Program-made: the position numbers and the translations under genes
Source of the DNA: Actinomycetes bacterium
Lineage (GTDB): Bacteria > Actinomycetota > Acidimicrobiia > Spongiisociales > JAHEDJ01
Assembly: GCA_024641245.1 (NCBI GenBank)
Contig: JAHEDK010000005.1
Coordinates: 1 to 64,000 of the forward strand
DNA length: 64,000 bases
Direction of reading: 5' to 3'
Notes under the pieces: model-generated
Told to the model about the DNA's origin: nothing
Database searches by the model: none
What the model saw: the letters and a program-made list of their open reading frames with translations, nothing else
In this document: positions 1 through 64,000 of the stretch, in pieces
How the letters are laid out: the number at the start of each line of letters is the position of its first letter
Numbering within the stretch: the first letter of the stretch is position 1

Positions 1-802
1 TGTCGAGATGTTTGGTGAGTTCCTCGGCGAGGAATGAGGAGAAGCTGACGGTGCGACGGGCGGCGGGAGTCTTGAGTGGTTCCTCGACTCGGAGCTGGCG
101 GCGTGAGAGGTCGAGCCGGTCGGTGCGCAGTGCTGCGAGTTCGCCGGGGCGGAGGCCGGTGTAGGCGCCGGTGAGGACGAAGACCCGGTAGCGGGGTGTG
201 ATGGTCTCGGCGAGGTGTTCGACTTCGTCGATGGTCAGGAAGCGCTTCTCGGACTGTTCGATGCGGGGGAGGGCGATTCGGCGACACGGTGATCGGGCAA
301 GTCGGCCGTCGTCGACGGCCATCTCGAGGGCGAGCTGGAGGAGGGTGTAGGCGCGGCGAATGGTGGAGGGGGAGTAGCCGGCTGCCACCAGCTCGGCCAC
401 CCACGACCGAATGTGGCCGGGTTCGATGGCGGACAGGGAGGCGGGTCCGAACGTGGGGAGGATCAGGCTGCGGATGACCGACCCGTCATTCTCCCGGGTA
501 GAGGCGGCCAGGTTCACCCGACTCTGTTGGACCCGGGTGTTCCACTCGCCGTACGTGATGCGAGCGCGTCGGGGATCGGTCCATTCTCCTCGCAGCTTGT
601 CGGCCTCGATAGTGGCGAGGAAGGCTTCGGCCTCGACCTTCCGGCGGAAGTTGCGAGCTCGTTCTCGACCGTCTGGGGCGCGGTACCGGGCTTGCCAGGT
701 ACCGGCGCCGGTCTTGCGAACATGCGCCAAGCGGAAGTCCCTTCGAAGTCGGATCTCATGAGCAAGTTGCGGCTCCTGGGCTCCTCCACCGTCCGGTGTC
801 AC
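1..802 (-). CDS. Tyrosine recombinase/phage-type integrase, 3' end outside window
   Basis: Translating the minus strand from GTG at 802 gives an open frame to the window edge (267 codons). It has an arm-binding-like start (AHVRKTGAGTWQARYRAPDGR), a SAM-like core-binding domain (about residues 65-150) and the start of the catalytic domain with TGLRPGELAALR, the box I region that carries the first catalytic Arg. The remaining catalytic His/Arg/Tyr lie beyond base 1. The GTG is the only in-frame start after the upstream stop. It catalyses site-specific DNA integration or excision in this family. Together with the toxin-antitoxin and pseudogene debris that follows, it marks an integration hot spot. 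No att site could be identified. Confidence 0.85.
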   Translation of the reverse strand, partial: MTPDGGGAQEPQLAHEIRLRRDFRLAHVRKTGAGTWQARYRAPDGRERARNFRRKVEAEAFLATIEADKLRGEWTDPRRARITYGEWNTRVQQSRVNLAASTRENDGSVIRSLILPTFGPASLSAIEPGHIRSWVAELVAAGYSPSTIRRAYTLLQLALEMAVDDGRLARSPCRRIALPRIEQSEKRFLTIDEVEHLAETITPRYRVFVLTGAYTGLRPGELAALRTDRLDLSRRQLRVEEPLKTPAARRTVSFSSFLAEELTKHLD

Positions 803-841
803 CCTGTCATCAGAGTGTCAATAGCCCTGTCATCAGAGTGT
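802..841. repeat. Two 17-bp direct repeats upstream of the integrase
   Basis: The 17-mer CCCTGTCATCAGAGTGT occurs at 802-818 and again at 825-841, a 23-bp period. The first copy touches the integrase start codon. It could be an operator or an arm-type recombinase site; neither is proven. Confidence 0.6.
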
Positions 842-893
842 GTTCTTTCCGGTGTCATGTCGTTGTTCTTACCGGGATGATGTCGTACGGATC

Positions 894-949
894 GTTCCGG
901 GGACATGTCGGACGTTCCGGAGACATCGGTGACAGTGTTCCGGGGACAT
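894..949. repeat. Three copies of GTTCCGGrGACAT
   Basis: The 13-mer occurs at 894-906, 914-926 (one change) and 937-949. On the minus strand it reads ATGTCCCCGGAAC. The rest of the gap 842-1248 has no supported gene. Repeats of this type beside an integrase may be remnants of element ends, but I cannot assign a family. Confidence 0.5.
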
Positions 950-1248
950 GTGTGACACCACCGAGATAGCCGCTGCATGCCCGGCAGCGGAGAACACCCT
1001 GAGAACGCTCTCGCAACGGGTCAGTGCGGCAGGGCGTTGGATTGTCCTCGAGAGGTTGCTCTCGGTCGGTCCTGTGGCCATATGTCTCCCGGCGTTGAGC
1101 GTTATGGGCGGCCGGTAATGGGATCGTCGGTAGGCTCGTGTCGTGATCCATCCGCTGTCCGACGGACTCCCATGAGTAGTCATTCCGACGAAGTCGTGCC
1201 AAAGCTGGAGCTGCTGCCGGGTCGCACACACTGAGAAAGGACCGATGG

Positions 1249-1920
1249 ATGTCACAACTCGTACGGGTACAGAACTTCATGGTGTCGATCGACGGGTTCG
1301 GGGCAGGTGAAGGTCAAAGCCTCGAAGCGCCCTTCGGACATGCCGAACCCCGAGGTGGTCGCGTCGCCGACCTCCCAGCCGATCTGGCCTCGTGGGCGTT
1401 CGCCACCGCCAGTTGGCCCAACCGAACCCAGCCCGGCGGAACGCGAGGGCTGGACGACTACTTCGTGCGCGACTTCGCCCACAACATCGGCGCCGAGATC
1501 ATGGGGCGCAACAAGTTCGGACCCCAACGCGGCCCGTGGGAGAACCTCGATTGGACCGGATGGTGGGGCGACACGCCACCGTTCCACACCCCCGTGTTCG
1601 TACTCACCCACCATCACCGACCTAGCTTCACCCTCGCCGATACCACCTTCCACTTCCTCGAAGCGACACCCGCAGAAGCGCTGCAACAAGCCAAAGTCGC
1701 GGCCAATGGACGTGACGTACGGATCGGAGGCGGAGTCGCAACCGTCCGCCAATATCTCGAAGCGGACCTCATCGACACCATCCACGTCGCCGTCGCCCCC
1801 ATCGAGATCGGCCGAGGCGAACGGCTATGGACATCTCACAAGGACCTACTTGACCGGTACCACCACGAGTCGGTTCCCAGCCCCAGCGGTATAACACACC
1901 TCATCTTCTGGCGACGGTAA
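1249..1920 (+). CDS. Dihydrofolate reductase family protein (RibD C-terminal fold)
   Basis: 223 aa. It begins with the family's typical N-terminal strand (VQNFMVSIDGF) and has the central MGRNKFGP region, a PVFVLTHH strand and a GGGVATVRQYLEADLIDTIHVAVAPI segment, the NADPH-binding part of RibD_C/DHFR-like proteins. AAAGGA lies 7 bases before the ATG. The family reduces pteridine- or pyrimidine-like substrates with NADPH, but most such actinobacterial copies have no known substrate. It stands alone between the integrase and the toxin-antitoxin genes and is probably accessory. Family assignment is firm; the substrate is unknown. Confidence 0.8.
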   Translation: MSQLVRVQNFMVSIDGFGAGEGQSLEAPFGHAEPRGGRVADLPADLASWAFATASWPNRTQPGGTRGLDDYFVRDFAHNIGAEIMGRNKFGPQRGPWENLDWTGWWGDTPPFHTPVFVLTHHHRPSFTLADTTFHFLEATPAEALQQAKVAANGRDVRIGGGVATVRQYLEADLIDTIHVAVAPIEIGRGERLWTSHKDLLDRYHHESVPSPSGITHLIFWRR

Positions 1921-2114
1921 CCACCAAGAACAACGGCCACACGGCCCTCGACCGCAGTCGGCTGCGCTCACCAGTCAATGCAGCGCCGATCAACAAATCG
2001 GCTGCACGAACGCCCAGTCCGTCGAGTGTGCGCTATCGGCACTTCTACGATCGGGGTTGACTGGGTCTCGTGGGTATGGAGAGCGAGTTGAGATCCGACC
2101 GCCCGCCATATCAT

Positions 2115-2140
2115 ATGCAATAGTGTATGCTGTATTGCAT
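2115..2140. promoter_or_regulatory. Operator palindrome and -10 box of the toxin-antitoxin pair
   Basis: ATGCAATA (2115-2122) and TATTGCAT (2133-2140) form an 8-bp inverted repeat with a 10-bp spacer. TATGCT (2126-2131) fits a -10 box and lies 7 bases before ATG 2139, and there is no Shine-Dalgarno sequence. This suggests a leaderless transcript starting at or next to 2139, with the palindrome covering the -10 box, as expected for autorepression. Confidence 0.5.
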
Positions 2141-2333
2141 GCAAAGTACCAGTGTCCGTATCGACCAGGCCACCCACCAAGAACTAAAGCAGCTAGCGAT
2201 CGAGCTCGGCACGACTGTCGGGGAGACGGTGGCGCTGGCAGTTCGACGCCTCCGCCAGGATCGTATCGGCGCGGAGCTTGCTGTTCCACTCACCTCCAGC
2301 GAAGTCAAGTGGCTTGATGCTGACCTCGGGTGA
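2139..2333 (+). CDS. Ribbon-helix-helix type antitoxin of a MazEF-like pair
   Basis: 64 aa from ATG 2139 (an in-frame ATG at 2127 adds four residues). STSVRIDQATHQELKQLAIELGTTVGETVALAVRRL is a compact ribbon-helix-helix DNA-binding domain, followed by a short tail (about residues 45-64) that would bind the toxin. Start 2139 is preferred because a -10-like box lies 7 bases before it and no ribosome site is visible. It overlaps the toxin gene by 17 bases, the usual coupling of such pairs. It probably neutralises the toxin and represses its own promoter through the palindrome at 2115-2140. Confidence 0.75.
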   Translation: MQSTSVRIDQATHQELKQLAIELGTTVGETVALAVRRLRQDRIGAELAVPLTSSEVKWLDADLG

Positions 2334-2661
2334 CATCGCCGAACTCGACCTTGGCCCGCCGGCCGGACGAGAGGCCGGGTTTCGACACCGGGCAGTGGTG
2401 GTAACTGCGCAACGCATCCTTGACGCCGGCCCCAACGTCATCCAAGTCGTGCCATTGACCACGACAATTCGCGGATTCGGGTCCGAGGTTCTAGTCGAAC
2501 CTGATGAAGCGGGCGGGTTGGGGCAAAGATCGGCGGCGCAGTGTCAACACGTGCGCGCCGTCTCTATCGGACGGGTTGACCGCGTGCGGGGCAACGTCGG
2601 CATTGTTGTGCTCACCCAGATCCGAGATGTCATAGGCCTCATCCTCGACATTCCCTCCTAA
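2317..2661 (+). CDS. MazF/PemK-family endoribonuclease toxin
   Basis: 114 aa from ATG 2317. It has the MazF-fold order: SGDIAELDLGPPAGREAGFRHRAVVV (strand 1-2 region), VIQVVPLTTTIRG (the conserved VxPxT/S segment), SAAQCQHVRAVSIGRV and a C-terminal VGIVVLTQIRDVIGLIL helix. MazF toxins cleave mRNA at short sequence motifs and arrest growth. The gene overlaps its antitoxin by 17 bases, so both are translated from one message. Nothing indicates truncation. Confidence 0.85.
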   Translation: MLTSGDIAELDLGPPAGREAGFRHRAVVVTAQRILDAGPNVIQVVPLTTTIRGFGSEVLVEPDEAGGLGQRSAAQCQHVRAVSIGRVDRVRGNVGIVVLTQIRDVIGLILDIPS

Positions 2662-2797
2662 CCGCCAGTCACCGCGATCGCCGAATGTGGGTGATATCGC
2701 CCCTTTCCCTGAGTGCCCGAGAACGGGACTCGGCGCTCGTTCTCTCGGCACAGACGAGAACCTTGCCGGACCTGGCGATAGACGATACGCAATAGGT

Positions 2798-3115
2798 ATG
2801 AAGAGCGTGGAAGACCGGGTGGCCGGCTCGCTGCTGCAGTTGGCCCGAAAACGGCTCGGATTGTCTCAGACGGCTTTCGCCGACCTACTCGGGATTGCCC
2901 AACCGATGCTGTCGGCATTTGAGTCGGGTCGTCGTCAGCCGACGTTGCCCACGCTGATGAGGATGCTGGCACGAGCCGGTTTGACGTTACGGCTGGAGCT
3001 CGCAGACCTCGACAACCATGACGCGGTGCTCGGCGAGTGGGAGCAGAGTCCGGACGACGCAACTAAGCGGAGGTTGAGGTCTCAGGGCTACCGGCTGGCA
3101 AGTGATGCCGCCTGA
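2798..3115 (+). CDS. XRE-family helix-turn-helix protein (antitoxin/regulator)
   Basis: 105 aa. Residues 10-62 form a Cro/C1-type HTH (LGLSQTAFADLLGIAQPMLSAFESGRRQPTLPTLMRML), followed by an acidic C-terminal segment. Start ATG 2798 is chosen because translation upstream of it does not resemble the family. Its stop overlaps the start of a broken nucleotidyltransferase gene (3105). This is the arrangement of XRE plus AbiEii/MNT-type pairs, in which the HTH protein represses the operon. The partner is dead here, so this protein may be an orphan. Confidence 0.75.
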   Translation: MKSVEDRVAGSLLQLARKRLGLSQTAFADLLGIAQPMLSAFESGRRQPTLPTLMRMLARAGLTLRLELADLDNHDAVLGEWEQSPDDATKRRLRSQGYRLASDAA

Positions 3116-3249
3116 GTTAGGCGACGAGCACGTTGCGGCCATCTGTGGTTCTCATCGATCATGGGGTGCAGTTCGTCGCCATTGGAGGCATCGCGGCTCG
3201 ACTCCACGACACCGGACACGCCACAATCGACATCGGTATTTGCCCATGA
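3105..3249 (+). pseudogene. Remnant of an AbiEii/MNT-like nucleotidyltransferase, frameshifted and truncated
   Basis: ATG 3105 overlaps the XRE stop and opens MPPELGDEHVAAI. The reading then moves to the +1 frame (about 3148-3249), giving VLIDHGVQFVAIGGIAARLH and a stop at 3247. The FVAIGGIAARLH-x-TxxATxDID pattern is the start of the nucleotidyltransferase catalytic motif, but the second acidic residue is changed to GIC and the rest of the gene is missing. It is non-functional debris of a toxin gene. Confidence 0.6.
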
Positions 3250-3403
3250 ATGGATGATGCCAGGGCGGAGAGTCCGCGGAAAGTCCGCGAGAAGTCCGAA
3301 AACCACGCAAAACGACGCAAGGCGATGAGAGCCGAAGCGCCAATGAATACGGGACGCTTCGAGAGTTCTGCCCGGTCGCCGAAACCCCCCGATCATCAAT
3401 GGC

Positions 3404-3828
3404 ATGCAAGGCATCAACACCGGGTACTGCACCGTTGGCAACTTCGGCTCCGAGGATCGACTCGATTACACAATCGTCGGCGGGCCGGTGAATGCCGCAT
3501 CCCGCCTCGAATCGACCGCCCAGACCACGCCGGAACTCATCTCTCATGACACATACATGCTCATCAAAGATGAGATCTACTGCCGGCCGATGGGCGAAAT
3601 CAAGGTCAAAGGAATCGCCCACGAACTCCGAACGTACGAGGTGATCGCCCTCGTCGACGAGATGGGCGCAATGGGACTCCCATCCATGCCGAGGGCGCCG
3701 GCTTCCACCTGCAGCTCGATCCGGCTGCGCTGGGTACCGACACCGACGCGGCTCGCCAGGCGCTGCGCGACTCACTCGCTGCGCTGGAGAGGGAATCTGC
3801 GGACCAGCCGACGCCGCCCGACGCGTAA
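3404..3828 (+). pseudogene. 3' fragment of a class III adenylate/guanylate cyclase gene
   Basis: Translation from about 3404 gives GINTGYCTVGNFGS, then RLDYTIVGGPVNAASRLES, the C-terminal half of a class III cyclase domain including the substrate-loop region. The first half of the domain is absent. Near 3680 the frame shifts: IHAEGAGFHLQLDPAALG to the TAA at 3826 reads in another frame and matches the usual tail of actinobacterial cyclases. 5' truncation plus frameshift means no active enzyme. The 3250-3403 stretch before it holds no recognisable gene. Confidence 0.7.
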
Positions 3829-3858
3829 TGCGAAACTGCATTCGTGAGGGAGGTCGAC

Positions 3859-5295
3859 TTGGCAACGAATACTGAAGTTGATGTGGTCGTAATCGGGGTC
3901 GGCACGTGTGGGGAGGACCTCTCGCTGCAACTCCTCGACGCCGGCTTCGACGTCGTCGGCATCGAAGCCGCTCTTGTTGGCGGCGAGTGCGCCTACTGGG
4001 CCTGCATTCCCTCAAAGGTGATGATCCGGGCCGCGTCTCTGGTGGCCGGAGCTCAGCAGATCGCCGGGATGGCGGGACACGTAGTCGTCACCCCCGACTG
4101 GGACCCGGTCGCGGAGCGGGTCCGCTCGGAAGTCACCGGGGGCTGGGATGACTCGATGGCAGTCGGCCGATTCGAAGCGCGCGGCGGCCGGCTGGTGCAC
4201 GGGCGTGGAACGCTGACCGGCCCGAAAACGGTGGCAGTAGGGGACCAGAGCTTCACGGCGAGGCGGGGGATCGTCATCGCCACCGGATCGAAGCCGGCCA
4301 TCCCGCCAATCCCGGGACTCGCCGACGTCGACTACTGGACCACTCACGACGTCATTGCGGCCGAGTCTCTGCCGAAGTCTTTGATCGTGCTCGGCGGCGG
4401 CGCCGTCGGATGTGAGCTCGGGCAGATGCTGACCCGGTTCGGTGTCGCCGTGACGATCGCCGAGGGCAGCGACCGATTGCTCGCACGTGAGGAGCCCGAG
4501 ACGTCCGCGATCATCGAAGCCGCGTTCGAGGCCGACGGCATCAGCGTGCACACCGGAGTGCTCGCGGAAAAGGTCGGGTCTCGCGACGACAGCGTCATCG
4601 TCAAGCTGTCGAGCGGCACCGAACTGGCGGCGGCTCGATTGCTCGTGGCCACCGGGCGTGTCGTTGATCTGAGCGGCCTGGGTCTGGAGTCCGCCGGTCT
4701 CGCCGACGGAACACCATTCATCGATGTCGACGATCGGATGCGCGCTGCCGACGGAATCTGGGCAATCGGCGATGTAACCGGGAAGGCGATGTTCACCCAC
4801 GTCGCGGTTCATCAGGCCGGCAAAGTGGTCGCCGACATCATGGGGAAGAACCCGCCCCCGGCCCGGTATACCGCCGTGCCCCGCGTGACTTTCACGACTC
4901 CGGAGGTCGGGGCCGTTGGGATGACAGAGGCCGACGCCCGCGCTGCTGACATCGATGTCGTCGTAGCCGTCAAGCAGGTACCGGCAACATTCCGCGGCTG
5001 GATCCACGGACCGGGTGCCGACGGAATCCTCAAGTTCGTCATCGATCGAGCGGCGGGGATACTCGTGGGGGCAACCGTCGTCGGTCCCCAGGCAGGTGAA
5101 GTGCTTGGCCTGCTTGCCCTCGCCGTCCACGCCAGAGTCCCCCTCGATGAGCTGCGAACGATGATCTACGCTTTCCCGACGTTCCACGGGGGGATCGGTG
5201 AGGCGCTGGGGGCCGCCGGACGCGGCGTTACAACTGTGCTCGATCCAACCTACGACGCGCTGGCCGATCTCGATTCGGTCGGCCGCAGCCAATAG
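3859..5295 (+). CDS. FAD-dependent pyridine nucleotide-disulfide oxidoreductase (Lpd/MerA-like)
   Basis: 478 aa from TTG 3859, preferred over GTG 3844 because GAGGGAGG lies just before it. Domains in order: FAD Rossmann (VVVIGVGTCGEDL), redox motif GGECAYWACIPSK (two Cys separated by four residues as in this flavoprotein family, with CAYWAC in place of the usual CxxxGC), NAD Rossmann (VLGGGAVGCELGQML), second FAD motif (WAIGDVTG) and the C-terminal dimerisation domain with the His-containing FPTFHGGIGEA segment. It moves electrons between NAD(P)H and a disulfide or small-molecule acceptor. There is no N-terminal HMA domain or C-terminal Cys pair, so it is not a classical mercuric reductase. 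Substrate unknown. Confidence 0.85.
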   Translation: MATNTEVDVVVIGVGTCGEDLSLQLLDAGFDVVGIEAALVGGECAYWACIPSKVMIRAASLVAGAQQIAGMAGHVVVTPDWDPVAERVRSEVTGGWDDSMAVGRFEARGGRLVHGRGTLTGPKTVAVGDQSFTARRGIVIATGSKPAIPPIPGLADVDYWTTHDVIAAESLPKSLIVLGGGAVGCELGQMLTRFGVAVTIAEGSDRLLAREEPETSAIIEAAFEADGISVHTGVLAEKVGSRDDSVIVKLSSGTELAAARLLVATGRVVDLSGLGLESAGLADGTPFIDVDDRMRAADGIWAIGDVTGKAMFTHVAVHQAGKVVADIMGKNPPPARYTAVPRVTFTTPEVGAVGMTEADARAADIDVVVAVKQVPATFRGWIHGPGADGILKFVIDRAAGILVGATVVGPQAGEVLGLLALAVHARVPLDELRTMIYAFPTFHGGIGEALGAAGRGVTTVLDPTYDALADLDSVGRSQ

Positions 5296-5754
5296 CTCAT
5301 GTGAAAGGGCGACGAATAGCCGGCGCGTCGAGGCCGTCGGGCTCCGCGAGCAAACCCGACGACGCATTGGCTCCGTTGGTGGCTCAGTTCATGTCGAATG
5401 ACGCCGGGGTGCGCTTTCGAGGAGACGCCATGCGCGAGCGCCCCCTCGTCGTGAGACGACCGGACCATGGGTACGTCCATCTCCATTGTCCTTGCCTCGG
5501 TCGCGATTGCGCCCGCCGCGATCCAACGCGCCTGCCAATTAGGCGATGCGGCCGGTCTTGCGACTGCAGCGCGTTCGTAGCTCGCTCCACTTCACCAAAT
5601 CAGGCGCCGTAACGAGCGCATCGCCAACCCACCCATATCCTCACCTCCGGCGCTACCAGCCACTCTCGAGCGAGACCACGGACCGTAGCGTTGTCCTTGT
5701 GACGGATGCGCTCGATCGCCCGGTTTTAGAGCGGGGGTTCGGGGCCTTTTCCTC
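5296..5754. other. Non-coding gap, no supported gene
   Basis: Short open frames are present on both strands but none has recognisable protein character or a credible start. No tRNA-like fold was seen. Confidence 0.5.
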
Positions 5755-5782
5755 TTGACGCGCTGACTCGTCTGGATAGAAG
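5755..5782 (+). promoter_or_regulatory. Likely sigma-70-type promoter
   Basis: TTGACG (5755-5760) and TAGAAG (about 5777-5782) are 16 bases apart, just upstream of the ATC-hydrolase-like gene whose ATG is at 5805. Confidence 0.45.
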
Positions 5783-5804
5783 ATTGGGGGGAACGAGAGG
5801 CTGT

Positions 5805-6545
5805 ATGAGTACACAGACGGTGGGAGAATTCACTCCTACCCACCATGCGCTGATGATGGGCTGGATCTCCAAGGCAGTTGTCGAGGCCGTTGGTGAAGAG
5901 GAAGGCGAGCGGATCATCCGCAAGGCCGTGGTCGAGTACGGCAATCAGCGGGGAAGACGGATGGCAATGCGAGCCGAGGCGAACGGACATTCCCGGACGT
6001 TCGCCAACTACGTCTCCTACGTGGAGGCCAAGCTCCCAATGAGGGATTTCAAGATGGAGTTCCTGGAACGATCCCCTGACGTCAGAGGGCGCACATCGAG
6101 GTGTCCCCACAGTGATGCCTGGGCAGAGAACGACCTCATGCAGTACGGCCGCTTCTTCTGCATGGAAATCGACAGGGCCCTCGTGCAAGGATTCAATGAG
6201 GACCTGGTTCTGGAAGTCAACGGCACCCTGTCCGAAGGGGCCGACTACTGCGACATGACCTTCAGAGAGGCGGACTTCACCCTCCTGAAGATGGCGGGCG
6301 TAGCTTGGAAGAAGGTGGTTCGGCCGGGACGAACGGCGGTGATGCCCTGGGAATACCATGTCGGACACCTTTACAAGACCTTGGCTGAGGTAATCACCGA
6401 AGAGCTAGGCGTACAAGCGTCCAACGTAATGGCAGCGGCCCTAGAAGACTTCACCGGCAGGTACGGCGAGGCGGCTACTGAGAAGGTGCTGTCCTACCAG
6501 GACACGGACTTCGACCAACTCCCCGACCCGGAACGCCACACATAG
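5805..6545 (+). CDS. L-2-amino-thiazoline-4-carboxylate hydrolase family protein
   Basis: 246 aa from ATG 5805, with a purine-rich site (GAGAGG) upstream. The pattern CPHSDAWAENDLMQYGRFFC, followed by a C-terminal GADYCDMTF segment, matches the ATC-hydrolase family, whose founding member opens 2-amino-thiazoline-4-carboxylate during L-cysteine formation. Most relatives are of unknown substrate. The neighbouring metallo-beta-lactamase-fold gene starts 17 bases after its stop, so the two are probably co-transcribed and may act on the same compound. Family call moderately firm; function inferred. Confidence 0.7.
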   Translation: MSTQTVGEFTPTHHALMMGWISKAVVEAVGEEEGERIIRKAVVEYGNQRGRRMAMRAEANGHSRTFANYVSYVEAKLPMRDFKMEFLERSPDVRGRTSRCPHSDAWAENDLMQYGRFFCMEIDRALVQGFNEDLVLEVNGTLSEGADYCDMTFREADFTLLKMAGVAWKKVVRPGRTAVMPWEYHVGHLYKTLAEVITEELGVQASNVMAAALEDFTGRYGEAATEKVLSYQDTDFDQLPDPERHT

Positions 6546-6562
6546 GGACACGGAGGCACGCA

Positions 6563-7282
6563 ATGAGGATGGAACTCCTTACCGACGGTGTGTATCAGCT
6601 CGGCGCCGGGATGGTGAACTCGTACATCATCGATGGCGACGAGGGCGTGACCTTGGTGGACACTCTGGTCCGCGGCAGAGAAGGCGCAATCGCCCAGAAC
6701 CTGAAGGAGATCGGCAGGTCGCTCGCTGATGTCAGAGCGATCCTGCTCACTCATTCCCACATGGACCATACGGGAAGCGCTTCGGCAGTCAAGGCGGCGT
6801 CCAAGGCCAGGGTCTTCGCATCCGAAGCGGACACACCTGCGATTCAGGGAGTCGAGAAGCCACCCAATCCGCCTACCTATTGGTATTGGAGACCGATGTT
6901 CTGGCCAGCGGTCTTCTTCGCTGCACCACCTGTAGAGGTGGACCACTTCGTCACCGAAGACGCCAAAGAAGTGCTTCCAGGAGATCTTCGTGCCGTCGAC
7001 ACGCCCGGACATACTCCTGGACACACCTCGTACCTGCTTGATCGAGCCGGCGGAGTGCTCTTCGTAGGGGATGCGGCTGTGGCCACCAAGGACGGCCGGG
7101 TGAAACGCGTGGCGTTCAATCGGTCCACACCAGAAGTCGACGGCAGTCTGCGCCATCTCGCCGAACTCGAGTTCGAGATTGCAGCCTTCTGTCACTCCAA
7201 ACCGATCCGCACTCAGGCCTCCGGAGCCTTTCGCAGATTCGCAGAGTCACTCACCTCACCGAGGCGCCCTACCCGCACATAA
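6563..7282 (+). CDS. Metallo-beta-lactamase-fold hydrolase
   Basis: 239 aa. The HxHxDH metal motif is seen in ILLTHSHMDHTGSA (about residues 62-75); further ligands are in DTPGHTPGHTSY and FVGDAAVA. The fold hydrolyses esters, thioesters or lactams with two metals, in the cytoplasm since no signal peptide is seen. GGAGG (6551-6555) lies upstream of the ATG. It follows the ATC-hydrolase-like gene with a 17-base gap. Substrate unknown. Confidence 0.85.
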   Translation: MRMELLTDGVYQLGAGMVNSYIIDGDEGVTLVDTLVRGREGAIAQNLKEIGRSLADVRAILLTHSHMDHTGSASAVKAASKARVFASEADTPAIQGVEKPPNPPTYWYWRPMFWPAVFFAAPPVEVDHFVTEDAKEVLPGDLRAVDTPGHTPGHTSYLLDRAGGVLFVGDAAVATKDGRVKRVAFNRSTPEVDGSLRHLAELEFEIAAFCHSKPIRTQASGAFRRFAESLTSPRRPTRT

Positions 7283-7448
7283 CGAAGCTTCTTTGTGTCA
7301 AGGGGCGTGGTTTGGGCGCGTTTAGGCGGGCCGGTGAATGCCGGCCTGGGTGTATGTTGGGCCGGGGTGGCTGAGCTGAAGAGCCGGTGATCAGGATGTG
7401 AGGCCGGCCCCGCAAGCCAAGGAGACGTTCCTGGGTGCCCCCCGGGCC

Positions 7449-7565
7449 CTAACGCGTCTGTTGGTCAGCGACGAGTTGTTGGTAGACGGCGTCAGAGACC
7501 CGACGTTTCAACGCTCGGAGGACCTCTTTCTTGGTTTTACCCTCGGCGATTTTTCGGTCGCCCTT
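7449..7565 (-). pseudogene. C-terminal remnant of an IS110-like transposase
   Basis: Thirty-eight codons before TAG 7449-7451 read KIAEGKTKKEVLRALKRR then VSDAVYQQLVADQ, resembling the very C-terminus of IS110-family (DEDD) transposases. An in-frame stop lies at 7566-7568 and the remaining transposase is absent. The adjoining gaps 7283-7448 and 7569-7803 hold no other gene. 7322-7365 contains a small GC-rich inverted repeat that could be part of the element's end. Confidence 0.5.
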
Positions 7566-7803
7566 CTATCCGTGTGTCCGGTGGGAGTGGCCATGTCAAC
7601 TCCTTGGTCCTATTACGGTTCCCTTCGCAGCACAATCGCCCGTCCACATCGGGGGCTTTGGCTATCAGGGATGACCCCGGCTGTGAATCGGGGGCGCTGC
7701 CATCGAATGGGTGTTCAGACGCAGGTAATGCGGATTGGAGCACATCGAACCACCGGTCGCGACCAGAGGATCATCTCACATCATCTGGAGTATCGACGGT
7801 CTA

Positions 7804-7998
7804 CTAGCCAACGACTCCAAGGCCGATCAGAAGCATCGTGACGGCGCCAAAACCACAAACCCCGACCCAGATCCAACTACCGAAGTCGAAGACCCTGGGG
7901 CCGTATCCCTTGCCCGCCAGTTCGCTCCGGACGTGCCGAAAAGCGATGTACCCGGCGACAGAGAATACAGCTGCGAAGAACAGGGCGGGTGTGTTCAT
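7804..7998 (-). CDS. Small two-helix membrane protein
   Basis: 64 aa: one hydrophobic segment at residues 3-20 and a second at 41-62, joined by a short basic loop. No family was recognised. A -10-like TAGACT (minus strand, 8010-8005) lies 6 bases before the ATG with no Shine-Dalgarno sequence, fitting leaderless translation. It is divergent from the next gene. Real but of unknown role; moderate confidence because of its size. Confidence 0.5.
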   Translation of the reverse strand: MNTPALFFAAVFSVAGYIAFRHVRSELAGKGYGPRVFDFGSWIWVGVCGFGAVTMLLIGLGVVG

Positions 7999-8123
7999 AT
8001 CCGCAGTCTAATAGCGGGGGTAGGGGTGACTGGAACCACAGAGCTATGTATCGGAGGGTGAGGCTTTGGAACCATCAGGGTGGGCGGCGCCTGCGCGTGC
8101 CTTGCCGGTATTGTGGAACCAAA

Positions 8124-8570
8124 GTGCGAAAAGCGATTCTCCTTCGATCGATTGCGCAGTTTCTCGACGATGGGACCCACGTCGTGGAGGCTGCCTATAT
8201 GTGGAAACGTCATCGACTGATGATGCCGTTCGGGATCGTCTCATTCCTCGGGATGTTGGTAGTGGCGGAGTGGGCCGGGTGGGATGAGTGGGCCACCCGC
8301 ATAGTCCTCGGCCTGGCGGCAGTCGCCGTTGCAGTTGCAGCCTCAACCACATACAAGGTGGTGGCGATGACCACGGACGGACTGTATCTGCTGCAAGCGA
8401 GCCGGATTCGACAGGTGGCTACGCAGATGCTCGAGCGGCTGCCTGCGGACGCCACGATTGAGCCGGTCGGGGGAACCATACTGGCGGCCGATTGGCAGGT
8501 AGGCACTTCTGTCTACACGGTGCCGAGGTCGTCGGAACAGGCAATCAGTCGAATCGCCGCCCGGGCCTGA
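8124..8570 (+). CDS. Membrane protein with PH-like C-terminal segment
   Basis: 148 aa from GTG 8124. An N-terminal soluble stretch (RSIAQFLDDGTHVVEAAYMWKRHR) leads into a hairpin of two transmembrane helices (about residues 35-75), then KVVAMTTDGLYLLQASRI, a bacterial PH-like strand pattern. The start is chosen because codons upstream of it look random. The product probably sits in the cytoplasmic membrane. Function unknown. Its stop lies just before the convergent protease gene. Confidence 0.55.
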   Translation: MRKAILLRSIAQFLDDGTHVVEAAYMWKRHRLMMPFGIVSFLGMLVVAEWAGWDEWATRIVLGLAAVAVAVAASTTYKVVAMTTDGLYLLQASRIRQVATQMLERLPADATIEPVGGTILAADWQVGTSVYTVPRSSEQAISRIAARA

Positions 8571-8573
8571 AAT

Positions 8574-9287
8574 CTAAGGAAGCTCGAGCCGGGACGCTTC
8601 TTGATCACATACGATCGGTGTGATCGCAGCCTCATGAGCAGCAAGGAAGCGCTCGATCTCGGAGCTAGCGGTGATCCAGCTCGACTCACCGTCCTCGCCG
8701 GTCGCGAACACGATTCCGATCAGCCGGTCCGCGTCGTCATAGGCGCCGGCACCTGAATCGCCTGTGGTCGTCGCTGCCTCGAGCTCATAGCCCAGTCTGC
8801 TATGGCGATCGGTACCAAGAATCTCCTCGATCGATAGCGACACCACGTCCTTGACCACGAACGGAACGGTTCCCGATGCTGCGCCGCCGACGATGAGCCC
8901 CTGGTCGCCCGTGCCGGCCGGAGACATCTCGACGGCCGGCACCGCATCGGGAGGTACCCGCAGAACCGCCAGATCGAGGTTCAGGTCGACCGCAGTGATG
9001 GCTGCGCTCACGTCTTCGCCACGGCCAACTGAGGCCACCACTTTGTCGGCTCGCGCTACCAGGTGAGCCACGGTGAGCACGAGACCGTCGCCGATGGCCA
9101 CACCGGATCCCGTCCGGTCGGGGGCGAAGCCACAGCCGGTCGTCGCGATGCGGGCGACTCGTTGTGCCGGGCTAAATGTCGGTGGGCCAGACAAGTCGGT
9201 GCCGGCGGACTCGTTCGAACTGCATCCGTTCGCCACCGTGACCAAAAACACCAGCGCGACCTGTGAGGCTATTCGCACGGCGCGCAT
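8574..9287 (-). CDS. Exported trypsin-like serine protease lipoprotein
   Basis: 237 aa. A signal peptide ends in the lipobox VTVANGC (Cys22), so the protein is a surface lipoprotein. The chymotrypsin-fold triad is visible: His in LVLTVAHLVARA, Asp in NLDLAVLRV and Ser in TTTGDSGAGAY. It is expected to cleave peptide bonds outside the membrane. It is divergent from the TRAP transporter operon, with 77 bases between the two starts. No partner is evident. Target unknown. Confidence 0.85.
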   Translation of the reverse strand: MRAVRIASQVALVFLVTVANGCSSNESAGTDLSGPPTFSPAQRVARIATTGCGFAPDRTGSGVAIGDGLVLTVAHLVARADKVVASVGRGEDVSAAITAVDLNLDLAVLRVPPDAVPAVEMSPAGTGDQGLIVGGAASGTVPFVVKDVVSLSIEEILGTDRHSRLGYELEAATTTGDSGAGAYDDADRLIGIVFATGEDGESSWITASSEIERFLAAHEAAITPIVCDQEASRLELP

Positions 9288-9364
9288 GCTACGGTCTTTT
9301 TGGTCATCAGAAGAACCCTTCGTCGTGCGAGCAAAGGGACAGAAATGAGGCGGGGAGAGGTCGA

Positions 9365-10081
9365 TTGAGCGAGAAGGGCTTCAATCCCGACGTTACGTCG
9401 GCCGCTGAAGAGCTGCTGGGAGAGTTCACGCGGCATCGTGAAGCGGAGCCGCTCGAGATCCCCGGTGGGTTCCAGGGCCTGCTGTATCGAATCCGGGTGG
9501 CGATTGAGGCCCTGACTTCTGCTACCGGACGGGTTTCGCTGATCCTGGTCTGGGTGGTATTCCTCCTCGGGTTGTTCAACGTGATCTCCCGCTACGTTGC
9601 GAGATTCATCCAACGCGACATCATCGTCGGCGAAGTCTTCGATCTCCAGTGGATGCTGTTCGGTGCACTCTTCTTGCTGGGTCTCAACTACGGCGTTCGT
9701 GAAGGAGTCAATCCCCGTATCGATTTCTGGTGGGCCGATTTCTCAAACAAACGCAAGGCAGTTATCGATCTCGTTCTCCACGTCTTTCTATTCCTTCCAT
9801 TCCTCATCGTTGCGATGAAGATCCTCTGGAGCTACTCCCTGTCAGGCATGGGCCGATCGTTTGATGGATCGTGGTCCACCTGGAAAGTGTGGGAGATCTG
9901 GGAGCAGTCGACCGACGCGGGCGGGCTTCCCCGGGGCCCGGTCAAGCTGATGATGCTTCTGGGGTTCTTCCTCATGGCAACCCAGGTCGTTGCCGAGATC
10001 ATCAAGCAAATACTCGTGTTGATGGACCGCGAAGACCTCGCCGGCTTAGCCAAATACGAAGCGCCCCTGCGGGTGGAATGA
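9365..10081 (+). CDS. dctQ: TRAP transporter small permease (DctQ)
   Basis: 238 aa from TTG 9365; GGAGAGG ends 5 bases upstream, and longer versions lack such a site. Four hydrophobic helices (about residues 58-80, 92-112, 135-155, 195-215) match the DctQ domain. It partners the large permease that starts at 10078 (4-base overlap) and the binding protein at 11568. Together they import an organic acid driven by a sodium or proton gradient. The N-terminal cytoplasmic extension is longer than usual. Confidence 0.85.
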
Positions 10082-11487
10082 TGGATCTCGGCGTCGCCCT
10101 CGCTCTAACGATGTTCGTCGTCTTCCTGGCGATGATCCTCATTGGATACAACGTCGCATTCTCGTTCGCCTCTACCGCGCTGTTCTTTTCATTTATCGGC
10201 AACCTCCTGGGGGTGTTTGATCCCAATACCCTCAATGTCTTGCCGGGGCGGTGGTTCGGGGCCGTTTCGGATTCAACTCTGCTGGCGGTCCCCTTCTTTG
10301 TCTTGATGGGAGCGATCCTCGAGCGATCGGGACTCGCCGAGCGGTTGCTGGATGCGATCGGGATGCTCCTCGGGCCACTCAAGGGAGGGGTCGCTGCGGC
10401 AGTCGTGCTGGTCGGCACGCTCCTGGCGGCAGCCACGGGCGTCGTCGCGGCCACGGTGATCGTGATGGGTCTGCTCTCACTGCCCACGATGATCCGTCTC
10501 GGTTATGACCACAAGCTGGCCACCGGTGTCATTGTTGCATCGGGGACTCTGGCGCAGTTGGTGCCGCCCAGCCTGGTCCTGATACTTCTGGCCCAGCAGA
10601 TGGGCGTCGGCATTCTCGGGCTGTTCGCCGGCGCGTTGATCCCGGGGCTCATGCTCAGCGTTTTCTATGCCATGTATGCCCTCGGCATCTCCTACCTGCG
10701 CCCCGGATACGGCCCGCCGATGCCTGCGGAGGAAAGGGCGCTATCCGGTAAGGTATTGGCACTCGAAGTTCTCTTTTCCGTAGTGCCCATCATCCTATTG
10801 ATCATCGGGGTGCTCTTCTCGATCTTCCAGGGCATAGCTACGCCTTCGGAATCTGGGGCGGTGGGCGTTCTTGGTGCTTTGACACTCGCCGTTCTTGCTT
10901 TCTGGTTCGACAAGATCCTCATCCGGGCCGGAGCAACGCACATAAACCCACGGTGGCGGCTGACGCCCAAAGCAATGAACGAAGCCGCCCGATCCACCGC
11001 CAACATCAGCATCCTCGTGATGACCCTCCTCTTCGCCTCTTCCTTCTTCTCGCTCATGTTCCTACAACTCGGCGGTTCGGATGCCACAGCCGATTTCCTG
11101 GCCGGAATCGGTGGGGGCAAAACCGGCTTCGTGATCGTGGCGATGATCGCGGTGTTCCTGCTTGGAATTAATCTGGAATTCCTCGAAATCACGTTCATCG
11201 TGGTCCCCATCTTCCTGCCGGCCATGGAGGCGCTCGGTTTCACCATCCAGGAGAAGATCTGGTTCACGGTGATGATGGCTGTGAACCTGAACATGGCATT
11301 CATCTCGCCCCCGGTCGGCTTCTCCCTGTTCTACCTCCAGAGCGTCGCGCCTCCTGAAGTCAAGACCGCCGACATCCACAAGGGGGCTCTCCCTTTCATG
11401 GTGCTCCAGGGAGTAGCACTCGTGATTCTTGCGGCCTTCCCGGGCGTCGTCGAGTTCTCGCACGATCTCTTCGTGGCCGCCAATTGA
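10078..11487 (+). CDS. dctM: TRAP transporter large permease (DctM)
   Basis: 469 aa, about twelve hydrophobic helices. Typical DctM signatures include [20 protein letters not shown], the [17 protein letters not shown] region, [10 protein letters not shown] and the C-terminal [13 protein letters not shown]. It forms the transport channel. It begins with ATGATG overlapping the dctQ stop and precedes the periplasmic-type binding protein by 80 bases. Confidence 0.92.
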
Positions 11488-11567
11488 CATATGAGATATT
11501 GATGGATTGGCCGACAGAGGTCTTCACCGGCTGCTAAAAAGAACCCACGATCGGAGGAGGTCGCGAC

Positions 11568-12785
11568 ATGGAGAACACATCTCCCGAGGAGATTCGCATC
11601 GACGAGGAAAACAGGGACCCAGGTCTCAGTCGGCGTCAATTCATCAGGAACGGTGTCGGTGTAGCCGGTTTCGCGGCCGCCGGTTCGCTGCTGGCGGCCT
11701 GCTCGACTGCCGACGATGAAACGAGCACCACGCTCGCGCAGGACACGACCGAAATCACGGAAGTCATCCTGTCCCAATCCGATATGCCCGAGATCGACTG
11801 GCAGATGCCGACCAGCTGGCCTGGTTCGCTGATCGGGACGATCGGTGCTGGAGCTCAGATCTTCGCAGACGAGATGTTGAAGATGACCGGCGGCAAGTTC
11901 AAAGTCACACCACGGGTGGCAGGCGAACTCGTCGGTGGCCTTGAAGTCATCCCAACGGTGCGCGATGGTGGCGCCGAAGCCGGCCACACGGCCTCCTACT
12001 ACTACGTTGGCCTGAGCCCGGTAATGCAGTTTGGAACTGCCGTACCGTTTGGCCTCACGTCCCGCCAGCAGGATGCCTGGCTGTACGAGGCCGGCGGCCT
12101 GGACATGCTGCGCGAGTTCTACGCATCGGAATTCGGACTGATCCAGTTCCCGGCCGGGAATACCGGCGTGCAGATGGGAGGCTGGTTCACGAAGGAGATC
12201 AACTCCGTAGCCGATCTCCAGGGCCTCAAGATGAGGATTCCCGGCCTGGCAGGACGCTCGTTCAACAATCTTGGTGCCGAGCAGGTGACCGTCGCCGGGG
12301 GTGACATCATCACTTCCATTGAAACCGGAGCGATCGACGCGGCCGAGTGGGTCGGACCCTATGACGACCTCATTCTCGGATTGGGTGAACTCGGAACCAA
12401 GGTATACAACTATCACCCGGGATGGTGGGAGCCCGGCTCCACCTTGGAAATTGTCATTCCGCTCACACTGTGGAACGAGCTGCCCGAGGAGTATCAAGCG
12501 GCCGTGGAGAACGCGGCCAAAGCGGCCAACATTGGCACCATGGCCAAGTACGACGTGCTCAACTCGGAGGCTTTGGCGCAGGTCAAGGCGGTCGCGGAGA
12601 TCAGGGAGTTCCCCGAGGATGTCCTGACGGCCTTCAAGACCGATTTCGAGACTGTCCTGGACGGTATCGCGGCTGAAGATGGCGCGTTTGCCGAGATCCT
12701 CGCTCCGTGGCGTGAGTTTCGCGATTCGGTGCAGGAGTGGCATTCCCTGGCCGAGTCGTCGATGCTCCGAGCGTTCAGTCTCTAG
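11568..12785 (+). CDS. dctP: TRAP transporter solute-binding protein (DctP), Tat-exported lipoprotein
   Basis: 405 aa. The twin-arginine motif SRRQFIRNGV (residues 24-33) and the lipobox LLAAC indicate folded export and membrane anchoring. The body (VDLQGLKMRIPGL, GGDIITSIETGAIDAAEW) is typical of DctP binding proteins, including the conserved MRIP region that contacts the ligand carboxylate. GGAGGAGG precedes the ATG. It completes the dctQMP operon, which a strong hairpin closes at 12816. The substrate is probably a carboxylate; its identity cannot be read from sequence. Confidence 0.9.
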   Translation: MENTSPEEIRIDEENRDPGLSRRQFIRNGVGVAGFAAAGSLLAACSTADDETSTTLAQDTTEITEVILSQSDMPEIDWQMPTSWPGSLIGTIGAGAQIFADEMLKMTGGKFKVTPRVAGELVGGLEVIPTVRDGGAEAGHTASYYYVGLSPVMQFGTAVPFGLTSRQQDAWLYEAGGLDMLREFYASEFGLIQFPAGNTGVQMGGWFTKEINSVADLQGLKMRIPGLAGRSFNNLGAEQVTVAGGDIITSIETGAIDAAEWVGPYDDLILGLGELGTKVYNYHPGWWEPGSTLEIVIPLTLWNELPEEYQAAVENAAKAANIGTMAKYDVLNSEALAQVKAVAEIREFPEDVLTAFKTDFETVLDGIAAEDGAFAEILAPWREFRDSVQEWHSLAESSMLRAFSL

Positions 12786-12815
12786 GAGATCCCGGGTCAA
12801 GGACCCCTCAGATCC

Positions 12816-12847
12816 AAATGAACCCGCACCGAAGTGCGGGTTCATTT
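12816..12847 (+). terminator. Terminator-like hairpin after dctP
   Basis: A perfect 14-bp stem (12816-12829 with 12834-12847) closes a CGAA loop. It separates the TRAP operon from the MerB-like gene. Confidence 0.75.
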
Positions 12848-12915
12848 GATTCTCGGAATACTCTGAGTTCGGTTTCGGTGATGCCCTACGATGATCGGTG
12901 ACGAATGGAGTTCCC

Positions 12916-13596
12916 ATGTCCAGATCCGCACTGTTGGATCAGGGTTACGCCGAAGTGCTGCGCCGGTGCATCGCAACAGGTCGGGCGCCCCACTACACCG
13001 AACTGGCCGCATCGCTCGGCATATCGCTGGCGGAGGCGAGGTCGATGGTCCACGAGCTGGTGAGACTGACGCCGGGATGGGTGCATCCCGGAACTGATCT
13101 TCTGGCGTCGTTCCCGCCCTTCAACCTTCAACCAACGCAGTACCGAGTGACGATCGATGGTGATCAACGCTGGTTCGCCCAATGTGGATTCGAGGCCCTG
13201 GCCATCCGGTGGTTGGTCCCGGGCCAGACGGTGAGGATCGAAGCTCCGTGTTTGTGTTGCGGCGAACCGATGGTGTTGGAGATGACCGATGAATCCATCG
13301 CCACCGTCGAGCCCGAGGCCATGGTCGGCTACACGAGTTCTGAGATCGGCGGAGATCCGGCCACCCGGCCATTCAGGTGAGCAAACATGAATCTCTTCCG
13401 GTCGGAAGAGCACGCTCGCAACTGGGACCGGTACGACGACACGATGGCAGCCAGCCTCCGTCCGGTGGCCGAATGGGCAGACATTTTCAGCAATGTCTAC
13501 TTTCGTTCGCGCCGCCGCTCCGATTTCGTGTCGTGGGCGCAGAGCGATGCCGGGATAGCGGCTTTCGCCGAGCTTCGCCGTCGGGCACGGGCCTGA
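12916..13596 (+). CDS. MerB-like organomercurial lyase family protein, candidate selenoprotein (TGA at 13378)
   Basis: The frame from ATG 12916 (GGAG upstream) runs 154 codons to TGA 13378-13380 and continues in the same frame to TGA 13594, for 226 residues if the first TGA is read through. The N-terminal winged-helix part is followed by FAQCGFEALAI, the first catalytic Cys (residue 90), then a Cys-rich strand APCLCCGEP. In MerB of plasmid R831b the second catalytic Cys lies in SFCCHVHFFASVPTAEDW. Aligning FFAS with LFRS puts the TGA exactly on that Cys (RPFR-TGA-ANMNLFRSEEHARNW). MerB cleaves carbon-mercury bonds with these Cys. The TGA may encode selenocysteine, helped by the hairpin at 13393. 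Alternatives: an inactivating stop, or a split two-gene form with restart at ATG 13387. Confidence 0.65.
13393..13410 (+). promoter_or_regulatory. SECIS-like hairpin downstream of the in-frame TGA
   Basis: CTCTTCC (13393-13399) pairs perfectly with GGAAGAG (13404-13410) around a GGTC loop. Nineteen bases separate the TGA from the loop, and the first two loop bases are G. This meets the usual bacterial SECIS rules (loop about 16-37 nt downstream, short loop with a leading G). The Escherichia coli fdhF element, as I recall it, has the same GGUC tip. Confidence 0.6.
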
Positions 13597-13621
13597 CCAC
13601 CGACCAAAGCGATCCTGCCGC

Positions 13622-14461
13622 TTAGATTTCCTGCAGTGCCTCTGCCAGGGGCTGAACCATTCCGGGGTTGAACGGCGCCCTCAAGCTGAACACCGCCATG
13701 TCGAGTCCGGTCGAGAACAGCCGGGCAGCCTCGTCGGCCAGGGCCTTCGGGTCGGCATCGGCAGGAGTGAACACGTGGGCGCTTCTGGTGATCTCATCTG
13801 CATTGCGTCCGACTGCCTCGCAGTGTGAGAGCAGCACTTCGTTCTTGTGGTTCCAGGCGTCGGGTTCGATCCTCAGGGCATCCCAGATGTCGGCCCATCG
13901 AGCAACGATCCTCAAGGTGCGCCTCTCGCCGCCGCCACCGATAGCAATCGGTGGGCGCGGTCGCTGCGTGCCTTTCGGTTCGCAGTGGGCATCGGTGAAG
14001 GTGTAATACTCACCTTCGAAATCGAGGGACGACTCCGACAACAGACGAGCGATCACCTCCACCCCCTCTTCGAATCGATCCATCCGCTCCTTGATGGTTC
14101 CCAACTCGAGACCGTAGGCATCGACCTCGGTTTGAAACCAGCCGGCTCCCAGCCCGAGGTTCAGGCGACCGCCGGACACGATGTCCAGCGTCGCAGCCAT
14201 CTTCGCCGTCACTGCCGGGTGCCGGAAGTGCATACCGTGCACCATCGTTCCCACCCGGATCCGGGATGTGGCACGGGCGAGCGCGGTGAGCGTGACCCAT
14301 GCTTCGAGAACGGGTCCGTGCGGGTCGCCGGCGATGGGGTAGAGGTGGTCGAAAACCCAGGCCGACTCGAACAGGTCGATCTGGTCGGCTTCTTTCCACA
14401 CCGCCAGCGTGTCGTCCCAGCTCACATGCTGCGGGGGAGTCTTGATGGCGAATCGTCCCAT
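13622..14461 (-). CDS. LLM-class (F420-dependent type) oxidoreductase
   Basis: 279 aa from ATG 14461 (GAGAGG 8 bases upstream; a TTG six bases earlier is less well placed). Luciferase-like TIM-barrel signatures: SAWVFDHLYP, IRVGTMVHGMHFRHPAVTAKMAATLDIVSGGRLNLGLGAGW and PIAIGGGGERRTLRIVARWADIWD. Such enzymes in actinobacteria usually use coenzyme F420 to reduce or oxidise small organic substrates. It is convergent with the MerB-like gene, 25 bases apart, and upstream of the FAH-family gene on the complementary strand. Substrate unknown. Confidence 0.85.
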   Translation of the reverse strand: MGRFAIKTPPQHVSWDDTLAVWKEADQIDLFESAWVFDHLYPIAGDPHGPVLEAWVTLTALARATSRIRVGTMVHGMHFRHPAVTAKMAATLDIVSGGRLNLGLGAGWFQTEVDAYGLELGTIKERMDRFEEGVEVIARLLSESSLDFEGEYYTFTDAHCEPKGTQRPRPPIAIGGGGERRTLRIVARWADIWDALRIEPDAWNHKNEVLLSHCEAVGRNADEITRSAHVFTPADADPKALADEAARLFSTGLDMAVFSLRAPFNPGMVQPLAEALQEI

Positions 14462-14547
14462 GATCAATGCCTCTCTGTAATTCGGATGGCACCCACCCTA
14501 TGTGTCCCGCGGCCCGCACGCTCGATCAGTTCACAGCCCAAAGTGCA

Positions 14548-15414
14548 CTACTCGACCGGATTGCGCAACGTGCCGATCCCGTCGATGGAGATCTCGACGA
14601 CATCGCCTCTTGCCAGGTAGCGCGGTGGGTCGAATCCGATTCCGACGCCGAGACCGGTTCCCGTGGCGATGACATCGCCGGGCTCCAGCGTCAGCACCTG
14701 CGACAGTGTGACGATGAGAGATTCGGTATCGAAGATCAACGCCGAGATGGGCGCTTCCTGGCGGAGCTCACCGTTGACATGGGTGCGCATCCACGATGAG
14801 GTGATGTCCGGGAGTTCGTCCCGGGTGGTGATACAAGGTCCCATCGGGCAGAACGTGTCGGGGCTCTTCCCGATGAACCACTGGACGTGCCGCTTCTGGA
14901 GATCACGGGCGGTGACATCGTTGACGATTGTCCAGCCGAACACATGGGAGAGGGCGTCTTCTCGACTCACATTCTTCGCGGCGCGACCGATCACGACGGC
15001 CATCTCGCCCTCATAGTCGGTGGTTCCAGTTGGATCGTTGGCCAGGGTGATCGGATCGTTCGGTCCGATCACCGACGTCGGCGCCTTGGTGAAGACCACC
15101 GGGTTGTCCGGGATCATCTGCTTCTCGGAGGCGTCGAACCCGGAATCCGAGAACTCCTTGGCGTGGTCCCGGTAGTTGCGACCGACGGCGAAGACGTTCT
15201 TTCGCATGCGTAGTGGGGCGAGCAGTCGGGCCGCGGATAGGGGCACTCGCTGGCCTTCGCGTGACGCCTGCATTGCAGAGTCGAGCGACCAATCGGCGAT
15301 CACGTTGACCATATCGGCCGACCCGAGCCCTCCGGAACTGAGATCCACGATCTCGTCGCCTTCGATGGCGCCGACCGCGGCCTCTCCTTCGAACCAATAA
15401 GTCACAAGCCTCAC
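14548..15414 (-). CDS. Fumarylacetoacetate hydrolase (FAH) family protein
   Basis: 288 aa from GTG 15414. The metal-binding ExE is seen in DYEGEMAVVIGR. Other family blocks are VGRNYRDHAKEF, GWTIVNDVTARDLQKRH and GDVIATGTGLGVG. The family cleaves C-C bonds of beta-diketo acids or hydrates/decarboxylates dienoates in ring-cleavage pathways. Its promoter faces the palindrome at 15423-15450, shared with the divergent transporter, so both are probably controlled together. A paralogue lies at 18336. Confidence 0.85.
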   Translation of the reverse strand: MRLVTYWFEGEAAVGAIEGDEIVDLSSGGLGSADMVNVIADWSLDSAMQASREGQRVPLSAARLLAPLRMRKNVFAVGRNYRDHAKEFSDSGFDASEKQMIPDNPVVFTKAPTSVIGPNDPITLANDPTGTTDYEGEMAVVIGRAAKNVSREDALSHVFGWTIVNDVTARDLQKRHVQWFIGKSPDTFCPMGPCITTRDELPDITSSWMRTHVNGELRQEAPISALIFDTESLIVTLSQVLTLEPGDVIATGTGLGVGIGFDPPRYLARGDVVEISIDGIGTLRNPVE

Positions 15415-15422
15415 AATCCCGA

Positions 15423-15450
15423 CATCCTACATCGAATATGATGTAGGATG
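15423..15450. promoter_or_regulatory. Perfect palindrome between divergent genes, likely GntR operator
   Basis: CATCCTACATC (15423-15433) and GATGTAGGATG (15440-15450) form an 11-bp perfect inverted repeat with a 6-bp spacer. Related half-sites (ATCCTGCA / TGTAGGAT) occur at 22025-22043 upstream of the GntR-family regulator. Confidence 0.65.
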
Positions 15451-15535
15451 CCCGAAGAAGTGAGCGGCCGTCTCTCGAGTCGGCTGCTAGCTGAGGAGGC
15501 GCGACTCACCGCGACAGCCTATTTGGAGGTGGAGG

Positions 15536-16603
15536 ATGGTACGTACTCGTTCTTGGTTGGTCCTATTCATCGTTCTGGCGTTGACGTTCGCCGCCTGCGG
15601 GGATAGCACCGATGATTCGACAGACACAACGGCCGGCGCGACCGCTACAACGGCAGCCCCGGCGGAGCTAACGAAGGTCACGGTGCTCGCCCCGAACCCT
15701 TCGGCTGTGATCTGGTTCAGCCTTTGCACGGCTATCTATGAGGGCTACCTCGAAGAAGAGGGCATCGATGCCAGCTTCGAGGCCGTTGACGGATCAGGTG
15801 CAGTGCTGCAGGCGATGGCCGCCGGTCAGGCCGAGTTCGGCATTCCCGGCCCGGGACCGTTGCTTGCCGCCCGGGCAGCCGGTGAAGATCCCGTCGCCAT
15901 CTACAACGGATTCGCCCAGGCACTGTTTGGCCTCGTCGTGTTGGAAGATTCCGCCTACAAAGTGCCTGCGGACCTCAAGGGTGACGGTGCGCCGACCGTT
16001 ATCGGCGTAGGTACCGCAGAAGGATCAGAAGTCACCTTCGTGCGCCCGATCCTCACCGCGGCCGGCCTGGAAGAGGGCGTCGACTACGAGTTCCTGCCCG
16101 TCGGTGACGGTGGCCCAGCCACCGCAGCCTTCGAGCGGGGCGAGATTGAAGCCTATGCAGCTGCCGTGCCGGACATGGCGATTATCGAAGCCCGCGGCTT
16201 GCCGCTTCTGGAGATCACTCCTCCGGAGTACAAGACCGTGTTCGGAAATGGATATGCCACCACGCAAGCGCTGATCGATTCGGATCCGGACCTGGTTCAA
16301 GGATTCGTGAACGGCCTGGTCAAGGGTGCCCTGTTTGGTGAGGCAAATCCGGACGCCGCCGAGGCCGATTGCGCCCAGATGAACCCGGAAGAGGCGACCG
16401 ATCCGGAGCTGGCCAGAGCGTTGCTCGATCTCTCGATCGTCGTGAGCAAGCCGCTCGGTGGTCTCCCGTGGGGCACGTACGACCCGGTGGCCTGGCAGGC
16501 GTGGGCCGACAGCCTGGTCGGCGACGGCACGCTTACCGAGGCTCCTGATGTGAGCGTGGCGTTCACCAACAAGTATGTGGAAGCAGCCCACGCGGGTAGT
16601 TGA
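15536..16603 (+). CDS. ABC transporter substrate-binding lipoprotein (NMT1/SsuA type)
   Basis: 355 aa. Signal peptide and lipobox LTFAAC (Cys21), then a Thr/Asp-rich linker. The body (AIYEGYLEEEGIDASFEAVDGSGAVLQAMAAGQAEFGI) has the NMT1/SsuA periplasmic-binding fold used for thiamine precursors, sulfonates and aromatic acids. GGAGGTGGAGG precedes the ATG. The ATPase (16609) and permease (17439) follow, so this is the ligand receptor of a complete importer. It sits next to two FAH-family enzymes, suggesting an organic acid ligand. Confidence 0.85.
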   Translation: MVRTRSWLVLFIVLALTFAACGDSTDDSTDTTAGATATTAAPAELTKVTVLAPNPSAVIWFSLCTAIYEGYLEEEGIDASFEAVDGSGAVLQAMAAGQAEFGIPGPGPLLAARAAGEDPVAIYNGFAQALFGLVVLEDSAYKVPADLKGDGAPTVIGVGTAEGSEVTFVRPILTAAGLEEGVDYEFLPVGDGGPATAAFERGEIEAYAAAVPDMAIIEARGLPLLEITPPEYKTVFGNGYATTQALIDSDPDLVQGFVNGLVKGALFGEANPDAAEADCAQMNPEEATDPELARALLDLSIVVSKPLGGLPWGTYDPVAWQAWADSLVGDGTLTEAPDVSVAFTNKYVEAAHAGS

Positions 16604-16608
16604 GCGGG

Positions 16609-17442
16609 ATGATCGAATCAACTGATGCCGTTGACCGGGCGGGGCAACAGCCCCGCCCGGTCAACGATGAGGTCGTCAGGATTACCGGCCTCTCCAAAAC
16701 CTTTCATAAGCGCGGCTTGAGCGCCCTGGATGACGTTGACATGGTTCTTCGCCACGGCACCTTCACGAGTGTCATCGGCCCAAGCGGATGCGGGAAATCC
16801 ACCCTGCTGAAGATCATGGCAGGACTGATTCCGGCAAGTTCAGGGGAGATCCTGCTGAATGGTGTGGAGGTGACGGGCCCCCGTCAAGACATCGGGATCA
16901 TGTTCCAGCAGCCGACGTTGCTCCCCTGGCGCACCTCACTTGAGAATGTCCTGCTGCCGATCGAGATCAGGTCGGGATCTGCGGCCGCCCAGGCGCGCTC
17001 GGCGGATGCCCTCCAACTGCTCGAACTGGTAGGACTCGAAGGTTTCGATCAAGTGCGGCCGTTCGAGCTCTCCGGCGGCATGGCGCAGCGAGTGGCCATC
17101 TGTCGGATGCTCGTCACCGGACCGGCGATTCTTCTGCTCGACGAGCCGTTCGGGGCTCTGGACGAGTTGACCCGCGAGTACATGAACGTCGAATTGCAGC
17201 GGATCTGCCGGGAGCGAGATGCCACCTCTTTCATGGTGACCCATGCGATCCCGGAAGCCGTATTTCTGGCCGACCAGGTGTTCGTGATGTCGGCTCGGCC
17301 CGGTCGGATAGCCACGATTGTTGATGTCGACCTTCCCCGTCCAAGGACTCTTGACATGATGACAACTCCCGAGTTCGGGGCACTCGTGCGGCGCGTGCGC
17401 CACGAGCTCGACATGGGAATCGGCGGAGGAGGCGAACAATGA
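16609..17442 (+). CDS. ABC transporter ATP-binding protein (SsuB/TauB type)
   Basis: 277 aa from ATG 16609 (an alternative TTG at 16600 overlaps the previous stop). Walker A GPSGCGKST, the signature LSGGMAQRV and Walker B ILLLDEPFGALD are all intact, followed by the His switch FMVTHAIPEA. It energises the importer from the cytoplasmic face. It overlaps the permease start by 4 bases. Confidence 0.92.
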   Translation: MIESTDAVDRAGQQPRPVNDEVVRITGLSKTFHKRGLSALDDVDMVLRHGTFTSVIGPSGCGKSTLLKIMAGLIPASSGEILLNGVEVTGPRQDIGIMFQQPTLLPWRTSLENVLLPIEIRSGSAAAQARSADALQLLELVGLEGFDQVRPFELSGGMAQRVAICRMLVTGPAILLLDEPFGALDELTREYMNVELQRICRERDATSFMVTHAIPEAVFLADQVFVMSARPGRIATIVDVDLPRPRTLDMMTTPEFGALVRRVRHELDMGIGGGGEQ

Positions 17443-18317
17443 TTCCGAAGGCCAAAGAAATGGCCGGACCCGTCGAGATGTCCGATGCAGAGGCCCTCTG
17501 GTATTCGGGCAAGTGGATCGACCGGGTTCCGCAGTCGGTATCGGTTACGGTGCTCGGTTTGGGCATGCTCGGACTCTGGTGGTTGATTGCCGAACTCGAG
17601 TTCGTCTCCCGGATTCTGCTTCCGGGGCCGGCAGAGACCTTTGAAGAACTGTGGGACGCCACCAAGAACATTGTGAGTGGTGGTCATATCGCTGAGGGGT
17701 TGTGGATCACAACCCAGGAGGTGGTGTGGGGATTCCTACTCGCAGCCTTGGCCGGCTTCGTATTGGGCGTTGTCGTTGGCGAAACCAGGTTGGGGAAGCG
17801 GGCGGTCATGCCCTACCTCGTGTCGTTCAACGCTCTCCCGAAGGTCGCATTCGCCCCTGTGTTCGTTGCCTGGTTTGGCTTCGGCGTCAATTCGAAAATC
17901 GTTATGGCAACGTTCATCGCGTTCTTTCCGGTGATCGTTGACACTGCCGCCGGCATGCTGGCGGCGGATGACGACACATTGATGTTGTTCAAGTCGATGG
18001 AAGCGAGCAGATGGCAGACCTTGCTCAAGTTGAAGCTGCCGTCCGCTCTGCCGTTCATCTTCGCCGGGCTGAAGACGGCCGCCGTATTCAGCGTGGTCGG
18101 GGCCGTCGTCGGCGAATACCTGGGTGGAGGCCACGGTTTGGGAGAGCTGATCAGGTTCTCCGCCCAGACGCTGCGCATCGACCGGGTGTTTGCCCTGATC
18201 GTCTACCTTGGCGTCATCGGCCTCCTCCTGTTCGGCCTGGTCGCCTGGACGGAGAGGAAACTGCTGTTCTGGCACAAGTCTGAGATCTTCGAGATCCAGG
18301 TTGGCACACCAGGCTGA
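17439..18317 (+). CDS. ABC transporter permease (SsuC/TauC type)
   Basis: 292 aa, about six hydrophobic helices starting near residue 30. The EAA-type cytoplasmic loop is LFKSMEASRWQTLLKLKLPSALPFI. It starts in an ATGA overlap with the ATPase gene and is followed 18 bases later by a second FAH-family gene, so transporter and catabolic genes form one operon. Confidence 0.9.
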   Translation: MIPKAKEMAGPVEMSDAEALWYSGKWIDRVPQSVSVTVLGLGMLGLWWLIAELEFVSRILLPGPAETFEELWDATKNIVSGGHIAEGLWITTQEVVWGFLLAALAGFVLGVVVGETRLGKRAVMPYLVSFNALPKVAFAPVFVAWFGFGVNSKIVMATFIAFFPVIVDTAAGMLAADDDTLMLFKSMEASRWQTLLKLKLPSALPFIFAGLKTAAVFSVVGAVVGEYLGGGHGLGELIRFSAQTLRIDRVFALIVYLGVIGLLLFGLVAWTERKLLFWHKSEIFEIQVGTPG

Positions 18318-18335
18318 ATTGAAAGGAACACAACG

Positions 18336-19184
18336 ATGAAAATCGCTCGAATCGCCGGGTCATCCGGCCCGGCCTATGTGGTGCAGGGTGGTGACGGCTC
18401 ATGGGTTCAGCTGGGGTCCCTGGGAATTGACGTGACGAACACGCCCGAGTTGGTGGGGGCCGCCGATGCGCTCGCGGCGCTGGACATCGAGGCACTGGGC
18501 GGAGGCGTCGTGGATCCAACCTTCCTCGCCCCGGTGGTCGCCCCCGGCAAGCTGATGGCGATAGGTCTCAACTACTCGGATCACATTCGTGAGACCAACT
18601 CGAACGCGCCGGTGAATCCCATCCTGTTCATGAAGGCGAATACGTCGCTTACAGGGCCTGAGGACGACATCATCGTCGACGCAGGCATGACCTTAATGGC
18701 CGACTACGAGACCGAACTCACCGCCATCATCGGGCGCCGTACCAAAGGCGTCTCCAAGAGCGAAGCACTCGAAGCGGTCTTCGGCTACACCGTTGCCAAC
18801 GACGTCACCGCCCGCGACTGCATGAAGTCCGACGGCCAGCTGGTCCGGTCCAAGAGCTTCGACACATATTGTCCCATCGGGCCGTGGATCACCACCGCCG
18901 ATGAGGTGCCCGATCCGCAGGCGCTTGGGATCAGAACCCTGGTCAACGGTGAGGTGCGGCAGGACTCATCGACGGGCGAGATGCTGTTCCCGCTCGACCA
19001 CCTCATCCACTTCCTCGCCAGAGGGATGACGCTCGAGCCCGGCGACGTGTTGCTCACCGGGACTCCGCACGGAGTCGGTTTCGTCATGGATCCACCGCGC
19101 TTCCTCCAGCCCGGTGATCTGGTGGAATGCGAGGTCGAAGGCTTGGGAACGCTGCGCAACCGGGTCGTTGCACCCGGGAGTTGA
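18336..19184 (+). CDS. Fumarylacetoacetate hydrolase family protein (second copy)
   Basis: 282 aa. ExE metal site in DYETELTAIIGR, with GLNYSDHIRETN, GYTVANDVTARDCMK and GDVLLTGTPHGVGF, matching the FAH domain, C-terminal ring included. AAAGGAACA precedes the ATG. It is related to, but clearly different from, the copy at 14548, and probably acts on another intermediate of the same route. Reaction class: C-C bond hydrolysis or decarboxylation of an acylpyruvate-like compound. Confidence 0.87.
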   Translation: MKIARIAGSSGPAYVVQGGDGSWVQLGSLGIDVTNTPELVGAADALAALDIEALGGGVVDPTFLAPVVAPGKLMAIGLNYSDHIRETNSNAPVNPILFMKANTSLTGPEDDIIVDAGMTLMADYETELTAIIGRRTKGVSKSEALEAVFGYTVANDVTARDCMKSDGQLVRSKSFDTYCPIGPWITTADEVPDPQALGIRTLVNGEVRQDSSTGEMLFPLDHLIHFLARGMTLEPGDVLLTGTPHGVGFVMDPPRFLQPGDLVECEVEGLGTLRNRVVAPGS

Positions 19185-19248
19185 CGGCCGCAGCCTACGC
19201 CGGCGCAGGTGGCCGCGTAATCTGTTGACGCGTGAGAAGGAGAATGGA

Positions 19249-20094
19249 ATGGACGTTGGTTTCATGGGACTCGGCGCGATGGGTCGGCCGATGGCGGCTA
19301 ACCTCGCCGGGGCCGGACACCGGGTGGTGGCCTGGAACCGGTCGCCAATTGAGGCACCCGAAGGGGTTGATCTCGTTGGATCACCGAAGGCCGTTGGCGA
19401 GCAGACCGAGGTCGCGTTCGTGATGGTCTCTGCCGCCGATGCAGTCGAGGAAGTCGTGTTTGGTGAGAATGGCTGGGCCGATGGGGCCAGGCCGGGTTCG
19501 GTGCTCATCCAATCGTCCACGATCGGAGCGGCCGCCGCTGAGCGTATCGGTGCACGAGTCGCAGCAGTAGGGTTTGATTTTCTCGACGCTCCGGTCAGTG
19601 GCTCGGTGAAACCGGCCGAAGACGCTCAGCTGACGATCCTCGGCGGGGGAGACCAGGCATTGTTCGACCGCTATCAGAGCCTTTTCGACGCAGTCTCCAA
19701 ACGTACCGTGGTGTTCGGACCGGTCGGGAGCGGGTCGGTCGCCAAGCTCGGAGTGAACGGGTTCCTCGTAGCTGTGATTGCGGCCGCTTCAGAGAGCTTG
19801 TCGTGGCTCCACGAGGCAGATCCCGAAATCGATATCACAACTTTTGCCTCGGTCATCGAGCGGATTTCTCCGTTGGCCGCAGCCCGGGCTGAATCCATCA
19901 CCGGTGAGGCGCCGGCGGGAGGCTTCTCGCTTCGGCAGGCTGCGAAGGATATGGAGCTGGTTGGCGAGGAATTCGGTTCCGGAGGCGTCATGGAAGCGGT
20001 GCGAGGCCTGACCCGATCGGGTCTGGAGCTTGGGTTCGGCGAGCTCGACGTTTCCTGTCTCGGTGCGGTTGTTCGCAACAAGGACAAAGTGTGA
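19249..20094 (+). CDS. 3-hydroxyisobutyrate-dehydrogenase-like NAD(P)-dependent oxidoreductase
   Basis: 281 aa from ATG 19249 (AAGGAGA upstream). Rossmann motif VGFMGLGAMGRPMAANL at the N-terminus, the substrate loop DAPVSGSVKPAEDAQLT and the catalytic Lys/Asn in VAKLGVNGFL. Enzymes of this beta-hydroxyacid dehydrogenase family oxidise short hydroxyacids or reduce semialdehydes. It overlaps the RraA-like gene by 4 bases. Confidence 0.88.
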   Translation: MDVGFMGLGAMGRPMAANLAGAGHRVVAWNRSPIEAPEGVDLVGSPKAVGEQTEVAFVMVSAADAVEEVVFGENGWADGARPGSVLIQSSTIGAAAAERIGARVAAVGFDFLDAPVSGSVKPAEDAQLTILGGGDQALFDRYQSLFDAVSKRTVVFGPVGSGSVAKLGVNGFLVAVIAAASESLSWLHEADPEIDITTFASVIERISPLAAARAESITGEAPAGGFSLRQAAKDMELVGEEFGSGGVMEAVRGLTRSGLELGFGELDVSCLGAVVRNKDKV

Positions 20095-20705
20095 CGTCAA
20101 CGGGTGGTTTCGACTCCGACGCCTGGGACTCGGTCGCAGCTGCCAACCTGTCCGACGTCATCGGTCGAGTTGGAGCGATGGACGGCGGCATACGCCGTCT
20201 GAGCGGACGGCGAATGGCAGGCCCAGCACACACCGTTGTGACCGGCACCGGCGATTCGTCGACTATTCACCGGGCACTGGTGCGCGCCCAATCCGGCTCG
20301 GTGCTGGTCGTGGACGCCCAGGGTGGGATCGCCCGGGCCGTATGGGGGGCCGTCATGACTGCTGCTGCGATGGAGCGCGGGATTGTGGGTGTGGTCATCG
20401 ACGGTGCCGTTCGAGACATCGACGAGGTGGCAGCCACGGGTCTTTCGGTGTACGCCAGGGCGACCTGCCCGGCAGGCCCCCACAAGGGTTTTCAGGGTTC
20501 GCATGGGGTGCCCATCCAGTGTGGCGGGGTAGTGGTCAACCCCGGCGATATCGTTGTGGGAGATGCCGACGGCGTCACTGTTGTACCCGCGCTTCAGGCC
20601 GAGGCGGCGCTCGCCGCGGTCGAGCGCGTGGTCAGCGCGGAACGGGAATGGATGGATCGTATCCGGGCCGGTGAGTCGACGGCCGATATCCTGGGGTTGG
20701 AATAG
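20091..20705 (+). CDS. RraA/4-hydroxy-4-methyl-2-oxoglutarate aldolase family protein
   Basis: 204 aa from GTG 20091, which overlaps the previous stop (GTGTGA). Family signatures are ANLSDVIGRVGAM at the N-terminus, GGIARAVWGAVMTAAAMERG, VIDGAVRDIDEV with the metal/substrate Asp-Arg pair, and GDIVVGDADGVTVVP. Such enzymes split hydroxy-oxo acids to pyruvate plus an oxo acid, or decarboxylate oxaloacetate. It would act late in a ring-cleavage or branched-acid pathway with its operon neighbours. Confidence 0.87.
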   Translation: MTSTGGFDSDAWDSVAAANLSDVIGRVGAMDGGIRRLSGRRMAGPAHTVVTGTGDSSTIHRALVRAQSGSVLVVDAQGGIARAVWGAVMTAAAMERGIVGVVIDGAVRDIDEVAATGLSVYARATCPAGPHKGFQGSHGVPIQCGGVVVNPGDIVVGDADGVTVVPALQAEAALAAVERVVSAEREWMDRIRAGESTADILGLE

Positions 20706-20763
20706 CCCGTCGCTCCGATCGCGCGGAGCAACCCGGTCCGATCGTCCCGCTGCTTCGGATGAC

Positions 20764-21996
20764 CTAGCCGGTCCGGCCCGGCAGTACCTCTCCGACGATC
20801 TCTAGGAATTCGTCGTTGGTGAGAAGCCCTTTCTTGGCGAGCGACTTGCCCTTGACTTCAGCGAGGATCGTCTCGATCTGGGTCGTCTCTGCGTTGTTGA
20901 TTCCGTTCTTGCCGAGCCAGATCGCCACTGAATCGATACCGGAGCCCTTACCGAGGACGGCCTCCGGCTGCGGCTGGCCAACGAGTTCCGGCCGGTAGGG
21001 GAACGGCTCGGTGAGGTCATCACCAACGTTCTTCAACCAGGTCGTGATGATTCCGGATTCGACGTTGTACAGCTTCTCGCCGGTGACGGGTCGATTCGAA
21101 GGTTGCTGGACTCCCGATAGGTCGGCCACCAGACGGGCAATCTCTGTGAATTTCTCGGTCTTGATGCCGAGATCGACGCCATACATCGTCAGGAGCGCCA
21201 GCACGGTCTCCTCAGTTGGGGCGTTTCCGGCCCGCTCCCCGATGCCGCTCACGGTGGTTTGGAGTACCGAGGCACCTTCGCCTGCGGCGAGGATGGTGTT
21301 GGCGACGCCCATGCCGAAGTCCATGTGGAAGTGTGTCTCAACCGGCACCTTCAACCGTTCCCGCACCCGACGGGTGTAATACGTGATCGCATGCGGAGAA
21401 CAGACACCGAACGTATCGACCAGGCCGATGTTGTCGACGTAGCCGTTCGTGGCCACTGCTTCGAGATCGTCGAGTAAGTCGGTCATCGTGGCGCGAGTTG
21501 CGTCGATCGGGAAGAAGGTGACTTTGAGCCCGTTCTCGTGGGCGAACAGGGTCGACTCGACCGATGCTTCGATCGCTCGTTCGAGCGGCCAGCGGTAGGC
21601 CTTCTCGATCACGTGATGACTGGCCGGGACCTCCATGATCACCCCGGACACACCACATTCGAGGGCCAGTTCGACATCGGAGATCATGCAACGCGAGAAA
21701 GCATATATCTCAGCGTCGAATCCCGCCGCCGCGATCCGTTTCACCGCTTCGGTATCGGATGGAGAGACGGCAGGCAGACCTGCTTCGATGCGATGGATGC
21801 CGGCCTCCGAGAGAGCCTCGGCTATGCGCAGTTTGTCGTCGACGGTGAACTCGACGCCGGCTTGTTGCTCACCATCTCGCAGCGTGACGTCGTGGATTTG
21901 AATCTTCTCGGGCAGATGGAACGAATCGGTCACCTCTGGCAAGTAATTCCAGGGGCTCGAGAAGAACATATCTGTTTTCCACGGGTGTTCTGACAT
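20764..21996 (-). CDS. DRE-TIM metallolyase (HMGL/homocitrate-synthase-like)
   Basis: 410 aa from ATG 21996 (GGAG upstream). The DRE-TIM motif is IHDVTLRDGEQQAGVEF and the metal-binding HxH is THFHMDFGMGVAN, followed by GERAGNAPTEE. The family condenses or cleaves acyl-CoA and oxo acids (HMG-CoA lyase, isopropylmalate, citramalate and homocitrate synthases). The LeuA allosteric domain is absent. It is divergent from the GntR regulator and shares its operator region. Specific reaction unknown. Confidence 0.85.
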   Translation of the reverse strand: MSEHPWKTDMFFSSPWNYLPEVTDSFHLPEKIQIHDVTLRDGEQQAGVEFTVDDKLRIAEALSEAGIHRIEAGLPAVSPSDTEAVKRIAAAGFDAEIYAFSRCMISDVELALECGVSGVIMEVPASHHVIEKAYRWPLERAIEASVESTLFAHENGLKVTFFPIDATRATMTDLLDDLEAVATNGYVDNIGLVDTFGVCSPHAITYYTRRVRERLKVPVETHFHMDFGMGVANTILAAGEGASVLQTTVSGIGERAGNAPTEETVLALLTMYGVDLGIKTEKFTEIARLVADLSGVQQPSNRPVTGEKLYNVESGIITTWLKNVGDDLTEPFPYRPELVGQPQPEAVLGKGSGIDSVAIWLGKNGINNAETTQIETILAEVKGKSLAKKGLLTNDEFLEIVGEVLPGRTG

Positions 21997-22023
21997 CTCT
22001 GCTCCTCGCGATCCGACCCACAC

Positions 22024-22044
22024 TATCCTGCATCCTGTAGGATA
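22024..22044. promoter_or_regulatory. Imperfect palindrome upstream of the GntR gene
   Basis: TATCCTGCA (22024-22032), TCC, TGTAGGATA (22036-22044): nine-base arms with one mismatch. The half-site TGTAGGAT also occurs at 15442-15449, supporting a shared regulator, although the spacers differ (10 and 3 bases between half-sites). Confidence 0.55.
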
Positions 22045-22173
22045 TCAGATCGAACGCCGACAACCCGATTGTGAGCCAATGGAACTCCGTTCAGGGGCTC
22101 CTGTCGGTTCGCGGTAGGCGTGTCGGCTTGGCCGGAAGTTGGATCGAGTGGCTGTAAACGAATGGAGTACGAG

Positions 22174-22851
22174 GTGAGCGATTCGATGGGTGGGACGGCG
22201 ATCAATGCCGGCTCGATCTCAAACGCCCGAAGAACCACCCACGAACTCGTTTTGGAGATGCTGCGGCGACAGATCCTGTCAGGCGAACTCGCCGCCGGCG
22301 CTCGCCTGGTCCAGTCGGAACTCGCCCTCACGATGGAGGTGAGCACGACCCCGGTTCGAGAAGCCTTGCGTGATCTCGCATCTGAGGGCTTGGTCAGATT
22401 CGACCCTCATATTGGAGCCGTCGTGCAGGGGCTGAGCACCGGCGAGTTCCGGGAGATCTACGAAGTTCGTATGCTTCTCGAGCCGATGGCGGTACGCAAG
22501 GCCACCGGTGCCATGACGGCCGATCTCCTGGATCGCCTCGAGCAGATTCATCATGCAATGCAAGAAGAGGAGGATCCCGCTCGCTGGGTCCAACTCAATC
22601 GCAGTTTCCACCTGGGTATCTATGAGACGGGAGTCTCTTCGAGGATCGCCGCCATCATTCGATCATTGCAGGACGCCTCAGTGATGTACGTCGGTGTCGC
22701 GCTCGGTCAAACCGATCTGCTCAGCGAAGGAAATGAGGGACACGGCGCGATCATCAGCGCGCTTCGCGCCGGCGATCCGGAGATGGCAGCGGAAGCTACC
22801 CTCCATCACCTCCAGGTGACGATGAAGGCATTCGACAGCCTCCACGACTGA
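22174..22851 (+). CDS. GntR-family transcriptional regulator with FCD domain
   Basis: 225 aa from GTG 22174, 6 bases after GGAG (an ATG at 22162 has no site). The N-terminal winged HTH reads LELVLEM-type helix, LSGELAAGARLVQSELALTMEVSTTPVREALRDLASEGLVRF. Residues 85-220 form the all-helical FCD effector domain (EIYEVRMLLEPMAV, NRSFHLGIYE, EGHGAIISAL). FCD regulators usually bind an organic acid. Gene order and the palindromes at 22024 and 15423 suggest it controls the surrounding FAH/RraA/transporter genes. Confidence 0.88.
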   Translation: MSDSMGGTAINAGSISNARRTTHELVLEMLRRQILSGELAAGARLVQSELALTMEVSTTPVREALRDLASEGLVRFDPHIGAVVQGLSTGEFREIYEVRMLLEPMAVRKATGAMTADLLDRLEQIHHAMQEEEDPARWVQLNRSFHLGIYETGVSSRIAAIIRSLQDASVMYVGVALGQTDLLSEGNEGHGAIISALRAGDPEMAAEATLHHLQVTMKAFDSLHD

Positions 22852-23178
22852 TCGAATTCCGTCTGCTACGGGGACACCGAGACAGGCGCGATAGGCGTCT
22901 ACCTGGAAGGTCCCGAGTTCCAGTCGTCTGTGTCTAGCTACGATTCTGGGGTCGAACCCGGGACCTATGAAGGACAGGTATTCCTGTTCGCCTCGGATCC
23001 GGTTCTCGAAGACCTCACCTGGGCTCTTCAAGAGGTTGTCGGCACATTCGTCCTCGAACAGGCAGAATCCATTTCGGACGAAGAATGGTTCTTCTCAGGG
23101 GCATTCTCCGCCTCAATCGATGATCCGGCTGCGTCTATCGACGTGACCTTCAGCTGCGTCGGGCTTGTGGGCTACTAG
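22852..23178 (+). pseudogene. ORF remnant without a good start
   Basis: The frame directly after the GntR stop stays open to 23178 and looks protein-like (YGDTETGAIGVYLEGPEF, then QVFLFASDPVLEDLTWALQEVVGTFVLEQ). The only candidate start is GTG 22930, with no ribosome site, and the likely N-terminal part runs back to the GntR stop. It is most likely a 5'-truncated gene of unknown family. Confidence 0.35.
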
Positions 23179-23213
23179 ACCAACCAGCGCGGCGAGCAAG
23201 AACGGGCCGACGG

Positions 23214-23462
23214 CTACGTATCGGATCGCGGTCGGATTCGCAACGCCACGATGGCGCCGACGATCGGCCCGGCGATCAGGACGGCCACCGTCGTAACGCC
23301 GAGCAGGACATTCGTCTCGAAGACCTCGGGCAGGCTCGCCTCGTAGCCCTGGTCGACCCCGGCGAAGATGACGAGGTTGACCGCAGCGATGCCGCCGACT
23401 AGCAGGCCGATGATTGCTCCGGCCAGTGCGCCGATGACGCGGCCCGGCGTATGTGTGCTCAT
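23214..23462 (-). CDS. Small membrane protein
   Basis: 82 aa from ATG 23462. Two strongly hydrophobic, glycine-rich helices (VIGALAGAIIGLLVGGIAAV at about residues 9-28, and VTTVAVLIAGPIVGAIVAL near the C-terminus) with an acidic loop between them. No family recognised. It is divergent from the AOR gene. A longer start at 23543 is possible but its extra residues look random. Confidence 0.55.
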   Translation of the reverse strand: MSTHTPGRVIGALAGAIIGLLVGGIAAVNLVIFAGVDQGYEASLPEVFETNVLLGVTTVAVLIAGPIVGAIVALRIRPRSDT

Positions 23463-23597
23463 GTGAAGAGCTTCGCGCAGCCCGGGAGGATCGCATAGGG
23501 GCTTCCTCCTCAGCCCCGTGTGACCGGGCCGCTTCCTAGACACCCGGATGCGCGCCGTCCAGTAGGATGCTGGCGAAACTCTCTAGAGGAGGCCCTT

Positions 23598-25556
23598 GTG
23601 CCATACGGATATGCGGGCAAGATCCTGCACGTCGACCTGACGTCGGGCTCACTCGAAGTCGAAGAACCACCGGAAGAGCTGTACCGGACCTACATGGGCG
23701 GCAGTGCCCTCGGCCTCTACTACCTGCTCAAGAACACTCCTGCCGGCGCAGATCCCTACGGGCCGGAGAACACGCTCGCCTTCATGTTGTCCGGCATCAC
23801 AGGTGCGCCGATCGCCGGTCAGAGCCGGGCCACCGTCGTCGCCAAGTCGCCGCTGACCGGTGGGGTCGGGGACAGCCAGGCCGGAGGCTTCTGGCCGGCC
23901 GAGCTGAAGTTCGCCGGATTCGACGGCATCGTTGTGCGCGGAATCTCTCCCAAGCCCGTCTACCTGTGGATCAATCAGGGCGAAGCAGAACTGCGCGATG
24001 CCGCACATCTCTGGGGAAGGATGACCGCCGAGACCGAAGAGATCCTGCAAGAGGAACTCGGGGACAACCGCATCCAGGTTGCCCAGATCGGGCCGGCCGG
24101 GGAGAACCTCGTCCGATTCGCCGCCATCATGAATATGGCAACCCGTGCCCACGGCCGAACCGGGATGGGCGCGGTGATGGGCAGCAAGAAGTTGAAAGCG
24201 ATCGTGGTTCGGGGCGGCAAGAAGAAACTGGCGATGGCCGATCCGGAGGGCGTCCGGGCGATAATGCAGCCTTCGATCCCGGCCATCCGGGAAGACGAGG
24301 ACGTATGGGAAATCGCCAAGTACGGAACCCTGGGAATCCTCGAGAGCCAGAACGCGGTGGGAGGGTTGCCGACCCGCAACTATCAGAGCGGTTGGATGGG
24401 CTTCGACCGGGCGGCCGCTATCGGTGGCGAGCGCCTCTTCAACGAACTTCTGCGCGGCGCCGATGAAGACAATCAACTCAAGCTGGGTCGCGAGACCTGT
24501 TACTCGTGTGCGGTTCGGTGTAAGCGAGTGGTCGACGCCGAGTGGCAGGGCCGGAAGGTCGACCCGAAGTCCGGAGGTCAGGAGTACGAAACCTCATCGG
24601 TCTTTGGCTCATACTGCGACATCGACGATATCCATGCCATTGGCTATGCGAATCAACTCTGCAACGAATACGGCGTGGACACGATTGCAGCGGGTGCGAC
24701 GATGGCCTTCGCCATCAATTGCTACGAGGATGGTCTGATCACGGCGGCCGACACCGGGGGCATCGAACTCGGGTGGGGAAAGGCCGAGGCCATGATCGCC
24801 ATGCTCGAGAAGACGCTCAATCGCGAAGGATTCGGTGACATCCTGGCGGAAGGCTCGGCGCGGGCCGGCGCACATATCGGCAACGGTGCAGAGGATCTGG
24901 TGATCGCGGTCAAGGGTGCCGAGCTTCCCGCCCACATGCCGCAGGTCAAACCGTCTCTGGCCTTGATCTACGCGGTGAACCCGTTCGGGGCCGACCACCA
25001 GTCCAGTGAGCACGATCCCAACTACACGCCTGAACTAGTTGCAGAGTCGCCGGAGAAGTACGGCAAGCGGGCGGCCGACATTGGCCTGACGAATCCTCAG
25101 CCGGAGGAAGCGCTCAACGCGGCCAAGGTCGAGTATGCGCTGATCACCCAGTATGCCTACTCGGCCTTGGACTCCGCAGACGTCTGTCAGTTCGTGTTCG
25201 GGCCGGGTTGGCAACTTCTCGGTATGGAGGAGTTGGCCGCGGTTATCACTGCAGTGCACGGTGAGGAGACGACGGTCGCCGACCTGTTGACACTGGGGGC
25301 TCGCCGCCTCAACATGCTGCGAGCCTTCAATGCCCGTGAAGGCATAACTCGTGAGCGGGACACTCTCCCCAAGCGATTGTTCGAACCGCTCGACGGTGGT
25401 CCCAGCGACGGCAAGGCGGTTGATCGGGTCGAATTCGAGGCAGCGCTCGAGACCTATTACGAGATGGCGGGCTGGGATCCAATCACGGGCAACCCGCCCA
25501 GAGAGACGCTGGAGAACCTCGATCTCGGCTGGGTCGCCGACGAACTCGGCGTGTAG
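23598..25556 (+). CDS. Aldehyde:ferredoxin oxidoreductase family protein (tungsten/molybdenum)
   Basis: 652 aa from GTG 23598; GAGGAGG ends 7 bases upstream. The N-terminal cofactor-binding domain (YGYAGKILHVDLTSGSLEVE, YMGGSALGLYYLL, HGRTGMGAVMGSKKLKAI) binds the bis-pterin metal. The 4Fe-4S cluster Cys are in CYSCAVRCKRVVD (C-x2-C-x3-C) and later DVCQFVFG. The enzyme oxidises aldehydes to acids with ferredoxin. The two MoeA-type genes immediately downstream support a pterin-metal enzyme. Length agrees with family members (600-650 aa). Confidence 0.92.
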   Translation: MPYGYAGKILHVDLTSGSLEVEEPPEELYRTYMGGSALGLYYLLKNTPAGADPYGPENTLAFMLSGITGAPIAGQSRATVVAKSPLTGGVGDSQAGGFWPAELKFAGFDGIVVRGISPKPVYLWINQGEAELRDAAHLWGRMTAETEEILQEELGDNRIQVAQIGPAGENLVRFAAIMNMATRAHGRTGMGAVMGSKKLKAIVVRGGKKKLAMADPEGVRAIMQPSIPAIREDEDVWEIAKYGTLGILESQNAVGGLPTRNYQSGWMGFDRAAAIGGERLFNELLRGADEDNQLKLGRETCYSCAVRCKRVVDAEWQGRKVDPKSGGQEYETSSVFGSYCDIDDIHAIGYANQLCNEYGVDTIAAGATMAFAINCYEDGLITAADTGGIELGWGKAEAMIAMLEKTLNREGFGDILAEGSARAGAHIGNGAEDLVIAVKGAELPAHMPQVKPSLALIYAVNPFGADHQSSEHDPNYTPELVAESPEKYGKRAADIGLTNPQPEEALNAAKVEYALITQYAYSALDSADVCQFVFGPGWQLLGMEELAAVITAVHGEETTVADLLTLGARRLNMLRAFNAREGITRERDTLPKRLFEPLDGGPSDGKAVDRVEFEAALETYYEMAGWDPITGNPPRETLENLDLGWVADELGV

Positions 25557-25619
25557 GAGAGGACCCCACTCGACGGTGTGATCCGTTCGGCGGGGTGCCG
25601 TTCCCGCTCGTGAGGACGA

Positions 25620-27128
25620 ATGTTGGCCACAGTCAGGCTCCCAAGCTCGCTCGACAAGTACGCCGGTGGGCGAAGGCTCATCGAGGTCACTGCCGCGACG
25701 GTCGACGGCGCCCTGCGGCAGGCGGTGGAGGCGCATCCCGATCTCCGCATCCGGCTCTTCGATGACTCGGGAGGATTGCACCCTCATCTGATGGTGTTCT
25801 GTCGCGATGCGGAAGTTCCCCGTCGGGACCTGGCGGCGACTGCGCTGGAGGAAGGCGATCAGGTCGATCTGTTGATCGCCATAGCCGGAGGTGCAGATGA
25901 CGTCCGCATGCGAGGGTTCCGTCAGAGGGCGAGCGTCGAAGAGGCGAGTTCGGCGGCTCTCGACGGCGTTGGTCCGCTGCTCGCCGAGCCAATTGGGGTG
26001 ACCGAGTGTGCCGGTCGGGTGCTGGCCGGCGACGTGCGGAGCGAGGTCAACGTACCCGGGTTCCGCCGGGCAACGATGGATGGTTTCTCCGTCCGCGCCG
26101 CCGACACTTTCGGGGCGTCTGCCTACAACCCGGTGATCCTGAATCTGGTCGGGCCATCGATGCCGGGGGTCTCGGCGACGGGTTTGATCGAGACCGGCGC
26201 CGCCGGACGGATCATGACGGGTGCGCCGGTCCCGGACGGCGCCGACGCGGTTTTGCGAGCCGAGGACGCCCTCGAAACGGATGGTCGCGTCGAGGTGCGG
26301 GCTCCCGTAGCCCCGGCGAAGAACGTAGGCAGGGTCGGAGAAGATGTCGAGATCGGGGCAACCGTGTTGAGCCGGGGGAGGCGACTGCTACCCCAGGACG
26401 CGGGGTTACTGGCGTCGATCGGACACCACCCCGTGCTCGTGCACCGGCGACCGGCGGTGAGGATAATCGTGTCAGGTGATGAGTTGCTTGCACCAGGTGA
26501 ACGCCCTGAAGGCTCGAAGATCGTCGACAGCAATTCTCCGATGCTTGCCGCGCTGGTACTTCGCGACGGTGGGTGTCCTGAGATCGTTCGGCTCCCGGAT
26601 GACGAGCAGGCGATGCGTGACGCGCTGAGCCGGGCAGGCGCGGATGTGATCGTAACGGCCGGTGCCGCCTCGGTCGGGACAGAGGACCGGGTGCCGGTGA
26701 TCGTCGATGAGTTGGGCGAACTCATTGTCCACGGTGTGGCAATGCGCCCCTCCTCGCCGACCGGGGTGGGCAGGATCGCCGGTATCCCGGTGCTTCTCCT
26801 GCCGGGCAATCCGGTTTCATGCCTGGTTGCGTACGACTTCTTCGCCGGACCGGTCATACGACGAATGGCAGGACTGCCGGAGAAGTGGCCCTATCCATCC
26901 GTCCAACTGCCGCTTGAACAGCGTCTCGTGTCACAGATCGGCCGCACCGACTACGCCAGGGTCCGGATCGAGAACGGTCGCGTTCGCCCGCTCGCCATCT
27001 CCGGTGCATCGGTTCTGTCCTCGGTAACCAGCGCTTCCGGTTTCGTGGTGGTTCCCGCCGGGTTGGAGGGCTATGCGCAGGGGACCGGAGTGGACGTATA
27101 CCTCTACGACCCGGCGCTCGTTCGATGA
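25620..27128 (+). CDS. MoaD-MoeA fusion protein
   Basis: 502 aa; GAGGA precedes the ATG. Residues 1-91 are a ubiquitin-like MoaD/ThiS domain (LATVRLPSSLDKYAGG, LRPH-like HPHLMVFCRDAEV, then VDLLIAIAGG with the Gly pair at 90-91). Residues 95-502 are MoeA (VTECAGRVLAGDV, RRATMDGFSVRAADT, RIMTGAPVPDGADAVLR, VSGDELLAPGE, LLLPGNPVSCLVAYD). MoaD normally carries the thiocarboxylate on a free C-terminal Gly-Gly for pterin dithiolene formation; MoeA inserts the metal. Here the Gly pair is internal. Some MoeA metal-site residues look altered (GAASVGTEDR in place of the usual GGxSxGxxD). It overlaps the next moeA-like gene. Confidence 0.8.
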   Translation: MLATVRLPSSLDKYAGGRRLIEVTAATVDGALRQAVEAHPDLRIRLFDDSGGLHPHLMVFCRDAEVPRRDLAATALEEGDQVDLLIAIAGGADDVRMRGFRQRASVEEASSAALDGVGPLLAEPIGVTECAGRVLAGDVRSEVNVPGFRRATMDGFSVRAADTFGASAYNPVILNLVGPSMPGVSATGLIETGAAGRIMTGAPVPDGADAVLRAEDALETDGRVEVRAPVAPAKNVGRVGEDVEIGATVLSRGRRLLPQDAGLLASIGHHPVLVHRRPAVRIIVSGDELLAPGERPEGSKIVDSNSPMLAALVLRDGGCPEIVRLPDDEQAMRDALSRAGADVIVTAGAASVGTEDRVPVIVDELGELIVHGVAMRPSSPTGVGRIAGIPVLLLPGNPVSCLVAYDFFAGPVIRRMAGLPEKWPYPSVQLPLEQRLVSQIGRTDYARVRIENGRVRPLAISGASVLSSVTSASGFVVVPAGLEGYAQGTGVDVYLYDPALVR

Positions 27129-29059
27129 GGCAGCGCCAGTTCCTCAATGTGGTCGATGAATCTGTAGCGCATCAGCGATTCAACGATGCCTGCGCGCATC
27201 TCGAGGCACGGACTGAGACCATCCGGTTGGAGTCGGCATTGGGGCGGGTGCTGGCCGGCGACGTCGTGGCGGCGGTCGATGTCACCGCCTTCGACAGGAG
27301 CAATGTGGACGGCTACGCGGTGCGGGCGCAGGACACGTTCGGGGCCGAGGAACTCGAACCGATCACGATGGCCGTCTCAGAAGTCGCCCTCGCAGCCGGC
27401 CAGGCGCCTCCTCCCGGGTTCGAGGTCGAGCCCGGCGTGGCGGTGGCTCTTGCCACCGGCGGGGTGGTTCCGCGCGGAGCAGATGCCGTGCTGATGGTGG
27501 AATACACCGAACCCGACGGGGACCGAATCCGGGTAGTCCGGCCGGCGGTCCCCGGCGGGAACATCACGTTTGCAGGATCCGACATCGGTCGCGGAGAGAC
27601 GGTGATGCGGCGGGGCACCCGGCTCAGTTCACGCGAGACCGGAGTGCTGGCGGCAGTTGGTGCCGACAGGCTGGAGGTGGTCGCCAGACCGCGAGTGGCG
27701 GTGGTGTCCACGGGCGATGAGATCGTTGAGCCGGGTCTGATGCTGGGCGCCGGCCAGGTGTACGACTCGAACCAGCGCATGTTGCTCGACGCCGTCATCG
27801 AACTCGGATGTGAGCCGGTGCCGTGCGGGATCATCCCGGACGACGAACCCCTCCTCGAGCAAGCCGTCGAGGGTTTGCTGTCCGGGCCGGAGGCGGTGGA
27901 CGTCGTGTTGCTGTCCGGCGGAACGTCGAAAGGCGAGGGCGACCTCAACGCCACGGTCGTCGAAGGATTGGCGCAGAGAATGCCGGATTCGGCCGGGATC
28001 GTCGTGCATGGGGTGGCCCTCAAACCGGGCAAGCCGGTGCTCCTCGCCGTCGTGGGCGGAGTCCCGGTGGTCGTGCTGCCGGGTTTCCCGACCTCGGCGA
28101 TCTTCACTTTTCACGAGTTCGTAGCTCCGTTGCTGCGTCGCCTGTCGGGCCTTCCCCCTCACGATCGATCGCTGGTGCAGGCCACGCTTCCGTTGCGGAT
28201 CACCTCAGCGTCGGGGCGAACGGAGTACAACCTGGTCGATTTGGTGCAAGGTCCGGTAGGCCTGGCCGCCTATCCGCTCGGTGCAGGGTCGGGCAGTGTG
28301 ACGGCATTCGGGCGCGCCGACGGCTTCATCCGAATTCCCGCAGCTACCGAGTATGTCGAGGGAGGGGCCGTTGTCGACGTTCATCTCCTCCATCCGGAGG
28401 TACGTCCCGCCGACCTCGCCGCCATCGGGAGCCACTGCATCGGTTTCGACTATCTGCTCGGGGTGCTGGCCGGGCGCGGTTATCGCGTGAAGATGGTGCC
28501 GGTCGGGTCTACGGGTGGGATCACCGCCGTCGGCCGGGGGGAGGCCGATGTGGCCGGAATCCACCTCATGGATCCAGAGACCGGTGAATACAACCGTCCG
28601 TTTCTGCCGCCGGGGGTGCGCCTCTTGTCGGGCTATCGGCGCCGGCAGGGACTCGTGTTCCGGTCCGGTGAGGTGGCGTGGGCGGAACTCGATGCAGAGG
28701 CTCTCGCGGCCGTACTGCGCGAGGGTCCGCATCGGATGGTCAACCGCAACCCGGGAAGCGGGACGCGGGTGCTCATCGATCAACTGCTCGGCGGGTGGCG
28801 ACCGGAGGGCTACCTCCATCAGGCCCGTACCCACCACTCGGTGGCAGCCGCCGTCGAGCAGGGGAGGGCGGATTGGGGCGTGACCCTCGATACCGTGGCG
28901 GGAAGGGCCGGCCTGGAGTTCCGGTTTCTTCTGGATGAACAGTATGACTTCGCCGTGCCGGAGTCGCGTTGGGAGAGGCCTGCGGTGGTGGCACTTCGGG
29001 AGCTGCTCGAAGATCCGACGATCATCGCGGAGTTGCTGGAGTTGGGCTTCCACCGCTAG
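27125..29059 (+). CDS. MoeA with C-terminal PBP-like domain
   Basis: 644 aa from ATG 27125 (ATGA overlap). Residues 1-405 are MoeA: SALGRVLAGDV, DRSNVDGYAVRAQDT, LATGGVVPRGADAVLMVEYT, VVSTGDEIV, LLSGGTSKGEGD and VLPGFPTSAIFTF, all in good order. From about residue 425, DYLLGVLAGRGYRVKMVPVGSTGG, then NPGSGTRVLIDQLLGG is the PBP-like domain often attached to MoeA in archaea and anaerobes, possibly an oxyanion or pterin sensor. It transfers molybdate or tungstate to molybdopterin. It lies in one operon with the AOR gene and the MoaD-MoeA fusion. Confidence 0.88.
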   Translation: MRQRQFLNVVDESVAHQRFNDACAHLEARTETIRLESALGRVLAGDVVAAVDVTAFDRSNVDGYAVRAQDTFGAEELEPITMAVSEVALAAGQAPPPGFEVEPGVAVALATGGVVPRGADAVLMVEYTEPDGDRIRVVRPAVPGGNITFAGSDIGRGETVMRRGTRLSSRETGVLAAVGADRLEVVARPRVAVVSTGDEIVEPGLMLGAGQVYDSNQRMLLDAVIELGCEPVPCGIIPDDEPLLEQAVEGLLSGPEAVDVVLLSGGTSKGEGDLNATVVEGLAQRMPDSAGIVVHGVALKPGKPVLLAVVGGVPVVVLPGFPTSAIFTFHEFVAPLLRRLSGLPPHDRSLVQATLPLRITSASGRTEYNLVDLVQGPVGLAAYPLGAGSGSVTAFGRADGFIRIPAATEYVEGGAVVDVHLLHPEVRPADLAAIGSHCIGFDYLLGVLAGRGYRVKMVPVGSTGGITAVGRGEADVAGIHLMDPETGEYNRPFLPPGVRLLSGYRRRQGLVFRSGEVAWAELDAEALAAVLREGPHRMVNRNPGSGTRVLIDQLLGGWRPEGYLHQARTHHSVAAAVEQGRADWGVTLDTVAGRAGLEFRFLLDEQYDFAVPESRWERPAVVALRELLEDPTIIAELLELGFHR

Positions 29060-29099
29060 ACGGGCGACCGTGCCGGCTGTCGATGTCGGTCGGACCCGG

Positions 29100-29128
29100 C
29101 AGAACCTACAACCCAGAACCTAGAACCT
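29100..29128. repeat. Short CAGAACCTA-type repeat
   Basis: The motif AGAACCT occurs three times (29101, 29115 and 29122 onward) in the gap between the convergent MoeA and AOR genes. It may be a slipped simple repeat. Confidence 0.4.
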
Positions 29129-29167
29129 CGAAGGCGACGAGCGCTGGATCGGCTCGCCCTCCATATT

Positions 29168-29195
29168 CAGCCGGCTTCCTACATGAAGCCGGCTG
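29168..29195. terminator. Hairpin across the stop of the second AOR gene
   Basis: CAGCCGGCTTC (29168-29178) pairs perfectly with GAAGCCGGCTG (29185-29195). The TAG stop of the minus-strand gene lies in the loop. It probably ends or protects transcripts of the two convergent operons. Confidence 0.5.
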
Positions 29196-30993
29196 CTACC
29201 GCTCTCAGATCGAGGGTCTCGATCACCCGACTGCGCAACTGATCGAAGAATTCCTCGGTGTTGAACTGCGGCACCGTCGAGTGTTCGATTGGTCGGTGGG
29301 CGTCCGCAGGCATCGAGTAGTCGTCTGCCGCGAATCCGTGTTTCCGCTCGGAGGCGTAGCCGCGCAGGAACGTTCGGTCGACGGCGGCCAGCAAGTCGTC
29401 GGCCTCAACGTCGAGGCCGACGATCAACCGAATCGCGTCCGCCTCCAGATCGGGGCCGATCATCGAGAACTTACACAGCCCGGTGATGTCATCGAGGATG
29501 AACTTGGGCCCCCGATTGACCGTGGCATCGATCCAGTACTCGAGGTCGGTCTCTCGCTCGACGATCGCCAGAAGGTATGTGCGCATCGACATGTGACCTC
29601 CGGCCAGCGCCCACGGATAGGAGGGATTGGTGTGTGGCAGGTAGGCGGGGTACTCGACGCCCTTCGATTGCATGGCAAATGCCGTGGCCCCGCGTTGGAT
29701 TGACAGCCGCAAAGAGCCTTGCCCTATCTCTGGTAACCGTCCGGTTCCGACGGCTTCGATGGCTGCCCTGGTGGCAGCCACATCGCCGTAGCTGAGACCG
29801 TCGGCAAGGGGGGCATCGGGGTGGCGCAGATTCCACTCCATTGCGTATCCGATCGTTCCGCCGAGCGAGATGGAGTCCATCCCCAGTTCGTCGGAGAGAT
29901 CGATCAATGTCAAAGCGGCGTCGGCGTCGTAGATTCCCAGGTTGGAGGTGAGCAGGGCAAGGGGTTCGTAGTCGACCTTTGCCCGGAATGTCCCGGCCTC
30001 TCCGTCCGAGCGGTCGTAGACGTTTTTGTGGCATTTGATGCCGCAGAGGTAGCAGGCCTCCGCCTTGACGACATAGGGGCCTGCTTCGAAGGCGGGCCGG
30101 GTGAGGAGCTGTCCATCGTCGTTACCCGGAGGGGCGAAGTTGAACTCGGGGAGACCGCCGGCCGGATGGAGCATTCCGACCATGCGCCAGGTGCCGACGT
30201 CTCGATACCCCTTGCTCCCGTCTCCGAGGTTGATCTCCCGATTGATGTCTTTGAGGCCCCGGCTCGAAGCCTTCGGATTCGGACCGTCGGCTGCGATCGC
30301 CAGAAGGTTCTTCGAACCCATCACGCCGCCGTATCCGCCCCTTCCGCAGAAGCGGGGTTTGGCGTCTCCCGACTTCAACTGGTTATCGGTCGACAGCGCA
30401 ATCGACGCATACCGGACCGACTCATAGTTCTCTCCGGCCGGACCTATGACGGCGAAGTGCGCCTCCGGGTAGCGGTTGTGGAGCTCCTGTATCTTGTCGT
30501 TGACCCTGCGTCCGATGAGATCATCGGCGGCCAGGAAGGTGAATTCCGCCGGGCCGCCGGGTCCCGCCGGATCGGTGGCCGGGGTCAGGTGAATGAGCGT
30601 CGCCTGCTCACACCGACCGGTGAAGATGACTTCTTCGATGCCGAGGCCACGGAGTTTCGTGCCGAAGTGCCCCGATCCTGCCGACCACATGAGACCCGGC
30701 GCACCGGCCAGCGAGGTCTTGAGCGGGGAGTAGCCGTGGAAGAAGGTCCGCAGACCTGTCATCGCTCGTGTCCCGCTCAGCAGACCCAGGTTCATGACCA
30801 GCGGCGCGTCAGGTGCGTACGGATCGGTGACTTCGAGATCGCCCAGCAGTTTGGTGGCGCGGGCGATGCCACCGAGGGCGTCCTCGAGATCTTCGCAGGG
30901 GACGGATTCGAATCTGACGGTCCGGGTAGTGAGGTCCACGTGGTAGCGATTCACGGTGAAATCCGTAGCCGGTCGCAATGCGGTGGTCTCCAC
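29179..30993 (-). CDS. Aldehyde:ferredoxin oxidoreductase family protein (second copy)
   Basis: 604 aa from GTG 30993, 6 bases after GAGGAGGG. The N-terminal cofactor domain (YHVDLTTRTVRFE, FCGRGGYGGVMGSKNLLAIAADG) is followed by the cluster motif ACYLCGIKCHKNV (C-x2-C-x3-C) and a last Cys in GLCKFSM. It differs strongly from the copy at 23598, so the two are not a recent duplication. It starts 28 bases after the cDPG-synthetase-like gene, which follows the amidinotransferase, so it probably shares their TetR-type promoter at 33587. Likely role: oxidising the aldehyde made by a nearby transaminase. Confidence 0.88.
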   Translation of the reverse strand: METTALRPATDFTVNRYHVDLTTRTVRFESVPCEDLEDALGGIARATKLLGDLEVTDPYAPDAPLVMNLGLLSGTRAMTGLRTFFHGYSPLKTSLAGAPGLMWSAGSGHFGTKLRGLGIEEVIFTGRCEQATLIHLTPATDPAGPGGPAEFTFLAADDLIGRRVNDKIQELHNRYPEAHFAVIGPAGENYESVRYASIALSTDNQLKSGDAKPRFCGRGGYGGVMGSKNLLAIAADGPNPKASSRGLKDINREINLGDGSKGYRDVGTWRMVGMLHPAGGLPEFNFAPPGNDDGQLLTRPAFEAGPYVVKAEACYLCGIKCHKNVYDRSDGEAGTFRAKVDYEPLALLTSNLGIYDADAALTLIDLSDELGMDSISLGGTIGYAMEWNLRHPDAPLADGLSYGDVAATRAAIEAVGTGRLPEIGQGSLRLSIQRGATAFAMQSKGVEYPAYLPHTNPSYPWALAGGHMSMRTYLLAIVERETDLEYWIDATVNRGPKFILDDITGLCKFSMIGPDLEADAIRLIVGLDVEADDLLAAVDRTFLRGYASERKHGFAADDYSMPADAHRPIEHSTVPQFNTEEFFDQLRSRVIETLDLRAVAAGFM

Positions 30994-31021
30994 GCTGAAC
31001 CCTCCTCGAGATTCGTCGGCT

Positions 31022-32362
31022 TTATCCAAGCGCCTGCCCGGCGATGAACTCGTCGAGTACACCGGTCAGAGTCGGTTCTCCGATCTCCTGTAGATCGTAG
31101 AACACGCGCGTATTCGGCTTCTGAATATCGACGATGCGGGCAAGGTCGATGGGCGTTCCAATCACAACAGCGTCGCAATCCGTGGCGTTGATCGTGGCTT
31201 CGAGATCACGAAGCTGCTCTTCGCCGTATCCCATTGCGGGCAGGATGGTTCCGATGTCGGGGTAAGTGGCGAAAGTTTCCTTCAGCTTGCCGACCAGGTA
31301 GGGGCGCGGATCGACGAATTCGGTGGCGCCGTATTTGGTGGCGGCGACGACGGCTGCGCCGATCTTCATGCCGCCGTGTGTGAGGGTTGGACCGTCTTCG
31401 ATCGCCAGCACGCGCTTGCCGGCAACTACCGAAGGGTCTTCCAGCCGCATGGTCGAGGCTGCGTCGATGACCTTGGCGGACGGGTTCACCTTGGCGATGT
31501 TGGCCCGAACCGTTTCGATACCAGCGAGGTCGGCGGAGTCGATCTTGTTGATGATCACGACGTCGGCCGTGCGCAAGCTGACCTCGCCGGGGTAGTAGCG
31601 CAGCTCGTGTCCCGGCCGATGCGGGTCGGCAACGGTGATCGCCAGATCGGCCTCGTAGAACGAGAAGTCGTTGTTTCCGCCATCCCAGACGATCACATCG
31701 CAACCGTTGGGGTCTTCTTCTGCTGCTCGCAGGATCGCCTCGTAGTCGACGCCGGCGTAGATGACGTTGCCTCTCACGATGTGGGGTTCGTATTCCTCCA
31801 TCTCCTCGATCGTGCAGTTGTGCTTCTCGAGGTCGGCGATCTCGGCGAAGCGCTGGACTCTCTGAGCGGTGAGATCGCCGTACGGCATCGGGTGACGCAC
31901 GGCAACGACCTTTAGGCCTCTGGCCATGAGTGTCTCGACCACCTTGCGTGAGGTCTGTGACTTGCCGGATCCGGTTCGCACGGCGCACACGGAGATCACT
32001 GGTTTGGTGCTCTTCACTTGAGTGTCGCGCGGTCCCAGCAGAGTGAACGATGCCCCGGCCGCCTGTACGACGGCCGACACGCCCATTACGTGCTCGTAAG
32101 AAATGTCGCTGTAGGAGAAAGCACACTCGTCGGCGTCGAGGTCACGTATCAACATCGGCAGTTGTTCTTCAGCGTAGATCGGGATGCCATTCGGATAGAG
32201 TGGCCCGGCCAGCTCAGGCGGATAGGTTCGGCCCTCGATGCCTGGGATCTGTTCGGCCGTGAAGGCAACGACTTCGACTGATTCGTCGTCGCGGTAGTGG
32301 GTGTTGAAGTTGTGGAAATCGCGCCCTGCGGCGCCGATGATGATCACCTTGCGTTTGGCCAT
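31022..32362 (-). CDS. Cyclic 2,3-diphosphoglycerate synthetase-like P-loop NTPase
   Basis: 446 aa from ATG 32362 (AGGAGA upstream). The N-terminal Rossmann-like part (KRKVIIIGAAGRDFHNFN) is followed by a P-loop, ISVCAVRTGSGKSQTSRKV, then VIVWDGGNNDFSF, LRTADVVIINKID (an NKxD-like nucleotide-base motif) and VLAIEDGPTLTHGGM. This is the family named after the archaeal cyclic 2,3-diphosphoglycerate synthetase, but bacterial copies next to amino-acid genes have no proven reaction. The NKID motif resembles SIMIBI GTPases. It is co-transcribed with the amidinotransferase upstream. Confidence 0.8.
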   Translation of the reverse strand: MAKRKVIIIGAAGRDFHNFNTHYRDDESVEVVAFTAEQIPGIEGRTYPPELAGPLYPNGIPIYAEEQLPMLIRDLDADECAFSYSDISYEHVMGVSAVVQAAGASFTLLGPRDTQVKSTKPVISVCAVRTGSGKSQTSRKVVETLMARGLKVVAVRHPMPYGDLTAQRVQRFAEIADLEKHNCTIEEMEEYEPHIVRGNVIYAGVDYEAILRAAEEDPNGCDVIVWDGGNNDFSFYEADLAITVADPHRPGHELRYYPGEVSLRTADVVIINKIDSADLAGIETVRANIAKVNPSAKVIDAASTMRLEDPSVVAGKRVLAIEDGPTLTHGGMKIGAAVVAATKYGATEFVDPRPYLVGKLKETFATYPDIGTILPAMGYGEEQLRDLEATINATDCDAVVIGTPIDLARIVDIQKPNTRVFYDLQEIGEPTLTGVLDEFIAGQALG

Positions 32363-32391
32363 CTGATTCTCCTGCTTCTCGTGCGTGCTCG

Positions 32392-33525
32392 CTAGTAACC
32401 CGGAATCTGGCGGGGGAAGTAGTCCTGGAGTGTGCCTTCCCGATACACATCGGCCGTTGCGCAGTGGAGGCCACCACCGAACGGTCCGACGGCCCAGAAC
32501 GGCACCTCGATGACCTCGAAGCCGAGTTCGTAGAATTGCTGTTGCTGAGCCTTCTCCGATTCTTCGACGAAGATCGTGTGCTCGTCTAGGAGCAGAGTGT
32601 TCATCGACAACCAGACGCTGCAGAAACACAGCGGAGGTTTTTCCGGCAAGGCGGGTTCTGCGCATGGAACGATCTCCCAATCGTTCATGGCAAACAGCTG
32701 CTTCATCTCTTCGGTAAGGGGCACACGTTGCCGGTTGCTGAGGGCCAGGCCGGGCCGGAGGGGGATGAACGTGGCATCGATGTGCATCGGGTGCGCCTCG
32801 AGGAAGAGCACCTCGTGAAGTCTGTGCTCCGGGAAGTGCCGCCTGAGCCAATCGATACCGGCCCCGTTGGTGGCCGTCGACCGCTGTACGAACAGGTCCC
32901 TACCGAACCGGCCGACGTCGGCGGCATCGAAGAGAGGCTCTTCTTCGGTGAGGTTCCACTGCTTGTTCTTTGTGAAGCGTTCGATCTGTTCCGCGTCCGG
33001 GAGAGATTCGGCGTATTCCCAGAACTCCATGCCGTCCACGTAGGAAGCATCCGTCAGCCGCGGTTTCGGGGCAGCTTCCCAACGGAAGCCGGGATCCTCG
33101 CGGAAGTACTTCTGGAGGAGCGGACGGTAGGCGAGGTATTCGAACCAGCGAGAGCGCTGCGACATCGTGGCTTCGAGGATTTCGTTGCCGACGGTCAAGA
33201 GGATGTCGCGGGGTGGCATCACGCCGAACATGGAGTCCTGGGTCCAGTCGGGCGTGGTGACTGCCTGAGAGAAGTCGAGCACTTCCGGGCGGTCGACCGT
33301 TACACCGTGCTTCTCCAGGAGAGCAACGAAGTTGTCCAGTTGCTCGTTGGCGGCGTCCTCCATCTCCTGCGGAAGCCGGCCGAAAGTCCCCTTCGGGAAG
33401 CCCCACTTCGGCCAGTCACGGACTGTGGCGGGTTCGGGCGCCTGCACCATGGTGCCGTCCGCGCGCCCGACGATGACGCGCTTGAGCGGGTCCCACTCGG
33501 TCCACGAGTTCACGATCTTTGCCAC
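32392..33525 (-). CDS. Amidinotransferase family protein (glycine amidinotransferase-like)
   Basis: 377 aa from GTG 33525 (AGGAGG upstream). It matches arginine:glycine amidinotransferase through the five-bladed barrel: GRDLFVQRSTATNGAGIDWL with the catalytic Asp, PMHIDATFIPLRPG with the catalytic His, SMNTLLLDEHTIFVE and the catalytic Cys in FGGGLHCATADVYREGTLQ. The family moves the amidino group of arginine to an amine via a Cys-amidino intermediate. The acceptor is not readable from sequence. A 377-aa paralogue lies at 47439. It heads an operon with the cDPG-like NTPase and an AOR, divergent from an aminotransferase. Confidence 0.88.
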   Translation of the reverse strand: MAKIVNSWTEWDPLKRVIVGRADGTMVQAPEPATVRDWPKWGFPKGTFGRLPQEMEDAANEQLDNFVALLEKHGVTVDRPEVLDFSQAVTTPDWTQDSMFGVMPPRDILLTVGNEILEATMSQRSRWFEYLAYRPLLQKYFREDPGFRWEAAPKPRLTDASYVDGMEFWEYAESLPDAEQIERFTKNKQWNLTEEEPLFDAADVGRFGRDLFVQRSTATNGAGIDWLRRHFPEHRLHEVLFLEAHPMHIDATFIPLRPGLALSNRQRVPLTEEMKQLFAMNDWEIVPCAEPALPEKPPLCFCSVWLSMNTLLLDEHTIFVEESEKAQQQQFYELGFEVIEVPFWAVGPFGGGLHCATADVYREGTLQDYFPRQIPGY

Positions 33526-33586
33526 CGCGCCTCCTCGTTCGATTCTCTCCGGCACCGGCGTTGCCGGGTCCGGCTGCATGCGATAG

Positions 33587-33610
33587 ACTACCTATCAATC
33601 GATAGGTAGT
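33587..33610. promoter_or_regulatory. TetR-type operator 1 (CCTATC-N4-GATAGG)
   Basis: ACTACCTATC, AATC, GATAGGTAGT: a perfect 10-bp inverted repeat in the divergent promoter of the amidinotransferase and aminotransferase genes. It shares its core with five other sites (40827, 41993, 46628, 47392, 61456). Confidence 0.75.
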
Positions 33611-33632
33611 GCCAATCAGGAGGCCGCGGCTC

Positions 33633-34847
33633 ATGCCCAGCTCGTTCTTGCATCCGTTCACGTCGCCTCGAAAGACGGAGTTCATCTCGATCACCGGTGG
33701 CAGAGGTGCCGTCGTTATCGACGACCAGGGAAATGAGTACATCGACGGAATGGGCTCGTTGTGGTACGCCAACGTTGGCTACGGCAGGGAAGAAATCGCC
33801 GACGCCATCGCCGACCAGGCGAAGAAGCTCGGCGCCTATCACACCTTCGACCCGTTCACGAACCCGCCCAGCGAGGAACTCGCTGCCAAGGTCGTCGAAC
33901 TGTCGCCATTCGACGACGCGCGTGTTTTCTTCGGTTCGTCCGGATCCGAGGCTGTCGACACGGCCATGAAGCTCGCCCGTATCGCACAGCGCGAGTTGGG
34001 CCATCCCCAGAAGCAGATCATCGTGAGCCGTGAGCGCGGTTACCACGGCACCAACTACGGAGGAACCTCGGTGCAGGGCATAGCCCCCAACCGCGAGGGG
34101 TTTGGGCCGCTGGTACCGGGCATCATCAATGTGGTCGCCGACGACGATGAAGCGATGAAGAAGATCTTTGCCGAGCACGGTGACGAGATCGCGGCCGTGA
34201 TCACCGAGCCGATCCAGGGAGCGGGCGGGGTGTGGCCACCACCCGATGGCTATCTGTCGCATCTGCGCGACCTCTGCGATACATACGGCGCCTTCCTCAT
34301 CCACGATGAAGTCATCACCGGATTCGGGCGTACGGGGAAGTGGTTCGGCAGTCAGTTCTACGGGGTAACACCCGATATGATCACGTTCGCCAAAGGCGTG
34401 ACGTCAGGTTACGTACCGCTATCCGGGGTAATCGTAGGCCCCGCCGTTCTGGCGGGACTCGAAGCGAACGACGGCTTCATCCTGCGGACGGGCTACACGT
34501 ATTCTGGGCACCCGCTGGGTTGTGTCGCCGCGCTGAAGTGCATCGAGATTCAGGAGCGGGAAGGCCTGCTGGCACGGGCGACCGAGATCGGGAAGCGCCT
34601 GTCCGCCGGACTCAACGCCTTGCGCGACGAAGGGTTGCTGAGCGATGTGCGCGGCGAGGGAGCGGTTTGGGGAATCTCTGTACCGGACGGTGTCAATGTC
34701 GTGGCGGTGCGCGACGCTTTGCTGCAGAAGGGCGTGATCATCCGCCCGATCCCACCAAATCATCTCACGATGTGCCCGCCGCTCGTCATCTCCGACGACC
34801 AGATCGACACAATCGTCTCGTCCCTGCGAGGTGTGTTGAAGGGGTAG
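33633..34847 (+). CDS. Class III aminotransferase
   Basis: 404 aa from ATG 33633 (AGGAGG 9 bases upstream, preferred over the GTG at 33609). PLP signatures: GSLWYANVGYGREEIADA, FFGSSGSEAVDTAMKLAR, ITEPIQGAGGVWPPP, IHDEVITGFGRTGKWF and the Schiff-base Lys in ITFAKGVTSGYVPLSG. Class III enzymes transfer terminal amino groups of omega-amino acids, diamines or polyamines, often to pyruvate. It faces the amidinotransferase across operator 1, and alanine dehydrogenase follows, which fits a pyruvate/alanine amino shuttle. Confidence 0.93.
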   Translation: MPSSFLHPFTSPRKTEFISITGGRGAVVIDDQGNEYIDGMGSLWYANVGYGREEIADAIADQAKKLGAYHTFDPFTNPPSEELAAKVVELSPFDDARVFFGSSGSEAVDTAMKLARIAQRELGHPQKQIIVSRERGYHGTNYGGTSVQGIAPNREGFGPLVPGIINVVADDDEAMKKIFAEHGDEIAAVITEPIQGAGGVWPPPDGYLSHLRDLCDTYGAFLIHDEVITGFGRTGKWFGSQFYGVTPDMITFAKGVTSGYVPLSGVIVGPAVLAGLEANDGFILRTGYTYSGHPLGCVAALKCIEIQEREGLLARATEIGKRLSAGLNALRDEGLLSDVRGEGAVWGISVPDGVNVVAVRDALLQKGVIIRPIPPNHLTMCPPLVISDDQIDTIVSSLRGVLKG

Positions 34848-34957
34848 GGATCGGTCGCAGCTTCCGGCCGCTAGGCGAGGACCTACGACCGACAGTTCTT
34901 ATAACGACACGGCAACCGGAAATGTGAGATAGCCCACTGCAACGGAGGTACAGCGAG

Positions 34958-36079
34958 ATGCTTGTTGGGGCGCCGAAGGAGATCAAGAAGGCAGAACGAC
35001 GCGTCGGGCTGACGCCGTCGAGTGTGAGAGAGCTGGTGGCCCACGGTCACGAGGTCCTGGTCGAGACGGCTGCCGGAGCCGGTATCGGCGCTTCGGACGA
35101 AGACTACGCATCGGCCGGTGCTCGCATTGCCGCGACTGCGGCAGAGGTGTGGGACCAGGCGGAGATGATCGTCAAGGTGAAGGAACCGCAGGCAATCGAG
35201 CGAGCCCAGCTGAGCGACGATCAGGTGCTTTTCACATACCTCCATCTCGCCCCTGATCCCGACCAAACCAAGGACCTCGTCGATGGCGGTGCAACCTGCA
35301 TCGCCTATGAGACGGTGACCGACCGCAAGGGCGGATTGCCGCTTCTCGCTCCGATGTCGCAGGTCGCCGGACGTATGTCCATTCAGGCAGGAGCGCACTG
35401 TCTCGAGGCCCCCAATGGCGGGGCGGGACTCCTGCTGGGCGGTGTGCCCGGCGTCCACTCGGCGAAGGTCGTGGTGATCGGTGGCGGCGTCGTCGGTGAG
35501 CATGCCATCGAGATGGCAGTTGGCCTCGGTGCCTTTGTCACCGTGCTGGATCGCGACATTGCCGTGCTGGATCGTCTCGCCAGGCGCTTCGGTACATTGC
35601 TAGAAACCGTCTATTCGACCGCGTCGTCGCTCGAGGAACTGGTGCTCGACGCCGATCTCGTCATCGGGGCCGTCCTCGTCAAGGGTGATCGAGCCCCTCG
35701 CCTCGTGACGGCCGAGATGGTCAAGGCCATGCGCCCGGGTTCCGTCCTGGTGGATGTGGCGATCGATCAGGGCGGCTGTTTTGAGACCTCGCGCCCGACC
35801 ACCCATGAGGAGCCAACGTACGTCGTCGACGGCGTCGTGCACTACTGCGTGGCCAACATGCCGGGTGCAGTGCCGCGTACGTCCACCTACGCGCTCAACA
35901 ACGCGACGCTTCCGTTCACACTGGCGCTGGCCGACAAGGGCGCCAAACAGGCCATGCTCGATGATGTGCACCTTATGGGTGGTCTCAACGTGTGCAGAGG
36001 ACGAGTAACGGAAGAGCACGTCGCCAGAGAACTCGGCTATGAATATGTGGAGCCGGCGGAGGCATTGAAGGCCTGTTGA
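34958..36079 (+). CDS. ald: Alanine dehydrogenase
   Basis: 373 aa, the usual length. Conserved parts: [17 protein letters not shown] with the pyruvate-binding Arg, [15 protein letters not shown] with the catalytic His, [22 protein letters not shown] for NAD, and [16 protein letters not shown]. It oxidatively deaminates L-alanine to pyruvate and ammonia. GGAGG precedes the ATG. Located behind a class III aminotransferase, it would regenerate pyruvate as amino acceptor and release nitrogen as ammonia. Confidence 0.95.
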
Positions 36080-36131
36080 TGAGCAGCGATCGTTATCCTC
36101 GCCGGTCGTGGCTCGTGCGACCGTGGGTGCG

Positions 36132-37001
36132 ATGAACGACACGTTGAGCGAGTTTCCATGGCCGGCCGGCTTTCGATCTGCCGTTGCTTTGACGTTTGAT
36201 CTGGATGCCGAGTCGGTTGTGCTGGCGGTTGATCGGTCATACGCCTCCCGCCCTTCGGTGATGACGCATCAGGCTTACGGCCCTCTGACGGGATTGCCGC
36301 GGCTGCTCAATGTGCTCGATGCGGCGGCCTTGCGCGCCACCTTCTTCATTCCCGGGTTCACTGCCGACCGATACCCGGGCGCCGTTGCGGCGGTGCTCGA
36401 GGCAGGACACGAAGTGGCTCATCACGGGTATCTGCACCGTCCACCTGCGCACCTGACCGTTGAAGAGGAGCGGGCGGAGTTGGAGCGAGGGCTCGAAGCT
36501 CTGGGCAAACACGGTGTGCGGCCCGCCGGGTTCCGTGCGCCCTGGTGGGAGACGTCTGCCGACACGCTGGGCCTTCTGGCGGAGTTCGGCTTCAGTTACG
36601 ACGCCAGCCTCTTCGATCGCGATACTCCCTATCCGGTGGCGACGGATCAGGGTGTAATCGTGGAGATACCACAGTCGTGGGCGTTCGATGATTGGGAACG
36701 ATATGCCTATCTACCGGACCCTCCGGCCGGTCAAGGGGTGATCGAGCGCCCCTCCGACGTGATGGAGACCTGGTGGCAAGACATCGTGGCCTACCGGGAG
36801 TACGGCGCTTGCGCAGTCCCGGTGATGCACCCTTTCCTGTCGGGGCGACCGGCCCGGGCGCTGGCGCTGGCGGGTTTGCTCGAACGCCTGTCGTCACTAC
36901 CGGATGTGTGGGTGACTACGTTGGGCGAGATCGCCTCTCATGCTTTCGACCTGGGGATGGAGGCCACCCCGCTCGATCTTCCTGATGTCGACGGCGTTTG
37001 A
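36132..37001 (+). CDS. Polysaccharide-deacetylase (NodB) family hydrolase
   Basis: 289 aa from ATG 36132. NodB motif 1 is ALTFDLDAESV, motif 2 AHHGYLHRPPAHL (HxxxH-type metal site), motif 3 RAPWWETSADTLGLLAEFGF. There is no signal peptide, so the enzyme is cytoplasmic. Such soluble family members act on small N-acyl compounds, allantoin (PuuE type) or formamides rather than wall polymers. It follows alanine dehydrogenase, and the convergent transporter genes lie beyond it. Deacylation of a polyamine or amide is a reasonable guess. Confidence 0.8.
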   Translation: MNDTLSEFPWPAGFRSAVALTFDLDAESVVLAVDRSYASRPSVMTHQAYGPLTGLPRLLNVLDAAALRATFFIPGFTADRYPGAVAAVLEAGHEVAHHGYLHRPPAHLTVEEERAELERGLEALGKHGVRPAGFRAPWWETSADTLGLLAEFGFSYDASLFDRDTPYPVATDQGVIVEIPQSWAFDDWERYAYLPDPPAGQGVIERPSDVMETWWQDIVAYREYGACAVPVMHPFLSGRPARALALAGLLERLSSLPDVWVTTLGEIASHAFDLGMEATPLDLPDVDGV

Positions 37002-37004
37002 CCG

Positions 37005-38060
37005 CTACGACTCGAGGAGCACGAAGTCGTCGAGATCGGCGCTGATGCGGACGATCTGGTCGATGGCGAGCGCCGGTTTGGCGGGCGAGTTGAGGATCAG
37101 CTCCGTATGCCCCAGCGCCACTCTGCACCGCTGGTGAGCCCCTATGAAGTGGCGGTCGACGACCCGGCCCTCCCCGAGCTGAAATCCTCCCGTATCGTCT
37201 GCCCGGAGGTGCTCGGGACGAATCGCCACCGTGACGGGAGTGTCCCGGATTGCCCGGCCGTGCACGGAGAACCTTCCAAACGTGGTCTCCACCTCGACTC
37301 TTCCCCCGGCGGTGGCCCTCGCCGTTCCATCGACCAGGTTGCTGTCACCCATGAAGGTGGCGGTGAAGCGTGTCGATGGGCGAAGGTACAGGCGATCCGG
37401 AGGCCCGTGATCTTCGATACGGCCGTCGCGGAGGACCACGATGGTGTCTGCGAGACTCATGGCCTCCTCCTGATCGTGCGTTACGTGGACGAATGTGGTT
37501 CCGAGCCTTCTCTGGATCTTGCTTAGCTCGTCCTGCATCTGACGTCGGAGCTTGAGGTCGAGGGCCCCCAATGGTTCATCGAGAAGCAGCACCCTGGGTT
37601 CGATCACCACCGCCCTGGCGAGTGCTATTCGCTGTCGCTGACCGCCCGACAGTGAGGCGATATGACGATCGCCGGTGCCCGGTAGTCCGACCAGTTCGAG
37701 CGCAGTTTCAACACGCCGGCGGCGTTCGTCACCCTTGATGCCGTGCATGGCGAGGCCGAATCCGATGTTCTTGCCGACGGTCATGTGCGGGAACAACGCG
37801 TAATCCTGAAAGACCGTGGTGGTGGGTCGCCGGACCGGCGGGAGGTCGGTCACGTCGGTGTCGTCGATGTGTATGCGCCCCTCTGTAGGCTCCGTGAAGC
37901 CGCCCAGAATGCTGAGCAGCGTCGTCTTACCGCTGCCGGATGGACCCAGGATGACCACATAGGAACCCGGCTCAACCACGAGATGCACGTCATCGAGCGC
38001 TGCCGTATCGCCGTAGCGTTTCGTGACACCATCGATGGTGAGCCTTGCGCCGAGCGTCAT
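37005..38060 (-). CDS. potA: Polyamine-type ABC transporter ATP-binding protein (PotA-like)
   Basis: 351 aa. Walker A GPSGSGKTTLL, the signature LSGGQRQRIALARA, Walker B RVLLLDEPLGALD and the His loop VHVTHDQEEA, then a C-terminal TOBE domain (about residues 270-345). It powers uptake of spermidine/putrescine-type cations or related compounds. It overlaps the PotC-like gene by 4 bases and is the last gene of a four-gene operon. Confidence 0.9.
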   Translation of the reverse strand: MTLGARLTIDGVTKRYGDTAALDDVHLVVEPGSYVVILGPSGSGKTTLLSILGGFTEPTEGRIHIDDTDVTDLPPVRRPTTTVFQDYALFPHMTVGKNIGFGLAMHGIKGDERRRRVETALELVGLPGTGDRHIASLSGGQRQRIALARAVVIEPRVLLLDEPLGALDLKLRRQMQDELSKIQRRLGTTFVHVTHDQEEAMSLADTIVVLRDGRIEDHGPPDRLYLRPSTRFTATFMGDSNLVDGTARATAGGRVEVETTFGRFSVHGRAIRDTPVTVAIRPEHLRADDTGGFQLGEGRVVDRHFIGAHQRCRVALGHTELILNSPAKPALAIDQIVRISADLDDFVLLES

Positions 38061-38845
38061 CGCTGTTTCTCCAGTCTCCGTCTGATGAGGGCATAGGTGA
38101 TGATGAGCATGCCGATCGACAGGGCGAACACGATCGTTCCCGCTGCGTTGGTCTTCGGATTGAGACCGGTCCGCAGGGCCGACCAGATCTCAACCGGGAG
38201 TGTCACATCGAACCGGGTCAGCAGGAGGGCGATGACGAACTCGTCCCAGGAGAGCGTGAAGGACAGTAGGAAGGCGGCGAGCAATCCGGGTGCGAGCAAT
38301 GGGACGGTTACGAGCGCGAGAACCCGTGATTCCCCGGCCCCGAGATCACGGGCAGCCTGTTCGAAGCGCGCTTGCTGCTCGTTCATCTGACTCATGATGA
38401 TGGCGAACGCCAACGGAAGATTGATCACAACATGGCCGATCGTGACCGTGATCAGCGATCGCCCGATTGCGAGCTCGCTGAATGTGAGAGAGAGGCCGAG
38501 TCCGATGACGAGATAGGAGACACCGAGGGGCGCAATCAAGAACGCCCGAAGTGCTTGGACGCCTTTGGGGCGGAATCTGGCCAGGCCGTAGGCAGCGAGG
38601 AATCCGAGCATCGTGCAGATCAATGCCGAGGTGATACCGACCAGAGCCGAGTTGCGCAACGCCGCCATCATCCGTCCGTCGGCGAACAACGCTTCATACC
38701 AGCGCAGGGATAGGCCGCGCAGGGGGGGAACGGCTACCGCCCCATCCTGGAAAGAGAAGAGGACGAGAGCCAGCACGGGCAGGAGGATGAAGCCGAAAAC
38801 GGCGACGACGTATGAGTAGCGGATCACACCGCCGACTCGTTTCAT
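38057..38845 (-). CDS. potC: ABC transporter permease (PotC-like)
   Basis: 262 aa from ATG 38845. Six hydrophobic helices, with the EAA loop FEQAARDLGAGESRVLALVTVPLLAPG. The start overlaps the PotB-like stop by 4 bases. With PotB it forms the membrane channel. Confidence 0.9.
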   Translation of the reverse strand: MKRVGGVIRYSYVVAVFGFILLPVLALVLFSFQDGAVAVPPLRGLSLRWYEALFADGRMMAALRNSALVGITSALICTMLGFLAAYGLARFRPKGVQALRAFLIAPLGVSYLVIGLGLSLTFSELAIGRSLITVTIGHVVINLPLAFAIIMSQMNEQQARFEQAARDLGAGESRVLALVTVPLLAPGLLAAFLLSFTLSWDEFVIALLLTRFDVTLPVEIWSALRTGLNPKTNAAGTIVFALSIGMLIITYALIRRRLEKQR

Positions 38846-39696
38846 TCCTGCTCCAGGGTGAGCCGCTTTGCCGACGCCGCGTAGACCACGATGACGACCA
38901 CGAGAAGAACAACGCTGAGCGCCGCAGCCAGCGGGAAGTCCCCCCGCCGCTGCACCTGGAGCATGATTGCCTGGGGTAGCAATAGTTCCTGGCCACCGCC
39001 GAGGATCTGCGGGGTAATGAAGTCGCCGATGGCGAGCACGAAGGTGAGGAAAGCGCCGACGACGACACCGGGCATGCTCAGCGGGAGCGTCACCCGAAGG
39101 AAGGTCATGGGAGACGAAGCGCCGAGGTCCCTGGCCGCCTTCCGGTACGAGTCGGGAATCTGGGTGAGGCTCGCATAGATAGTGAGGGAGGTGAGCATCG
39201 TGAAGAAGTGCACGAACCCGATGACGGTTGCCAGCCTTGTGTTGGAAAGCGTGATCGGCGACGAGATCAATCCGGTGGACGTCATAAGGTCGTTGACGAC
39301 ACCGTTCTTGCCCAGAACGAGCAGCCAGCTGTATGAGCGGACCACGTAAGAGGTCCAGAACGGGAGCACGGCCAGCAGCAGGAGCGGCCGTTGCCACCGC
39401 GGGGGCACGCGATACGCCAGGATGTAGGCGAACGGGTAAGCAACGAGAATGCTGACGACGACGGTGATGGCTACCACCTCGAGCGAATTCCGAAGCGCAT
39501 CGAAGAACACCGGTTCGTCGATGATCCGCCGGTAGTTGTACAAGCTGGGCGAAGTGTCGATCGCGCCGCCGACTCTCCGAAAGAGGCTGTAGGCGAACAC
39601 CATCCCCATCGGAGCGAGGAAGAAGAGACTCGTCCAGAGAAGGGCTGGACCCGCCAGGGTCCAGCCCTTCCTCGAAGATGTCTGTGCTGCCGTCAA
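38842..39696 (-). CDS. potB: ABC transporter permease (PotB-like)
   Basis: 284 aa, about six helices (first at residues 16-36, LLWTSLFFLAPMGMVFAYSL). The EAA loop is YRKAARDLGASSPMTFLRVTLPLSMPG. It overlaps both neighbours by 4 bases, so translation is coupled through the operon. Confidence 0.9.
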   Translation of the reverse strand: MTAAQTSSRKGWTLAGPALLWTSLFFLAPMGMVFAYSLFRRVGGAIDTSPSLYNYRRIIDEPVFFDALRNSLEVVAITVVVSILVAYPFAYILAYRVPPRWQRPLLLLAVLPFWTSYVVRSYSWLLVLGKNGVVNDLMTSTGLISSPITLSNTRLATVIGFVHFFTMLTSLTIYASLTQIPDSYRKAARDLGASSPMTFLRVTLPLSMPGVVVGAFLTFVLAIGDFITPQILGGGQELLLPQAIMLQVQRRGDFPLAAALSVVLLVVVIVVYAASAKRLTLEQE

Positions 39697-40796
39697 CCCT
39701 GCAGGAACCTTGTCCAGACATCGAGCATGGCCGCGTCGAGGTCGGCATCCGGGATGAAGTAGGGGTAGGAATTACCCACGAACCCTTCCTGTTCGTCCCA
39801 GCGGAGAATCTCCTTCTCGGCGTCGGTCAGCGTTGCTTTTGAGTTGGCCGGCATTGCCCAGTAACACGAGGACGTAGCCAGACGTGCCTGGCCCTCCGGG
39901 CTCACGATGTACTGAACGAACTTGGTGGCCAGGTCTTTCTTCTCCGAATCGGCGAACACCCCGATGGCTTGCTGCCAGCGAATTCCTCCTTGTTTCGGAA
40001 GGATCCAGTCGAAAGCCGGGTTCTCGGCGTTGAGAACGCCCGTCACGAACTCGCCGCCGCCGACGATGATGTCGACTTCGCCGGTGGCCAGTGCGGTCTG
40101 CGTGGTGACCACATCTCCGATCAAAGCGACATGCGGCTTGAGGTCCATCAAGCGTTGCTCGATGGCCGGGAGGTCGTCGACGGTCAGGTCGGCAGGCTTG
40201 ATGCCCAGGCTGATGGCTACCTGCTCCATCACAGGGATGTAGTAGTCGTACACGGCTATCCGCCCGTCGTAGTCCGGGTCCCACAGCGATTCGACGTCGC
40301 GCATGGCGTCCACCGAGACGTTGTCGCCGTTGAAGGCGATCGTGTTGTACCCGAACTTCTCAGGTACGGCGTAGAGAGTGTCATTCTGGTAGTGCGTACC
40401 GGGGAGATCGACGTCGGCGAAGAAATCATCCCACGGATAATCATCCGGGTTCAGTTCGGCAAGCAACCCGGCATCGACGATCCGCGGGACGTCCACCGAA
40501 TCGACCACGAACACATCCCATTCGCCGGGCTGTGACTGCTCGATGAGGCCAAGGGCAACGCCGGTGCCGTCGTAGTCTTTGACGTTGACCGTGACGTTGT
40601 TGGCCTCCTCGAAGGGTTGAAGCAACGCCGGATCGGTGTGATCGCACCACACCAGGGCGTTGAGCTCGGTGGGGACCTCGTCGGATATCGCACCGCCTTC
40701 GGTGGTGTCGGACTCTGCATCGCCGCAGGCGGAGGCGATGAGGGCGAAGGCGAGGAGTGCTCCGATCAACTGAAGGATCCCGCGGCGTGATTTCAT
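39693..40796 (-). CDS. potD: Polyamine-type ABC transporter substrate-binding lipoprotein (PotD-like)
   Basis: 367 aa from ATG 40796 (AGGAGG upstream). Signal peptide with lipobox ALIASAC, acidic linker, then the PotD/PotF fold (NALVWCDHTDPALLQPFEEANNVTVNVKDYDG, YAVPEKFGYNTIAFN, IIVGGGEFVTGVLN). PotD proteins recognise protonated amines through acidic pockets, but the ligand here could also be a guanidino compound. First gene of the operon. Operator 2 (40827-40842) lies directly upstream and faces the agmatinase-like gene. Confidence 0.85.
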   Translation of the reverse strand: MKSRRGILQLIGALLAFALIASACGDAESDTTEGGAISDEVPTELNALVWCDHTDPALLQPFEEANNVTVNVKDYDGTGVALGLIEQSQPGEWDVFVVDSVDVPRIVDAGLLAELNPDDYPWDDFFADVDLPGTHYQNDTLYAVPEKFGYNTIAFNGDNVSVDAMRDVESLWDPDYDGRIAVYDYYIPVMEQVAISLGIKPADLTVDDLPAIEQRLMDLKPHVALIGDVVTTQTALATGEVDIIVGGGEFVTGVLNAENPAFDWILPKQGGIRWQQAIGVFADSEKKDLATKFVQYIVSPEGQARLATSSCYWAMPANSKATLTDAEKEILRWDEQEGFVGNSYPYFIPDADLDAAMLDVWTRFLQG

Positions 40797-40826
40797 CTCT
40801 TCCTCCTGGAAACTGGACGGTGAGTT

Positions 40827-40842
40827 CCTATCGGCCGATAGG
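40827..40842. promoter_or_regulatory. TetR-type operator 2
   Basis: CCTATC GGCC GATAGG, a perfect 16-bp palindrome between the divergent PotD-like and ureohydrolase genes. Confidence 0.72.
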
Positions 40843-40970
40843 TTAGCGGGTGCATGATTCGGCCGGTTTCTTCCATCGGGCGAAAACCCCGCCGCCTGGC
40901 ATCGGTTGGTATTCTCCGAGTTTGTCGGGGGCCGACCGGCCCCCGCCACTCTTATGCTTGGAGGCACGGC

Positions 40971-41954
40971 GTGAATCCCGGAACACCCTTTGACGCCAGC
41001 CGGATCCACGCGTTTTCTTCCGGTTCAACGTTTGCGGGTGTTCCGGCTGCGACTCTCGATGACCTCCAGGGAGCACGCGCCGTGATAGTGGGGGCTCCGT
41101 TCGACTGGGGCACGTCGTATCGTCCCGGCACGAGGTTCGGGCCCAAAGCCATTCGGGAGAGTGACTACCTCGCTGCCGACGCATATCGGCCTCACCTGCC
41201 GACCGGTCTCAACGCGCTCGAGGGGGTAGTCGACATCGGAGATGTCGAGCTTCATCCGGGAGACATCGAGGGTGATCTCGATCGGATCGCCGCCACAATC
41301 GAGCGGATCAGCGGGGCCGGATCCATTCCCATCGTGCTGGGTGGCGATCACACCATCACATATGCCACCGCCACCGGCGTGGCCAGGACCTACGGTTTTG
41401 GTGAGGTCGCCCTGGTTCACTTCGACGCCCACGCTGACACGGGTGAGACGACCGGCTACGGATCCCTCTACGGTCATGGGACACCGATGCGCAGGTTGAT
41501 CGAATCGGGTGCAGTACCCGGGAGCAGGTTCGTCCAGATCGGCTTGCGCGGGTACTGGCCGGGCCCGGACACGGTTTCCTGGATGCGGGAACGGGGAATG
41601 CGCGGCTACATGATGACCGAGATCGAGGATCGGGGACTGAAGGCGGTCGTCGACGAGGCCGTCGCGCACGCCGGCGACGGCGCCGACGCAGTGTTCCTGT
41701 CGGTCGACATAGATGTTGTAGATCCGGGCATGGCGCCGGGAACGGGCACCCCTGAGCCGGGTGGTCTCACCTCTAGGCAGATCCTCGACACGGTGCGGAG
41801 GATGTCTCGCGAGCTGCGCATCGTCGGAGCCGACATCGTCGAAGTCTCACCGCCCTACGACGGACCGGGCGCCATCACGTCGTTTCTCGCCAACCGAATC
41901 GTCATGGAAGTCCTCAACGGCCTGGCCGAGCGAGCTGCCGGCGTGAGTTCATAG
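40971..41954 (+). CDS. Agmatinase-family ureohydrolase
   Basis: 327 aa from GTG 40971 (GGAGG upstream). The binuclear metal site is complete: GGDHTIT, HFDAHADTGE and SVDIDVVDPGMAPGTGTPEPGG. This family (agmatinase, guanidinobutyrase, arginase and the nickel-type guanidine hydrolases) releases urea from a guanidino compound. Several surrounding genes treat guanidino or polyamine compounds, so agmatine, 4-guanidinobutyrate or a similar compound is a likely substrate. It is divergent from the Pot operon across operator 2 and is followed by operator 3 and a TetR gene. Confidence 0.9.
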   Translation: MNPGTPFDASRIHAFSSGSTFAGVPAATLDDLQGARAVIVGAPFDWGTSYRPGTRFGPKAIRESDYLAADAYRPHLPTGLNALEGVVDIGDVELHPGDIEGDLDRIAATIERISGAGSIPIVLGGDHTITYATATGVARTYGFGEVALVHFDAHADTGETTGYGSLYGHGTPMRRLIESGAVPGSRFVQIGLRGYWPGPDTVSWMRERGMRGYMMTEIEDRGLKAVVDEAVAHAGDGADAVFLSVDIDVVDPGMAPGTGTPEPGGLTSRQILDTVRRMSRELRIVGADIVEVSPPYDGPGAITSFLANRIVMEVLNGLAERAAGVSS

Positions 41955-41992
41955 ACCGTCGTGGCATTGTGCCACGGCGGAATCTTCGGTAG

Positions 41993-42008
41993 CCTATCGA
42001 TTGATAGG
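41993..42008. promoter_or_regulatory. TetR-type operator 3
   Basis: CCTATC GATT GATAGG (flanked by G and C, giving 7-bp arms), 57 bases before the TetR gene's ATG; suggests autoregulation. Confidence 0.7.
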
Positions 42009-42064
42009 CCTGGGGTGCATTCTCTGTGATGCCCTGCAGCCTCGTCCTCAGACTGTGAGACGAC

Positions 42065-42700
42065 ATGACCGGACTTGAACTCGATTCCGAGGAGCTTCCC
42101 ACCCGGGAGCGCATTCTGCGCGAAGCGTCCAGGTTGTTTGGCAAGAAGGGGTATCACGGGACCTCAACGCGCAAGATCGCGGAGGCTGTGGACATCCGCC
42201 AGCCGTCGCTCTTCCATCACTTTCCCTCCAAGGACGCCATCATGGCTGAGCTAATCGACATCGATCTCGACGAAGCGGCGACGGTAGCGCAGGCCCAGGC
42301 GTCGGCCGACGGTTCTGCCGCACTCCGGCTCTACAAGTACCTGATCTGGGATATCTCCTTCATCTGCCGGTGTGCGTACGACCTGACCTCTGTCGAGTCG
42401 GTGCTCGACGATCCCGTCTTCGCAGACAAGCGAGCGCGCCACCAAACGCTCGTCGACGCCAGGCGATCGTTGATCGAAGAGGCGATTGACTCGGGAGAAT
42501 TCGTCAAGGTGGATCCTGAGGTGGCCGAGAGAGCCATCGTCTGGATTCTGAGGGGCGACATCAACGACACGGCCGGACAAGCCATCCCCGATGCCGACGT
42601 CGTCGCCGATCAGCTCGCTTCATTCATTCTGCGGGCACTTCTGTCCGACCCATCGCGACTCGACGAGATCAGAGTCGCGGCCGGAGAGAGCGTCGCGTGA
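42065..42700 (+). CDS. TetR-family regulator 1
   Basis: 211 aa. The N-terminal HTH (RILREASRLFGKKGYHGTSTRKIAEAVDIRQPSLFHHFPSK, split here by its turn) is followed by an all-helical ligand domain with Cys-containing FICRCAYDL. The recognition-helix segment QPSLFHHFPSK is nearly identical to that of regulator 2 (46658), so both probably bind CCTATC-N4-GATAGG. Operator 3 sits in its own promoter. It is convergent with the urease-like genes. Ligand unknown, probably a nitrogen compound metabolised by the cluster. Confidence 0.88.
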   Translation: MTGLELDSEELPTRERILREASRLFGKKGYHGTSTRKIAEAVDIRQPSLFHHFPSKDAIMAELIDIDLDEAATVAQAQASADGSAALRLYKYLIWDISFICRCAYDLTSVESVLDDPVFADKRARHQTLVDARRSLIEEAIDSGEFVKVDPEVAERAIVWILRGDINDTAGQAIPDADVVADQLASFILRALLSDPSRLDEIRVAAGESVA

Positions 42701-42730
42701 GCACGTGGCGAGCGGACGGAGCACCTCGGA

Positions 42731-44410
42731 TCAGGCGAAGTGGTACCGCTGCCCGAGGGGGACCTCCGTGACCGGCGCCAGCCGGGCCGGGCGGCCATCG
42801 ATCAGCACCGGACCGTCGTCATCAGGGACCTCGACCTTCGGTACGGAGGCGTTGGCCGCCATTTGCGCCCGGGTCAGCCGGCGCGTGTTGCGGACGGTCT
42901 CCACGTGGCGGTCGGGAAGAGTGTCGGAGATGCCGGTCTCTGCTGCTGCCTCCGAAACGAACACGGTCGCCAGCCTCCCCGGAGCTTCGCCCAGTCCACC
43001 GAACATCGGTCCGTACATCCTGGGTTGGCCGCTCCGAATGGAGGCACTGCCATCACCGGAGGCACCCCAGGCGATGAAGCCTCGCTTCACCACCGTTTCT
43101 GGTTTCGTGCCAAAGAATTCAGGACGCCAGAGAACGAGGTCGGCGAGCTTGCCCGGTTCCAGAGAGCCAACCTGCGAACTCAATCCATGGGCGATGGCAG
43201 GGTTGATCGTGTATTTGGCCAGATAGCGGCGAACCCGCTCGTTTTGCGGTCCCTCCGCAGCGACTTCCCGCCCCATCACGTCGGCGAGTTGCCAGGTCCG
43301 GCGAACCACTTCCCCACCTCGTCCCATCCCGAGCGAATCCGAATTGATGATGCTGATCGCTCCCTGTTCGTGCAGCCAACTCTCGGCCTCCATCGTGCGC
43401 GCCCTGACTCGTGATCTCGTGGCGGCGACATCGGAAGCCACTGCGGCGTTCTGGTGGTGGACGATCATGGCCATGGGGACGATCTCGTCGAGCGCGTTGA
43501 TTCCGAACGGCACAGTTGGCGTGGTCGAGGAAGCGAGAACATGAGGTTCCGAGACCAGTTCGATCGAGTTGGGCACATGCCCACCGCCGGAGCCCTCCAC
43601 GTGATACGCGTGTACCGTTCGACCATCAATGGCATCGAGAGTGTCGGAGAGCAAACCCGACTCGTTGAGCGAATCGGTGTGCATCGCGACAGCCACGTCG
43701 TGCTTGTCCGCCACCGTCAAGCAGCAGTCAACGACGGACGGAGATCCTCCGAAGTCCTCGTGGATCTTCAGCCCGGCTGCTCCTGCGCTCAGTGCCTGCT
43801 CGAGGGCCGATGGATCGTACGCCCCCCGGGCCAGGAACGCTACGTTGAGCGGAATTGCTCGCCAGGCCTCGATCATTCTTTGGATGTGGGCACGTGGATT
43901 GACGCCGACGTCCCATACGCCTCCGGATCCCATGCCCACGATCGTCGTGATACCCGAGCCGAGTAACACGGGGAGCACAGCCGGAGAGGAGAGGTGCACG
44001 TGTGAATCGACTCCACCGGGAGTTGCGATCATCCCCTCGCCGGGCAGCAAGCCGGTGTGGGGTCCGATGACCAAGTCGACATTGTCCATCACGTCTGGAT
44101 TGCCGGCCCGACCTATTCCGACGATCCGCCCATCCTTGATACCGATGTTCCCTTTGAAGACACCGAGGAGAGGATCCATGATTACTACGTTGCTGATCAC
44201 GAGATCGAGCATCGAGGCGGAGCCCGGCCGGCTCTGCACAAGCATCCCGGCCTGTGTCGTCTTGCCGCATCCAGCGAGAACCTCGTCGCCGTATGAGGTC
44301 TCATCCCTTTCGACCTCCACGAGGATCGAGGTATCGCCGAGTCGAATCCGGTCTCCGATGGTGGGGCCGTAGAGCGTCCCGTAGAGCTTCCGGTCGACTT
44401 CACCGGGCAT
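42731..44410 (-). CDS. Urease alpha subunit-like protein (divergent UreC)
   Basis: 559 aa from ATG 44410 (GAGGAG upstream, overlapping the UreAB stop). Dinickel-site ligands of urease are kept: GGVDSHVHLSSP, the carbamylated Lys in GLKIHEDFGG, His in AMHTDSLNESG, GGGHVPN and Asp in INSDSLGMGRGGE, plus the flap Arg. Differences: the mobile-flap Cys (CHH in ureases) is Val (IVHHQN), the CPQQ after HxH is SPAV, and the usual CTPGPW loop is replaced by NPRAH. It hydrolyses urea or, more likely, a related amide. UreDEFG genes are not in the window. Confidence 0.85.
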   Translation of the reverse strand: MPGEVDRKLYGTLYGPTIGDRIRLGDTSILVEVERDETSYGDEVLAGCGKTTQAGMLVQSRPGSASMLDLVISNVVIMDPLLGVFKGNIGIKDGRIVGIGRAGNPDVMDNVDLVIGPHTGLLPGEGMIATPGGVDSHVHLSSPAVLPVLLGSGITTIVGMGSGGVWDVGVNPRAHIQRMIEAWRAIPLNVAFLARGAYDPSALEQALSAGAAGLKIHEDFGGSPSVVDCCLTVADKHDVAVAMHTDSLNESGLLSDTLDAIDGRTVHAYHVEGSGGGHVPNSIELVSEPHVLASSTTPTVPFGINALDEIVPMAMIVHHQNAAVASDVAATRSRVRARTMEAESWLHEQGAISIINSDSLGMGRGGEVVRRTWQLADVMGREVAAEGPQNERVRRYLAKYTINPAIAHGLSSQVGSLEPGKLADLVLWRPEFFGTKPETVVKRGFIAWGASGDGSASIRSGQPRMYGPMFGGLGEAPGRLATVFVSEAAAETGISDTLPDRHVETVRNTRRLTRAQMAANASVPKVEVPDDDGPVLIDGRPARLAPVTEVPLGQRYHFA

Positions 44411-45107
44411 CGTTCTGCTCCTCGTGGGCGTATCCTCGACGGATCGCATCTCTGACCGTCTCGTCTGCGTCGACCTCATCGAGCGGGCCGTCGATCAGAC
44501 CGCCGAATCCCCAGACTTCCCGCCGGCCGCCGAGTGGAATCAGGCTGACTTTCTTGCGTTCCCGTGGTTCCCATCTCACCGCCGTTCCGGCCGGAATGTC
44601 GAGCCGCATGCCGAGCGCCGCCCTCCGGTCGAAGCTCAGACTCCGGTTCGCCTCCGAGAAGTGGAAGTGCGAAGTGACTTCGATCGGAGCGCTCGACAGG
44701 TTCTGGACGATGATCCCGAGCGGAGTCCGTCCGGCATTGATCGATACCGACCCCGTCCCAGGGATGACCTCGCCCGGGACGGCGCGATCGTTTCGATCAA
44801 GGGCCGGCCCGAAGGGAAGCTCGACGACCACGAGCGTGGTGCCGCTCGGGAAGAGCGCGTCGATTTCGATCCTGCCGATGATCTCCGGGACGCCCTCCAT
44901 GACATCATCGCGGTTCAACAGCGTTTCAGCTCGGGCAATGACCTCCCGGAGAGGCAGTCCGTCCCACGCCAATTCGAGAATCTCGTCACAGATGAGGGCA
45001 ATGGCCTCAGGGGCGTTCAGCTTTCGACCTCTGTCGCGTCGACGTCGGGCCAGTTCGGCCAGGGTGAAGATGGTCAGACGATTGAGTTCTTTGCCTGTCA
45101 AGCGCAT
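44400..45107 (-). CDS. Urease gamma-beta fusion subunit-like protein
   Basis: 235 aa. Residues 1-100 are UreA-like (LTGKELNRLTIFTLAELARRRR, NAPEAIALICDEILE, RDDVMEGVPEIIG); residues 115-220 are UreB-like (PGEVIPGTGSVSINAGR, NLSSAPIEVTSHFHFSEAN, FDRRAALGMRLDIPAGTAVRWEP). Fused gamma-beta subunits occur in other bacterial ureases. It overlaps the alpha-subunit gene and lies 18 bases after the amidase, so amidase, UreAB and UreC are one operon reading from operator 4. Confidence 0.88.
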   Translation of the reverse strand: MRLTGKELNRLTIFTLAELARRRRDRGRKLNAPEAIALICDEILELAWDGLPLREVIARAETLLNRDDVMEGVPEIIGRIEIDALFPSGTTLVVVELPFGPALDRNDRAVPGEVIPGTGSVSINAGRTPLGIIVQNLSSAPIEVTSHFHFSEANRSLSFDRRAALGMRLDIPAGTAVRWEPRERKKVSLIPLGGRREVWGFGGLIDGPLDEVDADETVRDAIRRGYAHEEQNDAR

Positions 45108-45125
45108 GAATGGAGTCCCATCTCG

Positions 45126-46565
45126 TCAGGCCCGATCAGCGGGTCGGTCTATGCCGAGGGCGGGACGATGTTGCTCGAAGATATTGCCGAACGATGATTC
45201 CAATCCGAGGGCTACCCGGAAAGGCACGGGATCAGCATCGGGTGGGCCGACGATCTGCATCCCGATCGGCACACCCGTCCTCGGTGCGAATCCGATCGGC
45301 AGGTTGACCACCGGGAGCTTGCCGAGGATGTTGAACGGATAGGTCATCACCAGGTCGAGCATATCCCCGAGATCGCCGGTGCTTCCCGAATCGGGATGAC
45401 CGAGGTCGGCCGGGATCGAAGTGGTGACGAGTGTCGGGCATATCAAGGCTTCGTAGCCGGCGTGGAACACGGTGCGTTGAAGCCCGGCATACATCTCATC
45501 TCCGTAGCGCCAGCTCTCCATCCACTCCTCGACGGATACAGGCGCTCTCCCGAAGAACTCGCGCATGTATGGAGTCAGCCGGTCGTCACTCGTGTCCGGG
45601 ATGGATCCTCGGAGAATGGCGCCCGACTGAAAGGAGAGGTGGGTCATCGCGATGTCCGCGGCTCGACCTGTCCAGTCCAGTTCTACGGTTTCAACCGTTG
45701 CGCCGAGTCCGCGCAGCCGGCCGGCCGCAGCCTCGAGCGCGTCGACGATCTCCGATTCGGGTGAGAAGTAACCAAGGTCGGGGCTCATCGCGATTCGCAT
45801 GCCGGACACCGGTGGAAACTGCGACGGTAGCTCGAGCGGGGGAGCGGAGTACATGTCGCCGTCCAATGGACCCGCAATCGCGTTCTCGAGGAGCACGACG
45901 TCCGCCACCGTGCGGCCGAGTGGCCCAGAGGCGGCGTAGGGCTCGCGATTCCACGGCCAATACTCGGGAACCCGACCCCAGGGAGGCTTGAAGCCGACGA
46001 CACCGTTCATCGACGCCGGAATCCTGATCGACCCACCTATATCGCTGCCGGTCGCCAGGATGGAAGATCCTGCTGCCAGGCTCGCTCCCGAGCCACCGGA
46101 AGATCCACCGCTGGTCATAGCCAGATTCCACGGGGAACGAGTGATCCCGTGGAGAAACGACCAGGTGACGATGGCCATCGAGAACTCCGGCGTCGTGGTG
46201 TGCGCGTGAACGATCCCACCGGCATCGAGTATCCGCTGGGTGATTGGGTCGGTGCCGGATGCGATTTCGTCCTGGAAAAGCAGCGATCCCTGCGTCCACC
46301 GGCGGCCGTCGATGCGCGGCTCGTCTTTGGCGGCGATCGGGAGCCCCTCGAGCGGTCGGGCCGTGCCGGCGGCGTATCGTTCGCCCGCCTCCCTGGCCCG
46401 GTCGAGAGCTTCCTCGAAGTACGTGTCGACGAAGGCGTTGATCCAAGGTTCGGTCGCTTCGGCTCTCGTGATGATGGCCTCGAGCAATTCGAGCGGTGAG
46501 AGTTGGCGAGCTTGGAACCCGGCCAGCGCTTGCACCGCGCTTAGATAGGCAAGTTCGTTGGACAT
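45126..46565 (-). CDS. Amidase signature family hydrolase
   Basis: 479 aa. The Ser-cisSer-Lys catalytic set is present: Lys in GLPIAAKDEPR, the glycine/serine loop MTSGGSSGGSGASLAAG and the nucleophile Ser in GSDIGGSIRIPAS. The family cuts amide bonds of aryl or alkyl amides, ureas and carbamoyl compounds (allophanate hydrolase is a relative). It is first in the amidase-UreAB-UreC operon; operator 4 lies about 63 bases upstream of its start. The product may feed the urease-like complex. Confidence 0.9.
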   Translation of the reverse strand: MSNELAYLSAVQALAGFQARQLSPLELLEAIITRAEATEPWINAFVDTYFEEALDRAREAGERYAAGTARPLEGLPIAAKDEPRIDGRRWTQGSLLFQDEIASGTDPITQRILDAGGIVHAHTTTPEFSMAIVTWSFLHGITRSPWNLAMTSGGSSGGSGASLAAGSSILATGSDIGGSIRIPASMNGVVGFKPPWGRVPEYWPWNREPYAASGPLGRTVADVVLLENAIAGPLDGDMYSAPPLELPSQFPPVSGMRIAMSPDLGYFSPESEIVDALEAAAGRLRGLGATVETVELDWTGRAADIAMTHLSFQSGAILRGSIPDTSDDRLTPYMREFFGRAPVSVEEWMESWRYGDEMYAGLQRTVFHAGYEALICPTLVTTSIPADLGHPDSGSTGDLGDMLDLVMTYPFNILGKLPVVNLPIGFAPRTGVPIGMQIVGPPDADPVPFRVALGLESSFGNIFEQHRPALGIDRPADRA

Positions 46566-46627
46566 CGCTCTCCACTTCCTGGTCGCTTTGCCGCGGGCAG
46601 ATGTGCCGCCCGCCCTCTTCAGGCAAC

Positions 46628-46643
46628 CCTATCAAACGATAGG
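46628..46643. promoter_or_regulatory. TetR-type operator 4
   Basis: CCTATC AAAC GATAGG upstream of the amidase-urease operon, between it and the stop of TetR regulator 2. Confidence 0.72.
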
Positions 46644-46657
46644 CAAGGCTGGGCTTC

Positions 46658-47329
46658 CTAGACCGAACGCTCGTCGTAAAGGGGGAGCAGCACCATTGCG
46701 TCCCGTCTCACCCCTTCGAGTGCATCGGGCTCGGCCAGGAGGCTGCGGAGAATGAGAGTGGCCGCCTCATCCGGATGCGAATGTCGCTTGAGATGGTCGG
46801 TGGTGGCGAAGAGGTTGGCCCGCGCCAGCAAGGCGCTCACCATCTGCTGTGCGAGCCAGGAGTCGCCCTCGGCAAACTCGCCGGACTCCTGACCGGAGCG
46901 AATCAACGAATGGGTCAGGTCGTCAAACTGGTTGACCAGATCTTGGAAGAGTGCCAGGTCGGGGTCATTGAGGACTTCGTAGCTGATGTGGGCCCTCATG
47001 TCGTAGGGGGAGTTGACGATTCTGGTGATCTCGCCACAGATCATGGCGTAGAGCTTGGCCGCCGGTGAAGCGTCGGCCTCCACCAGCCGCTCGAGGCCTG
47101 CAACTGCGGGAAGCAGGTCATGCTTGTACAGCTCCTCGGCGATCGCCCGTTTAGTGGGGAAGTGAAAGAACAGTGAGGGCTGGCTGATCCCGACGGCGGC
47201 CGCGATCTCTCTGGTAGTCGTTCCGTGGTACCCGTTGACCGCCAGCAATCGGGAAGCTTCGATCAGGATGCGCTCGCGGGTATCCGGAGGATCGACTGCG
47301 GTCGTCTCGTCGTTCTCTGTGCTGTTCAT
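46658..47329 (-). CDS. TetR-family regulator 2
   Basis: 223 aa from ATG 47329. HTH segment LLAVNGYHGTTTREIAAA, turn, then VGISQPSLFFHFPTKRAIAEEL, very like regulator 1. The helical C-terminal domain binds an unknown effector. Operator 5 lies between it and the divergent amidinotransferase gene, so it probably represses both. Two regulators sharing one operator type could give stepwise control by different effectors. Confidence 0.88.
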   Translation of the reverse strand: MNSTENDETTAVDPPDTRERILIEASRLLAVNGYHGTTTREIAAAVGISQPSLFFHFPTKRAIAEELYKHDLLPAVAGLERLVEADASPAAKLYAMICGEITRIVNSPYDMRAHISYEVLNDPDLALFQDLVNQFDDLTHSLIRSGQESGEFAEGDSWLAQQMVSALLARANLFATTDHLKRHSHPDEAATLILRSLLAEPDALEGVRRDAMVLLPLYDERSV

Positions 47330-47391
47330 GTCCACCACCGAGCGAATCCCATTGTCTATCCGAAGGCCCACCGGCCACCTTCGACAGTCTA

Positions 47392-47407
47392 TCTATCATT
47401 TGATAGG
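47392..47407. promoter_or_regulatory. TetR-type operator 5
   Basis: TCTATC ATTT GATAGG, one mismatch to the core, between TetR regulator 2 and the second amidinotransferase gene (ATG 47439). Confidence 0.65.
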
Positions 47408-47438
47408 CTGGGCGGAGGATCCGTTGTCGGAGGTGTAG

Positions 47439-48572
47439 ATGACCCGGGTGAACTCGTGGAACGAGTGGGACCCGCTCAAGCACGTGGTCGTTGGTCGTAT
47501 CGACAGCCGGATGGTAGGTGCACCCGAGGCCGGCATGGTTCTCGATCTCCCGGGAGCCGGTCTGAGGCCGGGCGAGTGGCGCCAGATACCCGATCATTAC
47601 GTGGACAGGGCCACCGCGCAGATGGAGAACTTCGCTTCTCTGCTCGCCGGGCGGGGCATCACAGTCGACCGACCGACGTCGATGGACGATCACCAGCACG
47701 TTCGCACTCCGGACTGGGAGTGCAACCACATGTTTGGGACGATGCCGCCCCGCGACATCCTGATGGCGTACGGCAACGAGATCCTCGAGGCGACCATGTC
47801 GCAGCGATCCCGCTGGTTCGAGTTTCTTGCCTACAAGCCGCTCCTCGAGCGCTACTTCAAGGAGGATCCCAACTTCTTGTGGGAGGCCGCTCCCAAGCCG
47901 CGCTTGTCAGATGAATCCTATGTCCCCGGCTACTGGGACGACTTCTTCGGCACATGGTCAAACGAGGAACTGACGGCCCGCATGGAGCGGTTTGAGTTTC
48001 ATCTGACTGAAAAGGAACCGCTCTTCGATGTTGCCGACGCCATGCGATTCGGCAAAGACATCTTCATCCAGCATTCGGCTCCCTCCAACAGAGCGGGCAT
48101 CGACTGGTTCAAACGCCATTTCGAAGCGCGGGGTTTCCGCGTGCATGTTCTGGCATTTGGAGGGACTGTTCAACCCTGGCACATCGACGTGACGCTCGTT
48201 CCGCTGCGGCCCGGTCTGATCATCGTGAACCCGAACCATCCCTCCCTCGTTCCCGAGTTCTACGAAATGTTCAAGATCAACGACTGGGAGGTTGTTGAGG
48301 CGGCTCCCGTTTCGGGGGCCAAGCAGCCGCCCTACAGTATGTGCCACGAGTCGCTCGGCTACAACGTGTTCTCGCTCGATCCGAACACCGTGTGCGTGGA
48401 GTCGAACGAAGTTCAATTCATGGATCAACTCGACGGGCTCGGTCTTGACGTCGTCCCCATCGATTTCATCGATGTGTCGATGTTCGGCGGCGCCTTGCAC
48501 TGCGCAACTCTCGACGTTGAGCGGGACGGCGACATGGAGGATTACTTCCCGAACCAGATTCCCGGATTCTGA
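47439..48572 (+). CDS. Amidinotransferase family protein, second copy
   Basis: 377 aa, the same length as the copy at 32392 and colinear throughout. Catalytic Asp in FGKDIFIQHSAPSNRAGIDW, His in WHIDVTLVPLRPG and Cys in FGGALHCATLDVERDG. Differences near the active site (WHIDVTLV for MHIDATFI; NVFSLDPNTV for NTLLLDEHTI) suggest a different amino acceptor or donor. It opens a long operon with an aminotransferase, agmatine-deiminase-like and nitrilase-like enzymes and a peptide-type transporter. Confidence 0.88.
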   Translation: MTRVNSWNEWDPLKHVVVGRIDSRMVGAPEAGMVLDLPGAGLRPGEWRQIPDHYVDRATAQMENFASLLAGRGITVDRPTSMDDHQHVRTPDWECNHMFGTMPPRDILMAYGNEILEATMSQRSRWFEFLAYKPLLERYFKEDPNFLWEAAPKPRLSDESYVPGYWDDFFGTWSNEELTARMERFEFHLTEKEPLFDVADAMRFGKDIFIQHSAPSNRAGIDWFKRHFEARGFRVHVLAFGGTVQPWHIDVTLVPLRPGLIIVNPNHPSLVPEFYEMFKINDWEVVEAAPVSGAKQPPYSMCHESLGYNVFSLDPNTVCVESNEVQFMDQLDGLGLDVVPIDFIDVSMFGGALHCATLDVERDGDMEDYFPNQIPGF

Positions 48573-48621
48573 AGAACCGATTCGTCAACCGACCCCGTTT
48601 TGCTAGGGAAAGGACCCAGAC

Positions 48622-50031
48622 ATGGCGGACTACATGAGCACCGAGACCCCGGCCGTTGTCGAACGCGACAAGCGCCACCATGTTCATCCATATCAGGTGT
48701 TCGACTCGTTCGCCGAGCATGGGGCACTTCCCATAGCCTCCGGGCACGGTGCCTTCATCACCGACACCGACGGCAAGCGATATGTGGATGCGGTCGGCGG
48801 TCTGTGGTGCACGAACATCGGGTTGGGACGCGAGGACATGGTCGAAGCTATAGCCGACCAAGTGAGACGACTCGCCTATTCCAACCCGTTTGTCGACATG
48901 ACGCATGTGCCGGCGGCTGATCTGGCGACCAAACTCGCTGAGCTCGCTCCCGGTGACTTGAACCACGTGTTCTTCAGTACGGGTGGTTCGACCGCTAACG
49001 ATCTCGCCTACCGGATCATTCAGTTCTATCAAGCAGTACGCGGCAAAACCGAAAAGCGCCACGTGATATCTCGCGTCGACGCCTATCACGGCCAGACGTA
49101 TGCGGCCGTGTCGATCGGAGGCAAGCCGGGTGACCGGATCGATGAGTTCGAGTTTCTCGACAACATCCATCATCTGAGCTCACCAAACCAGTATCGGTAC
49201 GGGCGCCATCTCTCCGAGAAGGAATTCGGCGACCAGTTGTATGAGGAGTTCGAGAACAAGGTGGCCGAACTCGGCGGGGCCGAGAAGGTCGCCGCCTTCT
49301 TCGCCGAGCCGATCATGGGTGCAGGTGGCGTGGTGCCTCCACCCGATAACTACCTGAAATGCATATGGGAGTTCTGCCGGGACAACGACATCATCTATGT
49401 TTCGGATGAAGTCGTCACCGGTTTCGGGCGTCTGGGCGAGTGGTTCGCTTCCGAGAAGATCTTCGGTATCAAACCCGACATCATCACCTCCGCCAAGGGT
49501 CTCACGTCCGGATACTTGCCACTGGGCGCAACGATCTTCTCGGATCGGATCTTCGATGTGATCGCCGAACCCGGACACCATCGATATTTGCCACTGGGGT
49601 TTACGTACGGTGGTCATCCGGTCTCCTGCGCAGCTGCTCTCAAGAACATCGAGATAATCGAGAACGAGGGCATCCTCGAGCACGTCCGTGAGATTGGGCC
49701 CTACCTCATGGAGCAGTTGGAGACTCTGCGGGAGCTGCCGATGGTCGGTGACGTCCGGGGCTCCCACCTCATGGTGTGCATCGAGTTCGTGCGTGACGTC
49801 GAGACCGGTGAGGCATATCCAGACGAAATCGACATCGGCAAGCGCGTGTCGAACGAGTGCGATGCCCGCGGCTTGATTGTGCGACCGGTCGAGAACCTCA
49901 ACATCATGTCGCCGCCGCTCATCATCACACGGCAGGACATCGAGTTCATCGTCGACACGTTGCGGGAGTCGATCCCGCTGGCCTATGCAGCGGCCGAGAA
50001 GATGATGGCCGAGATCGGGAAGGGGACATAG
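48622..50031 (+). CDS. Class III aminotransferase, second copy
   Basis: 469 aa. PLP-fold signatures: VDAVGGLWCTNIGLGREDMVEA, VFFSTGGSTANDLAYRI, AEPIMGAGGVVPPPDNYL, VSDEVVTGFGRLGEWFAS and the Lys in ITSAKGLTSGYLPLGA. The length and the VTRVDAYHG-type insertion resemble amine:pyruvate and polyamine transaminases. AAAGGA precedes the ATG. It follows the amidinotransferase, repeating the pairing at 32.4-34.8 kb. Product: an aldehyde from a terminal amine. Confidence 0.92.
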   Translation: MADYMSTETPAVVERDKRHHVHPYQVFDSFAEHGALPIASGHGAFITDTDGKRYVDAVGGLWCTNIGLGREDMVEAIADQVRRLAYSNPFVDMTHVPAADLATKLAELAPGDLNHVFFSTGGSTANDLAYRIIQFYQAVRGKTEKRHVISRVDAYHGQTYAAVSIGGKPGDRIDEFEFLDNIHHLSSPNQYRYGRHLSEKEFGDQLYEEFENKVAELGGAEKVAAFFAEPIMGAGGVVPPPDNYLKCIWEFCRDNDIIYVSDEVVTGFGRLGEWFASEKIFGIKPDIITSAKGLTSGYLPLGATIFSDRIFDVIAEPGHHRYLPLGFTYGGHPVSCAAALKNIEIIENEGILEHVREIGPYLMEQLETLRELPMVGDVRGSHLMVCIEFVRDVETGEAYPDEIDIGKRVSNECDARGLIVRPVENLNIMSPPLIITRQDIEFIVDTLRESIPLAYAAAEKMMAEIGKGT

Positions 50032-50061
50032 GTCGATGCCTCGACGGGGAGCGAGAGGTCG

Positions 50062-51687
50062 ATGACCGCCGTGACGGTCTTCCACAGCGGGATGGTCTAC
50101 ACCGCGAATGCTGCAGGGACCCGGACGCAGGCAGTGGCAGTCGGCCACGGCCGCATCTTGGCCGTGGGCAGAGATGACGAAGTGCGAGCCGCCTATCCGA
50201 GCGCCGAACTGCTGGACCTCGGAGGCCGCACGATGGTCCCCGGTTTCATCGACGCTCACAACCACTATCTCGCTACGGGGGAGGGGCTGGCAGCCATCGA
50301 TGCTCGCTTTCCGGGGGTTGCCTCGCCCGATGAACTGGTTGCAGCCGTAGCCGTAGCAGCCGAAGATCGAGCGCCCGGGCGATGGCTGTCCGGTTTCGGG
50401 TTCGATCACGCCAAATACGATCGGTGGCCCACCCGGTGGGACCTCGATCAAGCGACGACCGACCATCCTGTCGCCATCCGTCACGTCTCGGGCCATTACC
50501 TACTGGTCAACTCCGTCGCCCTGGCCGCCGCCGGGGTCAACGACACAACGCCGGATCCAAAAGGCGGCGCTTTTGTCCGCGACGAGGCCGGACGCCTCAC
50601 CGGGCTGTGCCTCGATGCGGCGATGGGCATCGTCGAGCCGGTAGCAGTCGACATCGGTTCACATGGCCCGAACTTCCACGTGCAGGCTTCTATGGACGAG
50701 CTGGTGGCTGCCGTCGACCGGGCCGGCCGGGCCTACGTGGCAGCCGGCCTGACGACGGTGTGTGACGCCCAGGTCACCAAACGTGAAATGGCTGCCTACC
50801 GCCGGGCCCGCGCGCTGGGTTCCTGGTGGGTGCGGGTGGCTTGCATGCCTCTCTCCAACCAACTCGCCGAGTACGGTGCCGCCGGCCTGGCCAGTGGGTT
50901 TGGAGACGACATGCTCTGGTTGGGGCCGATGAAGTTCTACATGGACGGCTCCCTGATCGGTGGCACTGCGGTCTTCGAGGAACCGTATGGAGAACGCGGG
51001 GAGTTCGAGGGGATCTTCTACTGGCAGCCCGAGGAGATGCAGTCGATGATCGCCGAAGCGCATCGCCAGGGCTGGCAGGTAGGAGTGCACACTCAGGGAG
51101 ACCGCGCCATTGAGGCGACCCTCGATGCCATCGAAGGAGCTATGGATTCCAATTCACGCCCGGATCCGCGCCACCGAATAGAGCATTGCGGCCTTCCGAC
51201 GCCGGATCAGATCGCCCGCATGGCGCGCCTGGGTGTGGTGGCAATCAACCAGCCCAACTATCTGCACGATCAGGGGGACGAGTTCCTCGTCAGGCTCGGT
51301 GAGCGGGCTCATCGGCTCCAGCCTCTGCGAGCCGAGCTCGAGGCCGGAGTGATGATCGCTCTGAGCAGTGACGCCGACGTCACGACCTTCCGGCCGCTGG
51401 AGACCATCACCAACGCGGTGATGCGCACGACCATGGGAGGTCGAGCGATCGGCGCCGACCAAGCGTTGACCGTCGAGGAGGCGATTCGGGCCCATACCAT
51501 CGACGCGGCATACTCCATCTTCGTCGAAGACCGGCTCGGATCCATCGAACCCGGCAAGCAGGCCGATCTGGTCGTCATCGACGGTGACCCCTTCTCGGCT
51601 TCGCCCAACGAGATCCGTGATCTCGACGTTTGGATGACCATGATCGGCGGAAAGACGGTCTTCGGTCCGGGCGGGCGGATCCAGTGA
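50062..51687 (+). CDS. Amidohydrolase (YtcJ-like)
   Basis: 541 aa; GAGAGG precedes the ATG. Metal-site pieces: GFIDAHNHYLAT (HxH), VHTQGDRAIEATLDAIE, RHRIEHCGLPT and SSDADVTTF. YtcJ-type members of the metal-dependent hydrolase superfamily hydrolyse N-acyl, amide or cyclic amide bonds; most have unknown substrates. It overlaps the next gene by 4 bases (GTGA). A paralogue ends the same operon at 59137. Confidence 0.85.
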   Translation: MTAVTVFHSGMVYTANAAGTRTQAVAVGHGRILAVGRDDEVRAAYPSAELLDLGGRTMVPGFIDAHNHYLATGEGLAAIDARFPGVASPDELVAAVAVAAEDRAPGRWLSGFGFDHAKYDRWPTRWDLDQATTDHPVAIRHVSGHYLLVNSVALAAAGVNDTTPDPKGGAFVRDEAGRLTGLCLDAAMGIVEPVAVDIGSHGPNFHVQASMDELVAAVDRAGRAYVAAGLTTVCDAQVTKREMAAYRRARALGSWWVRVACMPLSNQLAEYGAAGLASGFGDDMLWLGPMKFYMDGSLIGGTAVFEEPYGERGEFEGIFYWQPEEMQSMIAEAHRQGWQVGVHTQGDRAIEATLDAIEGAMDSNSRPDPRHRIEHCGLPTPDQIARMARLGVVAINQPNYLHDQGDEFLVRLGERAHRLQPLRAELEAGVMIALSSDADVTTFRPLETITNAVMRTTMGGRAIGADQALTVEEAIRAHTIDAAYSIFVEDRLGSIEPGKQADLVVIDGDPFSASPNEIRDLDVWMTMIGGKTVFGPGGRIQ

Positions 51688-52691
51688 GCTTCCGAATGCC
51701 GGCCGAATGGGAGCCCCACGAGCGAACCCTGATGGCCTGGCCGGTGCACCACTCGTGGGGAGATCACCTCGACCGTGCTCGGCGGGCGTATGCCGATGTT
51801 GCAAACGCCATCATCGACTTCGAGCCGCTCACGATGCTCGTCAAACCGGGCGTGGGCGTCGGAGAACGTCGCCTCCTCAGCAGTGGGATCGACCTGGTCG
51901 AGATCCCCTACGAGTCGGCTTGGCAGCGCGACTCCGGGCCTCTCGTCGTGGTCGACGACCAGGGATCCCGTCGCGGCATCGACTTCCGCTTCAACGCCTG
52001 GGGTGAACGCTATCTGCCTTACGAACAGACCGCCGCAGCCGCCGGGGCGATCCTGTCCCACCTTGGCATCGAGCGGGTCCCCTCATCGATGGTCCTCGAA
52101 GGAGGCTCAATTACCGTCGACGGTGAGGGCACGCTCATCACAACCGAGCAATGCTTACTCAACCCCAACCGCAATAAGGAGTTGACGAGAGGAGACATCG
52201 AACTAGAACTCGGGGAGAAGCTGGGCATCAAGAAGGTCATCTGGCTCCCCGTTGGCATTGCCGCCGACTTCGCCACCGACGGACACGTCGACGCGGTGTG
52301 CACCTTCGTGGCCCCGGGGGTCGTGCTCCTCCAAGGCTGCACCGACCCCCACGATCCCGACTTCGAGCGCATGGCGGCCAACCGGGTGGCGCTCGATTCG
52401 CAGACCGACAGTTCCGGACGCTCGTTGCAGGTCTTCGAGCTCCCGGACTTGCCAAGCGAGCCGTTCGACCGAACCGACATCGGAGTGGCCTACGCCAACC
52501 TCGTCCTCGTCAACGGGGCTGTGATAGTTGGGGTCGGCGGATACCCAACCGACGATGAGGCCATGGAGGTCATCGGCGAAGCGTTCCCCCGACGCGCGGT
52601 GGTCGGTGTCGATGCGAGGATCATCTCGTACGCGGGCGGCGGTCCTCATTGCACGACGATGCAGATACCAGCGGGAGGACCCACACAATGA
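51684..52691 (+). CDS. Agmatine deiminase family protein
   Basis: 335 aa from GTG 51684 overlapping the previous stop (ATG 51696 is an alternative). AguA-type motifs: PAEWEPHERTLMAWP, WQRDSGPLVVVD, VLEGGSITVDGEGTLIT, DGHVDAVCTFV and the catalytic Cys in GGGPHCTTMQIP. The reaction is hydrolysis of the guanidino group of agmatine (or a relative) to N-carbamoylputrescine and ammonia through a Cys-amidino intermediate. The next gene encodes the carbamoylputrescine-amidase-like enzyme, as in the AguA-AguB route. Confidence 0.9.
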   Translation: MSFRMPAEWEPHERTLMAWPVHHSWGDHLDRARRAYADVANAIIDFEPLTMLVKPGVGVGERRLLSSGIDLVEIPYESAWQRDSGPLVVVDDQGSRRGIDFRFNAWGERYLPYEQTAAAAGAILSHLGIERVPSSMVLEGGSITVDGEGTLITTEQCLLNPNRNKELTRGDIELELGEKLGIKKVIWLPVGIAADFATDGHVDAVCTFVAPGVVLLQGCTDPHDPDFERMAANRVALDSQTDSSGRSLQVFELPDLPSEPFDRTDIGVAYANLVLVNGAVIVGVGGYPTDDEAMEVIGEAFPRRAVVGVDARIISYAGGGPHCTTMQIPAGGPTQ

Positions 52692-53629
52692 CCGACTTCC
52701 AGGTGATCACGAGAATCGATGACGTGCTTCCCTCACCGGCTCGGCACGAGGCGCCGAGCGGTCGGGGTCTGTTGCGAATTGGGGCCGTGCAGTGTGCGTG
52801 GGACTCCGATCCCGACACCCATCAGGCGACTCTGGCGGAAGGGATTCGGCTGGCGGCGTCGCAGGAGGCCAGGGTGATATGCCTGCAGGAACTCACGCTG
52901 TCGCCCTACTTCGCGGTTACCCCCGACGACATCGAAACGGCCGCCAGCCGGCTCGAGGACATTGACGAGGGTCCGACCGCGACCTTCGCCAGACGCATGG
53001 CGGCGGAGACCGGCGCCACGATTCATGCGAGCCTCTATGAGCGAGATCCCGGCGGGCTCGGTTTCAACACCGCCATCGCAGTGGATTCGGCCGGAGAACT
53101 GCTGGCTCGCACGCGCAAGGTACATATTCCCCAATTTCCGCTCTATCACGAAGATCGCTACTTCGCGCCGGGCGACAGCGGGTTCCCGGTGATCGACATA
53201 AAAGGAGCCGGCTTCGGGTTTCCGACTTGCTGGGATCAGTGGTATCCCGAGCTGGCCCGCATCTACTCGCTCGAAGGTGCGGAGATCCTCGTCTATCCCA
53301 CGGCGATCGGCATCGACCCGGACGAACTCGACTACGACACTCAACCCATGTGGCGGCACACCATCACCGCCAACGGCATGGCCAACGCAACGTTCATGGT
53401 GGTGATCAACCGTATTGGGACCGAAGGTCCGACCACCTTCTACGGGTCATCGTTCATCTCTGATCCGTACGGACGGGTCATTGTCGAAGCCCCGCGGGAT
53501 GAACCGGCGGTGCTGGTGGCGGACCTCGATCTCGACCAACGAAGGGACTGGATGACCTTCGGTCTCTTCGACACCCGGCGCCCGGATCAGTATCAACGAT
53601 TGGTGCAGTCGGGCGGGGGCGGTGCGTGA
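52688..53629 (+). CDS. N-carbamoylputrescine amidase-like nitrilase-superfamily hydrolase
   Basis: 313 aa from ATG 52688 (ATGA overlap). The Glu-Lys-Cys triad is visible: CLQELTLSPYF, TRKVHIPQFPLYHEDRYF and GFPTCWDQWYPELARIYSL. These agree closely with AguB, which converts N-carbamoylputrescine to putrescine, CO2 and ammonia. The N-terminal extension of about 35 residues before LRIGAVQCAW is longer than in typical AguB. Coupled with the agmatine-deiminase-like gene, it completes one guanidino-degrading branch. Confidence 0.88.
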   Translation: MTDFQVITRIDDVLPSPARHEAPSGRGLLRIGAVQCAWDSDPDTHQATLAEGIRLAASQEARVICLQELTLSPYFAVTPDDIETAASRLEDIDEGPTATFARRMAAETGATIHASLYERDPGGLGFNTAIAVDSAGELLARTRKVHIPQFPLYHEDRYFAPGDSGFPVIDIKGAGFGFPTCWDQWYPELARIYSLEGAEILVYPTAIGIDPDELDYDTQPMWRHTITANGMANATFMVVINRIGTEGPTTFYGSSFISDPYGRVIVEAPRDEPAVLVADLDLDQRRDWMTFGLFDTRRPDQYQRLVQSGGGGA

Positions 53630-53728
53630 ACGTGACCACTTGGCAGACACCCGTCAACCACGGATCCTTAGGATTGGATCGAAAGAAGATCCGATTCTCC
53701 CAACACGACTCGAGAGGAGATCGAAACT

Positions 53729-55300
53729 ATGAGGCGTAGAACAGGAATCATCGTATTCGTGTTGATGGCGCTGCTGGCGGGAGCCTGCGGTGACAGCACA
53801 GATGGCACCGAGGCCACCGGAGATACGGCGACCGGGACGACGCAGCCGGGGACCGACGCGACGGTTGCCCCCGGCGATGAAGGGGGAGGCACACTCACCG
53901 CGGTGCGCTTCGAGTCCTTCGACGGCTGGGTACTCGACTCGGCTGCGGCATACTCCAGCTATCAGACCCATCAAGCGGTGATCGAGCCGCTGATGCGCTT
54001 CGGTGCCGACGGACAATCGATCGAGCCGGGACTGGCCGAGAGCTGGGACTACGACCCGGACGGGTTGACGATCACTTTCACGCTGCATGAGGGAGCGCGC
54101 TTCAGCAACGGCGACCCCGTCACCGCGGAGGATGTCGCCTTTTCGCTCGGCATCTGGAATGCCGGGCCGAACTTCGGCGGGTCCTGGGATGCCATCGTCG
54201 GAGTGACCGGTGAGGGCCGAGAGATCGTTATGGAACTCGCCTACCCGGACAACACGCTCATGGCGGTACTTGCCTCCTCGATCTCGGGCATCATGCCCAT
54301 GGATTTCGGCGGGATGACCGAAGATGAGTACTACAACAATCCGATCGGCGCAGGTGCCTTCGTCGTGGATGAGTGGTCGATCGGCGGCCGCATAATCCTG
54401 ACGCCCAACGAGTTCTACTACGACCCGGAGCGCCCGTATGTGGATGAGCTCATCCTCGATGTGGTGACCGACGAGACCGAGCGGCAAATCCTCTTCGATA
54501 GCGGCGAGGCACAGATCATCGAGTACCTTTCGCCGACCGTCGCCCCGCAGTACGACCCGGCGGACGTCTACGTCTGCACGGTTCACTCCGTGGAACACAT
54601 CGGACTCAACGTGCTGAGGCCACCATTCGACGATCTGTTGGTACGTCAAGCGGTTGCCTACGCGATCGACTACGAGGCGATCGACGCCGCGCTGGGTGAG
54701 TACTTCGGGCTCCCGAGTGGGATTCTGTCCCCCAACATCCTCAACTGGGCTCCGCCTTCGAAACCGTATTTCAGGCGGAACCTGGATATGGCCAATGATC
54801 TCCTGGCACAGTCGTCGGCGGCGGGAGGTACTTCGGCGGAACTCATCTACGACGCCGGTAACGCTCTGGATACTCTCGTTGTGCAGATCATCCAGGCGAA
54901 TCTCGCCGAGATCGGCATCGACGTGTCTTTGAGTGCGCTCGAGACCGGTGCGTTCCTCGATCGGGCGTTTTCGATCGACGCCGACATGACGATCTGGAAC
55001 TACGGAGCTATTTCGCCCAATATCTCCGATCCAATGATCTGGATCTATGCGACCGGGTGGTTGTTCTCCGGGTTCGAGACCGATACGTTGTTCGACCAGT
55101 TCCTGGCCTACGCAGACGCCGCAACGAATGAGGATATGCAGGCAATCGTGACCGAGATCCAGGATGGCGCCATCGACGAGGCTGCCGCCATTGCGGTGGC
55201 AGAAGGTTCCTACTTGCACGCGGTGAATCAGAACCTAACCGGGTTCGCCTCTGCCCCCTGGGGCCTGTACTACTACGACACCATCGGGCTCGGCGGCTAG
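53729..55300 (+). CDS. Family 5 extracellular solute-binding lipoprotein (Dpp/Opp type)
   Basis: 523 aa. Signal peptide with lipobox ALLAGAC (Cys19) and Thr/Gly-rich linker. The SBP family 5 pattern is seen: LMRFGADGQSIEPGLAESWDYDPDGLTITFTL, FSNGDPVTAEDVAFSL, VAYAIDYEAIDAALG. Such proteins bind peptides, nickel or opine-like compounds. GAGAGGAGA precedes the ATG. It is the receptor of the transporter encoded by the four following genes; ligand unknown, perhaps a guanidino peptide or opine. Confidence 0.9.
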   Translation: MRRRTGIIVFVLMALLAGACGDSTDGTEATGDTATGTTQPGTDATVAPGDEGGGTLTAVRFESFDGWVLDSAAAYSSYQTHQAVIEPLMRFGADGQSIEPGLAESWDYDPDGLTITFTLHEGARFSNGDPVTAEDVAFSLGIWNAGPNFGGSWDAIVGVTGEGREIVMELAYPDNTLMAVLASSISGIMPMDFGGMTEDEYYNNPIGAGAFVVDEWSIGGRIILTPNEFYYDPERPYVDELILDVVTDETERQILFDSGEAQIIEYLSPTVAPQYDPADVYVCTVHSVEHIGLNVLRPPFDDLLVRQAVAYAIDYEAIDAALGEYFGLPSGILSPNILNWAPPSKPYFRRNLDMANDLLAQSSAAGGTSAELIYDAGNALDTLVVQIIQANLAEIGIDVSLSALETGAFLDRAFSIDADMTIWNYGAISPNISDPMIWIYATGWLFSGFETDTLFDQFLAYADAATNEDMQAIVTEIQDGAIDEAAAIAVAEGSYLHAVNQNLTGFASAPWGLYYYDTIGLGG

Positions 55301-55307
55301 CACGGGT

Positions 55308-55343
55308 GGGGTGGACGCCGGGCTACCGTCCGGCGTCCACCCC
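55308..55343 (+). terminator. Strong hairpin between binding-protein and permease genes
   Basis: A perfect 14-bp GC-rich stem (55308-55321 with 55330-55343) closes an 8-base loop, with no T run. It probably stabilises the upstream message or attenuates read-through, raising binding-protein levels over the permeases. Confidence 0.6.
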
Positions 55344-55360
55344 TCAACGGGAAGGTAGAT

Positions 55361-56305
55361 GTGGGGCGGTTTGGCTTCGTAGCCAGGAGGTTGTTGCAGA
55401 CCATTCCGATGCTGTTCGGCATCGTGCTGGTGGTCTTTCTCGTACTGCAAATCACTCCCGGCGATCCGGCCCGGCAGATTGCCGGCCTTCGGGCAAGCGA
55501 AGCCGACCTCGAGGAGGTTCGCCAGGAACTGGGATTGAACGATCCGGTCATCGCTCAGTACGGACGGTACGTCGGCAACTTGCTCCAGGGCGACCTGGGC
55601 TACTCGTACAAATCACGCAAACCCGTGGCCGACATCATCGGCGACCGTATCTCTGTGACGGTTTGGCTTCTCACGACCGGCGTACTGATGACCTTGCTGA
55701 TCAGCGTTCCACTGGGGGTAGTCGCCGCCCTTAGGAAAGACCGGGTGGCGGATCACGCCATACGTGGCTTCGGGTTGCTCGGGTTGAGCATGCCGGCTTT
55801 CTGGACCGGAGTCATCCTGCTGCTGCTTGTGGCGCTTCCGACCGGGTGGTTCCCGGCGGGCGGATTCGGGGATACCTTTGGTGAGAAACTTCGGGCAATC
55901 TTCCTACCGGCATTGACCTTGGCAATCGGCTCATCGCCGTTCATCATCCGCGGGTTGCGCGCCGCCATGATCTCTGTGATGGAGTCCGACTACATCTCCA
56001 CCGCTCGATCCGTCGGCGTTGCCGGTGGACGACTGGTCCGCCGCTTCGTGCTCCGCAACGCGGCGGGACCAGGCGTCACCTTGCTGGCGATCGAGATCGG
56101 CTACCTCTTGTTCGGAGCCGTCGTCATCGAGACGACCTTCGCGCTGCCGGGGGTCGGCCAGGGCCTGGTCATCGCCGCGCAGGGACGGGACCTACCTTCG
56201 GTCCAGGGTTACACGCTGCTGTTCGCGCTGGTGGTCGTCGCGGTCTACCTTCTCTCAGATGTCGTGACCGCGATGCTCGATCCGCGGGTGGAGATCGACA
56301 CATGA
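55361..56305 (+). CDS. ABC transporter permease (DppB-like)
   Basis: 314 aa from GTG 55361 (AAGG upstream). N-terminal FVARRLLQTIPMLFGIVLVVF and LQITPGDPARQI are typical of DppB/OppB. The EAA loop is YISTARSVGVAGGRLVRRFVLRNA. About six helices. It overlaps the next permease by 4 bases. Confidence 0.92.
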   Translation: MGRFGFVARRLLQTIPMLFGIVLVVFLVLQITPGDPARQIAGLRASEADLEEVRQELGLNDPVIAQYGRYVGNLLQGDLGYSYKSRKPVADIIGDRISVTVWLLTTGVLMTLLISVPLGVVAALRKDRVADHAIRGFGLLGLSMPAFWTGVILLLLVALPTGWFPAGGFGDTFGEKLRAIFLPALTLAIGSSPFIIRGLRAAMISVMESDYISTARSVGVAGGRLVRRFVLRNAAGPGVTLLAIEIGYLLFGAVVIETTFALPGVGQGLVIAAQGRDLPSVQGYTLLFALVVVAVYLLSDVVTAMLDPRVEIDT

Positions 56306-57177
56306 CCACTCCCGCCTTCGAAGCAGTCCCTGAGGCTCCGCAGATTGCAGAGGCGTCCCTGGCCGAACCGGGAGCATGGAAGCGCATGCCGAAAAAGGTC
56401 TGGGTCGGGTGCGGCATCGTGCTCCTCTATTTGCTCGTTGCGCTGCTGGCCCCTGTGATTGCTCCCTATGATCCACTCGCTATCGAACCTGCCAACCGGC
56501 TCGCCTCGCCTGATATGGCGCATCTCCTGGGTACCGATGAGCTCGGACGCGACATCTTCTCGAGGCTCCTCTACGCGGCCCGCGTTGACATTCCGATCGG
56601 ATTCCTGGGTGCTCTCCTTCCGGCCATTCTCGGCACGATGCTGGGAGCAATCGCCGGGTACTTCGGCCGCTGGGTCGACACGGCCATCATGCGCACGGCC
56701 GACGTCGTGCAGGCGTTCCCCGCGTACATCCTCGTCATCGTGCTCGTCTTCGCACTTGGCCAGGGGGCCGGTTCGATCATCCTTGCCTTCACGGTGCTCG
56801 CCTGGGTCATTTATGCCCGCATCATCAGGGGGGAAGTGCTGCGCGTGCGTGACCGGGACTACGTGCAGGCCGCCCGGGTGGCCGGATTGCGAAAGATGCG
56901 GATTCTCCGGGTGCATGTGTTCCCGAACGTCATCAACCAAACCCTGGTGTATCTCCCCAACGACATCGTGTTTGCCACTCTGGCGCTGGCCGCGTTCTCG
57001 TTCCTCGGGTTGGGTATCCCTCCCCCCACCCCGGAGTGGGGAGCCATGATTGCCGAGGGTCAACCGTTCCTGCGGACCAACTGGTGGTTTGCGACCGTGC
57101 CCGGGTTGGTAATCGTGGGTCTCGGGCTCGGTCTTTCCCTCATCGGCGAGGGGCTCGAGGAAGGTCTCCGGGCATGA
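56302..57177 (+). CDS. ABC transporter permease (DppC-like)
   Basis: 291 aa. DppC/OppC signatures: DPLAIEPANRL, HLLGTDELGRDIFSRLLYAAR and the EAA loop YVQAARVAGLRKMRILRVHVFPN. It overlaps both neighbours and forms the channel with the DppB-like partner. Confidence 0.93.
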   Translation: MTTPAFEAVPEAPQIAEASLAEPGAWKRMPKKVWVGCGIVLLYLLVALLAPVIAPYDPLAIEPANRLASPDMAHLLGTDELGRDIFSRLLYAARVDIPIGFLGALLPAILGTMLGAIAGYFGRWVDTAIMRTADVVQAFPAYILVIVLVFALGQGAGSIILAFTVLAWVIYARIIRGEVLRVRDRDYVQAARVAGLRKMRILRVHVFPNVINQTLVYLPNDIVFATLALAAFSFLGLGIPPPTPEWGAMIAEGQPFLRTNWWFATVPGLVIVGLGLGLSLIGEGLEEGLRA

Positions 57178-58154
57178 ACGAGCATCTGCTCGAGGTGGCG
57201 GACCTCAAGATCACGCTTCCGGCCGGTGGCGCCACGATCACGCCGGTGGACGGTGTGTCGCTGTCGCTCGGAAGAGGCGAGGCACTCGGCATCGCCGGTG
57301 AGTCGGGGTCCGGCAAGACTCTCACACTCAAGTCGATCATCGGTCTACTGCCCCCCGGAGCGTTCGTCGAGGGCGATCTGCGATTCGCGCTCGGGGACCA
57401 AGCGCCGATCCCCTATGCGGCCACCGATGTGCACGGTCGCGGGATATCGATCATCTTCCAAGAACCGATGACGGCGCTCAACCCGACGATGCGGGTAGGG
57501 GACCTGATCGCAGAGGGTCCCCGGATCCACGAGGGGCTCGGCAAGGGAGCGGCACGGGAGCGGGCCGTTGAACTGATGCGTCGGGTCGGCATACCCGCCC
57601 CGGAGCGAAGGGCCAGGATGTGGCCCCATCAGCTATCCGGGGGTCTCCGCCAGCGAGTCATGATTGCGACGGCACTCTCTACCCGTCCCAAGCTCCTGCT
57701 CTGCGATGAGCCGACGACGGCGTTGGACGTGTCGATTCAGGATCAGATCCTCGGACTGTTGCAGGAGATCCGGACCACGCTGGGGATGTCCATCATCTTC
57801 GTTTCGCATGATCTCGCAGTTCTCGGCGAGCTCTGCGAACGGCTCGCCATCATGTACGCCGGGCAGGTCGTCGAGACCGGACCGACGGAAGCCGTCTTCT
57901 CCAGTCCGAATCATCCGTACACCGAGGCTTTGATGACCTCGGTTCCTTCTTTTGACGCGACCTCCGACAAGCTGGCCGGCATTGAGGGACATCCACCGGA
58001 TCCGAGGTCGTTCCCGCCCGGTTGCCGGTTTGCCCCTCGCTGCCGTTATGCGCAGGACGATTGCGCTGAGGCTCAGTTCAGGCTGGTGCCCACCTCCGCC
58101 GAACGTTCGACGGGTTGCATCCATACTGAGGTCTTCGCCGGGAGGGAGCGGTGA
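57174..58154 (+). CDS. ABC transporter ATP-binding protein (DppD-like)
   Basis: 326 aa from ATG 57174. Walker A GESGSGKTLTL, signature LSGGLRQRVMIA, Walker B LLLCDEPTTALDVS and the C-terminal Cys-rich oligopeptide-transporter motif (FPPGCRFAPRCRYAQDDC) that binds an iron-sulfur cluster in relatives. It overlaps DppF by 4 bases. Confidence 0.93.
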   Translation: MNEHLLEVADLKITLPAGGATITPVDGVSLSLGRGEALGIAGESGSGKTLTLKSIIGLLPPGAFVEGDLRFALGDQAPIPYAATDVHGRGISIIFQEPMTALNPTMRVGDLIAEGPRIHEGLGKGAARERAVELMRRVGIPAPERRARMWPHQLSGGLRQRVMIATALSTRPKLLLCDEPTTALDVSIQDQILGLLQEIRTTLGMSIIFVSHDLAVLGELCERLAIMYAGQVVETGPTEAVFSSPNHPYTEALMTSVPSFDATSDKLAGIEGHPPDPRSFPPGCRFAPRCRYAQDDCAEAQFRLVPTSAERSTGCIHTEVFAGRER

Positions 58155-59140
58155 GCGCCTTCCTCGAGGTGCGGGATCTCACGGTAACTTTCCGGGTCGG
58201 GTCCGCACTCAAGGCCCGGCTGCAGGGCGAGCCGCCTCCTGATCTCACCGCCGTCGACGGGATCTCGTTCACGGCGGAGCGGGGGGACTCCATCGGTATC
58301 GTCGGTGAGTCGGGGTGTGGGAAATCGACGCTCGCCAAAGCGATCACCGGTCTGGTCCCGGTGGCCTCCGGTTCACTGCATCTCGATGGTGAGCCTCTCC
58401 TGGCCAAGCGCGCCCGGGCGACGATGCGTCGAGTCCAGATGGTGTTCCAGGATCCCAGTTCGTCGCTCAATCCTTCGCTCACGATCGAGAAAATGCTCTC
58501 GGAGCTCCTCAGAGTCCATCGGATCGTACCCGTCGACAAAGTCGCCGATCGTTGCGGAGAGCTGATGGAACTCGTCGAGCTGCCCCGCAACCTGCTCAAG
58601 GTCAGACCCGGCCGGCTTTCGGGCGGACAGAGGCAGCGAGTCGGTATCGCCCGGGCGCTGGCGCTCGAGCCGGATGTACTCATCGCGGACGAAGCCGTCG
58701 CCGCCCTGGATGTCTCGGTACAGGCACCCGTGCTCAACCTCTTGAATTCGCTCAGGGAGAACCTTGGGCTCACCCTCATGTTCATCTCGCACGACCTGGC
58801 AGTGGTCCGATATGTGAGCGACCGGGTGATCGTGATGTACCTGGGCAAGGCCGTCGAGGATCGATCGACCTCAGAGCTGTTTGACGATCCGCGCCATCCC
58901 TATACCAGGGCGCTCATGGCCGCCGCCCCCAAGTTCGGAGTGAAGAAGGCGCCGGGTGAGTCGGCGTTGAAGGGCGAGCCGCCGAGTGCGTTGAAACTCC
59001 CGAGTGGGTGTCGATTCAGTCCGCGCTGCCCGATCGCGGCGGAGGTCTGCCAACAAAGGGAGCCTGATCTCACCGGGCCGTCTCCTATCCAGAGGGCTGC
59101 ATGCCACTTCGCCTGGGAGGCCCGCGGCGTGCCGTCATGA
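58151..59140 (+). CDS. ABC transporter ATP-binding protein (DppF-like)
   Basis: 329 aa from GTG 58151. Walker A GESGCGKSTLAK, signature LSGGQRQRVGIARA, Walker B VLIADEAVAALDVS (Ala for the usual Pro after Glu) and C-terminal SGCRFSPRCPIAAEVC. Second ATPase of the Dpp-type importer; it overlaps the following amidohydrolase gene. Confidence 0.93.
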   Translation: MSAFLEVRDLTVTFRVGSALKARLQGEPPPDLTAVDGISFTAERGDSIGIVGESGCGKSTLAKAITGLVPVASGSLHLDGEPLLAKRARATMRRVQMVFQDPSSSLNPSLTIEKMLSELLRVHRIVPVDKVADRCGELMELVELPRNLLKVRPGRLSGGQRQRVGIARALALEPDVLIADEAVAALDVSVQAPVLNLLNSLRENLGLTLMFISHDLAVVRYVSDRVIVMYLGKAVEDRSTSELFDDPRHPYTRALMAAAPKFGVKKAPGESALKGEPPSALKLPSGCRFSPRCPIAAEVCQQREPDLTGPSPIQRAACHFAWEARGVPS

Positions 59141-60765
59141 CACCGGCCGACGTGGTTCTGCGCGGAGCGCCGATCTCGACCCTCGACCCTGCTCGGCCGT
59201 GGGCGCAGGCCGTCGCTGTTGCCGGAGGTGTGATCCAGGCCGTCGGCACCGTCGGTGAGATCGCCGAGCTGATCGGACCGGACACCACGGTTGTCGCTCT
59301 CCGATCCGACCAGCTGGTTCTACCCGGATTCATCGACGGTCACACCCACTACATCAACGGTCCGATGGAGGCTGCGGGAGTGGTCCTCTCCGAGTGCGAA
59401 ACACTCGAGGAAGTCGTGACGGTGCTCAGAGCAACCACCCCGGACGGCGGGCCTGTGCTCGGAGGAGGATGGCGCTCGCACATATTCCCGGACGGACCGC
59501 ATCGCCGGATCCTCGATGAGATCTTCGGAGACGTGCCGGCCATGTTGCGGGAGATCAGCAGCCATTCGCTCTGGGTCAATTCCGCGGCGCTGGCGAGGGC
59601 CGGAATAAGCGCCGCGACACCGGATCCGGATCCCGGTTTCTCGATGTTCGTTCGTGACGAAGCGGGCACGCCCACGGGGTGGGTGCTGGAAGACGGGGCA
59701 ATGGCCATGGTGCGGTCGGCCGTCTCGCCGGCGACACCAGACCAGGCGCGGCGGGAGCTGCGGGCCGCCCAGCCCGGCTACGCGGCGGCCGGGCTCACAG
59801 GTGCCTTCGACGCCGGGGTGTTCATGGTTGACGAGTGGGCAGCATGGGAGATGCTCGTCGACCTCGATCATCGTGGGGAGCTGGGCCAGAGGGTCGTGGG
59901 GGCAAAGGTCGCCATCTTCGGAGACGATCCGGTGGCCGTCCTGCGCGACGCCAATCAGGCTTTCCGTTCACCCAACGTGACGATCGACACGCTGAAGATC
60001 TTCGTCGATGGTGTGCCCGAAGCCCACACTTCGGCCTATCTGGAACCTTATGACGACCGGTCCGACACGAATGGGCCACTGGCCGCCCCCGAGGAGAACA
60101 TCCGGCGATGGGCACTCGAGGCGGACGCCGCCGGTTTTCCTTGCCACTTCCATGCCATCGGCGACCGGGCCGTGAGGGTCGCACTCGATGCAGTCGCAGG
60201 GGTCAGATCGTCGGGAGACTCGGGTCTTCTACACACGATCTGCCATGGCGACCTGGTCGACCCTGCCGACCTGCCCCGATTCGCCGAGCTTGGTGTAGTT
60301 CACAACACCTCAGGGCAGTGGATAGCCAGCACCCCGATCGACGAAGTCATGATGCGGCGCCTGGGCGAGCGAGCGCGGCGCCACTACACGATTCGAAGTG
60401 CCCTCGAGGTCGGTACCGTCGTGACGCTCGGGGCGGACTATCCGGCCTCGTCGTATGTGTCGACCTACCGGCCGCTCGTGCTGATCGAGTCGGCGGTCAC
60501 ACGGCGGCTGGCCGGGTTGAGGTCCGGTGACCCCCTTCCACCGGCATGTGAGGCGCTGCCGGTCGAGGCAGCGATTCGGGCGATGACGATCGATGCCGCT
60601 CGCCAGTTGCGAGTCGACCATGTCACCGGTTCACTACAAGTCGGCAAGGATGCAGACCTCGTTGTACTGAACCAGAATCTGTTCGAGATTCCAGCTCATG
60701 AGATTGCCGCCACACCGATTGCTCTCACGATGCGGGGCGGCCGGATCACCCACCAAAACCTGTGA
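59137..60765 (+). CDS. Amidohydrolase (YtcJ-like), second copy
   Basis: 542 aa from ATG 59137 (ATGA overlap; an ATG at 59101 would overlap the upstream gene more). Motifs: GFIDGHTHYINGPMEAAG (HxH), HFHAIGDRAVRVALDAV, LHTICHGDLV and LGADYPASSYV. Similar in length to the 50062 gene but clearly different in sequence. Being coupled to the transporter, it may open or deacylate the imported compound. Confidence 0.85.
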   Translation: MTPADVVLRGAPISTLDPARPWAQAVAVAGGVIQAVGTVGEIAELIGPDTTVVALRSDQLVLPGFIDGHTHYINGPMEAAGVVLSECETLEEVVTVLRATTPDGGPVLGGGWRSHIFPDGPHRRILDEIFGDVPAMLREISSHSLWVNSAALARAGISAATPDPDPGFSMFVRDEAGTPTGWVLEDGAMAMVRSAVSPATPDQARRELRAAQPGYAAAGLTGAFDAGVFMVDEWAAWEMLVDLDHRGELGQRVVGAKVAIFGDDPVAVLRDANQAFRSPNVTIDTLKIFVDGVPEAHTSAYLEPYDDRSDTNGPLAAPEENIRRWALEADAAGFPCHFHAIGDRAVRVALDAVAGVRSSGDSGLLHTICHGDLVDPADLPRFAELGVVHNTSGQWIASTPIDEVMMRRLGERARRHYTIRSALEVGTVVTLGADYPASSYVSTYRPLVLIESAVTRRLAGLRSGDPLPPACEALPVEAAIRAMTIDAARQLRVDHVTGSLQVGKDADLVVLNQNLFEIPAHEIAATPIALTMRGGRITHQNL

Positions 60766-60778
60766 CCGGCGACTCCGA

Positions 60779-61420
60779 CTAGGAAGTGGGCGCCCGGGCC
60801 GGCCACCGCTCGGGGGGGATGAACTCGCTCGGAAATGGTTTGGCGGGCCGGTAGCCGGGTGCCCAATACTCCGGATACCAGGGGATCTGATCGGCGCACT
60901 GGACCAGCTCGTAGGCCATCGTTTTGAGTGTCGTGGGTACTGCTCCTGCTTGGTGCAGGCGACGCAACGCCGGACCCGGATGCGGCTCCGTGGTGAACAA
61001 GCAGTCCTCGAGCAGGAATACCTGAAACTCGGCTTCGAGCAGCCCGAGCGTCGACTGCAGTACGCAGACATCGGTCTCAGCTCCGGCGACGGCGATCTGG
61101 CTCACGCCCCTTTCCTTGATGGCTTCGATGATGGGCGGCTCAGACGCACAGCCGAAGAAGCTCTTGACAAACTTCATACCCTCGGCGGGAAACACTCGCT
61201 CCAACCGATTCGGGAGTTCTCCGTTCCCGGAGGTCGGGGTCTCGAACGTCGCAATTGTGGGCAGGTCCATCCAATCGGCCAGCATCAGCAGGTGCTCGAG
61301 CCGGAGCATCAAAGCTTCGAGGGGAGGGCCGCCGTCTGAGAAAGCCATGCCGATGAAGGCTGGCTGGACGTCGATCAGCAGGACACCGACGTTCGACGAG
61401 TCGACTCGCGGGATCTTCAT
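60779..61420 (-). CDS. Isochorismatase-family cysteine hydrolase
   Basis: 213 aa from ATG 61420. Catalytic Asp in VGVLLIDVQPAFIG, Lys in MKFVKSFFGC and Cys in IAVAGAETDVCVLQSTLG (with the cis-peptide site). Relatives act on nicotinamide, N-carbamoylsarcosine, ureidoacrylate and biuret-like amides. That fits the amide/urea theme of the cluster. Divergent from an MFS gene across operator 6. Confidence 0.87.
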   Translation of the reverse strand: MKIPRVDSSNVGVLLIDVQPAFIGMAFSDGGPPLEALMLRLEHLLMLADWMDLPTIATFETPTSGNGELPNRLERVFPAEGMKFVKSFFGCASEPPIIEAIKERGVSQIAVAGAETDVCVLQSTLGLLEAEFQVFLLEDCLFTTEPHPGPALRRLHQAGAVPTTLKTMAYELVQCADQIPWYPEYWAPGYRPAKPFPSEFIPPERWPARAPTS

Positions 61421-61449
61421 CTCGAACTCCTCGACTTTCCACAGCCGGG

Positions 61450-61477
61450 GCCAACCCTATCAGGTGATAGGGTTGGC
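61450..61477. promoter_or_regulatory. TetR-type operator 6, perfect 12-bp palindrome
   Basis: GCCAACCCTATC, AGGT, GATAGGGTTGGC, containing the CCTATC-N4-GATAGG core at 61456-61471. It lies between the divergent isochorismatase and MFS genes and ends 2 bases before the MFS GTG start. Confidence 0.75.
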
Positions 61478-61479
61478 AG

Positions 61480-62622
61480 GTGAGCGTTGTTCCACGCCGC
61501 ACCGACCAGGTCATTCTCCACCTCGCCGTTGCTGCCAACACGATCGGCCTGGGAGTGATCATTGCACTCCTGGCCGATCTTCAGGATGCCTACGACCTGC
61601 CGACCGCCGGTCTGGGACTGATTGCCGGTTCGGCGTTCGTCACCGCCTTCATCGGCTACGTCTGGCTATCTCGCTATGCCGATCGCGGGCACGCCAAGAC
61701 CATGCTCATCGCCGGGACGCTCATCGGCTCACTGGCGCTGGTGATGGCTGCCTTTGCGACCGGACTTTGGTCGCTGGTGCTGGCGCGATCGATGCTCGGC
61801 TTTGCTGAAGGTGCCTTCGTGCCTGCCGCCAGACGCGTGGTGCTGGACTGGGCGCCGAGCCGCCCCGGTGAGGTGCTCGGCAGGATCATGGCCGCCTCCG
61901 TGGCGGGCTTTGCGCTGGGGCCGGTCATTGGGGCCGTTCTAGCCGCGCGCTTCGGCTTGAGGGTCCCGTTTCTGGTCCCGGCCGCAATCCTCCTGGCCGC
62001 CGTGCCGGTGGTGACGAGATTGCAGGCACCGAAACCCCTTCCCATTGTCGAAGAGCGAAGCTTTCTCAGCCTGTTGGGCAACCCGCTCGTTGTAGCCGGA
62101 GTCGTCATCGGTGCCATCGAGTTCGCCACGCTCGGATCCTTCGACGCGGTATGGGCGCGGCTGTTATCGGATCTCGACGCTTCGACTGTTTTCATCGGCG
62201 TCAGCTTCACGGCGATGGCAGTGCCGCTGGTGTTGTTCGCCGCTCGGCTCGGTCGCCTTGTCGATCGGAAATCGCCGGTGCTCGTCGCATCCTTCGGAAT
62301 GCTCGCCGTAGCCCCGGCCGTCGTTTCATATGGCCTGCTGACCGTGCCGGTGGCGCTGGCGGCGGCCGGCATTCTCCATGCGATGGGCAGCGCCGCTTTG
62401 AGTCCGGCGGCGGCTGCTCTCGTTGCGCAGGGAAGTCCGTCGGACATGCTCGCCCGCGGCCAGGGGTTGCTGGAGGCGGTGGGGTTCCTTGCTGCCGCGA
62501 CCACTGCACTGCCGACAGGCTGGGCCTACGAGACCATCGGCAGGGCAACCTGGTTCAGCGGTTTGTCGGCCGTCAGTGTTGCCCTGTTTGTGATCGGCTG
62601 GTGGCTGGCCCGCCGCCGCTGA
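61480..62622 (+). CDS. Major facilitator superfamily transporter
   Basis: 380 aa from GTG 61480. About twelve hydrophobic helices. The loop-2 motif is SRYADRGHAKTM (related to GxLxDRxGRK), and the second-half counterpart is LGRLVDRKSPV. Operator 6 covers its promoter, so it probably belongs to the TetR regulon as an importer or exporter of a related metabolite. Confidence 0.88.
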   Translation: MSVVPRRTDQVILHLAVAANTIGLGVIIALLADLQDAYDLPTAGLGLIAGSAFVTAFIGYVWLSRYADRGHAKTMLIAGTLIGSLALVMAAFATGLWSLVLARSMLGFAEGAFVPAARRVVLDWAPSRPGEVLGRIMAASVAGFALGPVIGAVLAARFGLRVPFLVPAAILLAAVPVVTRLQAPKPLPIVEERSFLSLLGNPLVVAGVVIGAIEFATLGSFDAVWARLLSDLDASTVFIGVSFTAMAVPLVLFAARLGRLVDRKSPVLVASFGMLAVAPAVVSYGLLTVPVALAAAGILHAMGSAALSPAAAALVAQGSPSDMLARGQGLLEAVGFLAAATTALPTGWAYETIGRATWFSGLSAVSVALFVIGWWLARRR

Positions 62623-62631
62623 CTTTCCGTG

Positions 62632-62675
62632 CTGGCGTCAGGAACCCACCAATTCTGGAAGATTCCTGACGCCAG
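62632..62675. terminator. Bidirectional terminator-like hairpin
   Basis: CTGGCGTCAGGAA (62632-62644) pairs perfectly with TTCCTGACGCCAG (62663-62675), loop 18 bases, between convergent MFS and nitroreductase genes. Confidence 0.65.
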
Positions 62676-62694
62676 AAGCTCGGTGGTGAATCCG

Positions 62695-63219
62695 TCAGCT
62701 GAAGCGTTCGTATCGGACTAGTTCATCGAGCGGCTTACGACCGCCCATGGGCGAAGCAGCTCGTCCTGCCGTCTCGGCGTCAAGATCCGGGTAGCCAAGT
62801 GCAACGACGTACCGGCAGGCGTGATCGTCCGGCACGCTGAGGGCGCGGCGGGCGCAGTCCTCGCGGTGCAGGGTGATCGGGCACGATCCGACTCCGATGG
62901 CGGCCGCCGCCAGCATGATGTTCTGGGCCACCCGTCCCATATCCCATTCGTATCCATCCGGGTGCTGGACGGGCGCAACGACCAGCGGAGCATTCCGGAT
63001 GGGCACGGTGAAGTCACCGCATTCCGCCAGGCGGTCCAGTTGATCGCGTTCCCGGATCACGATGAAAGACCAAGACTGGCGGTTCTTCGAGCTGCCGGTC
63101 CACCTCGCCGCCTCGATGATGTCGATAAGGTCGTCTTCGCCGATCGGCTGAGGGAGGAACCGGCGAACGGTGCGGAGTCCGATGACCGCCGCATAGATCT
63201 CGTCTGATTGGTGGAGCAC
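62695..63219 (-). CDS. Nitroreductase-family flavoprotein
   Basis: 174 aa. FMN-binding start LRTVRRFLPQPIGEDDLIDIIEAARWTGSSKNRQSWSFIVI and the C-terminal Cys-Arg-containing RYVVALGYPD. Shorter than most two-domain members. It reduces nitro or quinone compounds with NAD(P)H, or acts as a dehydrogenase. No operon partner is visible. Substrate unknown. Confidence 0.87.
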   Translation of the reverse strand: MLHQSDEIYAAVIGLRTVRRFLPQPIGEDDLIDIIEAARWTGSSKNRQSWSFIVIRERDQLDRLAECGDFTVPIRNAPLVVAPVQHPDGYEWDMGRVAQNIMLAAAAIGVGSCPITLHREDCARRALSVPDDHACRYVVALGYPDLDAETAGRAASPMGGRKPLDELVRYERFS

Positions 63220-63390
63220 TGTCTTCGCCTCCTGTGGGTACGCTCGGAGACTAGTGGCCGGCGCGTGCGAGCAGATATGTCACACAGAGGCTGGTGTTAT
63301 CTGAGCCATCCCTTATCAGATTGTTGCCAAAACGGAATACACTCACGAAAGCACTTGTTTGATCGTTCAATCGCTTTAAGGATGGATTCC

Positions 63391-64000
63391 ATGCAGAACA
63401 CGACGCATACGACACTGCCGGTCCTGCCGTTGAGAAACGGTGTCGTCTTTCCACACATGGTTGTCACCCTCCGGATTGAGACCACCGAGGGCCGCACCGC
63501 TCTCGAAGCCGCCTCGGCGGCCGACGGCCGCATGCTGCTCGTGCCGCGGATCGAAGGCCGCTACGCCTCGGTTGGAACCATCGCCGAAATTCACAACGAC
63601 GACGGTGAAGGCAACATCGTTGTCGAAGGCGTTGCACGTGCCCGGGTCGGTGGTGGCTCGACCGATGAAAAGGGGGCGCTGTGGGTTGAGGCCGAGGAGT
63701 ATCCCGAGGCGGAGATCATCGATGAGGAACTCGACGCGCTCGTTGAGGAGTACCGGGCCGTTCTCACCGCAGTCATGGACCATCGCGGGGTCGGACGTAT
63801 GGCCGAACGGGTTCTCGATGTCGACACGCCGAGTCGCCTGGCCGACATCGCCGTCTACTCACCGGACCTCACGCTGGAACAGAAGGTCGATCTCCTCGAG
63901 ACGCTGGACGTCCGGCAGCGGATCGGGAAGGTACTGGACTGGATGCGTGAGACGCTCGCCGAGTTCGAACTGCGCAAGAAGGTTCGCGACGAGGCGGCCG
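63391..64000 (+). CDS. lon: ATP-dependent protease Lon, N-terminal part (continues beyond window)
   Basis: The start of the Lon substrate-binding domain: LPVLPLRNGVVFPHMVVTL, VGTIAEIHND, and the helical SPDLTLEQKVDLLETLDVRQRIGKVLDWM leading to the coiled-coil region. ATG 63391 is preferred because AAGGA ends 8 bases upstream; an in-frame ATG at 63382 is possible. The ATPase and Ser-Lys protease domains lie past the window end. The housekeeping nature of this gene suggests the cluster ends here. Confidence 0.92.
   Translation, partial: MQNTTHTTLPVLPLRNGVVFPHMVVTLRIETTEGRTALEAASAADGRMLLVPRIEGRYASVGTIAEIHNDDGEGNIVVEGVARARVGGGSTDEKGALWVEAEEYPEAEIIDEELDALVEEYRAVLTAVMDHRGVGRMAERVLDVDTPSRLADIAVYSPDLTLEQKVDLLETLDVRQRIGKVLDWMRETLAEFELRKKVRDEAA

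Follow-up and report, generated by a model that had tools for sequence, protein, structure and literature searches.

A MoaD-type sulfur-carrier domain fused in front of an atypical MoeA beside aldehyde ferredoxin oxidoreductase genes in Acidimicrobiia: a putative cleavable precursor

Analysis of a 64,000-nucleotide stretch of an Acidimicrobiia genome (the window; it lies on contig C52, the genome measuring 2.70 Mb at 87.6% completeness) identified a gene in which a MoaD-type, ubiquitin-like domain is joined to a MoeA, and this fusion is real and conserved. The gene is a single open frame at positions 25620-27128 of the forward strand, running from ATG through stop and encoding 502 amino acids; as the related genome G002 has I in place of M where the ATG lies, the start codon may instead be TTG 25623. 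The initial annotation had placed a MoaD domain ahead of MoeA in one frame with a Gly pair at residues 90-91 directly before the MoeA, and both statements are borne out: Gly90-Gly91 are encoded by GGA GGT (25887-25892), followed in frame by ADDVRMRGF and MoeA, and the same frame with its glycine pair recurs in 16 aligned loci. An assembly or frame artefact was ruled out, the fusion being found in 16 distinct loci from two phyla. As MoeA continues in frame, the encoded carrier has no free C-terminal Gly-Gly, and carrier-like working would thus require cutting. The reading that we prefer over permanent docking, with a modest degree of confidence, is that the gene would encode a precursor cut after Gly91, freeing a dedicated sulfur carrier for cofactor maturation in the neighbouring aldehyde ferredoxin oxidoreductases (AOR).

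Profile searches of the carrier domain (residues 1-91; 25620-25892, forward strand) gave a Pfam ThiS match to the whole protein at 0.0013 and 19.7 bits, below the cut-off of 22.5, which rose above that cut-off (24.6 bits) when residues 1-91 were scanned alone; the NCBIfam model SAMP1 matched residues 1-91 at 2.8e-11 and 43.8 bits, below its equivalog cut-off of 60, and moaD_arch matched the domain at 23.6 bits, below its cut-off of 49.5. AlphaFold2 predicted beta-grasp strands and helices in residues 1-86 of the whole chain (26 rows, pLDDT 88.6) and again in the domain alone (13 rows, pLDDT 93.6, pTM 0.84), so that the ubiquitin-like fold on which the initial annotation had made its case depend is predicted by both models. 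In the whole chain the pLDDT drops below 50 at residues 88-93, as in a disordered join. The fold neighbours of the domain in the PDB are SAMP1, CysO, Urm1 and MoaD, with Foldseek values for the carrier model of 8.0e-9 for SAMP1 (3po0), 8.7e-8 for CysO (3dwg, which we take to be Rv1335) and 6.9e-4 for E. coli MoaD (1fm0); among profile matches were CysO (1.2e-15), 4n6e_B, the CysO of the BexX/CysO complex (1.7e-15), and SAMP1 (2.3e-10). By fold and by profile the domain is closer to the CysO/SAMP1 type than to E. coli MoaD. The name MoaD is thus right as to the sulfur-carrier fold, but CysO/SAMP1-type beta-grasp carrier describes the domain better.

The second half of the protein (residues 95-502 and stop; 25902-27128, forward strand) belongs to a MoeA subfamily, MoeA1. 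Pfam MoeA_N (8.5e-40), MoCF_biosynth (1.3e-23) and MoeA_C (3.3e-12) all score above cut-off and assign residues 105-495 to MoeA; domains I-IV are present, with the MoeA fold. The catalytic acidic residues and threonine D59, T100, D142, E188, D228 and D259 (E. coli numbers; D259 is a position that we take to be catalytic) are conserved in all 16 fusions, and the idea of a degenerate MoeA was dropped because these acidic residues are intact. E. coli K275 and K282, presumably the key lysines together with K279, are replaced by G (all 16) and by S (14) or A (two), respectively, and K279 by R throughout, while S371 is A in all 15 fusions with the residue present. The archaeal MoeA 1uz5 is likewise without the first two of these three lysines in the order K275, K279, K282, and their loss does not, therefore, by itself exclude MoeA activity. 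In the alignment RPSSP (residues 376-380; 26745-26759, forward strand) replaces KPGKP, which is retained in the adjoining MoeA-PBP described below. The NCBIfam models Glp (292 bits, cut-off 475) and MoeA_actino (246 bits, cut-off 560) both fall short on the fused MoeA; the label MoeA holds for the domains, but the subfamily is an atypical rather than an ordinary one. By analogy with the tungsten-biased MoeA of M. extorquens, as it appears in the available text of PMC13197769, it is plausible that the MoeA1 half is a specialised insertase.

The AOR context named in the initial annotation is present on both sides of the fusion. Upstream lies AOR1, an aldehyde ferredoxin oxidoreductase (23520-25556, forward strand; AFOR_N 1.2e-76, AFOR_C 1.2e-109), the true start of which is probably inside the annotated frame near residue 26, as relatives align from about residue 15-30. 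Downstream, and overlapping the stop of the fusion, is MoeA-PBP, a MoeA fused to a periplasmic-binding-protein-like domain (27125-29059, forward strand; PBP_like 2.7e-44, MoeA domains, NF011068 688 bits, above cut-off), and convergent with this operon is AOR2, a second, divergent AOR (29179-31062, reverse strand; AFOR_N 6.7e-37, AFOR_C 1.7e-38) with about 23-27% identity to AOR1 in tblastn searches of relatives. Beside AOR2, a frame at 31022-32851 of the reverse strand gives a weak CobW match just above cut-off and overlaps an arginine-deiminase-like gene; synteny with G002, G003 and G004 extends from this frame as far as 36079.

The spread of the fusion was surveyed in 138 genomes of the order (Acidimicrobiia), using matches to the MoeA subfamily at E <=1e-120 and scoring the fusion state by query span. 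MoeA1 was found in 25 of these, of which 13 are fused, 11 unfused and one cut at a contig end. A separate search of genome contigs, of which the best 80 loci were used, added at least four fused records from Planctomycetota (L051, L055, L068, L076), and unfused relatives occur there in Planctomycetota, Myxococcota and other groups, so that the search for further MoaD-MoeA fusions proposed in the initial annotation did find them; among viral contigs, none of 24 pattern matches was a relative of the fusion. Sixteen distinct fused loci make up the detailed set, with each of the genus's five genomes and the four Planctomycetota records represented; one further fused genome (G311) and a locus cut at a contig end (L136 of G285) were left out of the alignment, and duplicate copies of genomes were counted once. 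A tree built from 42 MoeA rows unites all 16 of the fused members with 10 unfused ones in a single clade (100/99), on which the fused or unfused label changes five times, four of them forced by starred branches, with several inner branches being weak. Because every row outside the clade is unfused, these sequences suggest one fusion followed by about four losses or splits as the simplest history, the tree alone being unable to separate gain from loss. In two unfused loci (L048:8001-8045 and L053:2700-2740) a few codons, LIGGA(D/E)DVRM, stand directly after the AOR1 stop and before MoeA1; they look like a deletion scar of the carrier domain.

MoeA-PBP is the next gene downstream in every locus of the clade, fused or unfused, where the contig continues, and is not seen at the MoeA1 loci L063, L066 and L067 outside the clade. 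At L053:3962-5220 the gene is broken into two parts separated by a few bases, possibly through a frameshift or an assembly error. A local AOR2 accompanies 11 of 14 fused loci as against none of six unfused clade loci with enough flank (one-sided Fisher 0.002, calculated by hand on rows which are not independent), whereas a local AOR1 is present at 7/13 fused and 8/9 unfused loci; at these loci the carrier thus tracks AOR2 and not AOR1.

The glycine pair, the presumed cleavage site, is present at the carrier end in 16/16 aligned fusions, with codons that vary synonymously. Among 90 carrier columns only Pro8, Gly90 and Gly91 are invariant, a result unchanged when three free relatives are added, and a chance Gly-Gly was ruled out, the odds that two named columns both fall among three invariant ones in 90 being 3/4005 (calculated by hand). 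The linker behind it ranges from three residues to more than 30: it is mostly of three (ADD, AED, AHD, SDD), of four in some fusions (GHDD, AHDD, SGDD), and carries long insertions in L068 and L055. The residue right after the pair is always small (A in 12, S in three, G in one). The linker leads into (D)VRMRGF or a close variant of it (with ADD at 25893-25919 of the forward strand in the window), and as unfused members open with the same motif, this is the old MoeA start, in front of which the carrier was joined. In three close pairs dN/dS is 0.19, 0.19 and 0.30 for the carrier and 0.12, 0.13 and 0.15 for the MoeA part; the carrier domain is held by purifying selection and evolves faster than MoeA.

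Close relatives of the fused carrier exist as separate genes. In a tree of 32 carriers the 16 fused domains and three separate genes form one clade (96/96), apart from the clades of JAMM-linked CysO-like carriers, of a further copy in the same genome as the fusion (contig C25) and of canonical MoaD. The three free genes lie within 35 bases of AOR2 and convergent with it (L161:1289-3371, L162:358-2461, L030:9083-11151); two end in VDGG* (G038 C54 and G263 C56) and the third in GGAPT* (G255 C154), and G263 holds one fused and one free copy. At the C25 locus (L031:8005-9413) a BNR-repeat gene is followed by the separate, GG-ending carrier, of a clade also present in other families of the order. 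Only two of 18 genomes, G001 and G003, have in addition a short GG-ending carrier beside a gene which by eye we take to be TtuA-like (L187:1501-1878, L190:1501-1761).

A second type of fusion involves the canonical-type MoaD itself. The gene at C26:63928 (L001:1489-2502), a PF02597 match with TIGR01687 (9.9e-13) and TIGR01682 (3.5e-12) both below cut-off, has its GG directly followed by a 259-aa tail with TM-like stretches; this membrane-like tail matched no Pfam family. The arrangement recurs in 14 of 14 loci, one per genome, as PPVSGG followed by A, S or T and by a tail of 251-262 aa with 6-8 hydrophobic windows. With this gene and the C25 carrier also present, the idea that the fused carrier is the sole MoaD of its genome was dropped; a 'ThiS-ThiG' identity for 345-aa frames was rejected. 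In G002 (97% complete, MoaE present) three queries at E <=0.01 detected no free carrier but only the two fusions, so that MPT synthesis in this genome, should it occur, would require the freeing of a carrier end, barring a carrier that escaped the searches. Among the indirect arguments that a release step operates generally, this is the strongest.

Candidate genes for release and activation are present elsewhere in the genome of the window. A Prok-JAB (JAMM) gene at C32:50616 (4.3e-23) carries the motif HSHTGSAAFPSSID and matches a desampylase model at 1.5e-20 and 73 bits, below the cut-off of 130. JAMM genes were found in 15 of the 18 genomes searched, including 10/10 of those at least 90% complete, and the HxHx7SxxD motif is intact in 16/16 JAMM loci; of the three genomes in which none was found, two carry the fusion (G004 and G041, 56% and 69% complete). 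The genome also encodes MoaE, found in 15/18 genomes (as a fragment in G041), and one strong E1 of ThiF plus rhodanese (MoeZR-like).

From what was observed, that is the fusion and its conservation, the predicted fold, the invariant glycine pair, the free relatives and the JAMM, E1 and MoaE genes, we infer the cleavage, the activation, the sulfur recipient and the metal as follows. The fusion gene would yield a precursor in which the ubiquitin-like carrier is translated ahead of a specialised MoeA; a protease of the JAMM type, encoded elsewhere, would cut after Gly91; the MoeZR-like E1 would activate the freed Gly-Gly end; the activated carrier would supply the sulfur with which the pterin cofactor of the AOR enzymes encoded alongside is made or matured; and the MoeA half, together with MoeA-PBP, would insert the metal, probably tungsten. 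Of the two explanations offered in the initial annotation, cleavage or docking, the former is the better supported, because the glycine pair is invariant while the linker varies, relatives exist as free carriers, the genome encodes a JAMM protein with an intact motif, and MoaX and DR2607 provide published precedents.

However, several points count against cleavage. The JAMM gene lies outside the fusion operon, and in four genomes it stands beside a different, CysO-like carrier (L164:3093-3826 in G263, G038 C2, G243 C19, G280 C267), which may be its real substrate; around the JAMM gene of the window's own genome no CysO gene was seen by eye. In G263 the frame of this JAMM-adjacent carrier continues past its GG (GGDEGAG...) into a longer protein, which may be a carrier fusion of a third kind. 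The fusion-bearing genomes G280 and G263 yielded no MoaE, and no carrier of the fused clade was found in six of 18 genomes searched (all five searched of genus g36, and G285) where MoeA1 or a piece of it is present, which makes the carrier dispensable for MoeA1. Furthermore, HvJAMM1 does not require a diglycine in linear fusions, according to the text available of PMC8832034, and cutting alone would thus not demand the pair, which may be kept as a hinge.

The second explanation, that the carrier remains uncut and, without carrying sulfur, directs MoeA1 towards the AOR apoprotein, MoaE or the E1, we regard as unlikely. Fusion partners are usually functional partners, the carrier tracks AOR2 as counted above, and MoaD-like genes whose role is unknown also occur in other AOR operons (PMC6365974, PMC1779556, in the parts available); against docking stand the invariant glycine pair in an otherwise poorly conserved domain, the relatives that exist as separate proteins with ends free or nearly free, and the loss of the domain about four times. 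Those losses tell also against an attached carrier which blocks MoeA1 until a cut acts as the switch, an idea of low probability drawn by analogy with Haloferax, where MPT synthase is blocked by SAMP1 attached to MoaE until HvJAMM1 takes the SAMP1 off (accessible text of PMC4443979): the modelled disordered join would be accessible to a protease, but the unfused MoeA1 of four sublineages would lack the regulation and no inhibition site is predicted. Still less probable is an idle remnant that lost its carrier function after fusion and kept the pair merely as a flexible hinge. The domain has been lost in several lineages and evolves faster than MoeA (48-53% against 72-74% identity with three genus mates), yet its dN/dS of 0.19-0.30, intact predicted fold and glycine pair, the most conserved pair across Acidimicrobiia and Planctomycetota, argue otherwise, and a mere hinge would be expected to accept other small residues. 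Hardly credible, finally, is a second start at Met97 with the glycine codons as ribosome site: the window has GGAGG 16 bases upstream of ATG 25908, RM is conserved in fused and unfused forms, and L048 and L053 may begin at this position after deletion, but the spacing is long, GGAGG is shared by L122, L024 and L043 only (L047 has GGGGG), and the carrier end would be left unfreed.

A broader extension of the cleavage reading is put forward tentatively and is rather doubtful as a whole: MoaD-type carriers would be made here as ubiquitin-like precursors, one on MoeA and the canonical one on a membrane protein, both freed by JAMM at the glycine pair as ubiquitin is, with the MoeA-fused carrier serving the divergent AOR2 in a sulfur branch of its own, since the carrier, fused or free, adjoins AOR2 and is missing where no AOR2 is seen. 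Sulfur transfer and metal insertion are consecutive steps on the way to the pterin cofactor and, if cut, the fusion would be a bacterial ubiquitin-like precursor whose partner is a downstream enzyme. It also offers a handle on the role of MoaD-like genes in tungsten AOR operons; as fused, free and carrier-less relatives occur side by side in one order, the role of the carrier can be tested by comparison.

The open-licence PMC literature yielded no published description of a MoaD-MoeA fusion: the term MoaD is absent from a paper on MoeA evolution (PMC11733289) and the fusion from the available part of PMC6147048. The architecture is apparently undescribed so far, the related known fusions being MoaX, DR2607 and MoaD-MoeB. 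MoaD-MoaE and MoaD-MoeB fusions of Archaea and some bacteria are likewise lineage-specific MoaD fusions within the pathway; the portion available of the paper describing them (PMC11237513) includes no MoaD-MoeA, and MoeA features there with splits and a periplasmic-domain extension. MoaX, the M. tuberculosis MoaD-MoaE fusion, is cut between Gly82 and Ser83, cutting being needed for function, by a protease called unidentified in the text available (PMC4326299); like the window fusion it has the carrier first, an internal GG and a partner from the same pathway, but that partner is MoaE of MPT synthase and not a metal insertase. In Deinococcus the MoaD-MoaE fusion DR2607 is cut by DRJAMM (DR0402), as far as the available text of PMC8832034 describes it; here too a carrier occurs naturally in a linear fusion, from which a JAMM protease releases it, but its partner is again MoaE, and for the window fusion such cutting is proposed. 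Of the solved carriers, CysO (3DWG) and SAMP1 (3PO0) come closest both in profile and in fold (TM about 0.84-0.85); unlike the fused carrier they are free proteins, and the JAMM-linked CysO-like carriers belong to a clade distinct from the fused one. The archaeal-type MoeA1 termed MoeA-PBP, proposed as a tungsten insertase linked to TupA in the parts available of PMC11733289, is of the same type as the next gene downstream in the window, whereas the fused MoeA is of another subfamily, without PBP and with RPSSP. In the AOR operons with MoaD-like genes, as given in the available sections of PMC1779556 and PMC6365974, the carrier of Aromatoleum (aorD/aorE) is a separate gene and that of Azoarcus sits at the AOR C-terminus, unlike in the window; in these bacteria also, a MoaD-like carrier is tied to a tungsten AOR.

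Follow-up and report, generated by a model that had tools for sequence, protein, structure and literature searches.

A pair of genes in a 64,000-nucleotide stretch of acidimicrobial DNA (contig JAHEDK010000005.1, positions 1 to 64,000; hereafter the window) encodes homologues of all three urease subunits and falls in a distinct clade of the family, characterized by fused gamma and beta subunits, a shortened pocket loop, a flap Val and the lack of accompanying accessory genes. We refer to the clade of the window alpha-subunit relative as UreC2 and to its fused partner as UreAB2. In our judgement the chances are about even that UreAB2-UreC2 is a urease-fold binuclear metallohydrolase that acts on a monosubstituted urea and is matured without UreD, UreF and UreG; we infer its substrate, metal and products, the substrate from gene context. 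Urease is generally regarded as a one-substrate, chaperone-dependent enzyme that usually contains nickel. The open-access papers yielded no report of a non-urea function for this clade, of a link between AguA and urease, or of a urease relative acting on a compound other than urea.

Results and discussion

The UreAB2-UreC2 genes and their surroundings

The window genome assembly comprises 2.7 Mb in 71 contigs and is 87.6% complete. The minus-strand order is amidase, fused ureA-ureB and ureC relative (Table 1); the amidase gene, with which the initial annotation had the operon start, does lie ahead of UreAB2 on that strand. UreC2 matches solved ureases over nearly its full length (E about 1e-155) and UreAB2 matches them with an E value of 2e-52. 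Translation of UreC2 is likely to start at Met24 (position 44410), as a stop codon precedes that Met in the copy from the same genus; read from there, the gene overlaps the stop of UreAB2 by 11 bases. The dN/dS of 0.12 between the window gene and the same-genus copy indicates purifying selection. UreC2 proteins are labelled urease in databases; the window protein reaches 630.5 bits on TIGR01792, below the 680-bit equivalog cut-off for urease alpha subunits, and passes the broader subfamily model NF009686. Its domains are urease and amidohydrolase only, with no carbon-nitrogen hydrolase (nitrilase) fold, unlike AguB. The structure predicted from an 11-row alignment was a poor model (mean pLDDT 53).

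Table 1. Genes of the UreAB2-UreC2 region in the window
Feature	Position	Strand	Remarks
PotABCD-type ABC transporter (ATPase, two permeases, binding protein)	37005..41009	-	nearest curated models are polyamine transporters, scores below cut-offs
Ureohydrolase (agmatinase/arginase family)	41121..41954	+	just under agmatinase cut-off; longest ORF from 40854
Second TetR-family regulator	42065..42700	+	convergent with UreC2; adjacency kept in relatives
UreC2, urease alpha-subunit relative	42731..44479	-	582 aa, intact ORF; likely start 44410
UreAB2, fused urease gamma and beta subunits	44400..45107	-	235 aa, intact ORF
Amidase-signature amidase	45126..46565	-	directly upstream of UreAB2; kept beside UreABC2 in relatives
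TetR-family regulator	46658..47371	-	
Amidinotransferase related to glycine amidinotransferase and HsvA	47439..48572	+	no Pfam hit
Class III aminotransferase	48622..50031	+	
Amidohydrolase (Amidohydro_3)	50062..51687	+	
Agmatine-deiminase-like protein (AguA-like)	51690..52691	+	catalytic Cys present; longest ORF from 51630
AguB-like carbon-nitrogen hydrolase	52649..53629	+	overlaps AguA
Peptide-type ABC transporter (SBP_bac_5, two permeases, two ATPases)	53729..59140	+	kept in relatives' cluster
Second Amidohydro_3 amidohydrolase	59101..60765	+	kept in cluster
Isochorismatase-like cysteine hydrolase	60779..61420	-	immediately precedes UreAB2 in two relatives

Much of this region is a large cluster conserved in Acidimicrobiia, which unites the amidinotransferase, aminotransferase, amidohydrolases, AguA, AguB, peptide-type transporter, amidase, UreABC2 and isochorismatase-like hydrolase. 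Beyond the Pot transporter, positions 34958-37001 of the window hold an alanine dehydrogenase gene followed by one for a polysaccharide deacetylase/PuuE-like protein. An alanine dehydrogenase likewise lies near the conserved cluster in a related locus (L188), where a second amidinotransferase copy occurs; another copy is probably present elsewhere in the window.

A distinct and mostly actinobacterial clade

In a quick maximum-likelihood tree built from 62 UreC rows, a branch with an SH-aLRT of 100 sets 27 UreC2 rows apart, and features that had been read from a single locus proved to be clade-wide. The members, mostly actinobacterial, come from Acidimicrobiia, Streptomyces-like genomes of family f37, families f26, f53, f57 and f67, and a single contig of Thermomicrobiaceae. 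Identity between the window protein and the Streptomyces-like copies is about 47%. A plasmid of Streptomyces sp. NBC_00841 (L194, 7064-13730) carries genes for a PucR-type regulator, UreAB2, a UreC2 that is 56% identical to that of the window, an Amidohydro_3 protein and an MFS transporter. Two further loci (L142 and L143) represent a third kind of ureC, with Gly for Ala366 and another loop where the Ala170 segment would be; they keep the flap Cys together with UreD, UreF and UreG and branch outside UreC2.

Judging by gene order, the Streptomyces-like UreC2 loci are probably the SCO5526-type second ure(AB)C locus, and the clade appears to include this known locus, with which it shares a fused ureAB, a ureC and the absence of adjacent accessory genes. 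A 2008 paper (PMC2492869) recorded this ure(AB)C-only second locus in Streptomyces as a urease cluster; no mention of a link to AguA or of a changed pocket was found in it.

Conserved catalytic residues in an altered pocket

The active sites of 32 UreC2 sequences were compared with those of 54 other ureases, that of H. pylori included, using S. pasteurii numbering. The alignment shows that the HxH motif, the bridging Lys, two further His and an Asp are kept in the window protein and its relatives, as are His222, Asp224, the flap His323 and Arg339, and these residues are invariant or nearly so across the 32 sequences. The metal ligands that the initial annotation had reported as retained were thus all found, and the catalytic flap His and Arg can be added to them.

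Its list of altered segments stood in most points. The flap Cys322 is indeed replaced by Val, in 32 of 32 UreC2 sequences and also in 3 of the 54 ordinary ureases, and the CPQQ segment does read SPAV (SSPAV following HVH), a position at which the H. pylori urease itself has SPQQ. Flap Val and SPAV, being partly found in ordinary ureases, were each rejected as a diagnostic of UreC2. The CTPGPW loop had been described as missing: the Ala170 position is gone, whereas the loop itself (GPADGTNATTCTPG) is not wholly lost but about four residues shorter in the window protein. Ala170 is missing through this shortening in all 32 UreC2 sequences (one partial row ends short), and Ala366 is Gly in every row of that set that covers the position; UreC2 members linked to nonribosomal peptide synthetase (NRPS) genes retain Ala366. 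Leu319, Phe335 and Val321 are mostly substituted. At the level of sequence, the diagnostic of UreC2 is the combination of the short loop, Gly for Ala366 and the flap Val. Because the carbonyls of Ala170 and Ala366 hold the NH2 groups of urea in urease, these changes should give UreC2 a different or larger pocket.

UreC2 shares the three-part subunit homology, the metal ligands and the catalytic His and Arg with the nickel ureases (H. pylori 1e9y, Klebsiella 1fwa, S. pasteurii), but differs from them in the short Ala170 loop, the replacement of the flap Cys by Val and of Ala366 by Gly, the lack of UreD, UreF and UreG and a score below the equivalog cut-off. A urease with iron as cofactor, not a nickel enzyme, exists in Helicobacter mustelae (PMC11541087). 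This UreA2B2 enzyme (3qga) has the urease fold without nickel and may serve as a maturation model for UreC2, although the window protein is no closer to it than to the nickel ureases (506 vs 522 bits).

Absence of accessory genes

The lack of ureD, ureF and ureG pointed out for the locus extends to the whole window genome assembly. Among genomes holding only UreC2, no UreD was found in the 16 searched and neither UreG nor UreF in 19 (the window genome and 18 others), five of which are 95-98% complete. Genomes that also hold an ordinary or third-kind ureC do have UreD, UreG and UreF, and the UreC2-bearing Streptomyces-like genomes also hold an ordinary urease with its accessory genes. Beside the ureC genes themselves, UreD, UreF or UreG occurred at 0 of 32 UreC2 loci versus 54 of 55 other ureC loci, some flanks being short; the single exception among the 55 ends at a contig edge.

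Linkage to agmatine-deiminase-like genes

An AguA-like gene lies within 2 kb of UreC2 at 12 of 32 loci, as against 0 of 55 other ureC loci, and is absent from that distance at the remaining 20. At the genome level, AguA was present in 15 of 22 UreC2 genomes and in 33 of 374 others; once the Streptomyces-like genus is set aside, it was found in 7 of 14 UreC2 genomes (Fisher P = 1e-4, a value that ignores kinship). The order is ureAB2-ureC2-aguA in Streptomyces-like genomes, often with a TetR gene next, aguA-ureAB2-ureC2 in G144 and ureC2 followed by aguA in G342, and in G358 aguA and ureAB2-ureC2 are divergent. Since gene order varies by lineage, the linkage is not one inherited arrangement. 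At one Streptomyces-like locus (L129), several AguA-like genes surround ureAB2-ureC2, together with a peptide-type ABC transporter.

Alignment to plant agmatine deiminase showed the deiminase Cys, His, Asp and Glu to be kept in the AguA-like proteins. Their scores do not reach the agmatine deiminase equivalog cut-off, which leaves agmatine uncertain as their substrate. An AguA-like gene that does not adjoin UreC2 often has an AguB-like nitrilase (11 cases) or an amidase (4 cases) as its neighbour, and the pairing survey contained no AguA-like gene with both AguB and an adjacent UreC2 (P = 0.004, again ignoring kinship); no AguB above the curated cut-off was found among 27 genomes checked. From this alternative pairing, UreC2, the AguB-like nitrilase and the amidase look like interchangeable enzymes for one step, the hydrolysis of a ureido product. 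UreC2 would have the proposed product, putrescine, in common with the AguA-AguB pathway, to which the AguA-like gene also ties it, whereas AguB itself has the nitrilase fold and no relationship to urease.

Other genomic contexts of UreC2

In one genus, ureAB2, ureC2 and pot genes form an operon whose PotA scores above the polyamine subfamily cut-off. A hydantoinase/allantoinase-like gene stands directly upstream of UreAB2-UreC2 at L035, and its enzyme would also give a ureido acid. Streptomycetaceae plasmids of Embleya, Streptomyces and Kitasatospora (L195, L196, L197 and L198) carry UreAB2-UreC2 within a conserved NRPS cluster; three of these are annotated, with UreC2 as a urease, and the remaining one, which lacks annotation, is similar. 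The cluster also includes an FkbM-methyltransferase NRPS, an APH kinase, a weak match to a B12-binding domain and a 2OG-Fe(II) oxygenase, a setting in which the splitting of free urea would have no evident use. At L037 a beta-eliminating lyase gene (Pfam Beta_elim_lyase; 2760-4139) immediately follows ureC2.

Proposed function and alternative explanations

The initial annotation had suggested an enzyme for a substituted urea or a guanidino product. The former is favoured by the clade-wide context, namely the AguA-like deiminases, the hydantoinase-like gene, the polyamine-type transporter, the NRPS clusters and the absence of adjacent accessory genes; the guanidino half finds little support. 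In the mechanism we propose, the ureido substrate would be supplied by the product of a nearby gene, in most cases a guanidine deiminase resembling agmatine deiminase, which would yield N-carbamoylputrescine or a close analogue. UreC2 would carry a binuclear metal centre with a carbamylated Lys, assembled without UreD, UreF and UreG; it would bind the ureido end and convert R-NH-CO-NH2 to an amine, ammonia and CO2, and room for the substituent could come from the short Ala170 loop, the changed Ala366, Leu319 and Phe335 and the flap Val. N-carbamoylputrescine is the best candidate substrate for the Streptomyces enzymes. For the window clade a second ureido compound of the guanidino pathway is as likely: the window already has an AguA-AguB pair, so that the local substrate may be such another compound.

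Every residue needed for urea hydrolysis remains in UreC2, which counts against a substituted urea and suits a true urease that loads its own metal (perhaps iron, zinc or manganese) and, in the window, splits the urea released by the ureohydrolase. The iron-cofactored urease is a precedent, and the ureohydrolase gene, only 0.8 kb from UreC2, is also near it in the same-genus copy. However, no ureohydrolase was found beside UreC2 outside the window genus in the loci compared, and urea supply by this enzyme was rejected as a general role. Moreover, the deiminase partner frees no urea from agmatine, the Streptomyces-like genomes have an ordinary urease besides UreC2, and no member retains the Ala170 position; we consider a true urease unlikely, at perhaps one chance in four. 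Direct action on something other than a urea, be it a guanidino or amidino compound, a different amide or a cyclic substrate, appears more doubtful still. The amidinotransferase, deiminase and ureohydrolase of the window cluster would fit it, and many kinds of amide bond are attacked by members of this amidohydrolase superfamily, but the guanidino group would already have been converted by the AguA-like partner, and His222, Asp224, Gly280 and Arg339, which hold the carbonyl and NH2 of urea, are kept.

Two other explanations concern maturation and activity. Accessory genes in unassembled parts of the window genome would agree with its incompleteness, and another chaperone set might load nickel; with UreG and UreF absent from 19 of 19 UreC2-only genomes, several of them nearly complete, we hold this to be improbable. 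A degenerate, inactive urease, which the several active-site changes might suggest, is the least probable reading of all, given ligands that are invariant across a deep clade and the low dN/dS.

Conclusion

With roughly equal chances for and against, the widespread UreC2 clade may be a separate urease-fold family for substituted ureas, matured without nickel chaperones and serving both the breakdown of agmatine or polyamines and nonribosomal peptide pathways. If this is true, many "urease" annotations need correcting, UreC2 supplies a missing step of agmatine use in Streptomyces, and the clade shows how the urease fold switched substrate and how its metal centre is formed unaided.
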